From contig PUQB01000063.1 of the NCBI GenBank assembly GCA_003024785.1, forward strand, positions 584,039 to 648,038: a stretch of DNA of 64,000 bases, written 5' to 3'. Shown here one piece after another: positions 1-64,000 of the stretch. Numbering within the stretch: the first letter of the stretch is position 1; every line of letters begins with the position of its first letter. A program made the translations under genes and the position numbers. Source of the DNA: Selaginella tamariscina. Its lineage: Eukaryota; Streptophyta; Lycopodiopsida; Selaginellales; Selaginellaceae. The notes under the pieces are model-generated. The model saw only the letters and a program-made list of their open reading frames with translations. It was not told where the DNA came from and did no database searches.

Positions 1-2
1 CT

Positions 3-361
3 GGGGACTCGACTTCCTCTCAATCTGAACTCGAATCGTATGTCAGCGTCAATTGATGCAGCTCGTTTTTCTTTCTTTGTAAAAGCTATGGTGACCACCA
101 ACATTAACCTGACTCTTGGTCCTTCACGCAACAACGACCTCAAGCTAGAGTGGACTCTTGGCCCTTCACGCAACAACGACACCCTACCTCAAGCTAGAGT
201 GCCAAGTAGGAGTGCGTACCAATTATTGGACACACTTTTGACGCCAACACTTACTCCAGCTACATGCTAAAGAATTATTTTGATGCCAACCCCTTACATC
301 GCATCAGTTGCAAACCTAGCTGCTATAGGTCATCCCGTGCCAATGACTTGTTTGTCTGACT
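3..361. repeat. direct repeat of the 5' flank of the gene at 1875-2789 (copy 1)
   Basis: This stretch matches 2824-3120 in the same orientation, starting at ggggactcgacttcctc and running through the shared phrase gacgccaacacttactccag. Copy 2 lies directly upstream of the minus-strand gene, so copy 1 is probably the 5' flank of another unit that lies left of the window or has been lost. Copy 1 contains an extra internal duplication around 108-200, where the phrase cccttcacgcaacaacgac occurs twice (once as tccttcac). No gene is supported inside it. Confidence 0.75.
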
Positions 362-403
362 CGATAGCAAAAGCAGCGTGGAGTTTGATGCCTGTGCATC
401 CCG

Positions 404-726
404 ATGGGGTCCCCTTATTGACCCCTGGCCTTGGGCCTCCGGCGACCGAAGGCCAAAATTGCCCACGTTCTCTCGTTGCCAGCATGGCCATACGTCATGC
501 CAATTTAATACTGACGTAGTCTTAACAAAACCTGCTCGGATTATTAAAGACTCGGTTTGGTTTTGATTCTCTGTACAATTTCTTCCTCCAAAGAAACCTG
601 TAAATGATATATGTATATATAACTATATCTGTTAAATGTGACACCCTATGCAACTATATATATATATCGTGTACATGAACATATGTACATATACATGTAT
701 AATATATATGTACACACACACACATA

Positions 727-783
<57 letters not shown>

Positions 784-1490
784 TACATCAACTGGTTTTT
801 CCGGCAGCAACATGGGAGGCGCCTCTTTCTTTAAGTTCTTATGTATGTTGAAAAGGTATATATAAATATTTCATAGTTAACCTCCACAATCGAGGAGTTA
901 GCATCACCAAGGATTTGCCTTCTGCCTGTAAAGATTAATTAAGTGAAAATTACATGCTTTTAAAGATAAAATATATAGAACTTAAAATATACTAATAATA
1001 ATTATTATTAGTGTGATGAGCACAAAAAGTTGAAATTTATCCATTAATATTGAGATTTAAGTTGGTGATGATCTAGTTAACAAGATGTGAGCATATTACA
1101 TATATATATATATGTATGTATATATGTATATACATTGTAACGCAAGAAACCAATATGTCGTGTGTATATAGATAGATAGATATATATGTACAATTCCATT
1201 TGGTAATGGGATTATATAAGACACACATATATACTCAATAGCTTAAGATTACTTACAATATAATATTAATATTATTATTATTCAAATAAAACGATGAATT
1301 AAAAAATTTACTTTGTAAGTGAGCATATTACATATATGTAAAGATATATATATATACATTGTATACACGAGAAACGAAGATATTGTTTACGTTTGGCCAT
1401 GCGGGCAAGAAGAGAGGTGGTGAACGTGGGACAGCGGAATTTTGGCCTTCGGTCGCCGGAGGCCCAAGGCAGGGGACCCACCCTAGCGTT
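404..1490. repeat. inverted-repeat pair around AT-rich microsatellite DNA
   Basis: Positions 428-460 and 1438-1470 are perfect 33-bp reverse complements of one another (core cctccggcgaccgaagg), and weaker similarity continues outward and inward, for example gcatggcca near 483 against its complement near 1397. The ~980 bp between the arms is AT-rich, with a long (AT)n tract at about 727-780 and other TA-rich runs. It could be a fold-back or miniature DNA element. No target duplication was found, so the class is open. Confidence 0.5.
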
Positions 1491-1537
1491 ATTAAGTTAC
1501 AAAAGTGATAGATAAACAAAGACTAAAGAAAGTGCTG

Positions 1538-1903
1538 AAAACTCATCACGTTACATCAATGTGAACATTTGAAGTTCTAATTAAATATTAGTGTACTAAT
1601 AAGTCTTTTTAAGTTTAAACTTTTATTAATTACACGCACACACACACACACATTAAACATTGCCATCAAACAATAAGGTAATACAACTTCCATTACTTAT
1701 AACCGTGCGAGATGTGGCATCCAAAAAGGTGGCACGATGCCAAAGCGCGAACGAAAGATGTAGTGTGGATGAGCAAAAACCAACATACATACATACATAC
1801 ACACACATATATATTATACATTTTTATTTTCTCATTTTCCCATTTCACTAGTTTTAATGGAATTTTATAGCACACTAGAGCTCGTCGTGCTGGTGTTTTG
1901 GGA
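1538..1903. repeat. 3' flank of the deaminase-like gene, duplicated at 9056-9378
   Basis: The segment starting aaaactcatcacgtt and ending in the last codons of the minus-strand gene (ctggtgttttggga) recurs at 9056-9378 with substitutions and small gaps. It includes a short CA repeat and the phrase gcatccaaaaaggtg. The second copy carries only the final codons of the gene. This supports past duplication of the whole gene unit. Confidence 0.75.
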
Positions 1904-2789
1904 GAAGTGGTTTGAGTTCTTCGTCAGATCCATTGATTGCAAAGGGCGTAGCCTGGCTCATGCTGAGGTTGTGCCAAACTTGAAGGTATGGGAACTGCTC
2001 GAGCACACGGGCACGGTCACTCTCGGTCAAAGCTCGGAACACAGACCTGTAACAAAAGCATATTAAATACACATATTTAAAACAGCTGCAGAACATCACC
2101 TGATGAACATCATTACGGGTGCGGTGTTGATGGGGAACACTTAAGTTAGCAATGCTGTCATGATCCGTCACTACGGTTCCCAGACGTCGAGTCTGTCCAA
2201 AAGGTCCTTCACCAGTACTTTCACCTCCAGCCTTGAGACAGTTTGCACATCGCTTGACACACTTGACATGCTTCTCATCTCTCCGCTGGATCTTCTGCAC
2301 GGCGTAAGTTGTATCAGCTGTCTGATCCACTCGTGCCAGCTTCTCGAACACAACATGCTCTGCACAGTTCTCAAACGGGCGGTTAACTGGAGGCTTGGCT
2401 TGATCATCCTCTTGGAGAAGTGCCAAGTGAAGCTTGGAACGGGTGTCATTGAAAGCCGAGACTTGAACTCCCAGCTTCTTCTCCACAGCCTCGATGCTAG
2501 CTGGCCTACCCCCAGCCATGTCCATCCTCAAACGAACGTTAGCACCCACAACTTTGCTTCCTTGTTCTGTGACTCCACAGCAGAGCACATCGGACACTTG
2601 CTGCTTCTTTGCATGCACGGTAGGAGCCAGGAGAACCAACATACCCAAGTGCAAGATGCGCAAGAAATGGATGAAAGCGTCCCCATCACTGAGACCTTCA
2701 ACGCTCTTCAATGCGTTCCACAGCTTTTGAGCATCGTCGAGGTTCTTCTTCTCATCATCAGGCAAATCCTGTGAATGTGCAGAGCCCAT
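1875..2789 (-). CDS. 304-codon protein with deaminase-like CAE...CxxC pattern and C-terminal HDEL
   Basis: This is the longest open frame in the first 25 kb. The family is not recognised with certainty. Residues 142-145 read CAEH and residues 177-184 contain C-x3-C-x2-C (CANC at 181-184). A [H/C]AE motif followed by CxxC is the zinc-binding and catalytic signature of the cytidine-deaminase-like fold, so a deaminase-superfamily protein is a reasonable guess. A hydrophobic stretch lies at about 41-59. The last four residues are HDEL, the plant/yeast ER-retention signal, but no clear signal peptide is seen and this may be chance. An AT-rich segment at 2047-2099 (GTGATG...TTACAG, 53 bp) resembles an intron, but splicing it would put the coding-like C-terminus out of frame. 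The start was taken at the first ATG, which opens MGSAHSQ. Parts of its flanks are duplicated nearby. Family assignment is tentative; the open frame itself is convincing. Confidence 0.55.
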   Translation of the reverse strand: MGSAHSQDLPDDEKKNLDDAQKLWNALKSVEGLSDGDAFIHFLRILHLGMLVLLAPTVHAKKQQVSDVLCCGVTEQGSKVVGANVRLRMDMAGGRPASIEAVEKKLGVQVSAFNDTRSKLHLALLQEDDQAKPPVNRPFENCAEHVVFEKLARVDQTADTTYAVQKIQRRDEKHVKCVKRCANCLKAGGESTGEGPFGQTRRLGTVVTDHDSIANLSVPHQHRTRNDVHQVMFCSCFKYVYLICFCYRSVFRALTESDRARVLEQFPYLQVWHNLSMSQATPFAINGSDEELKPLLPKHQHDEL

Positions 2790-2823
2790 CGCGTTTCTCC
2801 TTCCTTCTGAAGTCTGAAGGTTC

Positions 2824-3120
2824 GGGGACTCGACTTCCTCTCAATCTGAACTCGAATCGTATGTCAGCGTCAACTGATGCAGCACGTTTTACTTTCTTTA
2901 CCAACATTGACCTGACTCTTGGCCCTTCACGCAACAACGACAGCCTACCTCAAGCTAGAGTGCCAAGTAGGAGTGCGTACCAATAATTGGACACATTTTT
3001 GACGCCAACACTTACTCCAGCTACGTGCTAAAGAATTATTTTGATGCCAACCTTTTACATCGCATCAGTTCCAAACCTAGCTGCTATACGTCATCCCATG
3101 CCAATGAGTTGTCGTCTGAC
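2824..3120. repeat. 5' flank of the deaminase-like gene (copy 2 of direct repeat)
   Basis: This is the partner of 3-361. It begins about 35 bp upstream of the ATG of the minus-strand gene, so it probably holds the gene's promoter and 5' untranslated region. No TATA box was fixed with confidence. It lacks the internal duplication present in copy 1. Confidence 0.65.
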
Positions 3121-3482
3121 GACTCTGAGTCGTTTTGCACCACACTTAACTTAATTAGGCTTAAATAAGGAAAAATGGATTCGTACTTATTATTAAGTCT
3201 TATTTTTTTTAAAGGTTTGACTGCTAAGGGCATTGAATTTGCACCAGCCCTTAACTTAAAGAAAGCACTTACTTTAGATTTTTAAGGGGGTTTTGACCAC
3301 TAAGGGCAGTGATTTCATACCATTCCCTTAACTTAACTTATTTAAAAGGAAAAGTGCAAAATTATATAGAAAATTTAAGGGAGGTGGGGGTTCTTTAGCC
3401 ACCCTTAACGACCCACAAGCTCGCCACTTTTTCCATAATCTTTTAAAATAAAATATAAAATTATATTTCTCATGCGTAATAT

Positions 3483-3632
3483 TGTAAGATTCATGTATAC
3501 AGTTGCATGTGCACATACTATTATTAATATAGTGGGTTTTGATAGTTGTTGGATTGGTTTCAATCTGGACCACTTGCTCCTAAGGTTCTTGAACTAATGG
3601 ATATACACATTTCTATATTCTGAACTCTCACA
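3483..3632 (+). repeat. 5' LTR of Ty3 copy A
   Basis: It begins TGTAAGATTC and ends CTCTCACA, matching 8132-8282. A primer-binding-site-like stretch follows at once; in copy B this reads TGGTGGAGGTGAGGGG, starting with the usual TGG. The tRNA was not assigned. Confidence 0.8.
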
Positions 3633-3839
3633 TTGATGGAGGTGAGGGGTTGTCCCTAAGAAGCACTCGGATTTGTGTCTTTTTTATAGATCTTCTTTGT
3701 CTTTTTAAGATTTAACTTCTCCATTGTCTAAATCTATTCTTTCCTTGTAGATTTTATCCTTTTTTCTCTTTTCGTCCATAGATTCATAATAGGCAAATTC
3801 TTCGTCTGTGGAGCAACTACTCATGCAGTTGTTGAATGC

Positions 3840-4570
3840 CATGTGGATGCAACTGAACAATCGCGGCATTCACAACTCATGGTACTCCTTCTATTCCTAC
3901 TGTAAATCCTCGCGTTTGGTCGGATTTCTTTCGCAGAAATCTTAGGGATGATGTTTATCATTGGTTTGACCACTTCATCGTGGTCACCACATATCATTCA
4001 TGGGATGGTGCTCAGTGTTTGCGTGAGTTTCCTACTTGTTTGCATGGGACGGTGTTGCAATGGTACAATGGTTTGGACGTTGCAACACATGGGGATTAGA
4101 GCATTCTTTCAAAGATCTTCACAACGTGCATTTGGGCATGCGGATGACCGTGACGATGCTTTTTAGCAGTTGCATCGTATTCGTCAGGAGCTATATGAGT
4201 CGGTGATGTAGTTTGGTGTTCACTTTTGGAGCCTTTTGCTGCATGCAGAGCTTAACATGTCAGAACGCATGAAGTTAGGTATGTTGTGGTCAGCACTTCG
4301 TCAAGACCTTGTAAGGCTTGTGCATGCACTAGCTCTAGTGACTCTTAACGATGCTTTAAGGCTAGCACAACGATATGAGTCATCACCTCTCCCACTTGCA
4401 ACTTCACATTCTCTCGTTCCATTTCATATGAGGGATGGTCCTACTCCGACGGAGGTTGATGCTGTTGTTTCTCGTGTATTAGCACAAGGTTGGGCTCATG
4501 GACAAGGACGTGGACATGCAATTCATTGGACACACGTATCGGTGTTGTCAATGATTTCTTGATTGGTGTC
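3840..4570 (+). pseudogene. Gag remnant, Ty3 copy A
   Basis: Fragments encode VYHWFDHFIV, then a segment like ELNMSERMKLGMLWSALRQD at about 4245-4305, which aligns with the Gag of copy B (11139-11953). The pattern of a W-rich stretch followed by a helical capsid-like region fits the Retrotrans_gag family. Frames change several times (near 4090 and 4200). The C-terminal glycine/arginine-rich part and zinc knuckle are degraded. Confidence 0.65.
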
Positions 4571-4699
4571 CCTCATTTCCGGGGTGGAGGCCTCGGTGTC
4601 AACAACGTCCGATTGGCACCGCTGCAGTAGAAGGTCTTGATACGGTGGATCTTCCAGGAAACAACGAATCACACGAATAGAGGGGGGTCCTTATGCGAA

Positions 4700-6640
4700 T
4701 AAGTTAATGATTCCTCCGTTTTTCTTTTGGGAGTATCATCAAGAGGTTCACTTGGCACCAGTTCATTCGGTCTTCACTTTTCAAGCTCGATTTAATCACA
4801 CGCCACATCATGTTTTCCTTTCAATGTTGGTGGATACATATTTGAGTTTGTCTTATATTTCTCAATCTATTGCTATACATTGCAGCCTTTATTTGTGTCG
4901 TGCGGTAGAACCAATCTTCATTTTGTACGGCAACGAATACACTCATGCTTGCTTGCGGGATGAAGTTGATATTGTTATTCGTGTGGATGATCATAAGCTT
5001 GAGCTTTTAATCTTTACGGGTGGTTCCGAGTCAATCTTTTCACCTTATTTTTGGTATGGATTGGTTGACTCACAATCATGCCAAGTGTGACTTTGAAAAG
5101 TCTCCCCCTGTTTGACTCTTCCTTATCTTTCTTCCATTCCACTTACTTTTATTTCACTTCATCCATCTGCTTTCATTTTTACTTTCATCACTTTTGTTTC
5201 ACCCTTACTTCAAACTATATTCCCTTCATGTTCTTCCTTTCCATCTTTGGATTCATTATATGATTGTCGTGCTGTAATCGTTGCTCAACTCAAAAAGGAG
5301 TATGCTGATCTTTTCAACTTCGACTTGTCATTTAGGATCAAGATTGTGATATGCCACCCTATTCCAACTGGGGATGCTAGGCAGATCAAGGTACCTGTTC
5401 GGCATTGGTCACCAAAGGAGCTCAGGATCTTACAAGCAAATGTTAAAGAAATGTTGGAGAAAGGTGTTATCTGAAAATCTTAAAGTCATTGGGCATGCGA
5501 ACCTCATCTTGTGACGAAGTTGGATGAGAGCGTTCAATTCTGCATCGACTATCGCCCATTAAATGATGTAACCATTTCAGATGTGTACCCACTTCCTCAT
5601 ATTGCAGACCTTTTGGATCGACTGGGGCGGAACTGTTGGTTTACCAAGTTAGATCTTACCTCTGAATATTGGTAAGTTCCGATGGTTGACATGGACATTC
5701 CCAAGATTACTTTTTAGACACCATTTGGCCTGTATAAGTTCTTGGTGATGCCTTTCGGTTTGAGCAATGCTCCAACGACTTTTCAGTGTATGATGGACAA
5801 AGTTCTCTACGATATGCCAGAGATGACTGCTGGCTTCATTGATGATGTTTTAACCCACTCGGATGGAACGTGGGAGGATCATGTTGGTGATGTATGCAAG
5901 GTTTTAGATCGACTACGGGAAGTTAGTTTGAAATTGAAGCCATTTAAGTGTGTGTTTGGATCCAAAAACACCACTTATTTGAGTTATCGCATTTCACGTG
6001 AAGGTTTGCAAGTCGATCTTGACAAACTTGTTGTAATTTTGAAGTTCCTTACACCGAAGTATGTGAATGATGTGCAACGCTTTCTTGGCAAGGTACAATA
6101 TCTAGGTCGTTTCATGGATTATCCTTTATATTATATTGCACCACTGCGGGCGTTGCTGAAGTTGTCAATGACTTCTTTTGTTTTGGTTTAAGGATTGCGA
6201 GCAGGCATTTGCAAATCTCAAAGAGCTGTTGATGACTCGTCAAGTTTTGGCATACCCGGATTACTCTCGTTCTTTCATCTTGCGCGTAGATGCTTCTTAC
6301 ATCGGTCTCGGGGGCATATTGTTGCAAGAGAGTACGAGTGTCCCTGACCAATGACATCCCATTGTGTACATCAGCCATACGTTGTAACCAACATAGGTGT
6401 ACTCCACAACATAAAAGGAGTGTTTAGCAGCAATTTGGGGTTTTGAGAAGCTCCATACTTGCATGATTCTCGTACGTTGTTGGAAGGCGATTATGTAGCA
6501 ATCACTTTGTTGTTGAAGCGGAAGAATTTCATTGGTTGTACTACTCGGTGGGCCTTGAAGCTTCAAATTTACGACTTCGAGGTTGTTTATCGCCCATAGA
6601 GTTCTATGGCTGATGCTGATGCTCTTTCTTGAGCTCCTCT
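4700..6640 (+). pseudogene. protease-RT-RNase H remnant, Ty3 copy A
   Basis: In order: a retropepsin-like region (LVDTYLSLSYIS near 4840, where the expected DTG is DTY; YFWYGLVD near 5045); reverse transcriptase with FCIDYRPLND near 5540, FLVMPFGLSNAP at about 5740 and GFIDDVL near 5835; and RNase H with ILRVDASYIGLGG near 6280. The RT catalytic box is FIDD rather than YVDD. The DTG glycine loss and in-frame stops at several points mean it cannot make a working polyprotein. It is followed by the integrase remnant. Confidence 0.75.
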
Positions 6641-6829
6641 TCCACCTTCTCTCTTTTACCCCTGAGGAGTCAGTTGCCCAGCATCAGTGGACTTTTTGAA
6701 TGAAGATTCTGTACCATCAGCAATTGTTGTGCTTGACGTTCAGTGTCTGTAGAATGTACAATTAGATTTGTTGTCTTTGGATGAGGTTTGAGAAGTTCAA
6801 AAGGTTGAGCTGTGGATTTGAAAGCTTCA

Positions 6830-8045
6830 TCATGGGTTTGAGAATCCTGCATCACTTGCTGATGATTTGCCCTTCAAGCATTTACATTTGCAATATAGCC
6901 TTTAGGACGACCTTCTTTATTTTGTGGGGACTGATCCAGATGATCATTTGCGGTTGGTAGTGCCTTCGGTCTTCATTCCACGCTTCCTCCATGCTTACCA
7001 TGACTCTTTTATTCTCGGCGGGCACATGGGACATCATCGTGTGATGGAGAAACTGCATAGATCTTTCTATTGGCCAAAGTTGTAAGGAGATGTGATTCAG
7101 TATGTGTGTAGTTGTGTGTGGTGCCAAGCTCGTAATACTCCTCCGTGTACTTCGAAAGGATGGTTGGAGTTAATTGTAGTCGTCCGTTTGAATTGATGGC
7201 ATTTGATCTGATGGGACCTTTTTTGCGGTCAACTGCTGACAACAAGTACATTATTATTGCTTATGATTACCTAACTTATTGAGTAAAGTTGGTGCTCTTG
7301 CTAGTGCGACTACTTCTGTTGTTGGTCAGTTTCTTCTTAATCGAGTCATTTTTAGCATTTTTGTCTGGAGCGAATTCTCTTGGACAATGGTCCTACATTT
7401 ATGACCAAGGCATTTCATGTCTTGACGTCTCGACTAGGGATCTACACACTTTTACAAGTGCTTTCATCCTCATACAGATGGTTTAGTGAAATGGCTCGTC
7501 AGAACCTTCAAGGGGATGATCGTAAAGTATTGAACTTTCAACATTCAGATTAGGATGGTTATTGCAATCTCTCCGATATGCTTATGTCACTGGAGTACAA
7601 AGTTTTGTTGGTACTTCTTCATATAAGCTCTTGTATGATCATGACATGGTGTTGCCAACAGAGTTGGGTCTGCCTTCTTGGTTACTGTGAGCTATTGATG
7701 CTAGGTCATGGGATCGGTATCTAACGAGCATTCTTCCATTGGTTCATGCGGAGTCAGTAGAACACTTGGCCGTGTATAAGTAGGACAACAACAACGTTAC
7801 AACTCGCACCATCGTCCTCCTGCGGAGTATAAGGTTGATGAACTGGTGTTGGTTTGTTTTCCCAAGCTTACGGTATGTGGTTTAGTTAAGAGTCTCCTTC
7901 CTCAGTGGAAAGGACCGTATCGAGTGCTACGGCAGGTAAGGTCGCAAGTTTATGAGGTTCTACATGACATTCAACCCGATCCTTTCACGTGCAATGGTTG
8001 AAACGTTTTGTGTAATGGGAACAAGTTGTGCCGCCTACAAATCCA
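6830..8045 (+). pseudogene. integrase remnant, Ty3 copy A
   Basis: A zinc-binding HHCC region is visible near 7000-7135 (GGHMGHHRVM followed by CVWCQA-like codons), then the catalytic-core start FDLMGPF near 7203, and a C-terminal segment near 7845-7990 (LLPQWKGPYRVL) of the GPY/F type. No chromodomain was recognised after it. Stops and frameshifts are frequent, for example before 7281 and in the 7380-7560 region. Confidence 0.65.
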
Positions 8046-8131
8046 CTAGTGCCTCCTCCTGATGTTCCTCCAAATTCGAGTCCATCTACCAGAGAACCCT
8101 AAACTTACATCCTTCCGAGAGGAGGGGATGA

Positions 8132-8282
8132 TGTAAGATCCATGTGTATGGCTGCATGCACACATATTATTATTAGTGTAGTGGGTTTTGATAGCTATCG
8201 AATTGATTTCAATCTCTCTTGTATATAAATTAGGGTTGTTGGATTATTGGATATACACATTTCTATATTCCAAGCTCTCACA
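8132..8282 (+). repeat. 3' LTR of Ty3 copy A
   Basis: It runs from TGTAAGATCC to CTCTCACA and is similar to the 5' LTR at 3483-3632, with several substitutions indicating an old insertion. Confidence 0.8.
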
Positions 8283-8840
8283 ATGTGTATTTTTATATAT
8301 AAGAAATATATTTTTATATTTTTATTTTAACATATATAATTAAAATTAAAAAATAATATAGATGAATTTTTTAAAGTATTCTCATTATTCTCAATATATT
8401 CTTAATATATTCTTAGTCTGCCCTAATTTCGTGCGCCATCAACACATGCATATGTATATATAATATTTTTCATGAAGTTTTTTTAAACATATCCATATAA
8501 AATTTAATTATTTATAGAATGTACCCATATACAATATTATATATAAGTATATAATTTCATCTCACCATATTTTATAATTTTTATAATAACTAAAATCACT
8601 TTAAATGTTAATAAAATTAAGGATGCACATATTATTTAAATCATGAATACTATAAATATATTTTAAAGTGGTTAAAAATATTTATGACAAACTAAAAATA
8701 AATTTTTATTACAAATTGAAAAATATTTATTATAATTTGATATATTAATGTTAAATTAAATGTAAATATGTTAAGTTCATTAAAAATAATTAGATTAATA
8801 ATTTTAACTTAAATGTAAATATAAAAATTATATATTAAGG
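8283..8840. other. AT-rich DNA without recognisable gene
   Basis: A very AT-rich stretch with poly-A/T and TATA runs and no supported open frame. It leads into the cccttaac-rich segment at 8840-9053 treated above as a possible element edge. Confidence 0.6.
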
Positions 8841-9055
8841 GCAATATTTAAATTCATTTTCTTTGTAAGTATTTATGCAAATCCATTGCCCTTAACATAA
8901 TCCCTTAAAAGGTAAGGTTTGATGAGTGTTAATTGCCTTTAACACAATCCCTTAATTTAAATTAAGGGTTGGTACCCCTTAACTTTATTTTTTAAAGGAG
9001 AGTTGGTGCATCCTTAACCTTTACTTAACTTATGCATGCTAAGTTAAGTGTGCCC

Positions 9056-9378
9056 AAAACTCATCACGTTGCATCAATGGGAACATTGAAGTTCTAATTA
9101 AATATTAGTGTATTAATAGGTCTTTTTAACTGTAAACTTTTATTAATTACGCGCGCGCACACACCACACACATTAAACATTTCCATCAAACAATAAGGTA
9201 CTTAACCGTGCGAGATGTGGCATCCAAAAAGGTGACACGATGCCAAAGCGCGAGATGAGCGAACGAAAGATGTAATGTGGATGAGCAAAAACTAAACACA
9301 CACACACGTATACATTTTTATTTTCTCTTTTTCCGGAATTAATAGCACACTAGAGCTTGTCATGCTGGTGTTTTGGGA
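9056..9378. repeat. second copy of the deaminase-like gene's 3' flank
   Basis: It matches 1538-1903 in the same orientation. It ends abruptly at ttttggga, inside the last codons of the gene, so only a gene tail was copied or kept. The HDEL codons have drifted here (gcttgtcatgctg). Confidence 0.7.
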
Positions 9379-10761
9379 TCTATGATGCTTAAATTACTTA
9401 ATGTTTAGTTTTTATGCCAATGTATTTATTTAATTATTTATTTTCTGCTGTCCAATATAACATATTGAACTTTTAAGGCTTCGTACTTTCGGATGGTTTT
9501 AAAAATTGGAAATTCATAAAGTTCAATAGGTTTATATTGTGCAATTATAAAATTTAAGTGTTATTTAGTTTTAAATGCAAATTTGTTTTTGTTTTTGTTT
9601 TTTTATTTTTTATTTTGATCATGATTTTCTTTTTTGTTGTTTATATGAAACCTGTTATATATATAAGTCATATTTGTTAAGTATATCTTAATTAATCTTA
9701 ATCTTTTAAAAATGATAATCGATATTTGTACTCTCCACTTAGTGTGTATATATATTATATATATATATAATATAATGTAGGCCGTACAAGAAGAAGATGA
9801 GCTATTGCAACCGTAACAGAAGATGCGTTTGTTCTTATATTAATACAGATTAATTTACATATCATTAAATATAAATAATGAAGTATATGATTAATTCTTA
9901 AAAGGTCTCACTATGCTTGTCAAGTAAAAGTTTCAATTAATTTTGATTATTATTTGGAAAAATGCACTGTTCTTTAATATATGTGCGTATATGATGAATA
10001 TAGTACATTAATCAATACGTATTGTATTATAAATAAATAAATGTCAATCGATAAACACTAATATATATTCAGGAGAAAATTGGTCAGGGATTCAACCATT
10101 TTTATACGGTATGCTTAACTTAAAAGTTTAAATGAAGTATTTCACATAGAGTCCGATGGGTCACCCAATCGTCTCATTATTATTATTAGTTTTTATATTA
10201 ATCGTGATGAGTAAGACTAAAAGAACATTATTATTATTATTATTTATTAAAGAGTTATATTTCAATATCACTACATAAAACCACTGTATTTTTAAACATC
10301 TTTCAACCATGGGAATACTAGAATGTATTTCATTCACAACATTTAATAATAAAATGAAATAATTTTATTTATACTATATTAATTCATCTTAAATCGTACA
10401 TTTTTAGAAGAGAAACCAACAGCATATATCCGATATATAAATAAAATACTAACAGATATTTATTATATATAGACATGTTAAGCTGCTACGCATACACATT
10501 TATATTATATTGTACTATATAACAAAACAGACCTTTTTATATGTATATTATGTATTGTACACATCTCTGTATATATAGCCTGCCAACCATAATTAGTTTT
10601 CTTCATTAGTTGTCATTTTCTTAAAAAAAAACGTGTATATACTAAACAACTGCATATTATGCTTATGTTTAGAATCTTCAACATTGTCCACTGTTATCTT
10701 CTGATTTACTTAATTACCTGTTGAGTTATTTGTTAAATATAATTTAATAATTGGTTTAGTC
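9379..10761. other. AT-rich intergenic DNA
   Basis: No gene, RNA or element could be supported. There are TA-rich runs near 9740-9775 and short ATT repeats near 10170 and 10220-10245. Confidence 0.6.
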
Positions 10762-10922
10762 TATAAGATCCACGTGTACGACTGTATGTGCACGTACTAT
10801 TATTAACGTAATGAATTTTAATAATTGTGAGATTGGATTCAATCCGGACCACTCGTTCTTGTATATAAGTTAACATTTTTAAACTAATGGAGATATACAT
10901 TTCTATATTCCGAGCTCTCACA
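10762..10922 (+). repeat. 5' LTR of Ty3 copy B
   Basis: It reads TATAAGATCC at the start, where the expected TGTAAGATCC has a G-to-A change, and CTCTCACA at the end. A primer-binding-site-like TGGTGGAGGTGAGGGG starts at 10924. Confidence 0.75.
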
Positions 10923-11138
10923 TTGGTGGAGGTGAGGGGCACCTCTAATTGTCCCTACGGAGTGCTCGGATTTATGTTTTTTTATTGATTTTCTTTGTCT
11001 TCTTAGATTTAGCTTTTCCATTGTCTAGATTTATTCCTTGTAGATTTTGTTTTTTTATCGTTTATGAATCCATAATAGGCAAATCCTTTGTCTGTGGAAC
11101 AATTACTCATGTAGTTGTTGGATGCCATACGTATGTAA

Positions 11139-11953
11139 TTGAATAATCACTCTCAGCTGATGGCAGCATTCATAGCCCAGGGTACTCCTGTTCATGTTGC
11201 AAACCCTCGCTTCCGGCCAGATTTCTTTCGCAGAAATCCTGGAGATGATGTGTATCATTGGTTTGACCACTTCATTGTGGTTGCCACATATCATTCGTGG
11301 GACGGTGCTCAGTGTTTGCGTGAGTTTCCTACTTGTCTTCAAGGGATGGCATTGTAGTGGTACAATGGTCTGGACGTTGCAACTCTGAAGATTGGAGTAT
11401 TCTTCCAGAGATCTTCAAACGTGCATTTGGGCATGCGAACGACTATGATGATGCTTTTCAGTAGTTGCATCGTATTCGTTAGGAGCTATCTGAGTCGGTG
11501 ATGCAGTTTGGTGTTTGCTTTCGAAACTTTTTGTTACGTGTAGAACTTAACATGTCAAAACGCATCAAGTTAGGTATGTTGTGGCCAGCACTTCGTCAAG
11601 ACCTTGTGGGGCTTGTGCATGCACTAGCTCCAGTGACTCTTGACGATGTTGTGAGGCTGGCACAACGATATGAGTCGTCACCTCTCCCACTTGCACCTTC
11701 ACATGCTCTCGTTCCACTTCATGTTGGGGATGGACCTGCTCTGATGGAGGTTGAGGCTGTTGCTGCTTGTGTACTAGCACAAGGTTGGCCCGTGAATGAG
11801 GATGTGGATGTGCAGTTCATTGTTGGGCATGTGATGAGGTTGGATACACGTATCGGTGCTGTCAACGGTTTCCCGATTGGCATCCCCATTTCCAAGGTGG
11901 AGGCCATGGCGTCAACAACGTCCGGTTGGTGCTACTGTAGTGGATGGTTGTGA
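11139..11953 (+). pseudogene. Gag, Ty3 copy B
   Basis: The best-preserved Gag of this family. It has a start MNNHSQLMAAFIAQGTP, then VYHWFDHFIVVATYHSW and an open 151-codon segment from 11498 with a helical capsid-like region (LRQDLVGLVHALAPVTLDD). A zinc-knuckle-like run (CWACDEVGY, about 11820-11850) is visible in another frame. A TAG after LQGMAL (about 11357) and a frameshift near 11450 break it. Confidence 0.65.
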
Positions 11954-11999
11954 TGCAATGGATCTTCCGGGAAACGACGAATTACACAAGTAAAGGAGG

Positions 12000-14281
12000 G
12001 TCCTCGTGTGAATAAATTAGTGACCCCTCCGTCTTTCTTTTGGGAGTATCATAAAGGGGTTCACTTGACACCAAATCATCCGGTCTTCACTTTTTAAGCT
12101 CGATTTAATCACACGCCACGTCCTATTTTCCTTTCAGTATTGGTGGATACAGGTTTGAGTTTGTCCTTTATTTCTCATTATGTTGTTACATGTTGTAGCC
12201 TTCATTTGCATCGTGCGATAGAACCAGTCTTCATTCTGTATGGTAACGGACACACTCATGCTTGTTCATGGATGAAGTTGACATTGTTGTTCGTGTGGAC
12301 GATCGTGAGCTTGAGTTTCAATCTTTGCAGGTGGTGCCGAGTCAAGCTTTTTACCTTATCCTTGGTATGGATTGGTTGACTCGTAATTATGTCAAGTGTG
12401 ACTTTGAAAAGTCTCCCCCCTGTTTAACTCTCCTTCGTCTTTCTTCCATTCCTTTTACTTCTATTCCACGTCGTTCATCTGCTTCCATCACTTTTGTTTC
12501 ACCCCTACTTCCAACCATTTTATCTTCATGCTCTTCCTTTCTTTTTCTGGACCCATCAAATGATCGTCATGCTGCAGTTATTTATTAACTCAAGAAGGAG
12601 TATGCTGATCTTTTCAACTTTGACTTGTCATCTGGGGCCAAAATTGCGACATGCCACCCTATTCCAACTGGAGATGCTAGGTCAATCAAGGTACCTATTC
12701 GGTGTCGGTCACCAAAGGAGCTCAAGATCTTATGAGCAAATGTCAAAAAGATGTTGGAGAAGGGTGTTATCCGGAATTCTTAAAGTCCTTGGGCGTGTAA
12801 ACCTCATCTTGTGACAAAGCCTGATGGGAGCGTTTGATTCTGCATTAACTATCACCCATTAAATGAGGTAACCGTCTCAGATGTGTACCCACTTCCTCAT
12901 ACTGCAGACCTTTTGGATCAACTGGGGCGAAGCCATTGGTTCACCAAGTTAGATCTCGCCTCTAGATATTGGCAAGTTCCGATGGCTGACCTATGACATT
13001 CCCAAGACTGCTTTTTGGACACCATTTGGCATGTACAAGTTCTTGGTGATGCCTTTTGGTTTGAGCAATGCTCCAGCAACTTTCCAGCATATGATGGACG
13101 AGGTTCTTTGCGACATGCCGGAGGTGACCACCGATTTCATTGGTGATGTTTTGATCCATTCGGATGGAACGTGGAAGGAGCATGTCAGTGATATACGTAA
13201 GGTTTTGGATTGGCTGCAGGAAGTTGGTTTGAAGTTGAAGCCATCTAAGTGTGTGTTTGGATAAAAAGACACCACTTATCGCATTTCACGTGAAGATTTG
13301 CAAGTCGATCCTGACAAACTAGTTGCAATTTTGAAGTTTCCTATGCCAAAGTGTGTGAATAATGTGCAATGCTTTCTTGGCAAGGTACAATATTTGGGTC
13401 GTTTTGTGGATTATCTTTCATATTGCACTGCACCGTTGCGGGCGTTGTTGAAGTCGTCAATGACTTCTTTTGTTTGGTCTAATGATTGAAGCAGGCATTT
13501 GCAGATCTCAAAGAGTTGTTGACGACTCCTCTAGTTTTGGTGTACCCGAATTACATCCATCCTTTCATCTTGCGTGTAGATGCTTTTGAAATTGGCCTCG
13601 GGGCGTATTGATGCAGGAGAGTACGAATGTTCCTGGCCAATGACATCCCATTGCGTACATTAGCCGTACATTGCAGCCAGCATAAGTGAACTACTCCACG
13701 ACAGAAAAGGAGTGTCTAGTAGCAATTTGGGGTTTTGAGAAGCTCCATGCCTACTTGCATGGTTCGTGGATGTTGTTGGAAAGCGATCATGCAGCAGTCA
13801 CTTCGTTGTTGAAGTGGAAGAATTTGATTGGTTGTACTGCTCGGTGGGCCTTGAAACTTCAAATTTACGACTTTGAAGTTGTTCATCGCCTAGGAAGTTC
13901 CATGGTTGATGCTGATGCTCTTTCTCTGGCTCCTCTTCCACCTTATCTCTCTTTTGTTGCCCCAGAGAAACCAGTTGTTCCAGCTTCAGTGGACTTTTTG
14001 GACGAAGATTTCGTACCATCAGCAATTGTTGTGCTTGATGTTCAATGTCCGTAGAATGCAGAGTTATATTTGCCATCTTTGGATGAGGTTCGAGAAGCTC
14101 AAAAGGTTGAGCCGTGGATTTAAAGGCTTCGTGATGGGTTTGAGAATCCTGCATCACTTGCTGATGACTTGCCTTTCAGGCATTTGCATTTGCAGTATCG
14201 CCTTCAGGACGACTTTCTTTATTTTGTGGGGACTGATCCAGATGATCCTTTGTGGTTGGTGGTGCCTTCAGTCTTCATTCC
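12000..14281 (+). pseudogene. protease-RT-RNase H, Ty3 copy B
   Basis: The retropepsin motif VDTGLSLSFIS (about 12145) keeps the DTG triad, and YLILGMDWLTRN near 12355 is the usual second protease motif. The RT shows FLVMPFGLSNAPATF at about 13040 and DFIGDVLIHS near 13135, where the second catalytic Asp of the family's FIDD box has become Gly. RNase H is at about 13565-13950 (LRVDAF, then MNYSTTEKECLVAIWGFEKL). The segment stops at 14281, where the nested element begins. Several stops break the frame. Confidence 0.75.
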
Positions 14282-14989
14282 TGGTTGACGATGGCCCGTC
14301 ATCGTGGCCATCCGGCAGATTGCCACTAGCACGGACGAGCGGCTGGACGAAACGCCGGATAAGGGAGGTACTTCAGGTACGGACTGATGGCAATTGGTGT
14401 CAGGCGGCAGTGTAAGCGGGCAAAGATCCGATCGTCCGGACCAACTACCCAGGGTACGAACGACAACACGCGTGGGGAGGCACATAAATGTGACACGCGT
14501 GGCGAGGTGCATAAATGTGACAGGCAGGACTCTATCACCAGGCGGTAGACCAATGAGAGAGCGCCACCTGTAGCTAGGGACTAGTGGTAGGTACCCACTA
14601 TATAAGCCGGAAGGCTGGTAGTGGGTCGGGTCTTTTTGGAGTCAAGTCTGCGTCTTATAGATTACTCCACTGTCGGAGATAGTTGTACTCAGGCAGGCAA
14701 TATATATACCCATTTCCTTCTATTCTCCCCACCAGCGGGCGTTCCCCGCTTGCCGACTCCTGGGTCCCGCAACCTCTCTGCCCAAGTCATCTCAGTAGAA
14801 CTCCCCTCTCACATGTACACGGACCCTCGCGGTGTCCGGGTAGAGGCCAACCCGATACTTCCCATTACTCTTGAGGTAAGGCCGGCGTACCGATAGAACC
14901 CCGGAGTTAGACGCTCTCGACAGCGTCCTGGCGACCACTGCAACTTCCTGAGAAGCACCACATCTGGCCTGCAGAGTCCCCGACGACCA
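14282..14989 (+). repeat. 5' LTR of the nested element
   Basis: It starts TGGTTGACGATGG and ends CCCCGACGACCA. It contains a TATATAAGCC motif near 14599, which could be the LTR promoter. Downstream at 14993 is tggcgaccacggaggg, a primer-binding-site-like stretch starting TGG. Confidence 0.85.
14597..14606 (+). promoter_or_regulatory. TATA-like box in the nested element's LTR
   Basis: The sequence ctatataagcc is kept in both LTRs (near 14599 and near 21460). Its position inside an LTR matches that of a typical RNA polymerase II TATA box in plant LTR elements. Transcription is inferred only. Confidence 0.5.
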
Positions 14990-15026
14990 TTTGTGGCGAC
15001 CACGGAGGGATAGATAGTACACATAG

Positions 15027-17260
15027 ATGGAGTTCATTGTAGCAAGTAGAGTGGCGGCCCGACGAAGAGCCCGAATTAACTCATTCGAGCAAATAGAGAT
15101 TAATGAGCAACAGCTGACCAGGAGAATGCGACGGGCTGGCCGAGGGAGATTGATGGATGGCGGTGAGGCACCTCGGTTACCGCAACAGCCCCTGCCTCAC
15201 CTAACTGAGGGAACGACGGTAATGCCGCATGGCCGAATCTCCGAGCAGCGGTAAACTCTGCACATTAGCGGTAGAGGTGGTCACATGCCATTGACGACAA
15301 AGAAGGATATGAAAGAACCGTAGCACGTCCAGACGACAATCCAGGCACGGCAGCATGCGGGCATGATCAGCACCCAGACAGGCGACTTCACCCGATAGTA
15401 ACCTATGAAGCAGAGTGGGACGGATGGCAAGACGACAAAAGCCCTCTGCCTCTTGACGTAGGTGAAAGTGACGGCCACGAAGAGCTCCCATACCAACAAG
15501 TAGAACCAGTGTTTGACGAGTACCCCCGAAGGAGGAAACTTCGCCTAGGACAACCCCAGGAGAGGGCAGCCCTGCGACGGAGGCAAGAATCTCGAGGGGG
15601 CGAAAGCAACACGGATAGCGACGGGGGACGTGAGCTAGAAGCCCAACGTGACCAGCGCCACGATGGAGGTAAGATAGGAAACCCAGGGCCATCGTCACCC
15701 ATCAGGGTGATGCGGGGGGCTCGTGTCTGCCCGGAAAGAGGGGAGGAAGAGTCTCATCCGGGAAGCTTCCGTAGGGAGGGGCATCAATTGCCAACAAGGC
15801 AACCTCTGCACCAGGAGTTCAGCCGATCGAACGACGCAGCAGGTTAGGGTGGTTACCAAGATGAGAACCCAAGGCTTCGGAAGGCTGGGGTACACATGGG
15901 ACGACCGCTTGTGCGGAGGCGACTGGACGTCGAGAGCTGACGGACTGGGAGGAGGCACCAGAAAGAAGGGCCGCATAGTGGCTACCTTGGAGAAGGGACA
16001 AGAGGAATTCGTCCAGGGGTAGGAGAGATTCGCCCGAGCGACTAGTATCGCACCGGCCCCACGAGGGAAATCCGCCAAGGCACACGACAAAGCCGCAACC
16101 ATCACCAGACAAGGGTATACTGTCTTAGGGCGAGGAGGAATCGCCCCATCGATAATGACCATCTAGACGTTGCGAGGGGATTCTGTGCACGGTCATACAA
16201 AACTACTCGCTGGAGGAGGGAAAATCGTCCAGCCAGGTAAGCTGCGCCACCAGCCGTCAGGTTGGTCCCGCGGGGGGCCCCGAGGGACAGTCGGGAGGAG
16301 CCCGTCCTCATCACCAACCCTCAATGGGAGGGCAGGGCTGTGAGGAAGGAGAAGGGTGCCCGCAGAATACCAGGACGTGGACTACACCACGTCCGAAGTG
16401 GAGGGTCCGGATCGGAACAACTCTCAGGCACAACAGGACGCCATGGGAGCCACCCGGTCACCTTATTAGCCCAAGCACTCAAACGGATGTAGGAGAGCAC
16501 TGTAACAGTGCCCTTACCCGCGTTCGTGGAGCAAAGGGGGAAGACGCAGACCAACACGTACATGTTCGAACAGGTGTGCGAACTTTGGAGTGTGAGCGAC
16601 AATCACAAGAAGTTGAGTGCCTTTGCATGCACTCTGGACAAGAAGGCACATGCCTGGTGGATGCATTCCACGAGGCGAACGAAGGAGCCCTGGGAGACCG
16701 CACGAAGGGCGTTTCTGGATACCTTCCGAGAAAAGAGTGAAGAGGAGGTGATCCACAAGCTAACGAGCTTGAAACAGAAAGCAGAGAGTCGGTCGACGAG
16801 TACATGGTCGCATGCTGGGTATATCGCCCGGCTAAGAGACACCCCAGTTGACCTGACCAAGAAAATGTGGTACCGAAAGGGACTGCGGCTGGAGATCTGC
16901 AAGTGGATCGGCTTGGACGACGACCGGACGTTCGACAAGTTACTCCGGTACACCAAGAAGGCCGAAAAGCGGAGGCTGAAAACGCCAAGAAAGGAAGGCA
17001 CAGGATAAATCGGACGTAGAGGAGGTGAACGATACCATCGGATGAGGAAAACCTCTCGGATGCTCCAAGGCCGACCAAAAAAGAGAGCCGGTCGGGTACC
17101 AAGGGACACAGGCAGCTGCAGCGGGGGGAACCCTACGAGGGGCCACACGAAGAAGACTTATCCACGACACTGCTCAAATGGGATACACCGCACGGGGGGA
17201 TAAGTACTGTCGGGTGTGTAACATTGCGGATCTCACAAACGGATGATTGCTACCGGCTGG
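15027..17260 (+). pseudogene. Gag-like region with CCHC knuckle, nested element
   Basis: A start codon at 15027, 37 bp after the LTR, opens MEFIVASRVAARRRARIN, a basic N-terminus. The clearest part is 16508-17008 with HAWWMHSTRRTKEPWETARR (about 16648-16707) and FLDTFREK, the W...F pattern of the Retrotrans_gag family. A CCHC knuckle is visible at about 17206-17258: CRVC, then in the next frame GSHK and DDCYRLAELL. Frames switch many times between 15254 and 16500. The region would form the capsid of virus-like particles in a functional relative. Confidence 0.65.
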
Positions 17261-18069
17261 CCGAACTCCTGAGCAAAAGGCCACCACAGGTAGCCACACT
17301 GGTAGTAGAACAGGAACCGAAGAGGGAACAGATGGCCAAAGGAGTTACGGCCGTAGGACGAGGGAGACAACCAACCCCGTAGGAGGTCCCATTCAGGGGA
17401 CCAAATCGTAGGTCCCACTCGAGAACGGCCATCGTACGACCCAGGTATGGCACAGAGAGAGATGACCGGAACGCAAGAGGTGTTGTGCGCACTATGCGAG
17501 GCCCACACCCGCTCTACCGATGTTCATGGGTATCATTGATCAAACCAATGCTAGAAGCGCAAGCAGCCGGTGTCGCCAGGACGAGTAACGGGCAGATCCC
17601 TGCCAACCCAATTCCAAACTCCACACCGCAAGTAAACCAAGTAACGGTGGTACTACCAGAATAGGACGTCAGGACAGACATAGTACCGCAGGCTCCCTTA
17701 GGGACAAAACAAGGGAAACCCAAAGGCGGAGAACCAGGGGAGCGCGAAGGCGCGAAAAGAGAAGACAGGCAATAAACACCCCGGTTTTAAAGCAGTGGGT
17801 AAGGAAGCAAACGCAAGAACTGACAGCCTCGGAACCTGTGGAGCCCAGCCGAGGCCAGGAATCGCTAAGAAAACTAAGGAGAAGGCGAAACCACGCATTC
17901 GTAAGGGGGGGGCCAGAGGGGTCAGAACAGGAAACGCCGCTGGTTCCCACTGCACAATGGGAGAATCGGGTACGACCAGCAGCAAGACCCCCACCAGAGG
18001 CATTGCAACCACAGTGGACTACGTGAACACGTACCGACTATCCCGTTCGCATGGCGGGACACACAATCA

Positions 18070-18345
18070 GTAAGTAATTATAGATGGGGGGTCAGCAGTC
18101 AATGTCATGTCAGTAGAGCTCCACAGGAAATTATATGCCAACTCCGGAACCCACCCCATTTCAAGTACGCATGGCCAATCAGGCCGAGGTGGTGCCCAAG
18201 GGCAGTGGAGGTCGAGATCCAAATGGTCAAATTTTGGATCAACGTTGTGGTCCTGGATATGCACGTCAGGGGGGGATTCGACCTACTCCTCGGTCGACCC
18301 TGGCTCAGGGGTGCAAAGGTACAGCACGATTGGGAGCACCAACAG
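18070..18345 (+). pseudogene. retropepsin-like protease remnant, nested element
   Basis: Codons for IIDGGSAVNVMS at about 18078-18113 give the D-[TSG]-G-[SA] aspartic-protease loop in the DGGS form common in plant Ty3 elements. Downstream, in a shifted frame, FDLLLGRPWLRG (about 18275-18310) is the second hydrophobic-hydrophobic-G motif. The frame between them is broken. It would process Gag in an active relative. Confidence 0.6.
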
Positions 18346-20353
18346 ATATAGTTCCGCACCAGACGGGCGATAAGGTCCATACCCACAGGCGAAACCCAGG
18401 CCCCCGAACGGAGATTCGGGGCAATGGAGTATTAGGGGCCCGGCGAGCGTTGGGATGGAGCGAGGCGTAACAGCGACCTCCGTAGGCTGGCTCCCGGATT
18501 GGGTCACGCAGACAGGAGGCCTCGCATCAGAGGCAGGCCTATAAAGGAGCTAGGGATCGCAGAAGCAACCAAAGCCCGAGACTATCCGGCACCGGAACGT
18601 TGGTTCCCCAACCACCAAGACAAGTCCGGAGGGCCTATGTGGACATACCCAAGCCAGAAGGCCACCCCAATCAAGCGGAGCCACTCCAGAGTCGGTATCG
18701 ACAGGGATCGGCAGCCCTCCTAGTCCCAAGGAGAGATATCCTCTACCTGGGCCGATCAGATCGGCCCGGGAAGTGGGGGGGGAGAAGCTCCGGCATAGAC
18801 ACGCCCGGGTGGAAGTAGGACATGGAAACCTAGATAGGGGACATGCGGGGCCAGTATGGGGAAGAAGTGGCAGGAAGGGACCAACAGGTAAAACTGTGCA
18901 GTTAGAGCCACAAGGGATCTCACCAGGCGGCAACAAAATAACCACAGTCTATGTTAATGGACAAGTACCACGACGAACGGCCGATAGTAGCAGCGCTGGT
19001 CACCCAGATGGAACACAGATTGAGGAATCCCGGGGCAGAACCAGCGAACCATGGGGCAAAGAGATAGAGAGGACGGAGGAGCCGGGAAGTAGGATCTCCA
19101 AACGCACTTGTGGCCAGCTCACAGGACCACATGGTCCACGAGGTTGGACCACAGGCGTGAGGCACACACTACGAAGGCAATGATGGTCAGGGGGCCATCA
19201 TTGCATATCCAGGCGTAGGGATAGACGCGCCAACACCTCAGAGGACGCCACAAGGACGGTCACGGCACCTACACTCAGAAAGGCGGTGCACAATGCCACA
19301 CCTCCATTACCATGACCACGGGGTGGACAGAGAGAAATCAGCCAGTGGTGATCAGAGAAATTGAGTGCTCATCAAGGGCCAAGAACGAGCAGCGGAGCTA
19401 GTATCCCAGGTACTCCAAGTTCAAGGAATTAATCGGGCAACCCGACGTCCGGCGAGTCAGGAAACAATTACGATTGGATGAATTCTTCAACCTTCCGTGG
19501 GGAGAAGTGGAGGACCCAGGATTTGAGGAAAGGCCAGACAATTCCTCCAGTAGCGGAATTAGTGGCTAGTCAAACCGGGCGTAGGGGGATACAATTCTGC
19601 ACGGATGGGAGTGCCATCTTCCGCATTATGTTCGATGAACTGGCAATAGTCTTCCGGTTACCAGGGACGGCCTAGCCCTAGGGGAATGCTCGGACGCGGA
19701 GGTTCAATGGCCCGCCACCACAGGAAGTCATGGACTACGAGGCATACAAGCAAAGGAGAAGCAGCCGAGTTCGTAACGCTAGTGGCTTCATGCTCAAGAA
19801 GAACAGGAGTCGGATCACCAGACGATTGGCGAACGGTCTTTGGCGTGGGAAGGAGTCGCGATAAATTGGGCTGACTGCCTTAAGCAATACCTGATTTCGG
19901 CTCTAACTAGTGGGATTCACGGGTTGATCCGGCACTGAGCAAAGGCTACCCACGGCTGGACACATTGCTATTTTAACCACGGGCTCGTTCGGCCGAACGG
20001 TATAAGAGCACCACCACCACTCCAAATGGGGGAACAGCCAGAACCCCCGGAGTCAACAGAAGAAACAGGCATCAATAGAGGAGCAGGCGGAGGGTAGTCT
20101 CCTTCCGGACTAGGAATCACCAGGGTATGTACCACGGGAACCCATCCACGCGATTCCCCTAGCTATAGGAACCCCACTACCGGAATCCTCGTCAGACGCA
20201 ATTGAGCAATCTACCGAACCCAGCCAGGGAGGGAAGAAGGACAAGCCCGAGGACGAATACGAGAGTAACTATTAACACTTCCAGGCCAACGGACGATGGA
20301 CCTCCACAGTCTATACTAGGCTCACGAGGGTCTTCGACCAGCTAGACGAAGCC
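18346..20353. other. interior of the nested element without recognised domains
   Basis: A GC-rich stretch with only short broken frames. I searched by eye for RT, RNase H and integrase motifs and found none. Codons such as LDEFFNLPWGEVEDPGFEE near 19475 look coding-like but match no family I know. Confidence 0.5.
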
Positions 20354-20614
20354 ATGGCAATATATGACGGCCTCGACCTCCCAACGGTGGCAAGGGAACA
20401 CGACGACATAGTGACAGAACTCACGGAGTGGCAGCAGGAAGCCTGGGAAGTTGCTGAAAGGGCTAAGGAGCTACTGAGTGAAGGAGGCCGACTGTGTATG
20501 ATGACAATGAAGAGAACAAAGGACGCCTGGGAAAGTTGGAGCGAAAGGAGAGCGGACTTCCAGTGGTTGTACAGTGAGTGCGAAACTCTCCTAGGGCTAC
20601 TCAACGATGACTAG
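20354..20614 (+). CDS. 86-codon coiled-coil-prone ORF in the nested element
   Basis: It is open from an ATG at 20354, and the frame upstream also reads in (LDEAMAIYDGLDLP). It is rich in Glu, Lys, Trp and Ala with helical spacing (ELTEWQQEAWEVAERAKELL). No family was recognised. It may be the remains of a longer protein that includes 20870-21127, since the intervening frame also encodes ERRCRELAEAQAEL-like codons. Confidence 0.4.
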   Translation: MAIYDGLDLPTVAREHDDIVTELTEWQQEAWEVAERAKELLSEGGRLCMMTMKRTKDAWESWSERRADFQWLYSECETLLGLLNDD

Positions 20615-20869
20615 CACGCCCGCAGCCAGGTCATAGCCGGAAGGGAACAACAGATATAGGAATGCAAAGCTCGATTAGAACGAAGGTGTAGGGAGCTCGC
20701 TGAGGCACAAGCAGAACTAACGGCGGTCAGAAGGGAATTACTGACAAAGACGCAATTCTCCAAAACCAGTACCGCACCTACAGCTGTCCAACCGAAACCC
20801 CTACTCAGGAGGCCAGAAGCGAGCGCCCCCAGGCTAGCCAGCTCGGGTCAGGACTCGGCCTGGACCATC

Positions 20870-21127
20870 ATGGAGCTAGAGGTACACACCCAGCTACAGG
20901 CCCAGCTCCTCACGGCAAAGGAACAAGAATTACAATGCTCCCGGAAAAGGATGCAGGACCTGGAGGATCAGCTCCAGCAGGCCCGGGAGCAACAGACAGG
21001 GTCCGAGGCAAAGCTCCGAAGGGTGATTGTGCTTCGAGAGGCAATCATCACCACATTAAAAACCACGCTAGCAGCAATAGAGAGCGAGATCACCATGTAT
21101 CGGGAGCTCCAAGGAGCAGATAACTAG
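20870..21127 (+). CDS. 85-codon coiled-coil ORF at the 3' end of the nested element
   Basis: It starts MELEVHTQLQAQLLTAKEQE and shows clear heptad-like spacing of Leu, Gln and Glu through DLEDQLQQAREQQ, typical of a coiled coil. It ends 43 bp before the 3' LTR. No known retrotransposon domain matches. It may be an extra protein carried by this element family. Confidence 0.45.
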   Translation: MELEVHTQLQAQLLTAKEQELQCSRKRMQDLEDQLQQAREQQTGSEAKLRRVIVLREAIITTLKTTLAAIESEITMYRELQGADN

Positions 21128-21170
21128 GGCATATGGCCCGAGGACGTGCCAACGAATAAGCCCGGGCATA

Positions 21171-21853
21171 TGGTTGACATTGGCCCGTCATTGTGGCCAT
21201 CCGGCAGATTGCCACCGGCGTGGACGAGCGGCTGGACGAAATGCTGGATAAGGGAGGTACTTCAAGTATAGACTGATGGCGATTGGTGTTAGGCAGCGGC
21301 ATAAGCGGGCGAAGATCCGATCGTCTGGATCAACTACCTAGGGTACGAAGGACAGCACGCATGGGGAGGCGCATAAATGTGACAGGCAGGACTCTGTCAC
21401 CAGGCGGCAGACCAATGAGAGAGCGCCACCTGTAGCTAGGGACTTGTGGTAGGTACCCACTATATAAGCCGGAAGGTTGGTAGTGGGTCGGGGTCTTTTT
21501 GGAGTCAAGTCTGCATCTTATAGATTACTCCACTGTCGGAGATAGTTGTACTCAGGCAGGCAATATATATACCCATTTTCTTCTATTCTCCCCACCAGCG
21601 AGTGTTCCCCACTTGCCGACTCCTAGGTCCCGCAATCCTCTCTGCCCAAGTCATCTAAGTAGAACTCCCCTCTCACCTGTACATGGACCCTTGCGGCGTC
21701 CGAGTAGAGGCCAACCCGATACTTCCCATTACTCTTGAGGTAAGGCCGGCGTACCGACAGAACCCCGGAGTTGGACGCTCTCGACAGCGTCCTAGAAACC
21801 ATTGCAGCTTCCTAAGAAGCACCACATCTGGCATGCGGAGTCCCCGACGACTA
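21171..21853 (+). repeat. 3' LTR of the nested element
   Basis: It begins TGGTTGACATTGG and ends CGACTA, where the 5' copy has CGACCA. The two LTRs differ by scattered substitutions and small indels, so the insertion is not recent. The ATTCC duplication follows at once. Confidence 0.85.
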
Positions 21854-22990
21854 ATTCCACACTTCCTCCATGCTTACCATGACTCTTCCATTCTTGGTGG
21901 GCACATGGGACATTGTCGTGTGATGGAGAAGTTGCGCAGATCTTTCTATTGGTCGGAGTTGCAAGGAGATGTGATTTGATATGTGCGTAGCTGTGTGTGG
22001 TGCCAAGCTCGCAATACTCCCCCATGTGCTTCAAAAGGACAGTTGAAGTCAATTGCAGTTTCTCGTCCGTTTGAGTTGGTGGCATTTGATTTGATGGGAC
22101 CTTTTCCGCAATCAACTGTTGGCAACAAGTACGTTATTATTATTTCTGATTACCTAACTTGTTAGGTAGAAGTTGGTGCTCTTGCTAGTGCGACTGCTTC
22201 TGTTGTTGGTCAGTTTCTCCTTAATCGGGTCGTGTTTCAGCATTCTTGTCCGGAACAAATTTTCTCGGATAATGGTCCTGCATTTATGGCTAAGGCATTT
22301 CATGTTTTGACGTCTCAACTAGGGATACGCCACACTTTTACAAGTGCTTATCATCCTCAGACAGATGGTTTAGTGGAATGGCTCGTCATAACCTTCAAGG
22401 GGATGATCACAAAGTATGTGAATTTTCAACATTCGAATTGAGATGGTTATCTGCCGTCTCTCTGATATGCTTATGTTACTAGAGTACAAAGTTCCATTGG
22501 TACTTCCCTATATAAGTTCTTGTATGGTCATGACCCGGTGTTGCCAACGGAGTTGGGTTTGCCTTCTCGGTTATTGAGAGCTGTTGATGTTAGGTCATGG
22601 GATTAGTATTTAACGAGCATTCTTCTATTGATTCGTGCGGAGTCAGCAGAACACTTGGGCTGCATACAAGTAAGACAACAACAACGCTACAACTCGCACT
22701 ATCATCCTCCTACGGAGTACAAGGTTGATGAACTGGTGTTGGTTTGTTTTTCTAAGCTTATGGTACGTGGTTTAGTTAAGAGTCTCCTTCCTCAGTGGAA
22801 AGGACTGTATTGAGTGCTATGGCAAGTAGGGCTGCAAGTTTATAAGGTTTAGCACAACATTCAACCCAATCCTCCAGAGATTGTACATGTGCAACGGTTG
22901 AAGCATTTTGTGCAACGGAAACAAGTTGTGCCACCTACAGATCCACCAGTGCCTTCTCCTGATGTTCTTCTAGATCCGGGCCCATTACAA
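21854..22990 (+). pseudogene. integrase half of Ty3 copy B
   Basis: It continues copy B after the nested element. It has a zinc-binding HHCC (FLHAYHDSSILGGHMGHCRVM, then CVWCQA), FDLMGPFPQSTVGNKY near 22087, SDNGPAFMAKAF near 22255 (second catalytic Asp), and a GPY/F-like tail LLPQWKGLY near 22790. A TAG within the core (SDYLTC* near 22165) and other stops inactivate it. A proline-rich tail and a purine-rich tract (gaaaggagggga) precede the 3' LTR. Confidence 0.75.
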
Positions 22991-23033
22991 GAGAAACCTA
23001 ACCAACTTACATTCTTTCGAAAGGAGGGGATGA

Positions 23034-23194
23034 TGTAAGATCCACGTGTACGACTGCATGTGCATATACTATTATTAACGTAGTGGATTTTGATAGCCGT
23101 CGGATTGAATTCAATCTAAACCACTCTCTCTTATATATAAATTAAGGTTTTTAAACTAATGGAGATACACATTTCTATGTTCTGAGCTCTCACA
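23034..23194 (+). repeat. 3' LTR of Ty3 copy B
   Basis: It reads from TGTAAGATCC to CTCTCACA and matches 10762-10922 in length and sequence apart from substitutions. Confidence 0.8.
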
Positions 23195-24340
23195 ATTCTT
23201 AATATAAAATAGTTTGACAATGTAATAATAATAATTATTATAAAAAATGATAAGGTATAATATTCTATAAATATTAATATGTTATTATATATTGATATAT
23301 TATAAGAGTGTAATTAAAAATTAAATTCAGGGAAAACACTCTTAAACATTTTCATTCTACAAGAGTATAATTGAAAAATACTGAATATTTTCTAATTGTT
23401 TAAGTAATTAATATATATCCTCTGTCCAACATAAATTTTGAAAATCACTGTCCCTCTCTCTCTCTCGTTTACAAAATTTAGGAGAGAGAGATGTATTTGC
23501 ATTTGTCTTATACACTGCAAATATTTGTCCGTCTTCTTTCTCCATTTTATTTACTTACTGATGCTTTTATGGAGCTTCATTTTTGGCAGCATCGGTGTGT
23601 GAATGCGTGTGCGCCCGTGGGTGTGCATACAGAGCTAAATACTTCGGGTCTGTACATATACGAAATTCTCTCTTGTGTTTACTTAAAATAATGTGACGTA
23701 CATAAACAAGTTTTTTAATGTATTGTATAAATTATAGTCAATAAAAATATAGTATATCCACTTTTGCCTCCCATTTATACTTTTATACCGTTAATGCTTG
23801 CATCTTTATATGTTGAGTTTGACACTCTGTATAAATTAATTTACATGTAAAGATTAATGTATTAATGTTTGACTTTTTTTATAAGTGGGTGGTACATGTC
23901 AAGTACATTTTGATATCTTCCATCCAATATTAAATTTAAATTATAAATTATATCTAATATAACATTAATTTATAACTATATTAAAAACGTATAACTTAAT
24001 TTACAACGTTAACTTTAAAATTAACATTACTGTTTATCCTAGCAGTGTGTATATTGAAAGATACTGTAAACACGTACGACTGTTTTGTTACAAGTATATG
24101 TATACACTATATACTATTATTGTCTCAACACAATTTTGTACAGTATATTTTTTACAAATTGTACATTTGACAGTCTTAAAGCCATGTGGCTCCATTTCAT
24201 TTATACATAGTAGAGTAAACCAAAAATGTTATAATTTAGGAGTTAATCATTGTTACTTATTGAATTGTGTTGACATATTCTAGATGTAATAAAAAACATG
24301 TTTGATTAGTGCACTTGGGTATTTAATGATAGTTCGATTA
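23195..24340. other. AT-rich DNA without supported gene
   Basis: Short open frames exist (for example near 23491 and 24047) but have low-complexity composition and no family resemblance. A (CT)n tract occurs at about 23451-23466. Confidence 0.55.
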
Positions 24341-24344
24341 AGTG

Positions 24345-24835
24345 TTGCTAAGTATTTATAAGAAATTCTAAGCAAAATTAAAAAATCCTCTCTCTAAGTA
24401 TTTATAATTTAATTAGGTAACTTTTTTGGGTGACTCTAGCAAGTTTGGCGTATTGAAGGGTTGATCTAACCCTATGGTTGCCCTAACCCCTTGGGTAGGG
24501 TTTAGGGGTAAGAATGTAGGATGTATCCCAAAGTCTAACTCTAATTCTTTTAAAGTTAATTTTTAGGTCCTTATAACTTAATTGGGCAACTCTAGCGAGT
24601 TTGGCGTGTTGGAGGGTCCTAACCCTATGGTTGCCCTAACCCCTGGGTAGGGTTTAGGGGTAAGAATAGTGATTAAATCCGTAGTCGAAAAATGCTACAG
24701 AAATATTTAATTACTAATCTAATTACTAATTTACTAATTACTACGTAGTATTTTTTTACTACGGCATATATCACTGGGTAAGAATGTAGGATGTATCCCA
24801 AAGTCTAACTCTAATTCTTTTAAAATTTATTTTTT
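24345..24835. repeat. tandem duplication containing gggtagggtttagggg blocks
   Basis: Two units (about 24400-24560 and 24570-24835) share the phrases ctctagc(a/g)agtttggcg, ccctatggttgccctaac and gggtagggtttaggggtaag. The second unit is interrupted by a 108-bp miniature element. A diverged inverted relative lies at about 43700-43925, at the edge of the insert in Ty3 copy C. Confidence 0.7.
24668..24775. mobile_element. 108-bp miniature inverted-repeat element with 10-bp target duplication
   Basis: The ends are imperfect inverted repeats: AGTGATTAAATCCGTAGT on the left, and the reverse complement of the right end is AGTGATATATGCCGTAGT. The decamer GGGTAAGAAT lies on both sides (24658-24667 and 24776-24785). 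The other tandem unit (near 24506-24520) shows the empty site. A 9-11 bp duplication is the mark of Mutator-like transposition, so this is probably a MULE-derived MITE. It codes for nothing. Confidence 0.75.
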
Positions 24836-24970
24836 GTATTAACTAGGCAAAGGGCCAATTGGTGTTTATGAGAGGGCCCTTGGTCATGATAACCTAATTA
24901 CACTTCAGTCTTTTTACTTACATATCCCATAATCTTTACCCGAGCAGTCAACCCACTAGGTTAGAACTAT

Positions 24971-25590
24971 GACGCTCTCCACCCATTTGAGAAAGTGGAT
25001 GCCTTCATCCACGAACTCAAAGGGTTGCTACTATGTCTTCCTCCAGACACTCTCCACCCATTTGAGAAAGTGGATGTGAACTCAAGAGTTGCTACCATGC
25101 CTTCCTCAAGAATGTGGAGCTCAGAGGTAGTCCCATACACGCTACGCTTGGCTTGTACATCTCATAATCTTTACCCGAGTAGTCAACTCACCAGGCTAGA
25201 ACTATGACACTTTTTACCCATTTGAGAAAGTGGATGCCCTTATCGTACTCAAGGGTTGTTATTATGCCTTCTCTCCACCCATTTGAGAAAGTGGATGCTC
25301 TCATCCACGGACTCAAGGGTTGCTACTATGCCTTCCTCCAGAATGTGAAGCTTAGAGGCAGTCCCATACACGCTACGTTTGGCTCACACATCCCATGATC
25401 TTTACTCGAGTAGTCAACCCACCAGGTTAGAACTATGACACTCTCCACCCATTTAAGAAAGTGGATGCCTTCATCCATGAATTCAAGGGTTGTTACTATG
25501 CCTTCCTCCAGACACTCTCCATTCATTTGAGAAAGTAAATGCCCTCATCCATGAACTCAAGAGTTGCTACTATGCCTTCCTCCAAAATGT
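24971..25590. repeat. minisatellite array, left part
   Basis: Diverged repeats of ctccacccatttgagaaagt...ggatgcc(t)tcatccacgaactcaagggttgctactatgccttcctcca, in places joined into longer units with catcccataatctttacccg and aatgtg(g)aagct(c/t)agagg. The array resumes at 40097-40455, so the 14.5-kb element 1 sits inside it. Confidence 0.8.
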
Positions 25591-25617
25591 ATGCAAGTTG
25601 TAACTAAAATGGGCATG
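25591..25617 (+). repeat. left TIR of element 1 (transposase side)
   Basis: It starts ATGCAAGTTGTAAC and ends GGGCATG. The right end in reverse complement reads ATGCACGTTGTAAC...GGGCATG. If the T before it is counted, the TIR would be TATGCA with a TG duplication; the 4-bp ATGT reading is preferred. Confidence 0.85.
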
Positions 25618-26097
25618 GCTATAGTCCCATTTCCTAATAATTAGCAATTTTAGCTATTTAATTAGCATTTTCTAATATTAAAGGAATATTCTTTAGAATA
25701 TATGTTTGAAAAGAGAATATTCTTTAGAATATTCTATTTTGTATTCTACCCTTTAATAAATTATAGCATTCATTGAACAAAAATTAATAACATTAAAAAA
25801 GTAGAATGTATTAAATTATATAATATATTGCCTAATATAACAATTAAGGAAGAGCATAAGAGGTACATTATATAAATATTGATGTTGTTATTAAAATATT
25901 AATATTTAAATATAACATTATTAATTAAAAATTTGTAGTAGTAATAATATATATATAAAATCCTATAATAATATAGTCAATCTTCCATATCATTTTTTAA
26001 ATTTATATAGTTAAGTATACAATTTGGTACTATTATTAAAGAGTTTATAATAATTATGAATATTAAATATATGATATTTTATAATTTTGTAATTGCT

Positions 26098-29000
26098 TTA
26101 AGCTTCAGAAAACATACATTCCCTTGCAGTTTTGTTAATCGTGACTTTATCAACGCTTCTTGGAATCCACCCATATCGAATGGATTTAACATTTATAAAA
26201 CATGCTGGGTCTTTTTGATTGGGAGACCATGTTTTCTCTAGGCATCCATTATATCTTTCGCTCTCCTTCTCGTGTCGCCTTTTTTGTGGTTTGAACCATG
26301 CAACCTTAACAATACTATTTTTTGTGATTACTTCAGGTGTGTCGATAATTTGACCCATCCAAATAGGCTGATTATATGACGCATCTGGAGTAATGAGAAC
26401 CATCATTAGTTTTTGAAGATCCTTGCAACAATCAAAGTATGCTTTAGGTTTTTGGTTCCTTTGTCCAACAAAGTGTGGGGTTTGCACTTCCACATCACTA
26501 CTGGCTTCTATGTCGTCTGTGCTCAGTGATGTCATTTCAATCTCCTCTCGCCACCTTGTTTTAGGCCAGAAAGGGGTGTTGCAATTCTGTACTTGTGACA
26601 GTAGGCCCTTCCAACTCTCGAACAACAGTCTCCCAATAGTTGACCACATGCTTATATAGTTCTGAGTAACCAGTTGCCTTATCAGAATTCTTTGGCATCG
26701 ATTTTTGAACCCATGCCACATATTTTTTGATGCCATCAATAATAACCTCTTGTTCCTTGAGCTGGGCACTCAATGGAATAGGGTCTGGTTGTCCTTCTGG
26801 GAGAAGTGGCTTTCCATCCTCTCCACTTTTGAAGAGCATTAAGCCCTCTTTCGGTAACCACTCCTGCTCTGATGGCCGTAACTTGTACTGCATAATAGGT
26901 ATACCATCTCGTATGGAGAAAAAGAATTGTAGCGGCACAAGGTGACCAACTAAAGAATCACTCCCTTCTTTTATATACTCCTTGAGAAATTTTTTGAAGT
27001 CTGGCACCTCAGTCACAAGCAAAGCACAACTTTTTTTGGAGATGCAATTTTCAAAAAGATTCATCATATGCGGTAAGGTAAGTGCACTTGTCCTTTTTGT
27101 AGAGTTGGAGACCTTGCTGAAGAACGCATCAATATCTTCATGAGTGTGACCAACCATAAGGAAACTGAGCGTGATTGTTTCAAACACACCTTTGGCAACA
27201 AGCATTGACAAGTATGCTAGCACATATCTAGAAAATAAAAGTAAGTATGAGCTTGAGAAACCCTTAAGTAAAATGATTTACCTATTTTTGTTCTCGCCTG
27301 CACAATTATCCATCTGTAAAAGCAAATGACGAGGAAGCTTATTTGATGTTGAGGACACATGTACACTATTTGAGCTAGATCCCTCCACTGAACCTGAACT
27401 CTCAACAGGGCCATCTGTTTTTTGTGCAGGTTGCTGACAATGCCTCTCATATTCCCAAGTAGCCTCAAGTGCAGACGTGTTCATGAGAGCATTATGTAAA
27501 GGTTGAAGGTGTTGTTTCTTCACTTTGAGATCACTGATAGGACTTGTCTGTGAGTGGGCTTCAAGGTTTCTGAAACACATGGCTAACGACCCAATAGTGA
27601 AATTGGAGTCGCTAGACCAATGTGGAAGTGAAAAGTGTCCATATGACTCACAACCGTGTCCATGTGTTAGCACACCTGTTAAAGAAATCGGAAGTTTCAT
27701 GACATTTCCAAGGCACTTTGGTGTTGCAAAGAGCTTTGGAATGCTGGTCTTTGAATGATCCATCTTGTCATGGATCAAGCACAGGTACTCTGATGGGCGT
27801 GACACAGAAAGCATGCGGTGTGCATAGTACTGAGACCGACAAGTTTGTTGTGCAATCATGTGGGCCTCCATCTTCCTTTGAATGGTAGTGATCTCCACCA
27901 AGGTTTTTGCACAAGCCTCTGCAGCCTTCAATGATGTACAAGTGTCACACTTAGAAAAGCTAGAGTGTTTTGCAATCTCCACATCCTTAAAATGAGTATT
28001 CCATATGTTGTTGAAGGTACCAGTGCAGATTGCTTGGAGCCCCATCAAACTGAGGCACTTGTTCACATGTTCACACAGTTTCAATTGAGTGTAGATTGAA
28101 GGTAAAACCTTGAGATTTTCCCTGACCCCTGCATTTGTGGTTCGGCATTTGTGAGGCATCCTGTCTGCATTTGCTTCCACAAAAGCCTTGAGTATCTCTA
28201 TGGCTGCCATGATGTGAGAGCGGGTTTTGACCAAGCCAGTGTTCCCATGAACTGAGGTTCGCGCTCCATCTAGCCACTCATCCCTCCGACGGTAGAACGT
28301 GGTCTTTGGGATCCCGTATATACTGTACCAAGCTTTGAAGCAGATGGCCACCTTATTAAATACCATGGATGTACTCTGATAACCTGTGTCCGAGGCCATT
28401 CCATCAATACACCCAGTTAGTGCAGCATATACAAACTCATGCCTTTGCTTTTGGGTGAGCATACGAAAGACATGTCTACATTGGGTAATTTCATCTGCCA
28501 TCTGACAACACTTCTTCTTGCAACAGTCAATCGTGGAAATGCTCGTAACACTTTCGGAAGATGTAGGATCCATCTTTACCCTCTTGCTGAAACTTGCAGG
28601 GGAAGATCTACAACCCATGAATCGCCTTTTTCTTACAATAGGACCAATGCAAGGAACCTCTTCAAATATGAGTTGTTCTTCCGGGTTGTTATTATTGAAA
28701 TCCAACCCAGAATATGTTGAACCATCTTGCCGTCTTAATTCAGATGTTCGCCACCTCACGAGGGATCCAGGATACAATGTGCCATTAGGTGAAACCTCTG
28801 TCACAACTACACCCACGAAGTCGGACCCTAGTTTCTCTTCTGACACTGCTTCCATTGGATTTATAGCTGTGATGATGCCTCTTCCGACTTCAATCTCACG
28901 AAGAAAGAGAATCACCTCATCCATCACAGCAGGCAAGCCATCATCTGGTAAACTCGTGCTACTATTTGTTTGTGACTCTGCATATTCTGTGTCAGCCTTG

Positions 29001-29224
29001 ACTTCATCCAAATTCCACAATACAGGAGAACCCTCCTCAAATTCCATTCCCAGAACCTCAACATGCTTGAAAATGGTGTTCACCCATACGTACACACAAG
29101 ATCCTTGGGAAATATTGTGACATGATGCATTATTATCTCGAACTTCCACAGTTCCAGTGCCAACTATCTCGTTGTTCCGAAGAAGACATACTTTATCTCC
29201 AGTATTAAACATATTGTCCTGCAC
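26098..29224 (-). CDS. transposase-like protein (DUF7869-like, RNase H fold inferred), element 1
   Basis: Exon 27282-29224 (647 codons) joins across a 54-bp intron (27228-27281, AG|GTAAAT...TTCTAG) to an exon reaching 26561. The join gives NKNRYVLAYLSML. Residues 1-90 and about 100-170 look like two small beta-rich repeats (GTGTV...YVWV and GRGII...GVVV). A Cys-rich stretch is at 234-240, HFKDVEI at about 413, and CDTC at 426-429. Candidate catalytic acids are DKMD (486-489), QMDN (637-640) and GHTHEDID after the intron, matching the D-D-E/D spacing of RNase H-fold transposases. From memory, this signature is that of DUF7869 proteins of plants and animals. The frame changes near 26565, and a coding-like C-terminus continues to 26098. 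The real start may lie in an upstream exon, because tgcag|GACAATATG at 29219 is an acceptor-like site. It is the likely mobility gene. Confidence 0.75.
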
Positions 29225-29359
29225 ATAAATAATTGTATTATTTATGATATCTGTTTATGCAATATTTTTAAGAAATCTGAATTACGGTTACTTAATAATA
29301 TGCATATGCAATAATACATAATTATGTTTAGAGATAATATCTCATGTTTGATTAATACA

Positions 29360-30200
29360 ACTGATGGGCGGGATTAATCCCGCCACGAATCCCTCCGACG
29401 AGGAACGGTCGGCGGGATTAATCCCGCCGCCGACTCAACCCCTTCGGAGAGAGTCGGCGGGATTAATCCCGCCGCGACTCCCTCGACGGGAAAGCCTGAA
29501 GAGCGGCGGGATTAACCCGCCGCCTCTCAACCCTTCGGAGAGAGTCGGCGGGATTAATCCCGCCTTGGACTCCCTCCGACAAGGAAGAGCCGGCGGGATT
29601 AATCCCGCCGCCTCTTCCTCCTCGGGGGAGTCCGGCGGGATTAATCCCGCCGACTCTCTCCGACGAGGAAGGGAGTCCGGCGGGATTAATCCCGCCGACT
29701 CATCCTCGCCGGAGAGAGTCGGCGGGATTAATCCCGCCGGACTCCCTTCCTCGTCGGAGGAAGAGGCGGCGGGATTAATCCCGCCGGCTCTTCCTTGTCG
29801 GAGGGAGTCCAAGGCGGGATTAATCCCGCCCACAATTCTTACGACGGGGAATGGGTGGCGGGATTAAACCGCACATAACTCTCTCCAAAACTATGATTTC
29901 AAAGAGATCTCGGGATAAATCCTGTCCCCAAATCTTTAAAACAGTGAAGTGGTGGCGAGATTAATCCCGCCACCCCTTCCCTGCCTCCTAAAATGGTTGG
30001 CGGGATTAATCCCGCCGACAACTCTTTCTAATAAATTCTGGTAACTCTTCATCAGTTGAGAAGGTTATCGACGGGATTAATCCCGCCACTCTTTTTCAGT
30101 GGCGGAGAAGCATTGCCCGGGAGATGGTGGCGGGATTAATCCCGCCACTTCTTCAAAGAGGCGAAAAAGAAATGGCCGGATTAATCCCGCCGCCCCGGTT
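29360..30200. repeat. palindrome cluster I (GGCGGGATTAATCCCGCC)
   Basis: About 17 exact or near-exact copies of the 18-bp perfect palindrome, spaced mostly 40-60 bp apart. They are separated by GC-rich spacers that are themselves partly palindromic (gagtcGGCGGG...CCCGCCgactc). Within it, 29547-29830 forms one large inverted repeat of about 130-bp arms. The palindromes are CpG-rich islands in AT-rich DNA. They lie just upstream of the transposase start, so control of that gene is possible. Short ORFs through them are artefacts of the repeat. Confidence 0.9.
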
Positions 30201-30361
30201 AACCTAGAATATTAAGTTAAAAGGATATTTAAACGTGATAAATCCCTAACGGAATATATTATAATCCTAATGCATTTCTAAACCCCTAAATTGTAATTTT
30301 AAGAGAGAATGTAAGAGAGTGAATCTTAATAAGTATTTTTAAATTTGTTTATAATACTTAC

Positions 30362-30437
30362 TTGTAAACAGCACTGAAGGCGCCGTGCTTTCCTATAAAG
30401 AATAGCACCCAATTTAATCTCGCTCCTGAGATGATCA
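30362..30437 (-). pseudogene. kinase-like exon fragment (glycine-rich loop), element 1
   Basis: On the minus strand, a pyrimidine-rich acceptor (TTCATAG) is followed by a 76-bp segment ending ...GTTTACAA|GTAAGTATT, a strong donor. The second half encodes IGKHGAFSAVYK, which fits the protein-kinase glycine-rich loop (GxGxFGxVYK) with Ser at the third Gly. In the deleted copy at 52407-52484 the exon is 78 bp and open throughout. Here 2 bp are missing, so the frame shifts inside it. It may be a captured host exon or a relic of another element gene. No other kinase exon was found. Confidence 0.55.
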
Positions 30438-31786
30438 CTATGAAGAAAAAAGAAGATCTAAAGAGTGAAAAATACAGAAATGAAGAAACCCTTGCCGGAG
30501 AAAGAACCAGATCTGAATTTGAGTGGGAAATTAAATGCATTTTCAAATTTATATGTCAGACCGACAATACATATGTCAGAAATTCAAATTTTTAAAAAGA
30601 ACAGAAAATAAAATTTAAGATGAGTTGACACAAATATCCGACACTCTGACATATATACTCTCCAGTTCCAATGAGTATTTTAAAATTGCATTTAATGTTA
30701 TTCAAGTGATTCAAGCTGTTTAATATTACGAAATTTTAGACTATATTCTACATTCTTAGTATTCAAGTATATTTATATTATATATATATATAAATATATA
30801 CTTATACAATAAATAAATTGATATATTATTATGTATCATTTAAAATATATTCATAGTCTGTTTATTATTATTATTTTCTTAATTACTCGAGTATTTAGTT
30901 TTCATTTCCTAGTATCAATGGGATATTCTTTAATATTTTATTAATATTTGAAGAATATTCTAATATTAAACCTGATTATCATAATTAAATTAGTCTTGTT
31001 CTTAATTATTGCAGTAATTATTCTACATTTGTATATATTAATGGGATTTTCTCAATTAATTTGTTATTATTTCAAGAATATTCATGTGTTAAACCTTATT
31101 ATCAATATTAAATTAATACACACTATGAACATATTTTAAATTATACATAATAATACATCATTTTATCTAATATATAGTCATATATAGTTTTAATATATAT
31201 AAAATATCATTTCCTTAATTACTTGAGTAATTAATCTTCTTTATATTAATGGGATATTCTTTATTATTTTCTTATTATTCCAAGAATATTCCAATATTAA
31301 ACATGATTATGATAATTAATTTAGTTAATTATTTGAGTACTTAATTTACATTTGTATATATTAATGGGATTTTCTCAATTAATTTCTTATTATTTCAAGA
31401 ATATTTCAATGTTAAACCTTTTTATCAATATTAAATTAATATATATTATTAAAACTATATATGGCTATATATTAGATAAAATCATATATTATTATGTATA
31501 ATTTAAAATATGTTCCTAGTGTGTTTATTAATTTTATTTTCTTAATTATTCGATGTTTGTTTTGCACACATATATAAACACAATCATAAATTTACACACG
31601 CATTACAAGAACTTACAAAAACACATATGCACACACATGCACAACCCTAAACCAAACTGAAGAAATATGTTGCTTCTTTATTGAAAACATCATGTTCAAC
31701 GCATGTATGATATATGTACTCAATCTGTGTATATGTAACACATTGAATTTACATGTGTAATATTTATATTAAGCTTGTTGGGAGCA
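30438..31786. other. AT-rich interior of element 1
   Basis: A very AT-rich stretch with diverged internal repeats (for example atgggat(a/t)ttct near 30919, 31039, 31247 and 31365, and caagaatattc near 31073 and 31273). No gene is supported. Confidence 0.6.
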
Positions 31787-32300
31787 AACCCTAAACCCTA
31801 AACCCTAAACCTAAACCAAACTACCCTAATATGTAACACAATGAATTTACTCATGTAATATGTATGTATGTCTGTGTGTATACACGTGTGCATGTATATA
31901 TGTGTACTCTGTATGTATATATGTGTACTTTCTGTCTTCTCTCATACATACACACCATGCATGATCCATGTTAATATGTACTGTCTCTCTTCTCTCAAAC
32001 ATACACACCATGCATGATCTATAATATGTACTCGGTCTCTCTAATATTATGTACTAATATGTATGTATGTCTGTGTGTATAATACACACCATGCATGATC
32101 CATATTAATATGTACTGTCTCTCTTCTCTCATATACTATGTATGTATATCTGTGTATAATATGTGTAAGTATATATGTGTACTAATATATGCAATGTGTA
32201 CAAAAATAATTTTTCAACACTCTCTCTTCTCTCATACATACACACCATGCATGATCCATCCTAAATCCAAAACCCTAAACCCTAAACCCTAAACCCATGT
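31787..32300. repeat. telomere-like CCCTAAA blocks and CATGCATG-containing repeats in element 1
   Basis: Short runs of the plant telomeric heptamer occur at about 31787-31815 and 32270-32295. Between them, a phrase of the form tctcttctctcatacatacacaccatgcatgatccat recurs about five times with changes. Both features recur, inverted, in element 2 (51620-52140), so they belong to the element and are not random neighbours. Confidence 0.7.
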
Positions 32301-32589
32301 AATATGTGTGTATGTCTGTGTGTATACACGTGTGTATGTATATATTATGTGTATTAATATATGCAATGTTTAACACTCTCATGGACACACACATGTTAAA
32401 TCCCTGCATGATTTATATTTTTGAGGTGTATGTGATACACCCACACACACGCACGCGCTAATAATATAATGAAAGAATATTCGTTTAGGGCGAATCTATA
32501 TTTTATTCTTTTTAGGGTTTAAGTATATTCTCAGAAGGAATATTCTATTAGGGTTGATATATATATTTAATTCCTTTAGGGTTTAGGTA

Positions 32590-32657
32590 TATTCTTAGGG
32601 TTTCAAGAGGCGGCGGCTGTGAAATCGGCGGCGGCGGCTGTGCACACAGGTGAGATC

Positions 32658-32688
<31 letters not shown>

Positions 32689-32909
32689 ATATGTATAGGA
32701 GTGTGCGTATAATTTTTTTCTTAGTTTTATCTCTCGCACACACACGCACACTCCTGTGTATGTATATGTGTGTCTGTATGATTTATTTGTTTCGCTCACA
32801 CACGCATACACACGATATACATATACACATATATATATATACCTATATACATATATACATACATATATTATGTGTACCAGTATCTGTAAATTTTTTTTAT
32901 TGATCTTGC

Positions 32910-32986
<77 letters not shown>

Positions 32987-33520
32987 ACCAGTATCTGTAA
33001 ATTTTTTTTTATTGATCTATCTCTCCCACACACACGCGCACTGCTTTACACACACACACACACACACACAGATATATATATATATATTATATATATATAT
33101 ATATAATATAATCAATGCATATTAACAAATAGTATACAACACTAGTTATATATATGCTTATATATTCACATTTTTTTATATCTAATACACACATATATAT
33201 GTGTGTGTTTTTCTGTATAATTTTATTTATTTATTAGTTTTATCTCTCGCACACACACGCACACTCCTGTGTATGTATATGTGTGTGTGTGTGTTTGTTT
33301 ATCTGTATGATTTTATTTGTTTCGCTCACACACGCATACACACATAAATACAATACACACATATATATACCTATGTACACACATATATTAGGTGTACCAG
33401 TACTGTATAAGTTTATTTATTTATCTATCTCTTGCACACACGCTACCACTCCTATACATACATACATACATATATATACACACACACACATATATATGTG
33501 TGTGTTTTTATCTCGCTAAG
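32590..33520. repeat. dinucleotide microsatellites (CA/GT, TA) in element 1
   Basis: Long (CA)n, (GT)n and (AT)n tracts, with the phrase tctcgcacacacacgcacactcctgtgtatgtatatg repeated near 32735 and 33245. A GGCGGC-rich segment lies at 32608-32640. No gene is supported; open frames here are low-complexity. Confidence 0.8.
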
Positions 33521-33524
33521 CCCT

Positions 33525-34945
33525 CGAGCGGCGGGATTAATCCCGCCGCTATATAGTTCCATGGCGGCGGGATTAATCCCGCCGCCGAGGCCCTTCAGGC
33601 ATGGGTGAGCGGCGGGATTAATCCCGCCGCTCATCCATGCCCTGCGCGGAATGCGGCGGGATTTATCTCGCCGGCAATGGCCTGTGTGAAGGTTCTAATG
33701 GGCGGGATTAATCCCGCCGGATTCCGCGCAGGGCATTTACAGGGAATGGGCGGCAGGATTAATCCCGCCGCTCTTCGGTTTGTCGTAGAGCGGCGGGATT
33801 AATCCCGCCGCCCAGGGAATTCACGCAGGACATGAACGGCGGGATTAATCCGGCCCCACGCTCATGCCCTTCGCGGAGGGCGGCGGGATTAATCCCGCCG
33901 TTCATGTCCTGCGTGAATTCCCTGGGCGGCGGGATTAATCCCGCCCCCACCCATCCCTGTTCAAAATGCCGCAGCCAATATATATGTGTGAGCGCATGAT
34001 TTACGAGAGGGCGGCGGGATTAGCCTCCGAACCTTCATTACCCGGTGGCGAGATTAATCTCCGAACCTTCATTACCCCATTGGTATGTTGAATCAATCCC
34101 GACTAACTCTGTCTGAGACGGAGAAGGTTTACAAAATACCAATGGAGGGAACCGAGAAGGGTGGTGGGATTAATTTCACCATCCCTTACATGGTGGGCGG
34201 GATTAATCCCGCCGCGTACGCATGCCCTGCGCGGAATCGGGCGGGATTTATCCCGCCGCCATTGGCCTGCCTGAAGGGCCTAGGCGGCGGGATTAATCCC
34301 GCAAGATTTCGCACAGGGCATTGGCGTTCGGCGGGATTAATCCCGCCGACTAAGGCCCGAGTGAAGGGCCTGGGAGGCGGGATTAATCCCGCCGGACGCC
34401 AATTCCCTGCGGAATCGGGCGGGATTTATCCCGCCGCCATTGGCCTGCTGAAGTGCCTAGGCGGCGGGATTAATCCCGCCCGATTCCGCGAGGAATTGGC
34501 GTCCGGCGGGATTAATCCCGCCGCATAGGGACCGAGTGAAGGCCCTGGGCGGCGGGATTAATCCCGCCGAGTCTTCAATGCCTGTTGGAGAAATGAATCT
34601 CGCCACCCTTCCCTTTTTCCTCCATTGGTGAGTTGGACCAATCCCAAACGTTTCTGTCTAAGACGTAGAAGGTTTACAACATACCAATGGAGGGACTGGG
34701 AAGGGTGGCGAGATTCATTTAACCATCCCTTACATGGTGGGCGAGATTAATCCCGCCCCTTTCTGGAGTCACTGAAGGGGTGTGAGAAATAAATCCTGCC
34801 CAGTTCTCTCTGAGACCGAGAAGGGTGGCAAGATTAATTCCGCACTCCCGTTCAAGGCCTCCAGAAAGGTGGCGAGATTAATCCCGCCCACTCTTTCAGG
34901 AGGCATTGAAGGGGTGGCGAGATTAATCCCGCCGCACCTTCCATG
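33525..34945. repeat. palindrome cluster II (GGCGGGATTAATCCCGCC), element 1
   Basis: Roughly 25 copies or near copies of the 18-bp palindrome, some as variants gattTatc or CTCGCC, at spacings of about 40-50 bp. Longer inverted repeats span neighbouring units (for example around 33795-33945, with gggaattcacgcaggacatgaac and its complement). It lies upstream of the ParB-like gene. The same cluster recurs inverted at 62715-64000. Confidence 0.9.
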
Positions 34946-35045
34946 TGAATATATATGTGTATTAGTATATATAAGTTGCATATCTCATTTTATTTACTTT
35001 TATCATCTTTCATATATTTCGAGTAAAAGCTAGGAATCTATGTAA

Positions 35046-35132
35046 AACTGTCCAGAGCTCACATTTGTGGTGGTTCTAAAACGAAATGTTATCTTTCTTT
35101 TGCACTAACACAAATGTGAGCTTCGGACAGTT
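35046..35132. promoter_or_regulatory. hairpin upstream of the ParB-like gene
   Basis: Arms 35046-35069 and 35109-35132 (24 bp each, 2 adjacent mismatches; aactgtcc...acatttgtg) are inverted around a 39-bp loop. The structure is kept in element 3 (62524-62610). It lies about 100 bp upstream of the first recognised exon boundary of the ParB-like gene and could be a protein-binding site or a structured leader. The function is inferred. Confidence 0.6.
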
Positions 35133-35274
35133 AATTACGTCTACTTCTCTCTGTGTATTATTTTTGTATATTCGGGTTTATACAAGTGTGTGTGCGTTTT
35201 TATATAATTTATATTTATAGTGTATTATTTTGCAGAAGGACGATTTGATCAAACAAGGAGATCGAGTCATTAGT

Positions 35275-38200
35275 ATGGAGTCGTCGTCAAATTCTGGGTA
35301 AGAATTAAAATAAAATCTGTTATACTCGGATACTTGAACTAATCATTTTTGTATTCAGATGTGGAATTGAGGTGACATTAAAGACAAGAGCAGGAGAAGA
35401 GATGGGCAGGGGGATTCTGGAATCAACTTGGCCATATTTTAAGATAAATGGGAAGCGCATTGGAGCAACCATGGCTGCTGTCAAATTAACCTCTGTCACA
35501 TCTCATGGACAAGCAAAACAATGGAAAGTTGATTCGCTAGTCAAGCACCCGAAAGCAGGCTGCGAACCCAGATTGGACGATGCTCGACAGATATGCCTTG
35601 TTCCATCCAATGTCACGTTCTCGGATCCAGAGGTCGTCAGTTACAACATTAATCTCGGGTGGTTTTGTCGACTTGTGGATAATGACGTTCACGTGTTCAC
35701 TAATGATGTTGACCTTGGAGTTCTTCTTCAACTCAACGAAAGCCCATCTATGGAGGGGATCCATCTGGATGTCTACTTCGAAGATCTTCAGACTCATCGA
35801 GTAGGTGTATTGTCAGGAGATATTGTTTCACAATACAGAAAATCAGCAAGTGGAGCAATCTTCCCTCTTGACATTGAAGAAGAACACAGCGACATCATAA
35901 GGGAGATTGAGAAGGTGGCTCGGTCTCAGGTTCTCTACAGATCACGTTCAATTTGCTTAGGAAGCTTCGGGAGCTGGAGAGTGTGCCGAGAACACTAGAA
36001 CAGCTGCAGTCGGGGATCACACATGTTGATTCGGATCGCAAAAGAAAATCATCAATCGTTTTGTCAGCTGCACCTGTGGCATCTCATGCTGCAATAAGTC
36101 ACAAGGAAATGATGTTGGATGATAAGATTTATCCTTGTAGGGTTAAATATTGCAGCGTCAACCCAAACTTCAATTACAGGCCACTCAACCAGGAACGTGT
36201 AGCTGAGCTCATGGAGAAGATGAAGGACGACAATTCTTATACCGTTCCACATAATGCTGTTTTGTGTCCATACTATGAAAGAAGGAAGGGTGCTGACAAA
36301 GTCTGGATCACAACACCAGAACAACTCATGAAGATTCAGACGGAGAATAAAAGATCTATCAAGTACTACATCATTAGTGGCCAGCACACAATAACGGCAG
36401 CCCAACGACTTCTCGAAGAACACAACAAAGGAACGATGGCAACAAAACTTTCCGAGCATACCCGTGAGAAGCTGACAAAAAGATCGGCGTTTTTAGCTAA
36501 GCCGAATCTCACAATCGAGCAGTACCATAAGTTATCGGCGGAATGGGACGCTGCCGACACCAACCACTACAACAGCAAAATATGGGAGAAGTTTAAACAC
36601 ACGCGAGCCGTGTGGGAATCTCTTCAGCGACCACAAAGAGCTACCGCAGGGAATACACAATCTGCGGAATACCGGGTAAGCAAATTGTTTGGGCGGGATT
36701 TATCTCGCCGGTATATTAATCTGTCTTTTTCCTCAGAGAGTTGAAGAAATTGCAGCAGTTGATTTTGCCCAGGTGGGCGGGAAGGAAACATCATTTCTGA
36801 TGATGTTGATTTCTTGCCCCGAAGATAGGATCTTTGCCAAATGGTTGGGGATTATGGAATCCTTTTCAAAAGGAACACTGAAGAAGAAGCAGACAAGTGA
36901 AGGGGAGCCCTCAGAAAAGTCTGCAAAGAAACCCAGTAAGACGCCGAAGGCTAAGTCTGTTCAATCTACAAAGGATGTAGACAACGATTTCAAGCTCACA
37001 TGGTTGAAGCCTTTAAATGGAACAACGATGGAGGAGATGGAAGTCTTGGCTGATTTGGTGATCGATGGCAAACTACAAATCAATAACAGCAGCCCAACCT
37101 CTCCTTTTCATCTCAAGGCAATGGAGTTGAAGACGGTCAGGCATTTCAAGGAGTGGTTGGGAATACACTGCCACAAACTGGGTTGGACCTCGACTTCAAC
37201 ATATGAAGAGGTTAGCAAATATTTGCATGTGACGAACGATGATATGCTTGTCGAATGGGTGAACCAATCGGAAGATCTGGCAAGAATCTATTGCACGCCA
37301 ACGCCAAAAAGGAGAACATTGGGATGACGCCTTCTCTTATGGCAGTCCTTCAGCAGCGGAGAACCGAATTGAACCTTATAAAGGAGGATGCTACGAATCA
37401 CGACAAGCCCTACAGATGTTTGTTGTTAGATTCGGAGACTTTATGGGGTAACATCACTGCTTGTAGGAAACCGTTTCAATTGTTCGTGATGGATCGGCGG
37501 GTGTCAAAAAATCTTTCGACAGATAGGGCACTAGAGGATCTGGTGGAGAAACTTAGCCGTGCAAGCATATACATAGAAGGTATTTATTATTGAATTCATG
37601 CTTGCGCTCTTCACTGATACCTACTTTTTCAGGTATTTATTTCTTGATTCTTGCTCATGTCACCGATACTTTTGCCTTCGCCTTCGCCAAGAAGAATAGA
37701 CATCGTTGGACAGGATTTTATATGAACGATGCTAATCCCAAGTGCATTGATACTGTTGTTCACTTGGTTGTTAGGAATGCGCCAAACAATTTCAAGCTTC
37801 CAAATGACTGGCCAGGCATCTGTTTGCACTCCAACGGCCCTGAACCTCCATCCGATACACCGATAGGTATGAGTGACGTATTCGGCAATGTACGTTATCC
37901 AAACATTACAAGTCAAGCGGCACGGAGCATCGTCAACTTGATCAGGGGTCCTCACAGTGATGCGTGGGTTTTTGACTACTGCACTAGGGGGTCCGTCTTG
38001 AAGGAGTGTTACCTTCGGCATACATGTGTGTTTGCCGTTGAGAAGGATAAGACCATGGTTGAGGACCTGAACAAGTGGATAGATTGGGTCTCAACTGAGT
38101 ACCCCAACGATTCCATAAAGGCGTATTTGAGAAAGTTCCCTCCAGATAAGTGCGATAGCTCTGAAGGTGAATCTGGTTCAATCTCGGAGTCTGAGAACGA

Positions 38201-38378
38201 ACATCAATCAGATATTAGACCGGAAGTTATCTCGAGGAGTACAGAACATTCGCACACTCCAGGACCCATGGAAACATCAATAGAAGATGCAGAAGATCTT
38301 GAACCATCTCACAAGCGGCTTAGACCTTCTTCGCCTCACTCAGAAGGTAATAGCGAAGAAGAATTGATAATGAATTGA
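35275..38378 (+). CDS. ParB-like/degenerate DNA-methyltransferase-like fusion protein, element 1
   Basis: The inferred exons are 35275-35297, 35359-35929, 36004-36675, 36737-37579 and 37633-38378. All introns are GT-AG and 53-74 bp, and the phases agree except for a 1-nt loss near 37278 (element 3 has GATCTAGGCAAG, this copy GATCTGGCAAG). The product would be about 951 residues. The N-terminus carries a GD-V...GRGI module like that of the transposase. The ParB/Srx-like domain spans about 36115-36425: NPNFNYRP, ERVAELMEKMKDD, then YIISGQHTITAAQRL in place of the GERR box. A Lys/Ser-rich linker follows (36870-36975). The C-terminus has FQLFVMDRR (about 37473, where DPPY would be expected) and later VFDYCTRGSVLKECYL...FAVEKDK (about 37965-38055), like the FxGxG SAM-binding motif. 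The order ParB-DPPY-FxGxG matches bacterial ParB-N6/N4-methylase fusions. Catalysis is doubtful. An upstream exon is possible (acceptor at 35235). Confidence 0.65.
36676..36736 (+). promoter_or_regulatory. intron of the ParB-like gene containing a variant palindrome
   Basis: A 61-bp GT-AG intron holds GGCGGGATTTATCTCGCC (about 36692-36709), a two-mismatch version of the palindrome that fills clusters I and II. It is the only copy found inside a gene and is kept in element 3. It could be a feedback binding site for the protein encoded around it. Confidence 0.55.
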
Positions 38379-38489
38379 TAGAGTGATGAATAGTTGTAAA
38401 TGAGTGTAACATAAGGCATTTTTGTATATTTCTTTTATATTTGTACAGAAAATAAATTCTCAAGGATTAATGAAGCTTTTAGTTCAAAC

Positions 38490-39835
38490 ATGGGTCACAC
38501 ATTAACAAGGTAAATAATATACCTTGATAATTTTAAGGTCAGCTAATTATCATTTTGCAGATGTAATGAAATAATTGAGAACATGGATTTTCAGCATTGC
38601 CATGAGGTAAGAGAGGGGTTTGGCGACAATTTTTGTGCCACATGTCAGAATGACAGAGTTCATGCAGGAAATGGATAATAATGCAGCTCAAAACATCGTT
38701 ACCATGGGGGCCACTTCAGTTTTTGCATCATCATTTTTATTGGCTTCAGTTCCGAAATCAATTTCTTCAGCGCATGCAATATCTGAATCTTGTAAGGATG
38801 ATGTACAATTAAATGATGAAGGGATAGGCAACGGATAAATGTGAAAGGGAGCAAACAAGTGATTTGCAAAGTATTCAAGAGGCAACGCTATCTCACGTTA
38901 CTCATGGCCATATTGTGTTGTTGGATGTCAATGGTGTTCTGCTTCATCGACAAAGGCCCGAGGATAGAAAAACAGAAATCAAACAAGGAGATTTCATTCC
39001 TTGTCATGGTAAATTTCGATATGATATTATTTTTCGTCCAGGGTTGGATCGTCTCTTTCAAAAGCTTAAGGAGATGGGTGCGCTTGTGGGGATTTGGTCA
39101 TGCATGCAGATTCATAACTTAACACCGCTGTTGAGTTTACTTAAGAAACATTGTAGTGTTGCAGAAGAGGTGATTCGTAAAGATTGGATTTTTGACCAGC
39201 GAATGTGTCATAAACCTCTCGAATTTCACAATATAAGAAAGGAAAGCAAGCCATACTTCTTCAAGAATGAAAGAATAATTGGGACTCATGGGGAGATCAG
39301 TCGCTTAAGGATAACGAAGAATGCACATATCTTAGTAGTAGACGACTCTCCTCAGAAGGCTATGCTCAACCAAAACATTGCTTGTATTCATCCAATCACT
39401 TTCGATCCATATTCTGATATCGATATCATGGATGAGCTAGTGAACTACTTGGATACGTGCCTCAGAAAGAAGAATCTCGAAAATTTTTGTGAGCAGTATC
39501 CACCGTATCATACATTTCCTGAAGCTTTTCTTTCTCGTGATATTGAATTTTATAAAATGAAGGATAGCAACCGGGCGCTTTATAATATTATTCTTAAGGA
39601 ACGTCAGTTTTTAGATGAGCCTTTATGCAGACCTTCTCTTATCACATCTTATGTATTAACAAGGATGGCAACTCCCAATTGCATTCGTGAGAGTGTTAAG
39701 TGGTGGCAACAACATCAAGATATTGACCAAAATGATTTGATTAATCCGGAGAGTGATGATTTAGACAAAATGAGATTTCTTTGTATGATAGAAGAAAGTA
39801 TTTATAAAAAAATTAACATGTTGATAAGAAAATGA
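38490..39835 (+). CDS. FCP1/NIF phosphatase-like protein (HAD fold), element 1
   Basis: The inferred exons are 38490-38509, 38561-38606 and 38668-39835, with GT-AG introns of 51 and 61 bp. A 2-nt loss near 38827 breaks the frame (element 3 has GGGATAGTGGCAAC, this copy GGGATAGGCAAC). The restored length would be about 411 residues. HAD motif I reads DVNGV (38924-38938) where active FCP1 enzymes have DxDxT, so the second acidic residue is Asn and the Thr is Val. GALVGIWSCM (about 39078) corresponds to motif II and VVDDSPQKAM (about 39335-39365) to the acidic motif. Loss of the general acid/base Asp argues for a binding role or weak activity. FCP1-family proteins act on phosphorylated proteins such as the RNA polymerase II tail. 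It lies 110 bp downstream of the ParB-like gene, on the same strand. Confidence 0.7.
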
Positions 39836-40069
39836 TTTCATTTGTAATTATGTTTGATAGTATTTCTTCATTATTGTAAACTATTTTTAGAATAATATGA
39901 ATATTCTAAGATATTTTAGGAATATTCCTTACTAAGTAAGGTTATTGAAGGATTAATTAATTAATTAATTAATATTTAAGGCTTAATTACATATTAATTA
40001 AATGATTAATTAATAATTAAAACTTAAGTATTAATTAGTAATTTATTTTATATTCCCATTTTCACGTAT

Positions 40070-40096
40070 CATGCCCACTTTAGTTACAACGTGCAT
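40070..40096 (-). repeat. right TIR of element 1 (FCP1 side)
   Basis: Read on the minus strand it starts ATGCACGTTGTAAC and ends GGGCATG, matching the left TIR at 25/27 positions. The ATGT duplication follows at 40097-40100. An adjoining AT-rich stretch with TTAA repeats (39940-40040) is shared by all three right ends. Confidence 0.85.
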
Positions 40097-40455
40097 ATGT
40101 GGAGTTCAATCCATGGACTCAAGGGTTGCTACTATGCCTTCCTCCAAACTGTGAAGCTCAATCCACGGACTCAAGGGTTGTTACTATGCCTTCCTCCAGA
40201 CACTCTTCACCCATTTAAGAAAGTGGATGCCCTCATCCACGAACTCAAGGGTTGGTACTATGCCTTCCTCCAAAATGTGAAGCTCAATCCACGGACTCAA
40301 GGGTTGCTACTATGCCTTCCTCTAAACACTCTCCACCCATTTGAGAAAGTGGATGCCCGCATCCACGAATTCAAGGGTTGTTACTATGCCTTCCTCTAAA
40401 ATGTGGAACTCAATCCATGGACTCAAGGGTTGCTACTATGCCTTCTTTTAAACAC
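40097..40455. repeat. minisatellite array, right part
   Basis: It continues the array of 24971-25590 after element 1, with units such as ggactcaagggttgctactatgccttcctccaaa(c/a) alternating with ctccacccatttgagaaagtgg. Confidence 0.8.
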
Positions 40456-40456
40456 T

Positions 40457-40625
40457 CTCATAACCCCCACCATTTATGGGTTAAGTCAATCTTCTCCCAT
40501 AACCCCCACCATTTATGGGTTAAGTAATCTTCTTCCATAACCCCCATCATTTATGGGTTAAGTCAATCTTCTTTCATAACCCCCACCATTTATGGGTCAA
40601 GCCCACCTACTTCCATAATCCCCTA
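40457..40625. repeat. short tandem array of cataacccccaccatttatgggt units
   Basis: About four units of 37-38 bp (cataacccccaccatttatggg followed by ttaagtcaatcttct), each beginning with a partly palindromic accatttatgggt. They adjoin the minisatellite and have no coding potential. Confidence 0.8.
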
Positions 40626-41009
40626 CCATAATTTTTATGTAACCCCTATTTTACACCTTTTTTACACCCTACATTATCTTATATGCATTCTTTATATTAT
40701 TTGGGGTATATAAGAAACAAAGGCTCAATGGTTTGAAGACATATGGATATAAGAGGAGAGAGATATAAAAAGATAAATTATCTTAAGTTTCTTCTTTTCT
40801 TTTTTTACTTTGTAAATAAATGTGATGAGATTATATTGTTTTTTGTGTATTCTTATGATGAAATATAAAAACTAATTAGTGTATCTTTTGTGTCATGAGT
40901 TTCATCTCATGTTTTTCCTTTCTTTTCTTCATGTGTGTGATCATTAGTAAGGACTATTATGATGCGCTTCACTAAAGCCATCAAGTCCCGAACATCTGAG
41001 TGATTTTTC
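40626..41009. other. unassigned DNA between tandem repeats and Ty3 copy C
   Basis: AT-rich, with no gene supported. The phrase ggggtatataagaaacaaagg near 40703 is TATA-like and could be an old LTR promoter, but no partner repeat was found. Confidence 0.4.
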
Positions 41010-42283
41010 TTCGACAACATCCTTCATTTCCGAAGTGGAGGCCTTATCATCAATAACATCCAATTGACGCTGTTGTAGTGGAAGGTCTTGAAGCGGTGGA
41101 TCTTTCAAAAAATAAAGAATTGCACGAGTATAGGAGGGTCCTTATGCAAATAAATTAGTGACCCCTTCGTCTTTCTTTTGGGAGTATCATCAGCGGGTTC
41201 ATTCGGCACCAATTCATCCAACCTTTACTTTTCAAGCTCAATTTAATAACATGACACGTCTTGTTTTCCTTTCAGTGTTGGTTGATATAGGCTTCTATTC
41301 CTCAGTTTGTTGCTACACGTTACAATCTTTATTTGCGCCATGCAGTAGAACCAGTCTTCATTCTTTAGGGCAACGGACACACTCATGCTTGTTCATGAGA
41401 TGAAACTGACATCGTTGTTTATGTGGACGATTGTGAGCTTGAGCGTCAATCTTTACGGGTGGTGCCGAGTGAAGCTTTTGACTTTATTCCTGGTATGGAT
41501 TGGTTAACTCGTAATCATGCCAAGTGCGACTTTGAAAAGTCTCCCCATTGTTTGACTCTCCCTCATTTTTTCTTCCATTTATATTACTTCTTTTCCACTT
41601 TGTCCATTTACTTCTACCTCTGTTTCCATCACTTTTGTCTCACCTTTACTTCTTATTGTTTTTCCTTCATACTCTTTCATTCTCTCTTTGGATCCATCAA
41701 ATGATTGTCTTGATGTAGTCATTGATTAACTCAAAAAATATGTTGATTTTTTCGACTTTGAGTTACCGTATAGAGCCAAGATTGTAACACCATTCAAGGT
41801 ACCTGTTTGGCGTTAGTCACCGAAGGAGCTCAAGATCTTACGGGCAAATGTTAAAGAAACATTGAAGAAGGGTGTTATCTAAAAATTTCAAAGTCCTTAG
41901 ATGTGCAAACCTCATCTTGTGACGAAGCCAAATGAGAGCACGCGGTTCTACATCGACTATTGCCCATTAAATGATGTAATTATTTTGGATGTTTATCCAC
42001 TTCTTCATACTACAAATCTTTTGGATCAATTAGGACAAAGCCGTTGGTTCACCAAGCTAGATTTGGCATTTAAATATTGATAAGTTCCCATGACTGACAT
42101 AGACATTCCCCAAGACTGCTTTTTAGACACCATTTAACTTGTATGAGTTTTTGGTGATGTTTTTCAATTTAAGCAATGCTTCACCGACTTTCCAACATAT
42201 GATGAATGAGGTTCTTTGTGATATGATCGAGGTGACTGCCAACTTTATCAACAATGTTTTGATTCATTTGGAAGGAACATGGG

Positions 42284-42332
42284 CATGTTTGTGGGCATGT
42301 TCGTGGGCATGTTTGTGGGCATGTTTGTCAGA
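42284..42332. repeat. 12-bp tandem repeat (gggcatgttTgt) at the break in copy C
   Basis: Four units of gggcatgtt(t/c)gt, starting exactly where similarity to the Ty3 RT stops. It may mark the junction of the insertion or a slippage event that followed it. Confidence 0.75.
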
Positions 42333-43925
42333 GTTTTAACTAGAAGGGCTAACACATGGCAACACGTGGCTGCCAAGTGACCATCCAGCGTCATCAACCT
42401 ATGTGAGCAACGCTAAGTCTTCAAAGATAGCCCTAAGAGTCTAACTTAGAGGCTCAATTAGGCAAAATAGAGTCCTACCTTAAGTCCTCTAGAATGACCA
42501 TCCCCTAAACCTTAGAGGATAACCCGAGTAGACTTTAGGATCATGTTCTAGTAGACCTAGACAAGCTTATGCTCTAACCCCACAAAGGAGATGTGTCTCA
42601 CACATACCCCCATGATAGAGCTAAGGCATTGTCACTTACCCCTTGAGGAATCACCCTCATTCGGGAGTACAACCCCTTTAAGGCGACAAGAGGTACCATG
42701 AACCACAACTAACCCTTAAGAGTTTGGGTGGCCAAGTCATACCCTAGACCTAGGGCTAGTACTTAGTGAGAACACGAGTGTGTGCCATATGCGGGCACGA
42801 GTGTTCTACTAAGAAAACTCCCTAAGACTAGGTTTGGAAAACTCTAAGTACATGACCTTGCGAATGTTTCACAAAAAGGCTCCTGCTAACAAGCTTAGTT
42901 TGTTCAACCCCTGGATTCCAAGGAGAACACTCCCCTAGCCAAGTGTGCCTAAGCACACTTAGTTACGAGACATAACCTCCCTTGAGCAAATGCCCAAGGC
43001 TTAACACCCTAGTGCAAGCACAAGCATGTATGTTTACTAGAGTATCCAACCCCTTGGCAACAAGCCCATGACACAACCCCAAAGGGCGTGCCTCAGGCAT
43101 TGTATCGTGTGACGTTTAGCCCAGTGTCACATCTCCATATGACACTGCCTTCCCCAATGTGGGCTATCATGCCATAGCCCTTAGATTCAAGAGTTGCACA
43201 AAGTGCCACAAACGTGGCTCCTAAATGCCAACTGGAGAATCCCTTAGTGAACCCTCAGGAAATACGTAACGTGAACCTGTCAAACAAGATCCCACGCCCA
43301 CAATTGGACAAGGACACATATGTGCCTTGCTTGGCTGTGAATGCTACACCTAGCTTGACGTGGAGGAGGAGGCTGGAGACAAGCCTCTACCTCTGCATCT
43401 TGGAACATGCATTCCGACAAGACCTTCCAGGCATGGATTCACCAATGTTAAGGGTAAGCTACCCCGAAGGTGGTTGTCATCTGGAAGTTAGGGCGGCACA
43501 ACAGAGGGTTGTACCTTAATGACACAAGCTGAAGCTTGCACTGGCAGAAGAGCAACGAACTCAGTCATGAACCCAGGAGCTCTCCTACACATACTCTACC
43601 TTATTTATGTGACGGAGCCCCCCCCCCTCTTTTCCTGAATGTGTATGTGAGTTGGCACAAATTTAGCTAGCCCCTTATTAAGTTAATGAGAGAGCGTTTA
43701 ACTTAGCCTAGCTCTAACCTAAAACCCTACCCAAAGAGGTGGGGTTTTTAGGGCATGGGTTAGGTCAACCCTAGGGGTGTTCCTAACCCTACTAAACACG
43801 TCAAACTCATCTACATTAACCAATCAGTCTAACTAAGACGTCAAAATTGGGGGTGGGTTTTTAGAAGGTAAGTTGTAGTTTCACTTAGAGTTTCCTACAA
43901 ATACTTAATGACACTTGATCGAACG
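42333..43925. other. 1.6-kb non-Ty3 insert in copy C
   Basis: The DNA is unlike the surrounding retroelement. The last ~225 bp resemble, in inverse orientation, the 24345-24660 repeat (ggtagggtttt and aagtatttgtaggaaactctaag on the minus strand), so a repeated element probably lies here. A short open frame at 43214-43519 has no recognised family. No clear terminal repeats were seen. Confidence 0.45.
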
Positions 43926-44584
43926 ACTTACCTTATAGAGTTACATTTGCAATATTACATTCATGATGACCTTCTTTATTTTGTGCGGATTGATCCGAAT
44001 GATTATTTGTGATTGGTGGTGCCTTTGGTCTTCGTTCCATGCTTATTATGACTCTCATGTTCTCGGCGGGCACATGGGACATTGAGAAGCTGCGCAAATC
44101 TTTATATTGCAAACAGATGTGATTTGGTATATGCGTAACTATGTGTGGTGCCAAGCTTGCAATATTCTCCCATGTACTTTGGAAAGATCGTTGGAGTCAA
44201 TTGCAGTTTTTCATTCGTTTGAATTGGTATCGTTTGATTTGATGAGACATTTTCCATGGTTGACTACTGGTAATGAGTACGTTATTATCATTTCTGATTA
44301 CCTAACTTGTTGGGTGGAAGTTGGTGCTCTTGCTAGTGTGATTGTCTTTGTTGTTAGCCACTTCCTTAATTGAGTTGTGTTCCAACATTTTTGTCCAAAG
44401 CGGATTCTTTTAATAATGGTCCTACATAGGCATTTTATGTTTTAACATCTCGGTTGGGGATATGCCACACTTTCACAAGTACTTATCATCATCAAACAGA
44501 TGATTTGGTGGAATGACTCGTTAGAACTTTCAAAAAGATGATCGCAAAGTATGTAAACTTTCAACATTTGGATTGGGATGCACG

Positions 44585-46476
44585 AAGACTATGCCTTAAT
44601 ACGGGATTGAAGGCTCAGTTGTCACACAGAGCTAAATTGCTTGTGTGGAGGAGTTACAGCTGAAGGTTGGCAAAACCCAACTGATGGAGACTTTCTTTCT
44701 TGCGGAGCTAATGCGTGTGGACCTCATCCTTGGGATGAGTTGAGTGGAGCAATGGCCAATTCCTAGCAATGCAGAAGAGTTATAGAGTTTCTTGGGCATG
44801 GTTGGTTATTACCAGCGGTATGTCACGGATTATGCTAAGAAAGCTTCTCCATTAACTAGGTTGCTGAGGAAGGACGTTCCCTTTGCATGAAGTGCTTGAG
44901 AGAAGAGCAGTTTCCAAGCTTTGAAACAAGCTTTGGTACATGCACCAATTTTATGTATTGTAGATCCCTCTAAGCCTTATCGTGTGATGCAAGTGGAGTG
45001 GCCATTGGAGTTATACTTATGCAAGAGGGAAGGCCTATTGCTTATGAGAGTCGTACTTTGAATCCTGCAGAGCAACGGTACTCAATGTATGAACAAGAAT
45101 TATTGGCTATTGTTAATGCATTACGAATTTGGAGGCATTATCTTTATGGTGCAAGTTTCAAGGTGTTTACAAATCACAAGCCTTTGGTGTATTTGTTCAC
45201 ATAGAAAGAGTTGTCAACAAGCTTGCTAGATGGTTAAGCTCATGAAGTTTGGCAAATTTCCTATTGAGCATCATGAGAGGAAGGTTAACGTGGTAGTAGA
45301 TGCTTTGTCACGTGTTAAGAGAGCCACATGCTCAAGCACAAGACGCCGAGGTGCAGGAGCTCAGAGGATAGCTAGAGCAACCATTCTCATTTCAGGATGG
45401 AGTTTTGTATTACAATGGCCATGTGTATCTTCCTCATGTGGACCATTTGATCAATCAAATACTATATTTCCATCGTGATCACCCGGAGGTTGGTTCATTT
45501 TGGGGGAGGAAAACGTATGAGTTGATCAAGAGGAGGTTTTATTGGAGGAATATGAAAGATGATATCATAGAGTATTATAGGACTTGTGACAAGTGTCAGC
45601 AAGTAAAGGTGCCCAGAGAGAAACCAGGTGGGATATTAGTACCATTGCCTATTCTGGATAGGCAATGGGGCAGTATCTCTATGGACTTTGTCACCTAATT
45701 GCCAAGGACACAGTGGCATTGGAATGAGTCCATACTATGCTATGTTTGGACGACATACCAAGATAGCTTTTGAGCTGGGTTTAGCAAGTAAGAAAGCTCA
45801 AGGCAACATGGATGAGGAACTTAAAGATCTGAGTGTTGAGCTTAGAAACATTCAGAGTTTATGCAAGAAGAACTTACAAGCAGCTCAGAGCCGAGCTATC
45901 AAGTTTGTTAATGAGCACAAAAGCTTCCAAGAGTTCCAGGTGGGAGATTATGTATATCTCCAAGTGGTATTTGCCACACATGTAAGGCGGAACACTGTTG
46001 TGGCCTTACGGAAGGGACACAATAATAAGATGTCTCCTAGGTACTCAGGTCCTAATGAGATTTTGGAGTGTATCGATAAGGTGGCATATCGACTACGGCT
46101 TCCAGAAGGAGTGAGGGTGCACCCAGTGTTTCATGTTAGCTAGTTAAAGAGAATACTCACAAGGAATAAGTCCTGGGTAGATTCTTTGTGGATGTACAAG
46201 GCTAATGATATACAAGACCAGTTGAGTAATTTATACTGCCCTTGAGGACAAGGACTTGCTAATGGGGGAGGATTGTTATGACTCGTATAACAAATCAAAG
46301 AATATTCCATAAAAGGTATAAGCTAGAATATTCCTAAAGAGCTATACCTAGATTTAAGAGAATTGCACCCGAATATGGGAAGTCTTTTGGAGAGTAGCGT
46401 GTGGAGACTAGAGACAACTCGGGGAGGTCGGGTGGTTTTGTGAGGGTCTCTAGTTTGTACGTAGTGGTTCCTAACA
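44585..46476 (+). mobile_element. second Ty3/gypsy family, plus-strand copy D, truncated
   Basis: It starts inside the protease ([16 protein letters not shown], about 44668) and jumps from the DLILGM motif (about 44723) to late RT/RNase H codons (WPIPSNAEEL, about 44755), an internal deletion of most of the RT. RNase H is at 44980-45330, the integrase zinc region at 45500-45640 (YRTCDKCQQVKVP), and an integrase C-terminal segment at 45720-46140 ending HPVFHVS. The integrase core is deleted near 45700. A 3' LTR (46274-46476) follows a purine tract (atgggggaggat). Confidence 0.75.
46274..46476 (+). repeat. LTR of copy D
   Basis: It begins TGTTATGACTCG and ends CCTAACA, and matches 47082-47293 in inverse orientation. 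It is classed as the 3' LTR because a polypurine tract precedes it. Confidence 0.75.
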
Positions 46477-47081
46477 GCTGGCGAGGTCACCATCTATCCT
46501 GCAGACAGAAGGTACTCCATTCGTCCCAGATATGATTTTACTATATACATTTTCATGATACAAGATCCTTGATACTTGCAGATTTTAGGAAATCATTTCC
46601 AATTTCATTTCACTGCCTCAGGATGAAAAAACAAAAGGTAAAATTCCATTTTACATATGCTAGTGTTTCACTAAAATGGTCTTTCCTGATTACATGCGGG
46701 TTGCATCTGAAAAAGTAAGTTTACCTAGTCTTCATGCTAAACTCCATTACATGTTGGTTTCCCATTGCAGATCCTCAATAAGATACATACTAGCGATCAT
46801 GAGATTAAAGAAGGAGAATCTGGGTGAGTTTCGTATAGTTTATTAAGAGAGAGAGTGTATGCATGTTTGCATGTGTACAGATAGAAACATATATAGACAC
46901 TTCAAGTTGTTCTTAACTGGTTGTTTTTGTTTGATAGCAACTCCAACTATGAAAGCCTGGTACATAATAAGTGATGTCTCACTACTATTAATAGTAGCTA
47001 AAAGCTTTTCTATATGTCCAAGAGCATTATAGGGATGTGACAAAAAGGAGAAGGAGGCTTGGCATGAAAAAAGCCGGTAGG
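46477..47081. other. spacer between two convergent retroelement copies
   Basis: About 600 bp without a gene. The left and right LTR ends point into it. A (GA) tract occurs at about 46840-46855. No target duplication was assigned to either LTR. Confidence 0.5.
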
Positions 47082-47293
47082 TGTTAGGCACCCCTACGTA
47101 CAACCTAGAGACCCTCACAAGACCACTCAACCTTCCCCGAGCTGTCTCTAATCTCCACACGCTACTCTCCAGAAGGGCTTCCACTAATAGTATGCCTTTA
47201 ATTCTCTCTTAAATCTAGATATGGCTCCTTATGAATATTCTAGCTTATACCTTTCTGGGGAATATTCTTTGATTCGTTATATGGGTCATAACA
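47082..47293 (-). repeat. LTR of copy D' (minus strand)
   Basis: On the minus strand it runs from TGTTATGACCC to GTGCCTAACA. It is preceded by a purine tract (aatggggggaggat in that sense), so it is again a 3' LTR. Confidence 0.75.
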
Positions 47294-48897
47294 ATCCTCC
47301 CCCCATTAGTAAGTCCTTGTCCTCAAGGGCAATATAACTTACTCAATTGGTCCTGTATCATTAGCCTTGTACATCCACAAAGAATCTACCCAGGACTTGT
47401 TCCTTGTGAGTACTCTCTTTAACTAGCTAACATGAAACACTAGGTGCACCCTCACTCCTTCTGGCAGCCGTAGTCAATATGCCACCTTATCGATACACTC
47501 CAAAATCTCATTAGGACCTAAGTACCTAGGAGACATCTTATTATTATGTCCTTTCCGTTAAAGCCACAATAGTATTCCGCCTTACATGTGTGGCAAATAC
47601 CACTCGGAGATATACATAATCCCCCATCTGGAACTCTCGGAAAGCTTCTGTGCTCATTAGCAAACTTGATAGCTCAGCTCTGAGCTGCTTGTAAGTTCTT
47701 CTTACACAAACTCTGAATGTTTCCAAGTTCAACACTCAGATATTTAGCTTCCTCATCCATGTTGCCTTGAGCCTTCTTACTTGCTAAACCAAGCTCAAAA
47801 GCTGTCTTGGGATGCTGTCCAAACATAGCATAGTATGGACTCATTTCCAATGCCACTGTGCTGGCTGTTATTATAAGCAAACTCGAGTAATGGAATATAC
47901 TTATCCCACTGGCCTTCCTTCTAGTTATAGTGCACCTTAGCATATCTTTCAGAACTTGGTTCACCCTCTCTGTTTGCCCATCTGTTTCAGGATGATCTCC
48001 ACTACATAGCTTAAGCTTCACTTTTATGCACTTAGAAAAGCCTCTCTAAAAGCTAGAAGTGAACTTGGAGTCCCTATCACTTACAATATCATCTGGAAAT
48101 CCGTGGATAGGAATACATGTTATAAATACATCGTAGCCAGCTCGGATGCATTCACATTCTTTCCCAAGGGAACTAACTTGACAAACTTTGTCAACCTGTC
48201 CATAATGATCCACACATGTTCATTCTGCCTCTGTGTCCTTGGCAAATGGGTGATAAAGTACATAGAGATACTGCCCCATCGCCTGTTTGGAATAGGCAAT
48301 GGTACTAATAGCCCACCTAGTTTCTCCATGGGCACCTTTACTTGCTGACACTTGTCACAAGTCCTGTAGTACTCTATGATATCAGCTTTCATATTCTTCT
48401 AGTAAAACCTCCTCTTGATCAACTCATACGTTTCCTTCCCCCAAAATGACCAGCCTTCGGGCGATCATTGATAAAAATATAGTACTTGGTTGATCAAATG
48501 GTCCACACGAGGAAGGTACACACAGCCATTGTAGTACAAAACTTCATCCTGAAATGAGAATGGTGGCTCTAGCTGTCCTCTGAGCTCCTGCCTCGGTGTC
48601 TTGTGCTTGAGAATGTTGAACTACTTGGCTAAACTCACTGACCGTCCTTGTTAATGCATTACATAAGCGTGTTTGGAATTCTCCCACTACTGTGGCTCTC
48701 CTAACGCATGACAAAGCATTTGCCACCACGTTAGCCTTTCCTACGCGATGCTCAATAGGAAATTTACCAAACTCCATGAGCTTAACCATCCAGCGAGCTT
48801 GCTGAGAGTTTAACTCTTTTTGTGTGAACAGATACACCAAAGGCTTGTGATCTGTAAATACCTTGAAACTTGCACCATAAAGGTAGTGCCTCTAAAC

Positions 48898-49596
48898 TTA
48901 ATGCATTAACAATAACCAGTAGTTCTTGCTCATACGTGAGTACCGTTGCTCTGCAAGATTCAAAGTACGACTCTCATAAGCAATAGGCCTTCCCTCTTGC
49001 ATAAGTACAGCTCCAATGGCCACTCCACTTGCATCACATGATACCTCATAAGGCTTAGAGAGATCTGTAATACATAAAACTAGTGCACGTACCAAAGCTT
49101 GTTTCAAAGCTTGGAAACTGCTCTCCTCTGAAGCACTCCATGCAAAGGGAACGTCCTTCCTTAACAACCTAGTTAACGGAGAAGCTTTCTTGGCATAATC
49201 CTTGACATACCACCGGTAATAACCAGCCATGCCCAAGAAACTCCGTAACTCTTGTGCATTGTTAGGAACTGGCCATTGCTCCACCACTGCCACCTTCTGT
49301 GGATCAGTCTTCACTCCACTTGGCATCACAATGTGACCCAAATACTCCACTTCGCACTGAGCAAATGCACATTTACTCTTCTTTGCATAGAGCTTATTCT
49401 CCCTCAACAATTGAAGAACTCTCCGCAAATGCTCCACATGCTCCTTCATATTCTTACTGTAAATAAGAATATCGTCGAGGAAGATCTCCACAAAGTCATG
49501 CAAGTAGTCACCAAACACCTCAGTCATCAATCGAGTAAATGTGGCTGGGGCATTTGTTAAGCCAAAATGGCATAACAATGAACTCAAAATGCCCAA
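48898..49596 (-). pseudogene. RT palm/thumb and RNase H segment, copy D'
   Basis: An open frame of 232 codons containing FLDDILIYS (the RT catalytic box in FLDD form), [12 protein letters not shown], and [18 protein letters not shown] (RNase H start), then EQRYS. It is typical of plant Ty3/gypsy Pol. It connects by frameshifts upstream to 49646-50347 and downstream to 48544-48840 (KVNVVANALSCV-like end of RNase H). Confidence 0.8.
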
Positions 49597-49645
49597 AGCT
49601 AGTGTTGAAAGCAGTTTTGTAGATATTTGCCTCCTTCATAGCAAT

Positions 49646-50347
49646 CTAATGATACCTGTTGCGTAAATCTATCTTGGTGAATACTCTGGCTCCATCGAGA
49701 TGATCCATGATAGTATCCACACGTGGCATGGGCATCATGTCCTTCACTGTTTGCTTGTTGAGAACTCTGTGGTCTATGCACATCCTCATGGTGCCATCCT
49801 TCTTCATGACAAGCAATACTGGTGCACCAAATGGAGACTTACTAGGTTGTATGAAGCCATATTCCAATAGCTCCATCACTTGTCTCTTAACCTCTTGCTC
49901 CTCAGCATGGCTCAGTTGAAACGACTTATAGTAAATGGCTTTCGTACCCTGTTCCAACATAATCTCATGCTCTACACCTCTTGCAGGTGGTAAGCCATGA
50001 GGTAGCTCGGGAGGGAAGATGTCAGCAAATTTCTCAAGGACAACTTGCACAACAGCTTCGCCCAAGGTGACATTAGAAGAATCTAACTCACATATATACA
50101 TCAGAAAGACTTGATCTTCTTTATTACGGAGATATTTCTTCAAAGACATAGCAGAAAGATACTTGTTTGGAGACTCAAGCCTTGTTCCAAACCAAGTGTC
50201 TTCCACTCCACTGTACTCAAGCTTCACTTGCTTGATGCTCCACTTGATCTCAGGATCCACACGCTCTAGCCAGCTCATCCCAAGGATGAGGTCCACACGC
50301 GCTAACTCCGCAAGAAAGAACGTCTCCACCAGCTGAGTTTTGCCAAC
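49646..50347 (-). pseudogene. protease end and RT fingers, copy D'
   Basis: It encodes the protease end ([18 protein letters not shown]) and RT fingers ([49 protein letters not shown]). The frame runs without break from the junction with element 2, and its first codons lie within that element's terminal repeat, which is a junction artefact. The protease active site is missing because it lies beyond the breakpoint. Confidence 0.75.
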
Positions 50348-50374
50348 ATGCACGTTGTAACTAAAGTGGGCATG
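50348..50374 (+). repeat. TIR of element 2 (FCP1-side type)
   Basis: It starts ATGCACGTTGTAAC, identical to the right-end type of elements 1 and 3. It directly interrupts the Ty3 copy D' coding frame. Confidence 0.85.
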
Positions 50375-50699
50375 ATACGTGAAAAGGGAATATAAAATAA
50401 ATTACTAATTAATACTTAAGTTTTAATTATTAATTAATCATTTAATTAATATGTAATTAAGCCTTAAATACTAATTAATTAATTAATTAATCCTTCAATA
50501 ACCTTACTTAGTAAAGAATATTCCTAAAATATCTTAGAATATTCATATTAATTTAAAAATAATTTACAATAATTAAGAAATACTATCAAACATAATTACA
50601 AATGAAATCATTTTCTTATCAACATGTTAATTTTTTATAAATACTTTCTTTATATCATACAGAGAAATCTTCTCATTTTGTCTAAATCATCACTCTGTA

Positions 50700-51064
50700 T
50701 ATCGTTATCGTATGTGTGTGCTAAATAAATTAAATTATATAGATACACACACATATATATGTATATGTATATGTAATTTATGTATATGTATATGTATATA
50801 TAGGAGTGTGCATGTGTGTGTAAGAGATAGATAAATAAATAAATTATATAGATACTGGTACACATAATATATGTATGTATATATGTACATAGGTATATAT
50901 ATATATGTGTGTGTGTGTGTATATGTATATCGTGAGTATGCGTGTGTGAGCGAAACAAATAAAATCATATAGATAAACAAGAGTGTGAGTGCGTGTGCAA
51001 GATATAAAATTAATAAATTAATAAAATTATACAGATACACAAACACAAACACAAACACACACAG

Positions 51065-51103
<39 letters not shown>

Positions 51104-51270
51104 TATATATTATTTGTATATATATTATTTGTGTGTGTATATGTATACGAGTGTGCGTGTGTGTGCAAGAGATAGATAAATAAATTATATTATTAAGATA
51201 CACACACATATAAATATATATGTAAATAAAAATAAATAAATAAACTCAGGAGTGTGCGTGTGAGAGAGAG
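50700..51270. repeat. microsatellite tracts in element 2
   Basis: GT/CA/TA repeats equivalent to 32650-33500 of element 1 in inverse orientation, ending with gagatctcacagccaccgcc, which matches the complement of 32625-32655. Confidence 0.75.
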
Positions 51271-51619
51271 AGATCTCACAGCCACCGCCTCCGCCGCCCT
51301 TGCTTCTTGAAACCCTAGGAATATACCTAAACCTTAAAAGGAATAGAATATATATTAATCCTAATCGAATATTCCTTTTAAGAATATACTTAAACCCTAA
51401 AAAGAATAAACTATAGATTCGCCCTAAATAAATATTTTTTCATTATATTATTAGTGTGTGCATGTGCGTAGGTGTATCACATACACCCCAAGAATCAAAA
51501 TCATGCAGGGGTTTAACATGGTATGTACATGAGAGTGTTAAAGTTTCACGTGCAGCGATACATATATACACACATAATATATACACATAAACATACATAC
51601 ATATTAGTACATATTAATA

Positions 51620-52140
51620 TTAAAGAAACAAGAGTACATATTATGGATCATATATGGTGTTATATATGAGAAAAGAGAGACAATACATATTATGGATTAT
51701 GCATGGTGTGTATGTATGAGAGAAGAGAGACAATACATATTATGGATCATGCATGGTGTGTATATTTGAGAGAAGAGAGATAGTACATATTAACATGGAT
51801 CATGCATGGTGTGTATGTATGAGAGAAGAGAGAGAGTGTTAATAAATTAAATTCATACACATTGCATATATTAACACACATGTATACACACAGACATACA
51901 TACATATTACATGTGTAAATTCAATGTGTTACATAGGGTTTAGGGTTTAGGGTTAGGATGGATCATGCATGGTGTGTATGTATGAGAGGAGTGAGTGTTA
52001 AAAAATTAATTTTGTACACATTGCATATATTAATACACATATATACATACACATATTATACACAGATATACATATATAGTACATAATATTATAACATCAG
52101 TACATATTATGGATCATGCATGGTGTGTATGTATGAATCA
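51620..52140. repeat. catgcatgg repeats and telomere-like block in element 2
   Basis: Several units of ggatcatgcatggtgtgtatgtatgagag, and a TTTAGGG run at about 51937-51957. It is the inverse of 31860-32300 in element 1. Confidence 0.7.
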
Positions 52141-52406
52141 CTTGAATGACATTAAATGCAATTTTAAAACACTCATTGGAATTGGAAAGTATATATGTCA
52201 GACTGTCGGTTATTTGTTTCAACTCATTTTAAATTTTCTTTTCTATTATTTTCAAAATTTTTGAATTTCTGACATAAGTATTGTCGGTCTGATATATAAA
52301 TTTGAAAATGTATTTAATTTCCCACTCAAATTCAGATTTAGTTCTTTTTCCGGCAAGGGTTTCTTCATTTTTTTTTTTACTCTTTAAATTTTCTTTTTCT
52401 TCTTAG

Positions 52407-52484
52407 TGATCAGCTCAAGAGCGACATTAAATTGGGTGCGCTATTGTTTATAGGAAAGCACGGCGCCTTCAGTGCTGTTTACAA
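52407..52484 (+). pseudogene. kinase-like exon fragment, element 2
   Basis: A 78-bp exon-like segment between a pyrimidine tract with acceptor (TTCTTCTTAG) and a donor (AA|GTAAGT). Read as phase 1 to phase 2 it is fully open and encodes DQLKSDIKLGALLFIGKHGA followed by FSAVY, close to the protein-kinase N-lobe pattern (...LG.xIG.GaFG.VY). The version in element 1 lacks 2 bp. No downstream kinase exon was found. Confidence 0.6.
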
Positions 52485-52644
52485 GTAAGTATTATAAACA
52501 AATTTAGATATATTTATAAAGATTCACTCTTTTACATTCTCTATTAAATTTTAGAATTAAGGGTTTAGGAATGCATTAGTATTATAATATATTATGTATG
52601 GATTTATCCCGTTTAAATATACTTCTAACTTAATATTCTCCGTT

Positions 52645-53365
52645 AGCCGGGGCGGCGGGATTAATCCGGCCATTTTTTTTGCCTTTTCGAAAAGGTGACG
52701 GGATTAATCCCGCCACCATCTTTTTGATAGTTATGGCAGAATTAGTCCGGGCAATGCTTCTCTACCTTTTAAAAAGAGCGGCGGGATTAATCCTGCTGAT
52801 AACTCTCAATTGATAAAGAGTTACTTGAATTTATTAGAAAGAGTTATCTATGGGATAATCTCGCCAACCATTTTAGAAGGCAGAGAAGGGGTTACTTGAA
52901 TTTTTAAAAAGAAAGTTATTAACGGGATTAATCTCGCCACCACTTCCATGTTTGAAATCATGGTTTTGGAAAGAGTTGTGGGCGGGATTAATCCCGCTGC
53001 CTCTCTTCGATGAGGAAGATCCGGCGGCAGGATTAATCCCGCCGCCTCTCCGACGAGGAAGATCCGGGGGCGGGATTAATCCCACCGCTTCTTCCTCGTC
53101 GGAGGGAGTCCGCAGCGGGATTAATCCCGCCGCCTCTCTCTGATGAGGAAGATCTAGCGGCGGAATTAATCCCACCGATTCTTCCTCGCTGGAGGGAATC
53201 GGCGGCGGGATTAATCCCGTTGAGTCTCTCCAATGGGGTAAAGTCAACGGCGGATTAATCCGGCCGACTCTCTCCGAAAGGGTAGTTTCGTCAGCGGGAT
53301 TAATCCCGCCAGCTCACTCCGAAGGGGTACAATCGGCAGCGGGATTAATCTCGCCCATCAGTTGT
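52645..53365. repeat. palindrome cluster in element 2
   Basis: About 15 copies of GGCGGGATTAATCCCGCC or variants, equivalent to cluster I of element 1. More copies are mutated here (for example aatcccaccg, aatctcgcc), as expected for an older or inactive copy. Confidence 0.85.
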
Positions 53366-53502
53366 ATTAATAAAGCATGAGATATTATCTCTATACATAA
53401 TTATGTATTATTGCACATGCATATTATTAAGCAACTATAGTTCTGATTTTTTAAAAATATTGCATAAACAGATATTATAAATAATACAATTATTTATTGC
53501 AG

Positions 53503-56500
53503 GACAATATGTATAATATTGGAGATAAAGTATGTCTTCTTCAGAACAACGAGATAGTTAGCACTGTAACTGTGGAAGTTCGAGATGATAATGTATCGTG
53601 TCACAATATTCTTGTGTGTACATATGGGTGAACACCATTTTCAAGCATGTTGAGGTTCTAGGAATGGAATTGAGGAGGGTTCTCCTGTATTGTGAAATTT
53701 GGATGAAGTCAAGGCTGACACGGAATATGCAAAGTCACAAACAAACAGTAGCACGAGTTTTCCAGATGATGGCTTGCTTGCTGTGATGGATGAGGTGATT
53801 CTCTTTCTTCATGAGATTGAGGTTGAAAGAGGCATCATCACAACTATAAATCCAATGGAAGCAGTGTCAAAAGAGAAACTAGGGTCTGATTTCGTGGGTG
53901 TAGTTGTGATAAAGGTTTCACCTAATGGCACATTGCATCCTGGATCCCTCGTGAGGTGGCAAACATCTGAATTAAGACAGCAAGATGATTCAACATATTC
54001 TGGGTTGGATTTCAATAATAACAACTCAAAAGAATAACTCATATTTGAAGAGGTTCCTTGCATTGGTCCTATTGTAGAAAAAAGCGATTCATGGGTTGCA
54101 GATCTTCCCTTGCAAGTTTCAGCAAGAGGGTGAAGATGGATCCTACATCTTCTGAAAGTGTTACGAGCATTTCCACAATTGACTGCTACAAGAAGAAGTG
54201 TTGTCAGATGGCAGACCGGAATGAATTACCCAATGTAGACATGTCTTTCGTCGCTCACCCAAAAGCAAAGGCATGAGTTTGTATATGTTGCACTAACTGG
54301 GTGTATTGATGGAATGACCTCAGACATAGGTTATCAGAGTACATCCATGGTATTTAATAAAGTGGCCATCTGCTTCAAAGCTTGGTACAGTATATACGGA
54401 TCCCAAAGACCACGTTCTACCGTCGGAGGGATGAGTGGCTAGATGGAGCGCGAACCTCAGTACATGGGAACACTCGCTTGGTCAAAACCCGCTTTCACAT
54501 TATGGCAGCCATAGAGATACTCAAGGCTTTTGTGGAAGCAAATGCAGACAGGATGCCTCACAAATGCCGAACCACAAATGCAGGGTCAGGGAAAATCTCA
54601 AGGTTTTGCCTTTGATCTACACTCAATTGAAGCTGTGTGAACATGTGAACAAGTGCCTTAGCTTGATGGGGCTGCAAGTAATTTGCACTGGTACCTTCAA
54701 CAACATATGGAATACTCATTTTAAAGATGTGGAGATTGCAAAACACTCTAGCTTTTCCAAGTGTGACACTTGTACATCATTGAAGGTTGCAGAGGCTTGT
54801 GCAAAAACCTTGGTGGAGATCACTGCCATTCAAAAGAAAATGGAGGCCCACATGATTGCACAACAAACTTGCCGTCTCAGTACTATGCACACCGCATGCT
54901 TTCTGTGTCACGCCATCAGAGTACCTGTGCTTGATCCATGACAAGATGGATCATTCAAAGACCAACATTCCAAAGCTCGTTGCAACACCAAAGTGCCTTG
55001 GAAATGTCATGAAACTTCCGATTTCATTGACAGGTGTGCTAAACACATGGACACGGTTGTGAGTCATATAGACACTTTTCACTTCCACATTGGTCTAGTG
55101 ACTCCAATGGTCGTTGGCCATGTGTTTTAAAAACCTTGAAGCCCACTCACATACAAGTCCTATCAGTGATCTCAAAGTGAAGAAAACAACACCTTCAACC
55201 TTCTGAGGCTACTTGGGAATATGAGAACACGTCTGCACTTGAGGCTACTTGGGAATATGAGAGGCATTGTTAGTAACTGCACAAAAACAAATGGCCCTGT
55301 TGAGAGTTCAGGTTCAGTGGAGGGATCTAGCTCAAATAGTGTACATGTGTCTCAACATCAAATAAGCTTCCTCGTCATTTGCTTTTATAGATGGATAATT
55401 GTGCAGGCGAGAACAAAAATAGGTAAATCATTTTACTTAAAGTTTTCTCAAGCTCATACTTACTTTTATTTTCTAGATATGTGCTAGCATACTTGTCAAT
55501 GCTTGTTGCCAAAGGTGTGTTTGAGATAATCACGCTCAGTTTTATTATGGTTGGTTACACTCATGAAGATATTGATGCGTTCTTCAGCAAGGTCTCCAAC
55601 TCTATAAAAAGGATAAGTGCACTTACCTTACCGCATATGATGTATCTTTTTGAAAACTGCATCTCCAAAAAAAGTTGTGCTTTGCTTGTGACTGAGGTGC
55701 CAGACTTCAAAAAATTTCTCAAGGAGTAATAAAAAGAGGGGAGTGATTCTTTAGTTGGTCACCTTGTGTCGTTACAATTCTTTTCCTCCATACGAGATGG
55801 TATACCTATTATGCAGTACAAGTTACGGCCATCAGAGCAGGAGTGATTACCGAAAGAGGGCTTAATGCTCTTCAAAAGTGAAGAGAATGGAAAGCCACTT
55901 CTCCCAGAAGGACCAGACCTATTCCATTGAGTGCCCAACTCAAGGAACAAGAGGTTATTATTGATGGCATCAAAAAATATGTGGCATGGATTCAAAATTG
56001 ACGCCAAAGAATTTTGATAAGGCAACTGGTTATTCAGAATTATATAGCATGTGGTCGACTATTGGGAGACTGTTGTTCGAGAGTTGGAAGGGCCTACTGT
56101 CACAAATATAAAATTGCAACACCTTTTGGCTTAAAACAAGGTGGCGAGAGGAGATTGAAATGACATCACTGAGCACAGAACATAGAAGCCAGTAGTGATG
56201 TGAAGTGTTAAACCCCACACTTTGTTAAACAAAGGAACCAAAAAACCTAAAGTATACTTTGATGCTGCCAGGATCTTCAAAAATTAATGATGGTTCTCAT
56301 TACTTCAGATGTGTCATATAATCAGCCTATTTGGATGGGTTAAATTATCGACACACCTGAAGTAATCATAAAAATAATATTTTTAAGGTTGCATGGTTCA
56401 AACCACAAAAAAAGCAACATGAGAAGGAGAGCGAAAGATATAATGAATGCCTAGAGAAAACATGGTTTCCCAATCAAAAAGACCTAACATGTTTTATAAT

Positions 56501-56593
56501 GTTAAATCCATTCAATATGGGTGAATGTCAAGAAGCATTGATAAAGTCATGATTAACAAAACTGCAAGGGAATGTATGTTTTCTGAAGCTTAA
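53503..56593 (+). pseudogene. transposase-like pseudogene, element 2
   Basis: It aligns along its length with the element 1 transposase (26098-29224): NTGDKV-like start, KTTFYRRRDEWLDGARTSVHG near 54395, HFKDVEIAKHSSFSKCDTC near 54720, HDKMDHSK near 54940, and an intact-looking GYTHEDIDAFFSKVSNS near 55555, where GHTHEDID has become GYTHEDID. The QMDN motif has become RMDN near 55390. Many frameshifts, stops and a short duplication near 55205-55265 show it is dead. The acceptor ttgcag|GACAATATG at 53503 lacks the ATG seen in element 1, which supports a start in an upstream exon. Confidence 0.8.
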
Positions 56594-57061
56594 AGCAATT
56601 ACAAAATTATAAAATATCATATATTTAATATTCATAATTATTATAAACTCTTTAAAATAGTACCAAATTATTTACTTAACTATATAAATTTAAAAACGAT
56701 ATGGAAGATTGAATATATTATTATAGGATTTTGTATATTATATATATATTATTACTACTACAAATTTTAATTAATAATGTTATATTAAATATTAATATTT
56801 TAATAACAACATCAATATTATATAATTACCTCTTTATGCTCTTCCTTAATTGTTATATTAGGCAATATATTATATAATTTAATACTTTTTACTTTTATAA
56901 TGTTATTAATTTTGTTTAATGATGTTATAATTTATTAAAGGGTTGAATATAAAATAGAATATTCTAAAGAATATTCTATTTTCAAACATATATTTCTTTA
57001 ATATTAGAAAATACTAATTAAATAGCTAAAATTGCTAATTATTAGGAAATGAGACTATAGC

Positions 57062-57088
57062 CATGCCCATTTTAGTTATAACTTGCAT
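57062..57088 (-). repeat. TIR of element 2 (transposase-side type)
   Basis: On the minus strand it reads ATGCAAGTTATAAC...GGGCATG, the left-end type of element 1 with one further change. Confidence 0.8.
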
Positions 57089-57579
57089 ATATGAACCGAC
57101 CTCATTAGTTAATCACCACTTGCCTCGTGTTTTGTTAGGATAACACATTCACCCTTTTGCCTGTGATTAAAAAAGAAGTTTATCAGTTAATGAACATATA
57201 CAAATAGATGCATATGTTCATTGACTGCACTACTACTACTAATACCACTATTGTCTGTACATAAATGTATACACACGTAAACAAGTGGCTTTTCTTTATT
57301 AATATCTCAAATATTGTTTTATTGAAAGGATGTGTACCTTAGAACTATATATATAAAGACGATTATTGTAATAACCATTCAAGGTAAACACACTGCATGT
57401 ACACTCAATTTTGAAAGAAGTTTTCCGTTCTAAGGTGAAAACATGAGTAAGAGATAAGAAGTTCTAAGCAATAGTTTAAAACCAAATAAAACACACCTTA
57501 CAATTATTAACAGATTCCATTAGTAGTAGCTGCAGTTGTAGCCGTCCTCTAGATGTTTCATATACAACATCGTTCATGG
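57089..57579. other. 491-bp spacer between elements 2 and 3
   Basis: AT-rich, with no gene or repeat recognised. It does not continue the Ty3 copy D' sequence that lies left of element 2, so the flanks of element 2 are not a simple insertion site. Confidence 0.55.
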
Positions 57580-57606
57580 ATGCACGTTGTAACTAAAGTG
57601 GGCATG
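57580..57606 (+). repeat. TIR of element 3
   Basis: It starts ATGCACGTTGTAAC, preceded by cgttcatgg. The matching far end lies outside the window, so the target duplication cannot be tested here. Confidence 0.85.
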
Positions 57607-57842
57607 ATGATACGTGAAAATGGGAATATAAAATAAATTACTAATTAATACTTAAGTTTTAATTATTAATTAATCATTTAATTAATATGTAATTAAGCCT
57701 TAAATATTAATTAATTAATTAATTAATCCTTCATAACCTTACTTAGTAAGGAATATTCCTAAAATATCTTAGAATATTCATATTATTCTAAAAATAGTTT
57801 ACAATAATGAAGAAATACTATCAAACATAATTACAAATGAAA

Positions 57843-59171
57843 TCATTTTCTTATCAACATGTTAATTTTTTATAAATACTTTCTTCCTATCATACAAAGA
57901 AATCTCTCATTTTGTCTAAATCATCACTCTCCGGATTAATCAAATCATTTTGATCAATATCTTGATGTTGTTGCCACCACTTAACACTCTCACGAATGCA
58001 ATTGGGAGTTACCATCCTTGTTAATACATAAGATGTGATAAGAGAAGGTCTGCATAAAGGTCATCTAAAAACTGACGTTCCTTAAGAATAATATTATAAG
58101 CGCCCGGTGCTATCCTTCATTTTATAAAATTCAATATCACGAGAAAGAAAAGCTTCAGGAAAATGTATTGATACGTGGTACTGCTCACAAAAATTTTCGA
58201 GATTCTTCTTTCTGAGGCACGTATCCAAGTAGTTCACTAGCTCATCCATGATATCGATATCAGAATATGGATCGAAAGTGATTGGATGAATACAAGCAAT
58301 GTTTGGTTGAGCATAGCCTCTGAGGAGAGTCGTCTACTACTAAGATATGTGCATTCTTCGTTATCCTTAAGCGACTGATCTCCCCATGAGTCCAATTATT
58401 CTTTCATTTCTTGAAGAAGTATGGCTTGCTTTCCTTTCTATATTGTGAAATTCGAGAGGTTTATGACACATTCGCTGGCAAAATCCAATCTTTACGAATC
58501 ACCTCTTCTGCAACACTACAATGTTTCTTAAGTAAACTCAACAGCGGTGTTAAGTTATGAATCTGCATGCATGACCAAATACCCACAAGCGCACCCATCT
58601 CCTTAAGCTTTTGAAAGAGACGATCCAACCCTGGACGAAAAATAATATCATATCGAAATTTACCATGACAAGGAATGAAATCTCCTTGTTTGATTTCTGT
58701 TTTTCTATCTTCGGGCCTTTGTCGATGAAGCAGAACACCATTGACCCAACAACACAATATGGCCATGAGTAACGTGAGATAGCGTTGCCTTGAATACTTT
58801 GCAAATCACTTGTTTGCTCCTTTCACATTTATCCGTTGCCACTATCCCTTCATCATTTAATTGTACATCATCCTTACAAGATTCAGATATTGCATGCGCT
58901 GAAGAAATTGATTTCGGAACTGAAGCCAATAAAAAGATGATGCAAAAACTGAAGTGGCCCCATGGTAACGATGTTTGAGCTGCATTATTATCCATTTCCT
59001 GCATGAACTCTGTCATTCTGACATGTGGCACAAAAATTGTCGCCAAACCCTCTCTTACCTCATGGCAATGCTGAAAACCATGTTCTCAATTATTTCATTA
59101 CATCTGCAAAATGATAATTAGCTGACCTTAAAATTACAAGGTATATTATTTACCTTGTTAATGTGACCCAT
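57843..59171 (-). pseudogene. FCP1/NIF-like gene, element 3 (frameshifted)
   Basis: It aligns with 38490-39835. It keeps the 2 bp missing from element 1 (GGGATAGTGGCAAC) but lacks a G shortly after (GAAAGGAGC against GAAAGGGAGC). It has further losses, including around the catalytic motif (near 58745) and at 58090 and 58320. The start codon context ATGGGTCAC is kept at 59171, although exon 1 is 2 bp shorter. It is a non-functional copy unless these are assembly errors. Confidence 0.75.
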
Positions 59172-59306
59172 GTTTGAACTAAAGCTTCATTAATCTTGAG
59201 AATTTATTTTCTGTAAAAATATAAAAAAATATACAAAATGCCTTATGTTACACTCATTTACAACTATTCATCACTCTATCAATTCATTATCAATTCTTCT
59301 TCGCTA

Positions 59307-62300
59307 TTACCTTCTGAGAGGCGAAGAAGGTCTAAGCCGCTTGTGAGATGGTTCAAGATCTTCTGCATCTTCTATTGATGTTTCCATGGGTCCTGGAGTG
59401 TGCGAATGTTCTGTACTCCTCGAGATAACTTCCGGTCTAATATCTGATTGATGTTCGTTCTCAGACTCCGAGATTGAACCAGATTCACCTTCAGAGCTAT
59501 CGCACTTATCTGGAGGGAACTTTCTCAAATACGCCTTTATGGAATCGTTGGGGTACTCAGTTGAGACCCAATCTATCCACTTGTTCAGGTCCTCAACCAT
59601 GGTCTTATCCTTCTCAACGGCAAACACACATGTATGCCGAAGGTAACACTCCTTCAAGACGGACCCCCTAGTGCAGTAGTCAAAAACCCACGCATCACTG
59701 TGAGGACCCCTGATCAAGTTGACGATGCTCCGTGCCGCTTGACTTGTAATGTTTGGATAACGTACATTGCCGAATACGTCACTCATACCTATCGGTGTAT
59801 CGGATGGAGGTTCAGGGCCGTTGGAGTGCAAACAGATGCCTGGCCAGTCATTTGGAAGCTTGAAATTGTTTGGCGCATTCCTAACAACCAAGTGAACAAC
59901 AGTATCAATGCACTTGGGATTAGCATCGTTCATATAAAATCCTGTCCAACGATGTCTATTCTTCTTGGCGAAGGCGAAGGCAAAAGTATCGGTGACATGA
60001 GCAAGAATCAAGAAATAAATACCTGAAAAAGTAGGTATCAGTGAAGAGCGCAAGCATGAATTCAATAATAAATACCTTCTATGTATATGCTTGCACGGCT
60101 AAGTTTCTCCACCAGATCCTCTAGTGCCCTATCTGTCGAAAGATTTTTTGACACCCGCCGATCCATCACGAACAATTGAAACGGTTTCCTACAAGCAGTG
60201 ATGTTACCCCATAAAGTCTCCGAATCTAACAACAAACATCTGTAGGGCTTGTCGTGATTCGTAGCATCCTCCTTTATAAGGTTCAATTCGGTTCTCCGCT
60301 GCTGAAGGACTGCCATAAGAGAAGGCGTCATCCCAATGTTCTCCTTTTTGGCGTTGGCGTGCAATAGATTCTTGCCTAGATCTTCCGATTGGTTCACCCA
60401 TTCGACAAGCATATCATCGTTCGTCACATGCAAATATTTGCTACCTCTTCATATGTTGAAGTCGAGGTCCAACCCAGTTTGTGGCAGTGTATTCCCAACC
60501 ACTCCTTGAAATGCCTGACCGTCTTCAACTCCATTGCCTTGAGATGAAAAGGAGAGGTTGGGCTGCTGTTATTAATTTGTAGTTTGCCATCGATCACCAA
60601 ATCAGCCAAGACTTCCATCTCCTCCATCGTTGTTCCATTTAAAGGCTTCAACCATGTGAGCTTGAAATCGTTGTCTACATCCTTTGTAGATTGAACAGAC
60701 TTAGCCTTCGGCGTCTTACTGGGTTTCTTTGCAGACTTTTCTGAGGGCTCCCCTTCACTTGTCTGCTTCTTCTTCAGTGTTCCTTTTGAAAAGGATTCCA
60801 TAATCCCCAACCATTTGGCAAAGATCCTATCTTCGGGGCAAGAAATCAACATCATCAGAAATGATGTTTCCTTCCCGCCCACCTGGGCAAAATCAACTGC
60901 TGCAATTTCTTCAACTCTCTGAGGAAAAAGACAGATTAATATACCGGCGAGATAAATCCCGCCCAAACAATTTGCTTACCCGGTATTCCGCAGATTGTGT
61001 ATTCCCTGCGGTAGCTCTTTGTGGTCGCTGAAGAGATTCCCACACGGCTCGCGTGTGTTTAAACTTCTCCCATATTTTGCTGTTGTAGTGGTTGGTGTCG
61101 GCAGCGTCCCATTCCGCCGATAACTTATGGTACTGCTCGATTGTGAGATTCGGCTTAGCTAAAAACGCCGATCTTTTTGTCAGCTTCTCACGGGTATGCT
61201 CGGAAAGTTTTGTTGCCATCGTTCCTTTGTTGTGTTCTCGAGAAGTCGTTGGGCTGCCGTTATTGTGTGCTGGCCACTAATGATGTAGTACTTGATAGAT
61301 CTTTTATTCTCCGTCTGAATCTTCATGAGTTGTTCTGGTGTTGTGATCCAGACTTTGTCAGCACCCTTCCTTCTTTCATAGTATGGACACAAAACAGCAT
61401 TATGTGGAACGGTATAAGAATTGTCGTCCTTCATCTTCTCCATGAGCTCAGCTACACGTTCCTGGTTGAGTGGCCTGTAATTGAAGTTTGGGTTGACGCT
61501 GCAATATTTAACCCTACAAGGATAAATCTTATCATCCAACATCATTTCCTTGTGACTTATTGCAGCATGAGATGCCACAGGTGCAGCTGACAAAACGATT
61601 GATGATTTTCTTTTGCGATCCGAATCAACATGTGTGATCCCCGACTGCAGCTGTTCTAGTGTTCTCGGCACACTCTCCAGCTCCCAAGCTTCCTAAGCAA
61701 ATTGAACGTGATCTGTAGAGAACCTGAGACCGAGCCACCTTCTCAATCTCCCTTATGATGTCGCTGTGTTCTTCTTCAATGTCAAGAGGGAAGATTGCTC
61801 CACTTGCTGATTTTCTGTATTGTGAAGCAATATCTCCTGACAATACACCTACTCGATGAGTCTGAAGATCTTCGAAGTAGACATCCAGATGGATCCCCTC
61901 CATAGATGGGCTTTCGTTGAGTTGAAGAAGAACTCCAAGGTCAACATCATTAGTGAACACGTGAACGTCATTATCCACAAGTCGACAAAACCACCCGAGA
62001 TTAATGTTGTAACTGACGACCTCTGGATCCGAGAACGTGACATTGGATGGAACAAGGCATATCTGTCGAGCATCGTCCAATCTGGGTTCGCAGCCTGCTT
62101 TCGGTAGCGAATCACTTTGCGAATCAACTTTCCATTGTTTTGCTTGTCCATGAGATGTGACAGAGGTTAATTTGACAGCAGCCATGGTTGCTCCAATGCG
62201 CTTCCCATTTATCTTAAAATATGGCCAAGTTGATTCCAGAATCCCCCTGCCCATCTCTTCTCCTGCTCTTGTCTTTAATGTCACCTCAATTCCACATCTG

Positions 62301-62381
62301 AATACAAAAATGATTAGTTCAAGTATCCGAGTATAACAGATTTTATTTTAATTCTTACCCAGAATTTGACGACGACTCCAT
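59307..62381 (-). pseudogene. ParB-like/methyltransferase-like gene, element 3 (frameshifted)
   Basis: It aligns with 35275-38378, with the same exon boundaries (first exon 62359-62381). It has the 1 nt that element 1 lacks near 37278 (VNQSEDLGKNLLHANAKK reads through), but carries its own losses: one nt after the ISGQHT motif near 61240, one nt near 60441, one nt near 61686 (inside the inferred second intron) and two nt near 59318, which shorten the C-terminus. The residues after KVDS also differ (QSDSLPKAG against LVKHPKAG). Together the two copies suggest a once-intact ~950-residue protein. Confidence 0.75.
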
Positions 62382-62523
62382 ACTAATGACTCGATCTCCT
62401 TGTTTGATCAAATCGTCCTTCTGCAAAATAATACACTATAAATATAAATTATATAAAAACGCACACACACTTGTATAAACCCGAATATACAAAAATAATA
62501 CACAGAGAGAAGTAGACGTAATT

Positions 62524-62610
62524 AACTGTCCGAAGCTCACATTTGTGTTAGTGCAAAAGAAAGATAACATTTCGTTTTAGAACCACCACAAATGTGAGCT
62601 CTGGACAGTT
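62524..62610. promoter_or_regulatory. hairpin upstream of the ParB-like gene, element 3
   Basis: It is the same 24-bp inverted arms as at 35046-35132 (aactgtcc...acatttgtg), at the same distance from the gene. Identity of the arms between copies supports a conserved or recent structure. Confidence 0.6.
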
Positions 62611-62714
62611 TTACATAGATTCCTAGCTTTTACTCGAAATATTATGAAAGATGATAAAAGTAAATAAAATGAGATATGCAACTTATATATACTAATACAC
62701 ATATATATTCACAT

Positions 62715-64000
62715 GGAAGGTGCGGCGGGATTAATCTCGCCACCCCTTCAATGCCTCCTGAAAGAGTGGGCGGGATTAATCTCGCCACCTTTCTGGAGGC
62801 CTTGAACGGGAGTGCGGAATTAATCTTGCCACCCTTCTCGGTCTCAGAGAGAACTGGGCAGGATTTATTTCTCACACCCCTTCAGTGACTCCAGAAAGGG
62901 GCGGGATTAATCTCGCCCACCATGTAAGGATGGTTAAATGAATCTCGCCACCCTTCCCAGTCCCCTCCATTGGTATGTTGTAAACCTTCTACTTAGACAG
63001 AAACGTTTGGGATTGGTCCAACTCACCAATGGGGAAAAAGGGAAGGGTGGCGAGATTCATTTCTCCAACAGGCATTGAAGACTCGGCGGGATTAATCCCG
63101 CCGCCCAGGGCCTTCACTCGGTCCCTATGCGGCGGGATTAATCCCGCCGGACGCCAATTCCTCGCGGAATCGGGCGGGATTAATCCCGCCGCCTAGGCAC
63201 TTCAGACAGGCCAATGGCGGCGGGATTAATCCCGCCCGATTCCGAGCAGGGAATTGGCGTCCGGCGGGATTAATCCCGCCTCCCAGGCCCTTCACTCGGG
63301 CCTTAGTCGGCGGGATTAATCCCGCCGAACGCCAATGCCCTGTGCGAAATCTTGCGGGATTAATCCCGCCGCCTAGGCCCTTCAGGCAGGCCAATGGCGG
63401 CGGGATAAATCCCGCCCGATTCCGCGCAGGGCATGCGTACGCGGCGGGATTAATCCCGCCCACCATGTAAGGGATGGTGAAATTAATCCCACCACCCTTC
63501 TCGGTTCCCTCCATTGGTATTTTGTAAACCTTCTCCGTCTCAGACAGAGTTAGTCGGGATTGATTCAACATACCAATGGGGTAATGAAGGTTCGGAGATT
63601 AATCTCGCCACCGGGTAATGAAGGTTCGGAGGCTAATCCCGCCGCCCTCTCGTAAATCATGCGCTCACACATATATATTGGCTGCGGCATTTTTGAACAG
63701 GGATGGGTGGGGGCGGGATTAATCCCGCCGCCCAGGGAATTCACGCAGGACATGAACGGCGGGATTAATCCCGCCGCCCTCCGCGAAGGGCATGAGCGTG
63801 GGGCCGGATAAATCCCGCCGTTCATGTCCTGCGTGAATTCCCTGGGCGGCGGGATTAATCCCGCCGCTCTACGACAAACCGAAGAGCGGCGGGATTAATC
63901 CTGCCGCCCATTCCCTTAAATGCCCTGCGCGGATCCGGCGGGATTTAATCCCGCCCATTAGAACCTTCACACAGGCCGAGCGGCGGATTAAATCCCGCCG
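62715..64000. repeat. palindrome cluster II, element 3 (continues past the window)
   Basis: Some 25 copies or variants of GGCGGGATTAATCCCGCC with the same spacers as 33525-34945, inverted (for example gggaattcacgcaggacatgaacg near 63735). Confidence 0.9.

Follow-up and report, generated by a model that had tools for sequence, protein, structure and literature searches.

Structure, copies and abundance of the transposon family

The DNA analysed here contains members of a very abundant, recently active family of DNA transposons with terminal inverted repeats (TIRs), 14 to 15 kb in length, whose young copies carry a transposase gene, a gene for a 976-aa protein described as ParB-like and methyltransferase-like, an FCP1-like gene and two arrays of an 18-bp palindrome. 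Within the window (the whole stretch of 64,000 nucleotides that was analysed), positions 25591-40096 were read as a single DNA transposon of 14.5 kb, copy A. Its ends are 27-bp TIRs, ATGCAAGTTGTAACTAAAATGGGCATG at 25591-25617 (plus strand; also recognised at genomic sites) and, on the minus strand, a right repeat at 40070-40096 whose reverse complement is ATGCACGTTGTAACTAAAGTGGGCATG. Outwards they are flanked by ATGT, at 25587-25590 and 40097-40100, and both TIRs are embedded in a minisatellite. The preliminary description, which had proposed such repeats and an ATGT target site duplication (TSD) in a minisatellite, is thus correct on both points. A minisatellite unit at 40267 looks like the empty site of copy A, since it reads CCTCCAAAATGTGAAGCTCAATCC without insertion. 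Telomere-type repeats are also present within the element; together with the view taken in the preliminary description, they point to a plant as host, probably a land plant.

Three related copies had been announced in the window, and three were found. Copy B (50348-57088, minus strand) is a shortened form of 6.7 kb that keeps both TIRs, the transposase region and array 1, and is 91% identical to A at the transposase end; neither the 976-aa gene, nor the FCP1-like gene, nor a 4-bp TSD was found in it. Copy C (57580-64000, minus strand), from the same family and cut by the window end, comprises array 2 and the region of the 976-aa and FCP1-like genes, and matches A at 98.7%. In the remainder of the window, neither element DNA nor any of the three proteins was found.

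Genome-wide, 4,092 TIR sites (2,097 + 1,995; at most 2 mismatches) and 1,898 transposase-motif sites were counted, against 0 in the controls, a reversed pattern in the case of the TIR. Chance repeats were ruled out by these zero controls and by that for the palindrome reported below. At most ~10% of the 300.7-Mb assembly would belong to the family, a figure that supposes a full copy between every two ends; with short copies and duplicated contigs present, the real fraction is smaller.

In all 9 other young copies read (eight loci), the three genes were found inside the element, in the same order, together with both arrays, which supports the claim of one transposon unit between the TIRs. The possibility that the three genes are mere neighbours, and not parts of the element, was ruled out by these young copies, the rest of the window being devoid of them. 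Among the 17 copies with both ends read, 9 showed an exact 4-bp duplication of varied sequence, 7 had none, and one had a damaged right end. We also looked for genes lying outside the TIRs, or TIRs bounding other units. The first 100 TIR sites listed yielded 20 inward-facing neighbour pairs of a left-type and a right-type TIR; 11 of these pairs enclosed 13.9-15.0 kb, and on this count the proposed unit was not refuted. Only 3 of 8 further elements or fragments read held all three genes, however, the others being shorter copies or scrambled stretches.

Palindrome arrays and hairpin

The unit of the arrays is the 18-bp perfect palindrome GGCGGGATTAATCCCGCC. Array 1 (29367-30191), mostly of 45-bp period, is separated by 113 bp from the transposase ORF downstream of it, and 342 bp lie between the end of array 2 (33530-34933) and the start codon of the 976-aa gene, so that the two arrays stand just upstream of two divergent genes; the centre between them (30192-33529) is AT-rich and of low complexity. 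A single palindrome with 2 mismatches is found in intron 2 of the 976-aa gene (36692-36709). Arrays of this palindrome had been placed inside the element, and indeed all 35 exact palindromes of the window fall within A or C. At 5 mismatches or fewer, 84 were counted, none outside A, B and C, and five base shuffles of the window gave 0 at 3 mismatches or fewer.

Young copies contain 35-44 palindromes each (at most 2 mismatches), mostly every 45 bp; of the 336 intervals under 200 bp, 264 measured 40-49 bp. Over 42 sites of A (at most 4 mismatches), palindrome columns are 88-100% uniform versus 33-62% for the flanks. Pairwise likeness was 0.978 and 0.952 for palindromes versus 0.640 and 0.583 for spacers, the palindrome figures being inflated since the sites were chosen by likeness. 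Most older or shortened copies have fewer exact palindromes. Exact palindromes number only 3 in copy T1 and 5 in copy T6, although both have the full set of three genes; when at most 2 mismatches are allowed, each has 14.

Between array 2 and the 976-aa gene, a predicted 23-pair hairpin (35047-35133, plus strand; fold z = -8.5) was found in 15 of the 18 sequences searched. Rfam returned seven matches for it, none reaching the gathering score; the best was a miRNA family (E 2.1e-06, 38.3 bits versus a gathering score of 90).

The three genes

The transposase gene (26098-29254, minus strand) was modelled, with introns placed by eye, as an exon at 29254-27282, a GT-AG intron at 27281-27228 and an exon from 27227; a further open piece at 26561-26098 is a candidate exon. 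Its product matches the Pfam family PF25273 (DUF7869) at 4.1e-27 and 2.5e-12. The protein P0001 shows 33% identity across 72% of the first transposase ORF, and an AlphaFold run of P0001 with the window transposase gave a useless model (pLDDT 33). We suspect that the element is a member of the Sola superfamily (Sola1). The TSD of Sola1 is 4 bp, as are the exact duplications in the 9 copies above. A literature search retrieved no paper naming DUF7869 and no DUF7869-Sola link. A second transposase family was also seen; a 1.4-kb piece (L069) shows no array, but that piece is without a located transposase start.

On the opposite strand of the same element, an arrangement shared with the algal ParB-methyltransferase accessory genes, lies the 976-aa gene (35275-38378, plus strand; exons 35275-35297, 35359-36675, 36737-37579 and 37633-38378, introns by eye). 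It carries frameshifts in exons 2 and 3 in copy A and is intact in copies C533, C658 and C147. Mismatches by codon position were 155/169/315 in its exons (5 copies pooled) and 32/37/78 in copy T6 alone, and this third-position excess supports selection at the protein level. At the positions expected for DPPY-type and FxGxG-type motifs, which were placed without profile alignment, the sequences are LDSETLWG and DYCTRGSVL; this holds for the 10 young copies as well as for T1 and T6, and T2 differs by one residue. The methyltransferase-like half thus reads as devoid of the expected catalytic N4/N6 motifs.

No ParB or N4/N6 methyltransferase profile matched the 976-aa protein, either in Pfam (searched to E 10) or in NCBIfam (to E 5), although weak kinship could escape such searches, since matches above 0.1 are for the most part removed by the HMMER filters. 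In PHROGs there was a single match, of unknown function (0.059), and the faint matches in Pfam and PHROGs, between 0.035 and 0.085, were taken as chance. A protein database search with residues 230-860 returned nothing at E up to 0.001. In the analysis as a whole, PDB sequence searches gave, depending on the search, no match, nine chance-level matches (best 0.068) or one at 0.32, and viral contig scans with three queries produced 5, 1 and 50 stretches, none of them a relative. The AlphaFold model of the ParB piece was useless (pLDDT 37). The ParB/methyltransferase-like gene of the preliminary description is present, on the opposite strand and under selection, but its naming is backed by no profile: "ParB" and "methyltransferase" are names suggested by motif and architecture only.

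The FCP1-like ORF (38828-39835, plus strand) has 335 aa in A and 404 aa in C533/C641 and C596. Its product matches PF03031 (NIF) at 1.3e-11, with 44.8 bits against a cut-off of 21.8, so that both the transposase and the FCP1-like gene proposed for the element are borne out by Pfam. The catalytic motif of the NIF/FCP1 family is DxDx(T/V); copy A and C533 read DVNGVL instead. Mismatches by codon position were 32/36/52, a weak test, and a protein database search with the FCP1-like protein gave none at E up to 0.001.

Known relatives and possible function

The element resembles bacterial ParB-parS systems by its ParB-like motif stretch and by clustered palindromes of about parS size, and differs in that there is no ParB profile match and no ParA-like partner among the Pfam matches of its ORFs, and in being a chromosomal transposon. 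The preliminary description knew of no named superfamily with this gene set. This was not supported: Ectocarpus has a published counterpart, the giant 21.5-kb transposon Sola1-1_Ec32, with a ParB-like/N4/N6 DNA-methyltransferase gene on the strand opposite its transposase; the part of the report available (PMC12477816) also cites similar proteins from green and red algae. The gene there encodes 1,104 aa, versus 976 aa here, and 4mC or 6mA is the predicted product of its methyltransferase, whereas the protein studied here is without the expected motifs (PMC12477816). Compared by description only, in the same available text, Sola1-1_Ec32 is presented without palindrome arrays or FCP1-like gene. 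The probable land-plant host, the palindrome arrays, the methyltransferase-like half devoid of motifs and the FCP1-like gene would set the present element apart from Sola1-1_Ec32.

Sola2 transposons with Fanzor1 are likewise DNA transposons with 4-bp TSDs and an extra gene; according to the accessible section of PMC3627910, they have shorter TIRs (12-21 bp) and a Fanzor gene in place of the genes found here. For land plants, the table of a review (PMC9033089) lists Sola1 in Physcomitrella, and Sola elements also for Capsicum; accessory genes do not figure in that table. VANDAL21 with VANC21 shares with our element an accessory protein and a short motif repeated in tandem in noncoding parts and introns, represented here by the two arrays and the intron 2 site, with none in the window outside elements. 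From the excerpts at hand (PMC5735166, PMC10398659), the VANDAL21 motif is a direct 9-bp YAGTATTAY in one orientation; the present element has an 18-bp perfect palindrome and a different protein, known from sequence alone.

Of the possible functions, that of a VANC-like self-targeted regulator or anti-silencer is the most likely, though unproven, and the three parts may form a working accessory system. The scheme that we favour, while giving it somewhat less than an even chance, is a self-recognising switch. The 976-aa protein, with a ParB-like core and a methyltransferase-like half, would bind the arrays carried by copies of its own family, probably in dimeric form and clustering over the phased sites. 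Binding would keep the two presumed promoters open, or time them, as VANC does on VANDAL motif arrays. The methyltransferase-like half would be a DNA-holding or methylation-reading part, not an enzyme, and the FCP1-like protein, having DxN instead of DxD, would more likely team up with the transcription machinery than be an active phosphatase. Truncated copies keeping the TIRs and array 1, such as B, would be moved in trans. A more specific version, to which we give distinctly less credit, is that a land-plant element evolved this independently of VANC, the ParB-like protein with a dead methyltransferase half clustering on palindromes at the two divergent promoters and shielding them from methylation, with the FCP1-like pseudo-phosphatase as partner.

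Alternatively, the arrays may be plain enhancers of both genes, bound by a host transcription factor and unrelated to the 976-aa protein. Their position upstream of both genes, the many host homodimers that suit perfect palindromes, and the retention of array 1 in copy B without the 976-aa gene all fit this. We nevertheless consider it improbable: the window has no palindrome outside elements, and the palindrome is not an exact fit to the plant E2F consensus, E2F being the one factor compared. That the arrays serve transposase binding or autoregulation is suggested by B and T3, which are without the other genes and have retained both the transposase region and array 1. Transposases, however, assemble at element ends, whereas in A the arrays are set 3.8 and 7.9-9.3 kb into the element and array 2 adjoins the 976-aa gene, which makes this reading unlikely.

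About as unlikely, in our judgement, is that the ParB and methyltransferase names are wrong and the 976-aa protein is an element-specific orphan: no profile or homologue was found, but motif order and opposite-strand arrangement match the published relative. Captured passengers without function would account for the weak codon-position bias of the FCP1-like gene and for the several copies lacking one or both genes; this is made very doubtful by the excess of third-position mismatches in the 976-aa gene and by the conservation of both genes in every other young copy read, although the FCP1-like gene may still be such a passenger. The least probable reading takes the protein for a working N4/N6 DNA methyltransferase with a self-marking role, as suggested for the Ectocarpus relative, whose architecture and strand are the same; it meets altered motif places throughout the young copies, T1 and T6, and no profile match. 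If arrays and protein do pair up, as in the switch that we favour, plants would have evolved motif-array anti-silencing on more than one occasion, with prokaryote-type parts, and a binding assay could readily be built on the palindrome.

Anatomy and size of the family

The 14,506-bp DNA transposon at 25591-40096 (copy A) ends in 27-bp terminal inverted repeats (TIRs) and carries an ATGT duplication at both ends, with an insertion point within a minisatellite. The minus strand encodes its transposase (DUF7869 in Pfam, 4.1e-27 and 2.5e-12). A gene of four exons (35275-38378), encoding a 976-aa protein, and an FCP1-like gene (38828-39835; NIF domain, 1.3e-11) occupy the plus strand, intron limits being assigned by eye. 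The palindrome GGCGGGATTAATCCCGCC forms two arrays: array 1 (29367-30191) starts upstream of the transposase ORF, at a distance of 113 bp, and array 2 (33530-34933) stops 342 bp ahead of the 976-aa start codon. Intron 2 of the 976-aa gene contains one more palindrome, which has two mismatches. This anatomy, as distinct from function, is near certain. The interrupted minisatellite occupies 24920-25590 and 40098-40629, and its insertion-free units resemble the empty target site. In its AT-rich centre, A has brief stretches of AAACCCT, a repeat of the plant telomere type (31786-31817 and 32260-32296).

The three related copies named in the preliminary description were recovered: A is complete, B (50348-57088) is shortened to 6.7 kb, and C is truncated by the window end. 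Compared to A, copy C (57580-64000) shows mainly single-base gaps, in the FCP1-like region, which look like long-read assembly error and not decay.

A scan of the 300.7-Mb assembly found 2,097 + 1,995 sites for the TIR pattern (≤2 mismatches; backwards-read control, 0) and 933 + 965 for the transposase motif GHTHED(I/V)D, written as a degenerate pattern (control, 0). Among the first 100 of the 4,092 TIR sites, 28 adjacent pairs faced inward, 20 of them with a left-type and a right-type end. That the TIRs bound one recurrent unit, as first proposed, is supported by 11 of these 20 pairs, spaced 13.9-15.0 kb apart; for adjacent pairs in other orientations, 3 of 36 were 13.5-15.5 kb apart. When A's left 310 bp were searched (785 candidates, 40 scored), 40 of the 41 matches listed were full length with identity rounding to 100%, showing that the family was recently mobile. 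A second, diverged transposase family encodes GHTHEDID in different codons (6 of 11 sites; contigs C220, C537, C716, C784, C1026 and C1096).

An exact 4-bp flanking repeat was present in 9 of 17 copies: A, contig copies C596, C147, C687, C452, C236 and C65, and the further elements T1 and T6. It was absent from seven of the 17 that have both ends (C658, C158, C7, C29, T2, T3 and B), and the right end of C453 is damaged. This count leaves out C2, C641/C533 and T5, among others, whose right end falls outside the read stretch or contig; no right end was found in five stretches read (C1066, C440, two of C438, and C324). Since a chance 4-bp match is estimated at about 1 in 200, the duplication is real, and copies without it may result from inter-copy recombination or assembly faults. 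C687 has one additional base close to its right end, and shares 20 bp of left flank with C147. From the fitting length of the duplication, we suspect that the family belongs to Sola.

Gene content and selection

The view that the three genes are parts of the element was borne out in nine further copies (eight loci), chosen by left end and read almost whole: transposase, both arrays, 976-aa gene region and FCP1-like region kept a constant order in all nine. Two of these, C533 and C641, represent one locus, as they have the same alignment coordinates on A and a common left flank. Eight more stretches were chosen for a third TIR type, for odd length, or as copy B. All three genes are present in T1, T2 and T6; T5 is without the 976-aa gene (10,000 of 10,164 bases read), and T3 and B retain the transposase only. 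T4 and T7 contain parts of the set between outward-facing ends, so that neither is a single element.

Among the ten young copies, A included, C533, C658 and C147 have an uninterrupted 976-aa frame, with identical ORF lengths in C641; the frame is disrupted in A and C453 and, judging by ORF lengths, in C687, C596, C1066 and C440. Comparison of the exons of C533 with T1, T2, T4, T6 and T7 (exon 4 without T4) gave 155/169/315 pooled mismatches at codon positions 1/2/3, a count that overstates independence because related copies have changes in common. The single C533-T6 pair (32/37/78) by itself departs from equality. Values were 127/121/186 for transposase exon 1 (seven copies) and, weakly, 32/36/52 for the FCP1-like gene (five copies).

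Palindrome arrays

Copy A contains 42 palindrome sites at ≤4 mismatches and 45 at ≤5; as most array intervals equal one unit, few units lack the word. Over the 42 sites, the 18 palindrome columns are 88-100% uniform, against 33-62% for 14 flanking columns per side. Pairwise identity is 0.978 for palindromes (n=15) against 0.640 for spacers (n=10) in array 1, and 0.952 (n=22) against 0.583 (n=16) in array 2, the palindrome figures being inflated by selection of sites for likeness to the word; spacers reach 0.681 and 0.628 when the better strand is taken. In nine copies, 264 of 336 intervals below 200 bp measure 40-49 bp.

Each of the ten young copies has 23-32 exact palindromes (35-44 at ≤2 mismatches). 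Elsewhere exact palindromes number 30 in T2, 9 in T5, 5 in T6, 4 in T7, 3 in T1, one each in T3 and T4, and none in B. In their genes T1 and T6 differ little from A, which means that age by itself does not account for the loss of arrays. Relative to A, 40 of 101 CpGs are gone from the aligned part of B, 25 of the 40 having become TpG/CpA, as would be expected of a methylated dead copy; T4 has lost 123 of 250 (84 to TpG/CpA), neither count being polarised.

In the gap that separates array 2 from the 976-aa gene, a hairpin (35047-35133; 23 pairs, 40-column loop, fold z = -8.5) is shaped like a miRNA precursor. It is present in 15 of 18 sequences searched, diverged T4 among them, with one pair altered on both sides, a weak support equalled in 91 of 500 shuffles. 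The best Rfam match, MIR7807 (E 2.1e-06), scored 38.3 bits, below the gathering score of 90.

Accessory proteins and a possible role

The middle of the 976-aa protein carries what we take, from its motifs, to be a ParB N-terminal-like stretch, YYIISGQHTITAAQ, and its last third presumably follows the motif order of N4/N6 DNA methyltransferases. No profile bore out the ParB/methyltransferase-like label: no credible match was found in Pfam, NCBIfam, PHROGs, PDB or the protein database, and a single-sequence structure model was worthless. LDSETLWG and DYCTRGSVL, which we assume to occupy the catalytic-motif places, are identical in the ten young copies, T1 and T6, and one residue off in T2; T7 retains DYCTRGSVL but not LDSETLWG, and T4 had no match to this part. 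The FCP1-like protein reads DVNGVL where DxDx(T/V) would be expected.

The preliminary description knew of no named superfamily with this gene set. This did not hold for its accessory class, a ParB-like/methyltransferase gene being already described in algae, in the Ectocarpus transposon Sola1-1_Ec32 (PMC12477816). No other such element emerged from the literature, in a search that left aside palindromes, FCP1 and most subscription journals, nor, judged by title, anything related on ParB and transposons in Selaginella. Sola elements are recorded in land plants (PMC9033089).

VANC21, the anti-silencing protein of the plant element VANDAL21, attaches to a 9-bp motif that recurs in arrays within noncoding and intron regions, and brings about methylation loss (PMC5735166, PMC10398659); the arrangement in A resembles this. 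Taking the reading as a whole, our best-supported guess, tentative and at somewhat less than even odds, is that the 976-aa protein would recognise the palindrome and would maintain, or time, expression of the two divergent genes. Binding to the palindrome and an anti-silencing effect are themselves inferences, as are array-located promoters and whatever part the FCP1-like protein may play.

Elsewhere in the window, four inverted pairs of 203-237 bp with 90-96% identity (44744-49284) fall in a retroelement-like stretch, which includes RT/RNase H (48898-49635) and a Tf2-type SH3 piece (45640-46143).
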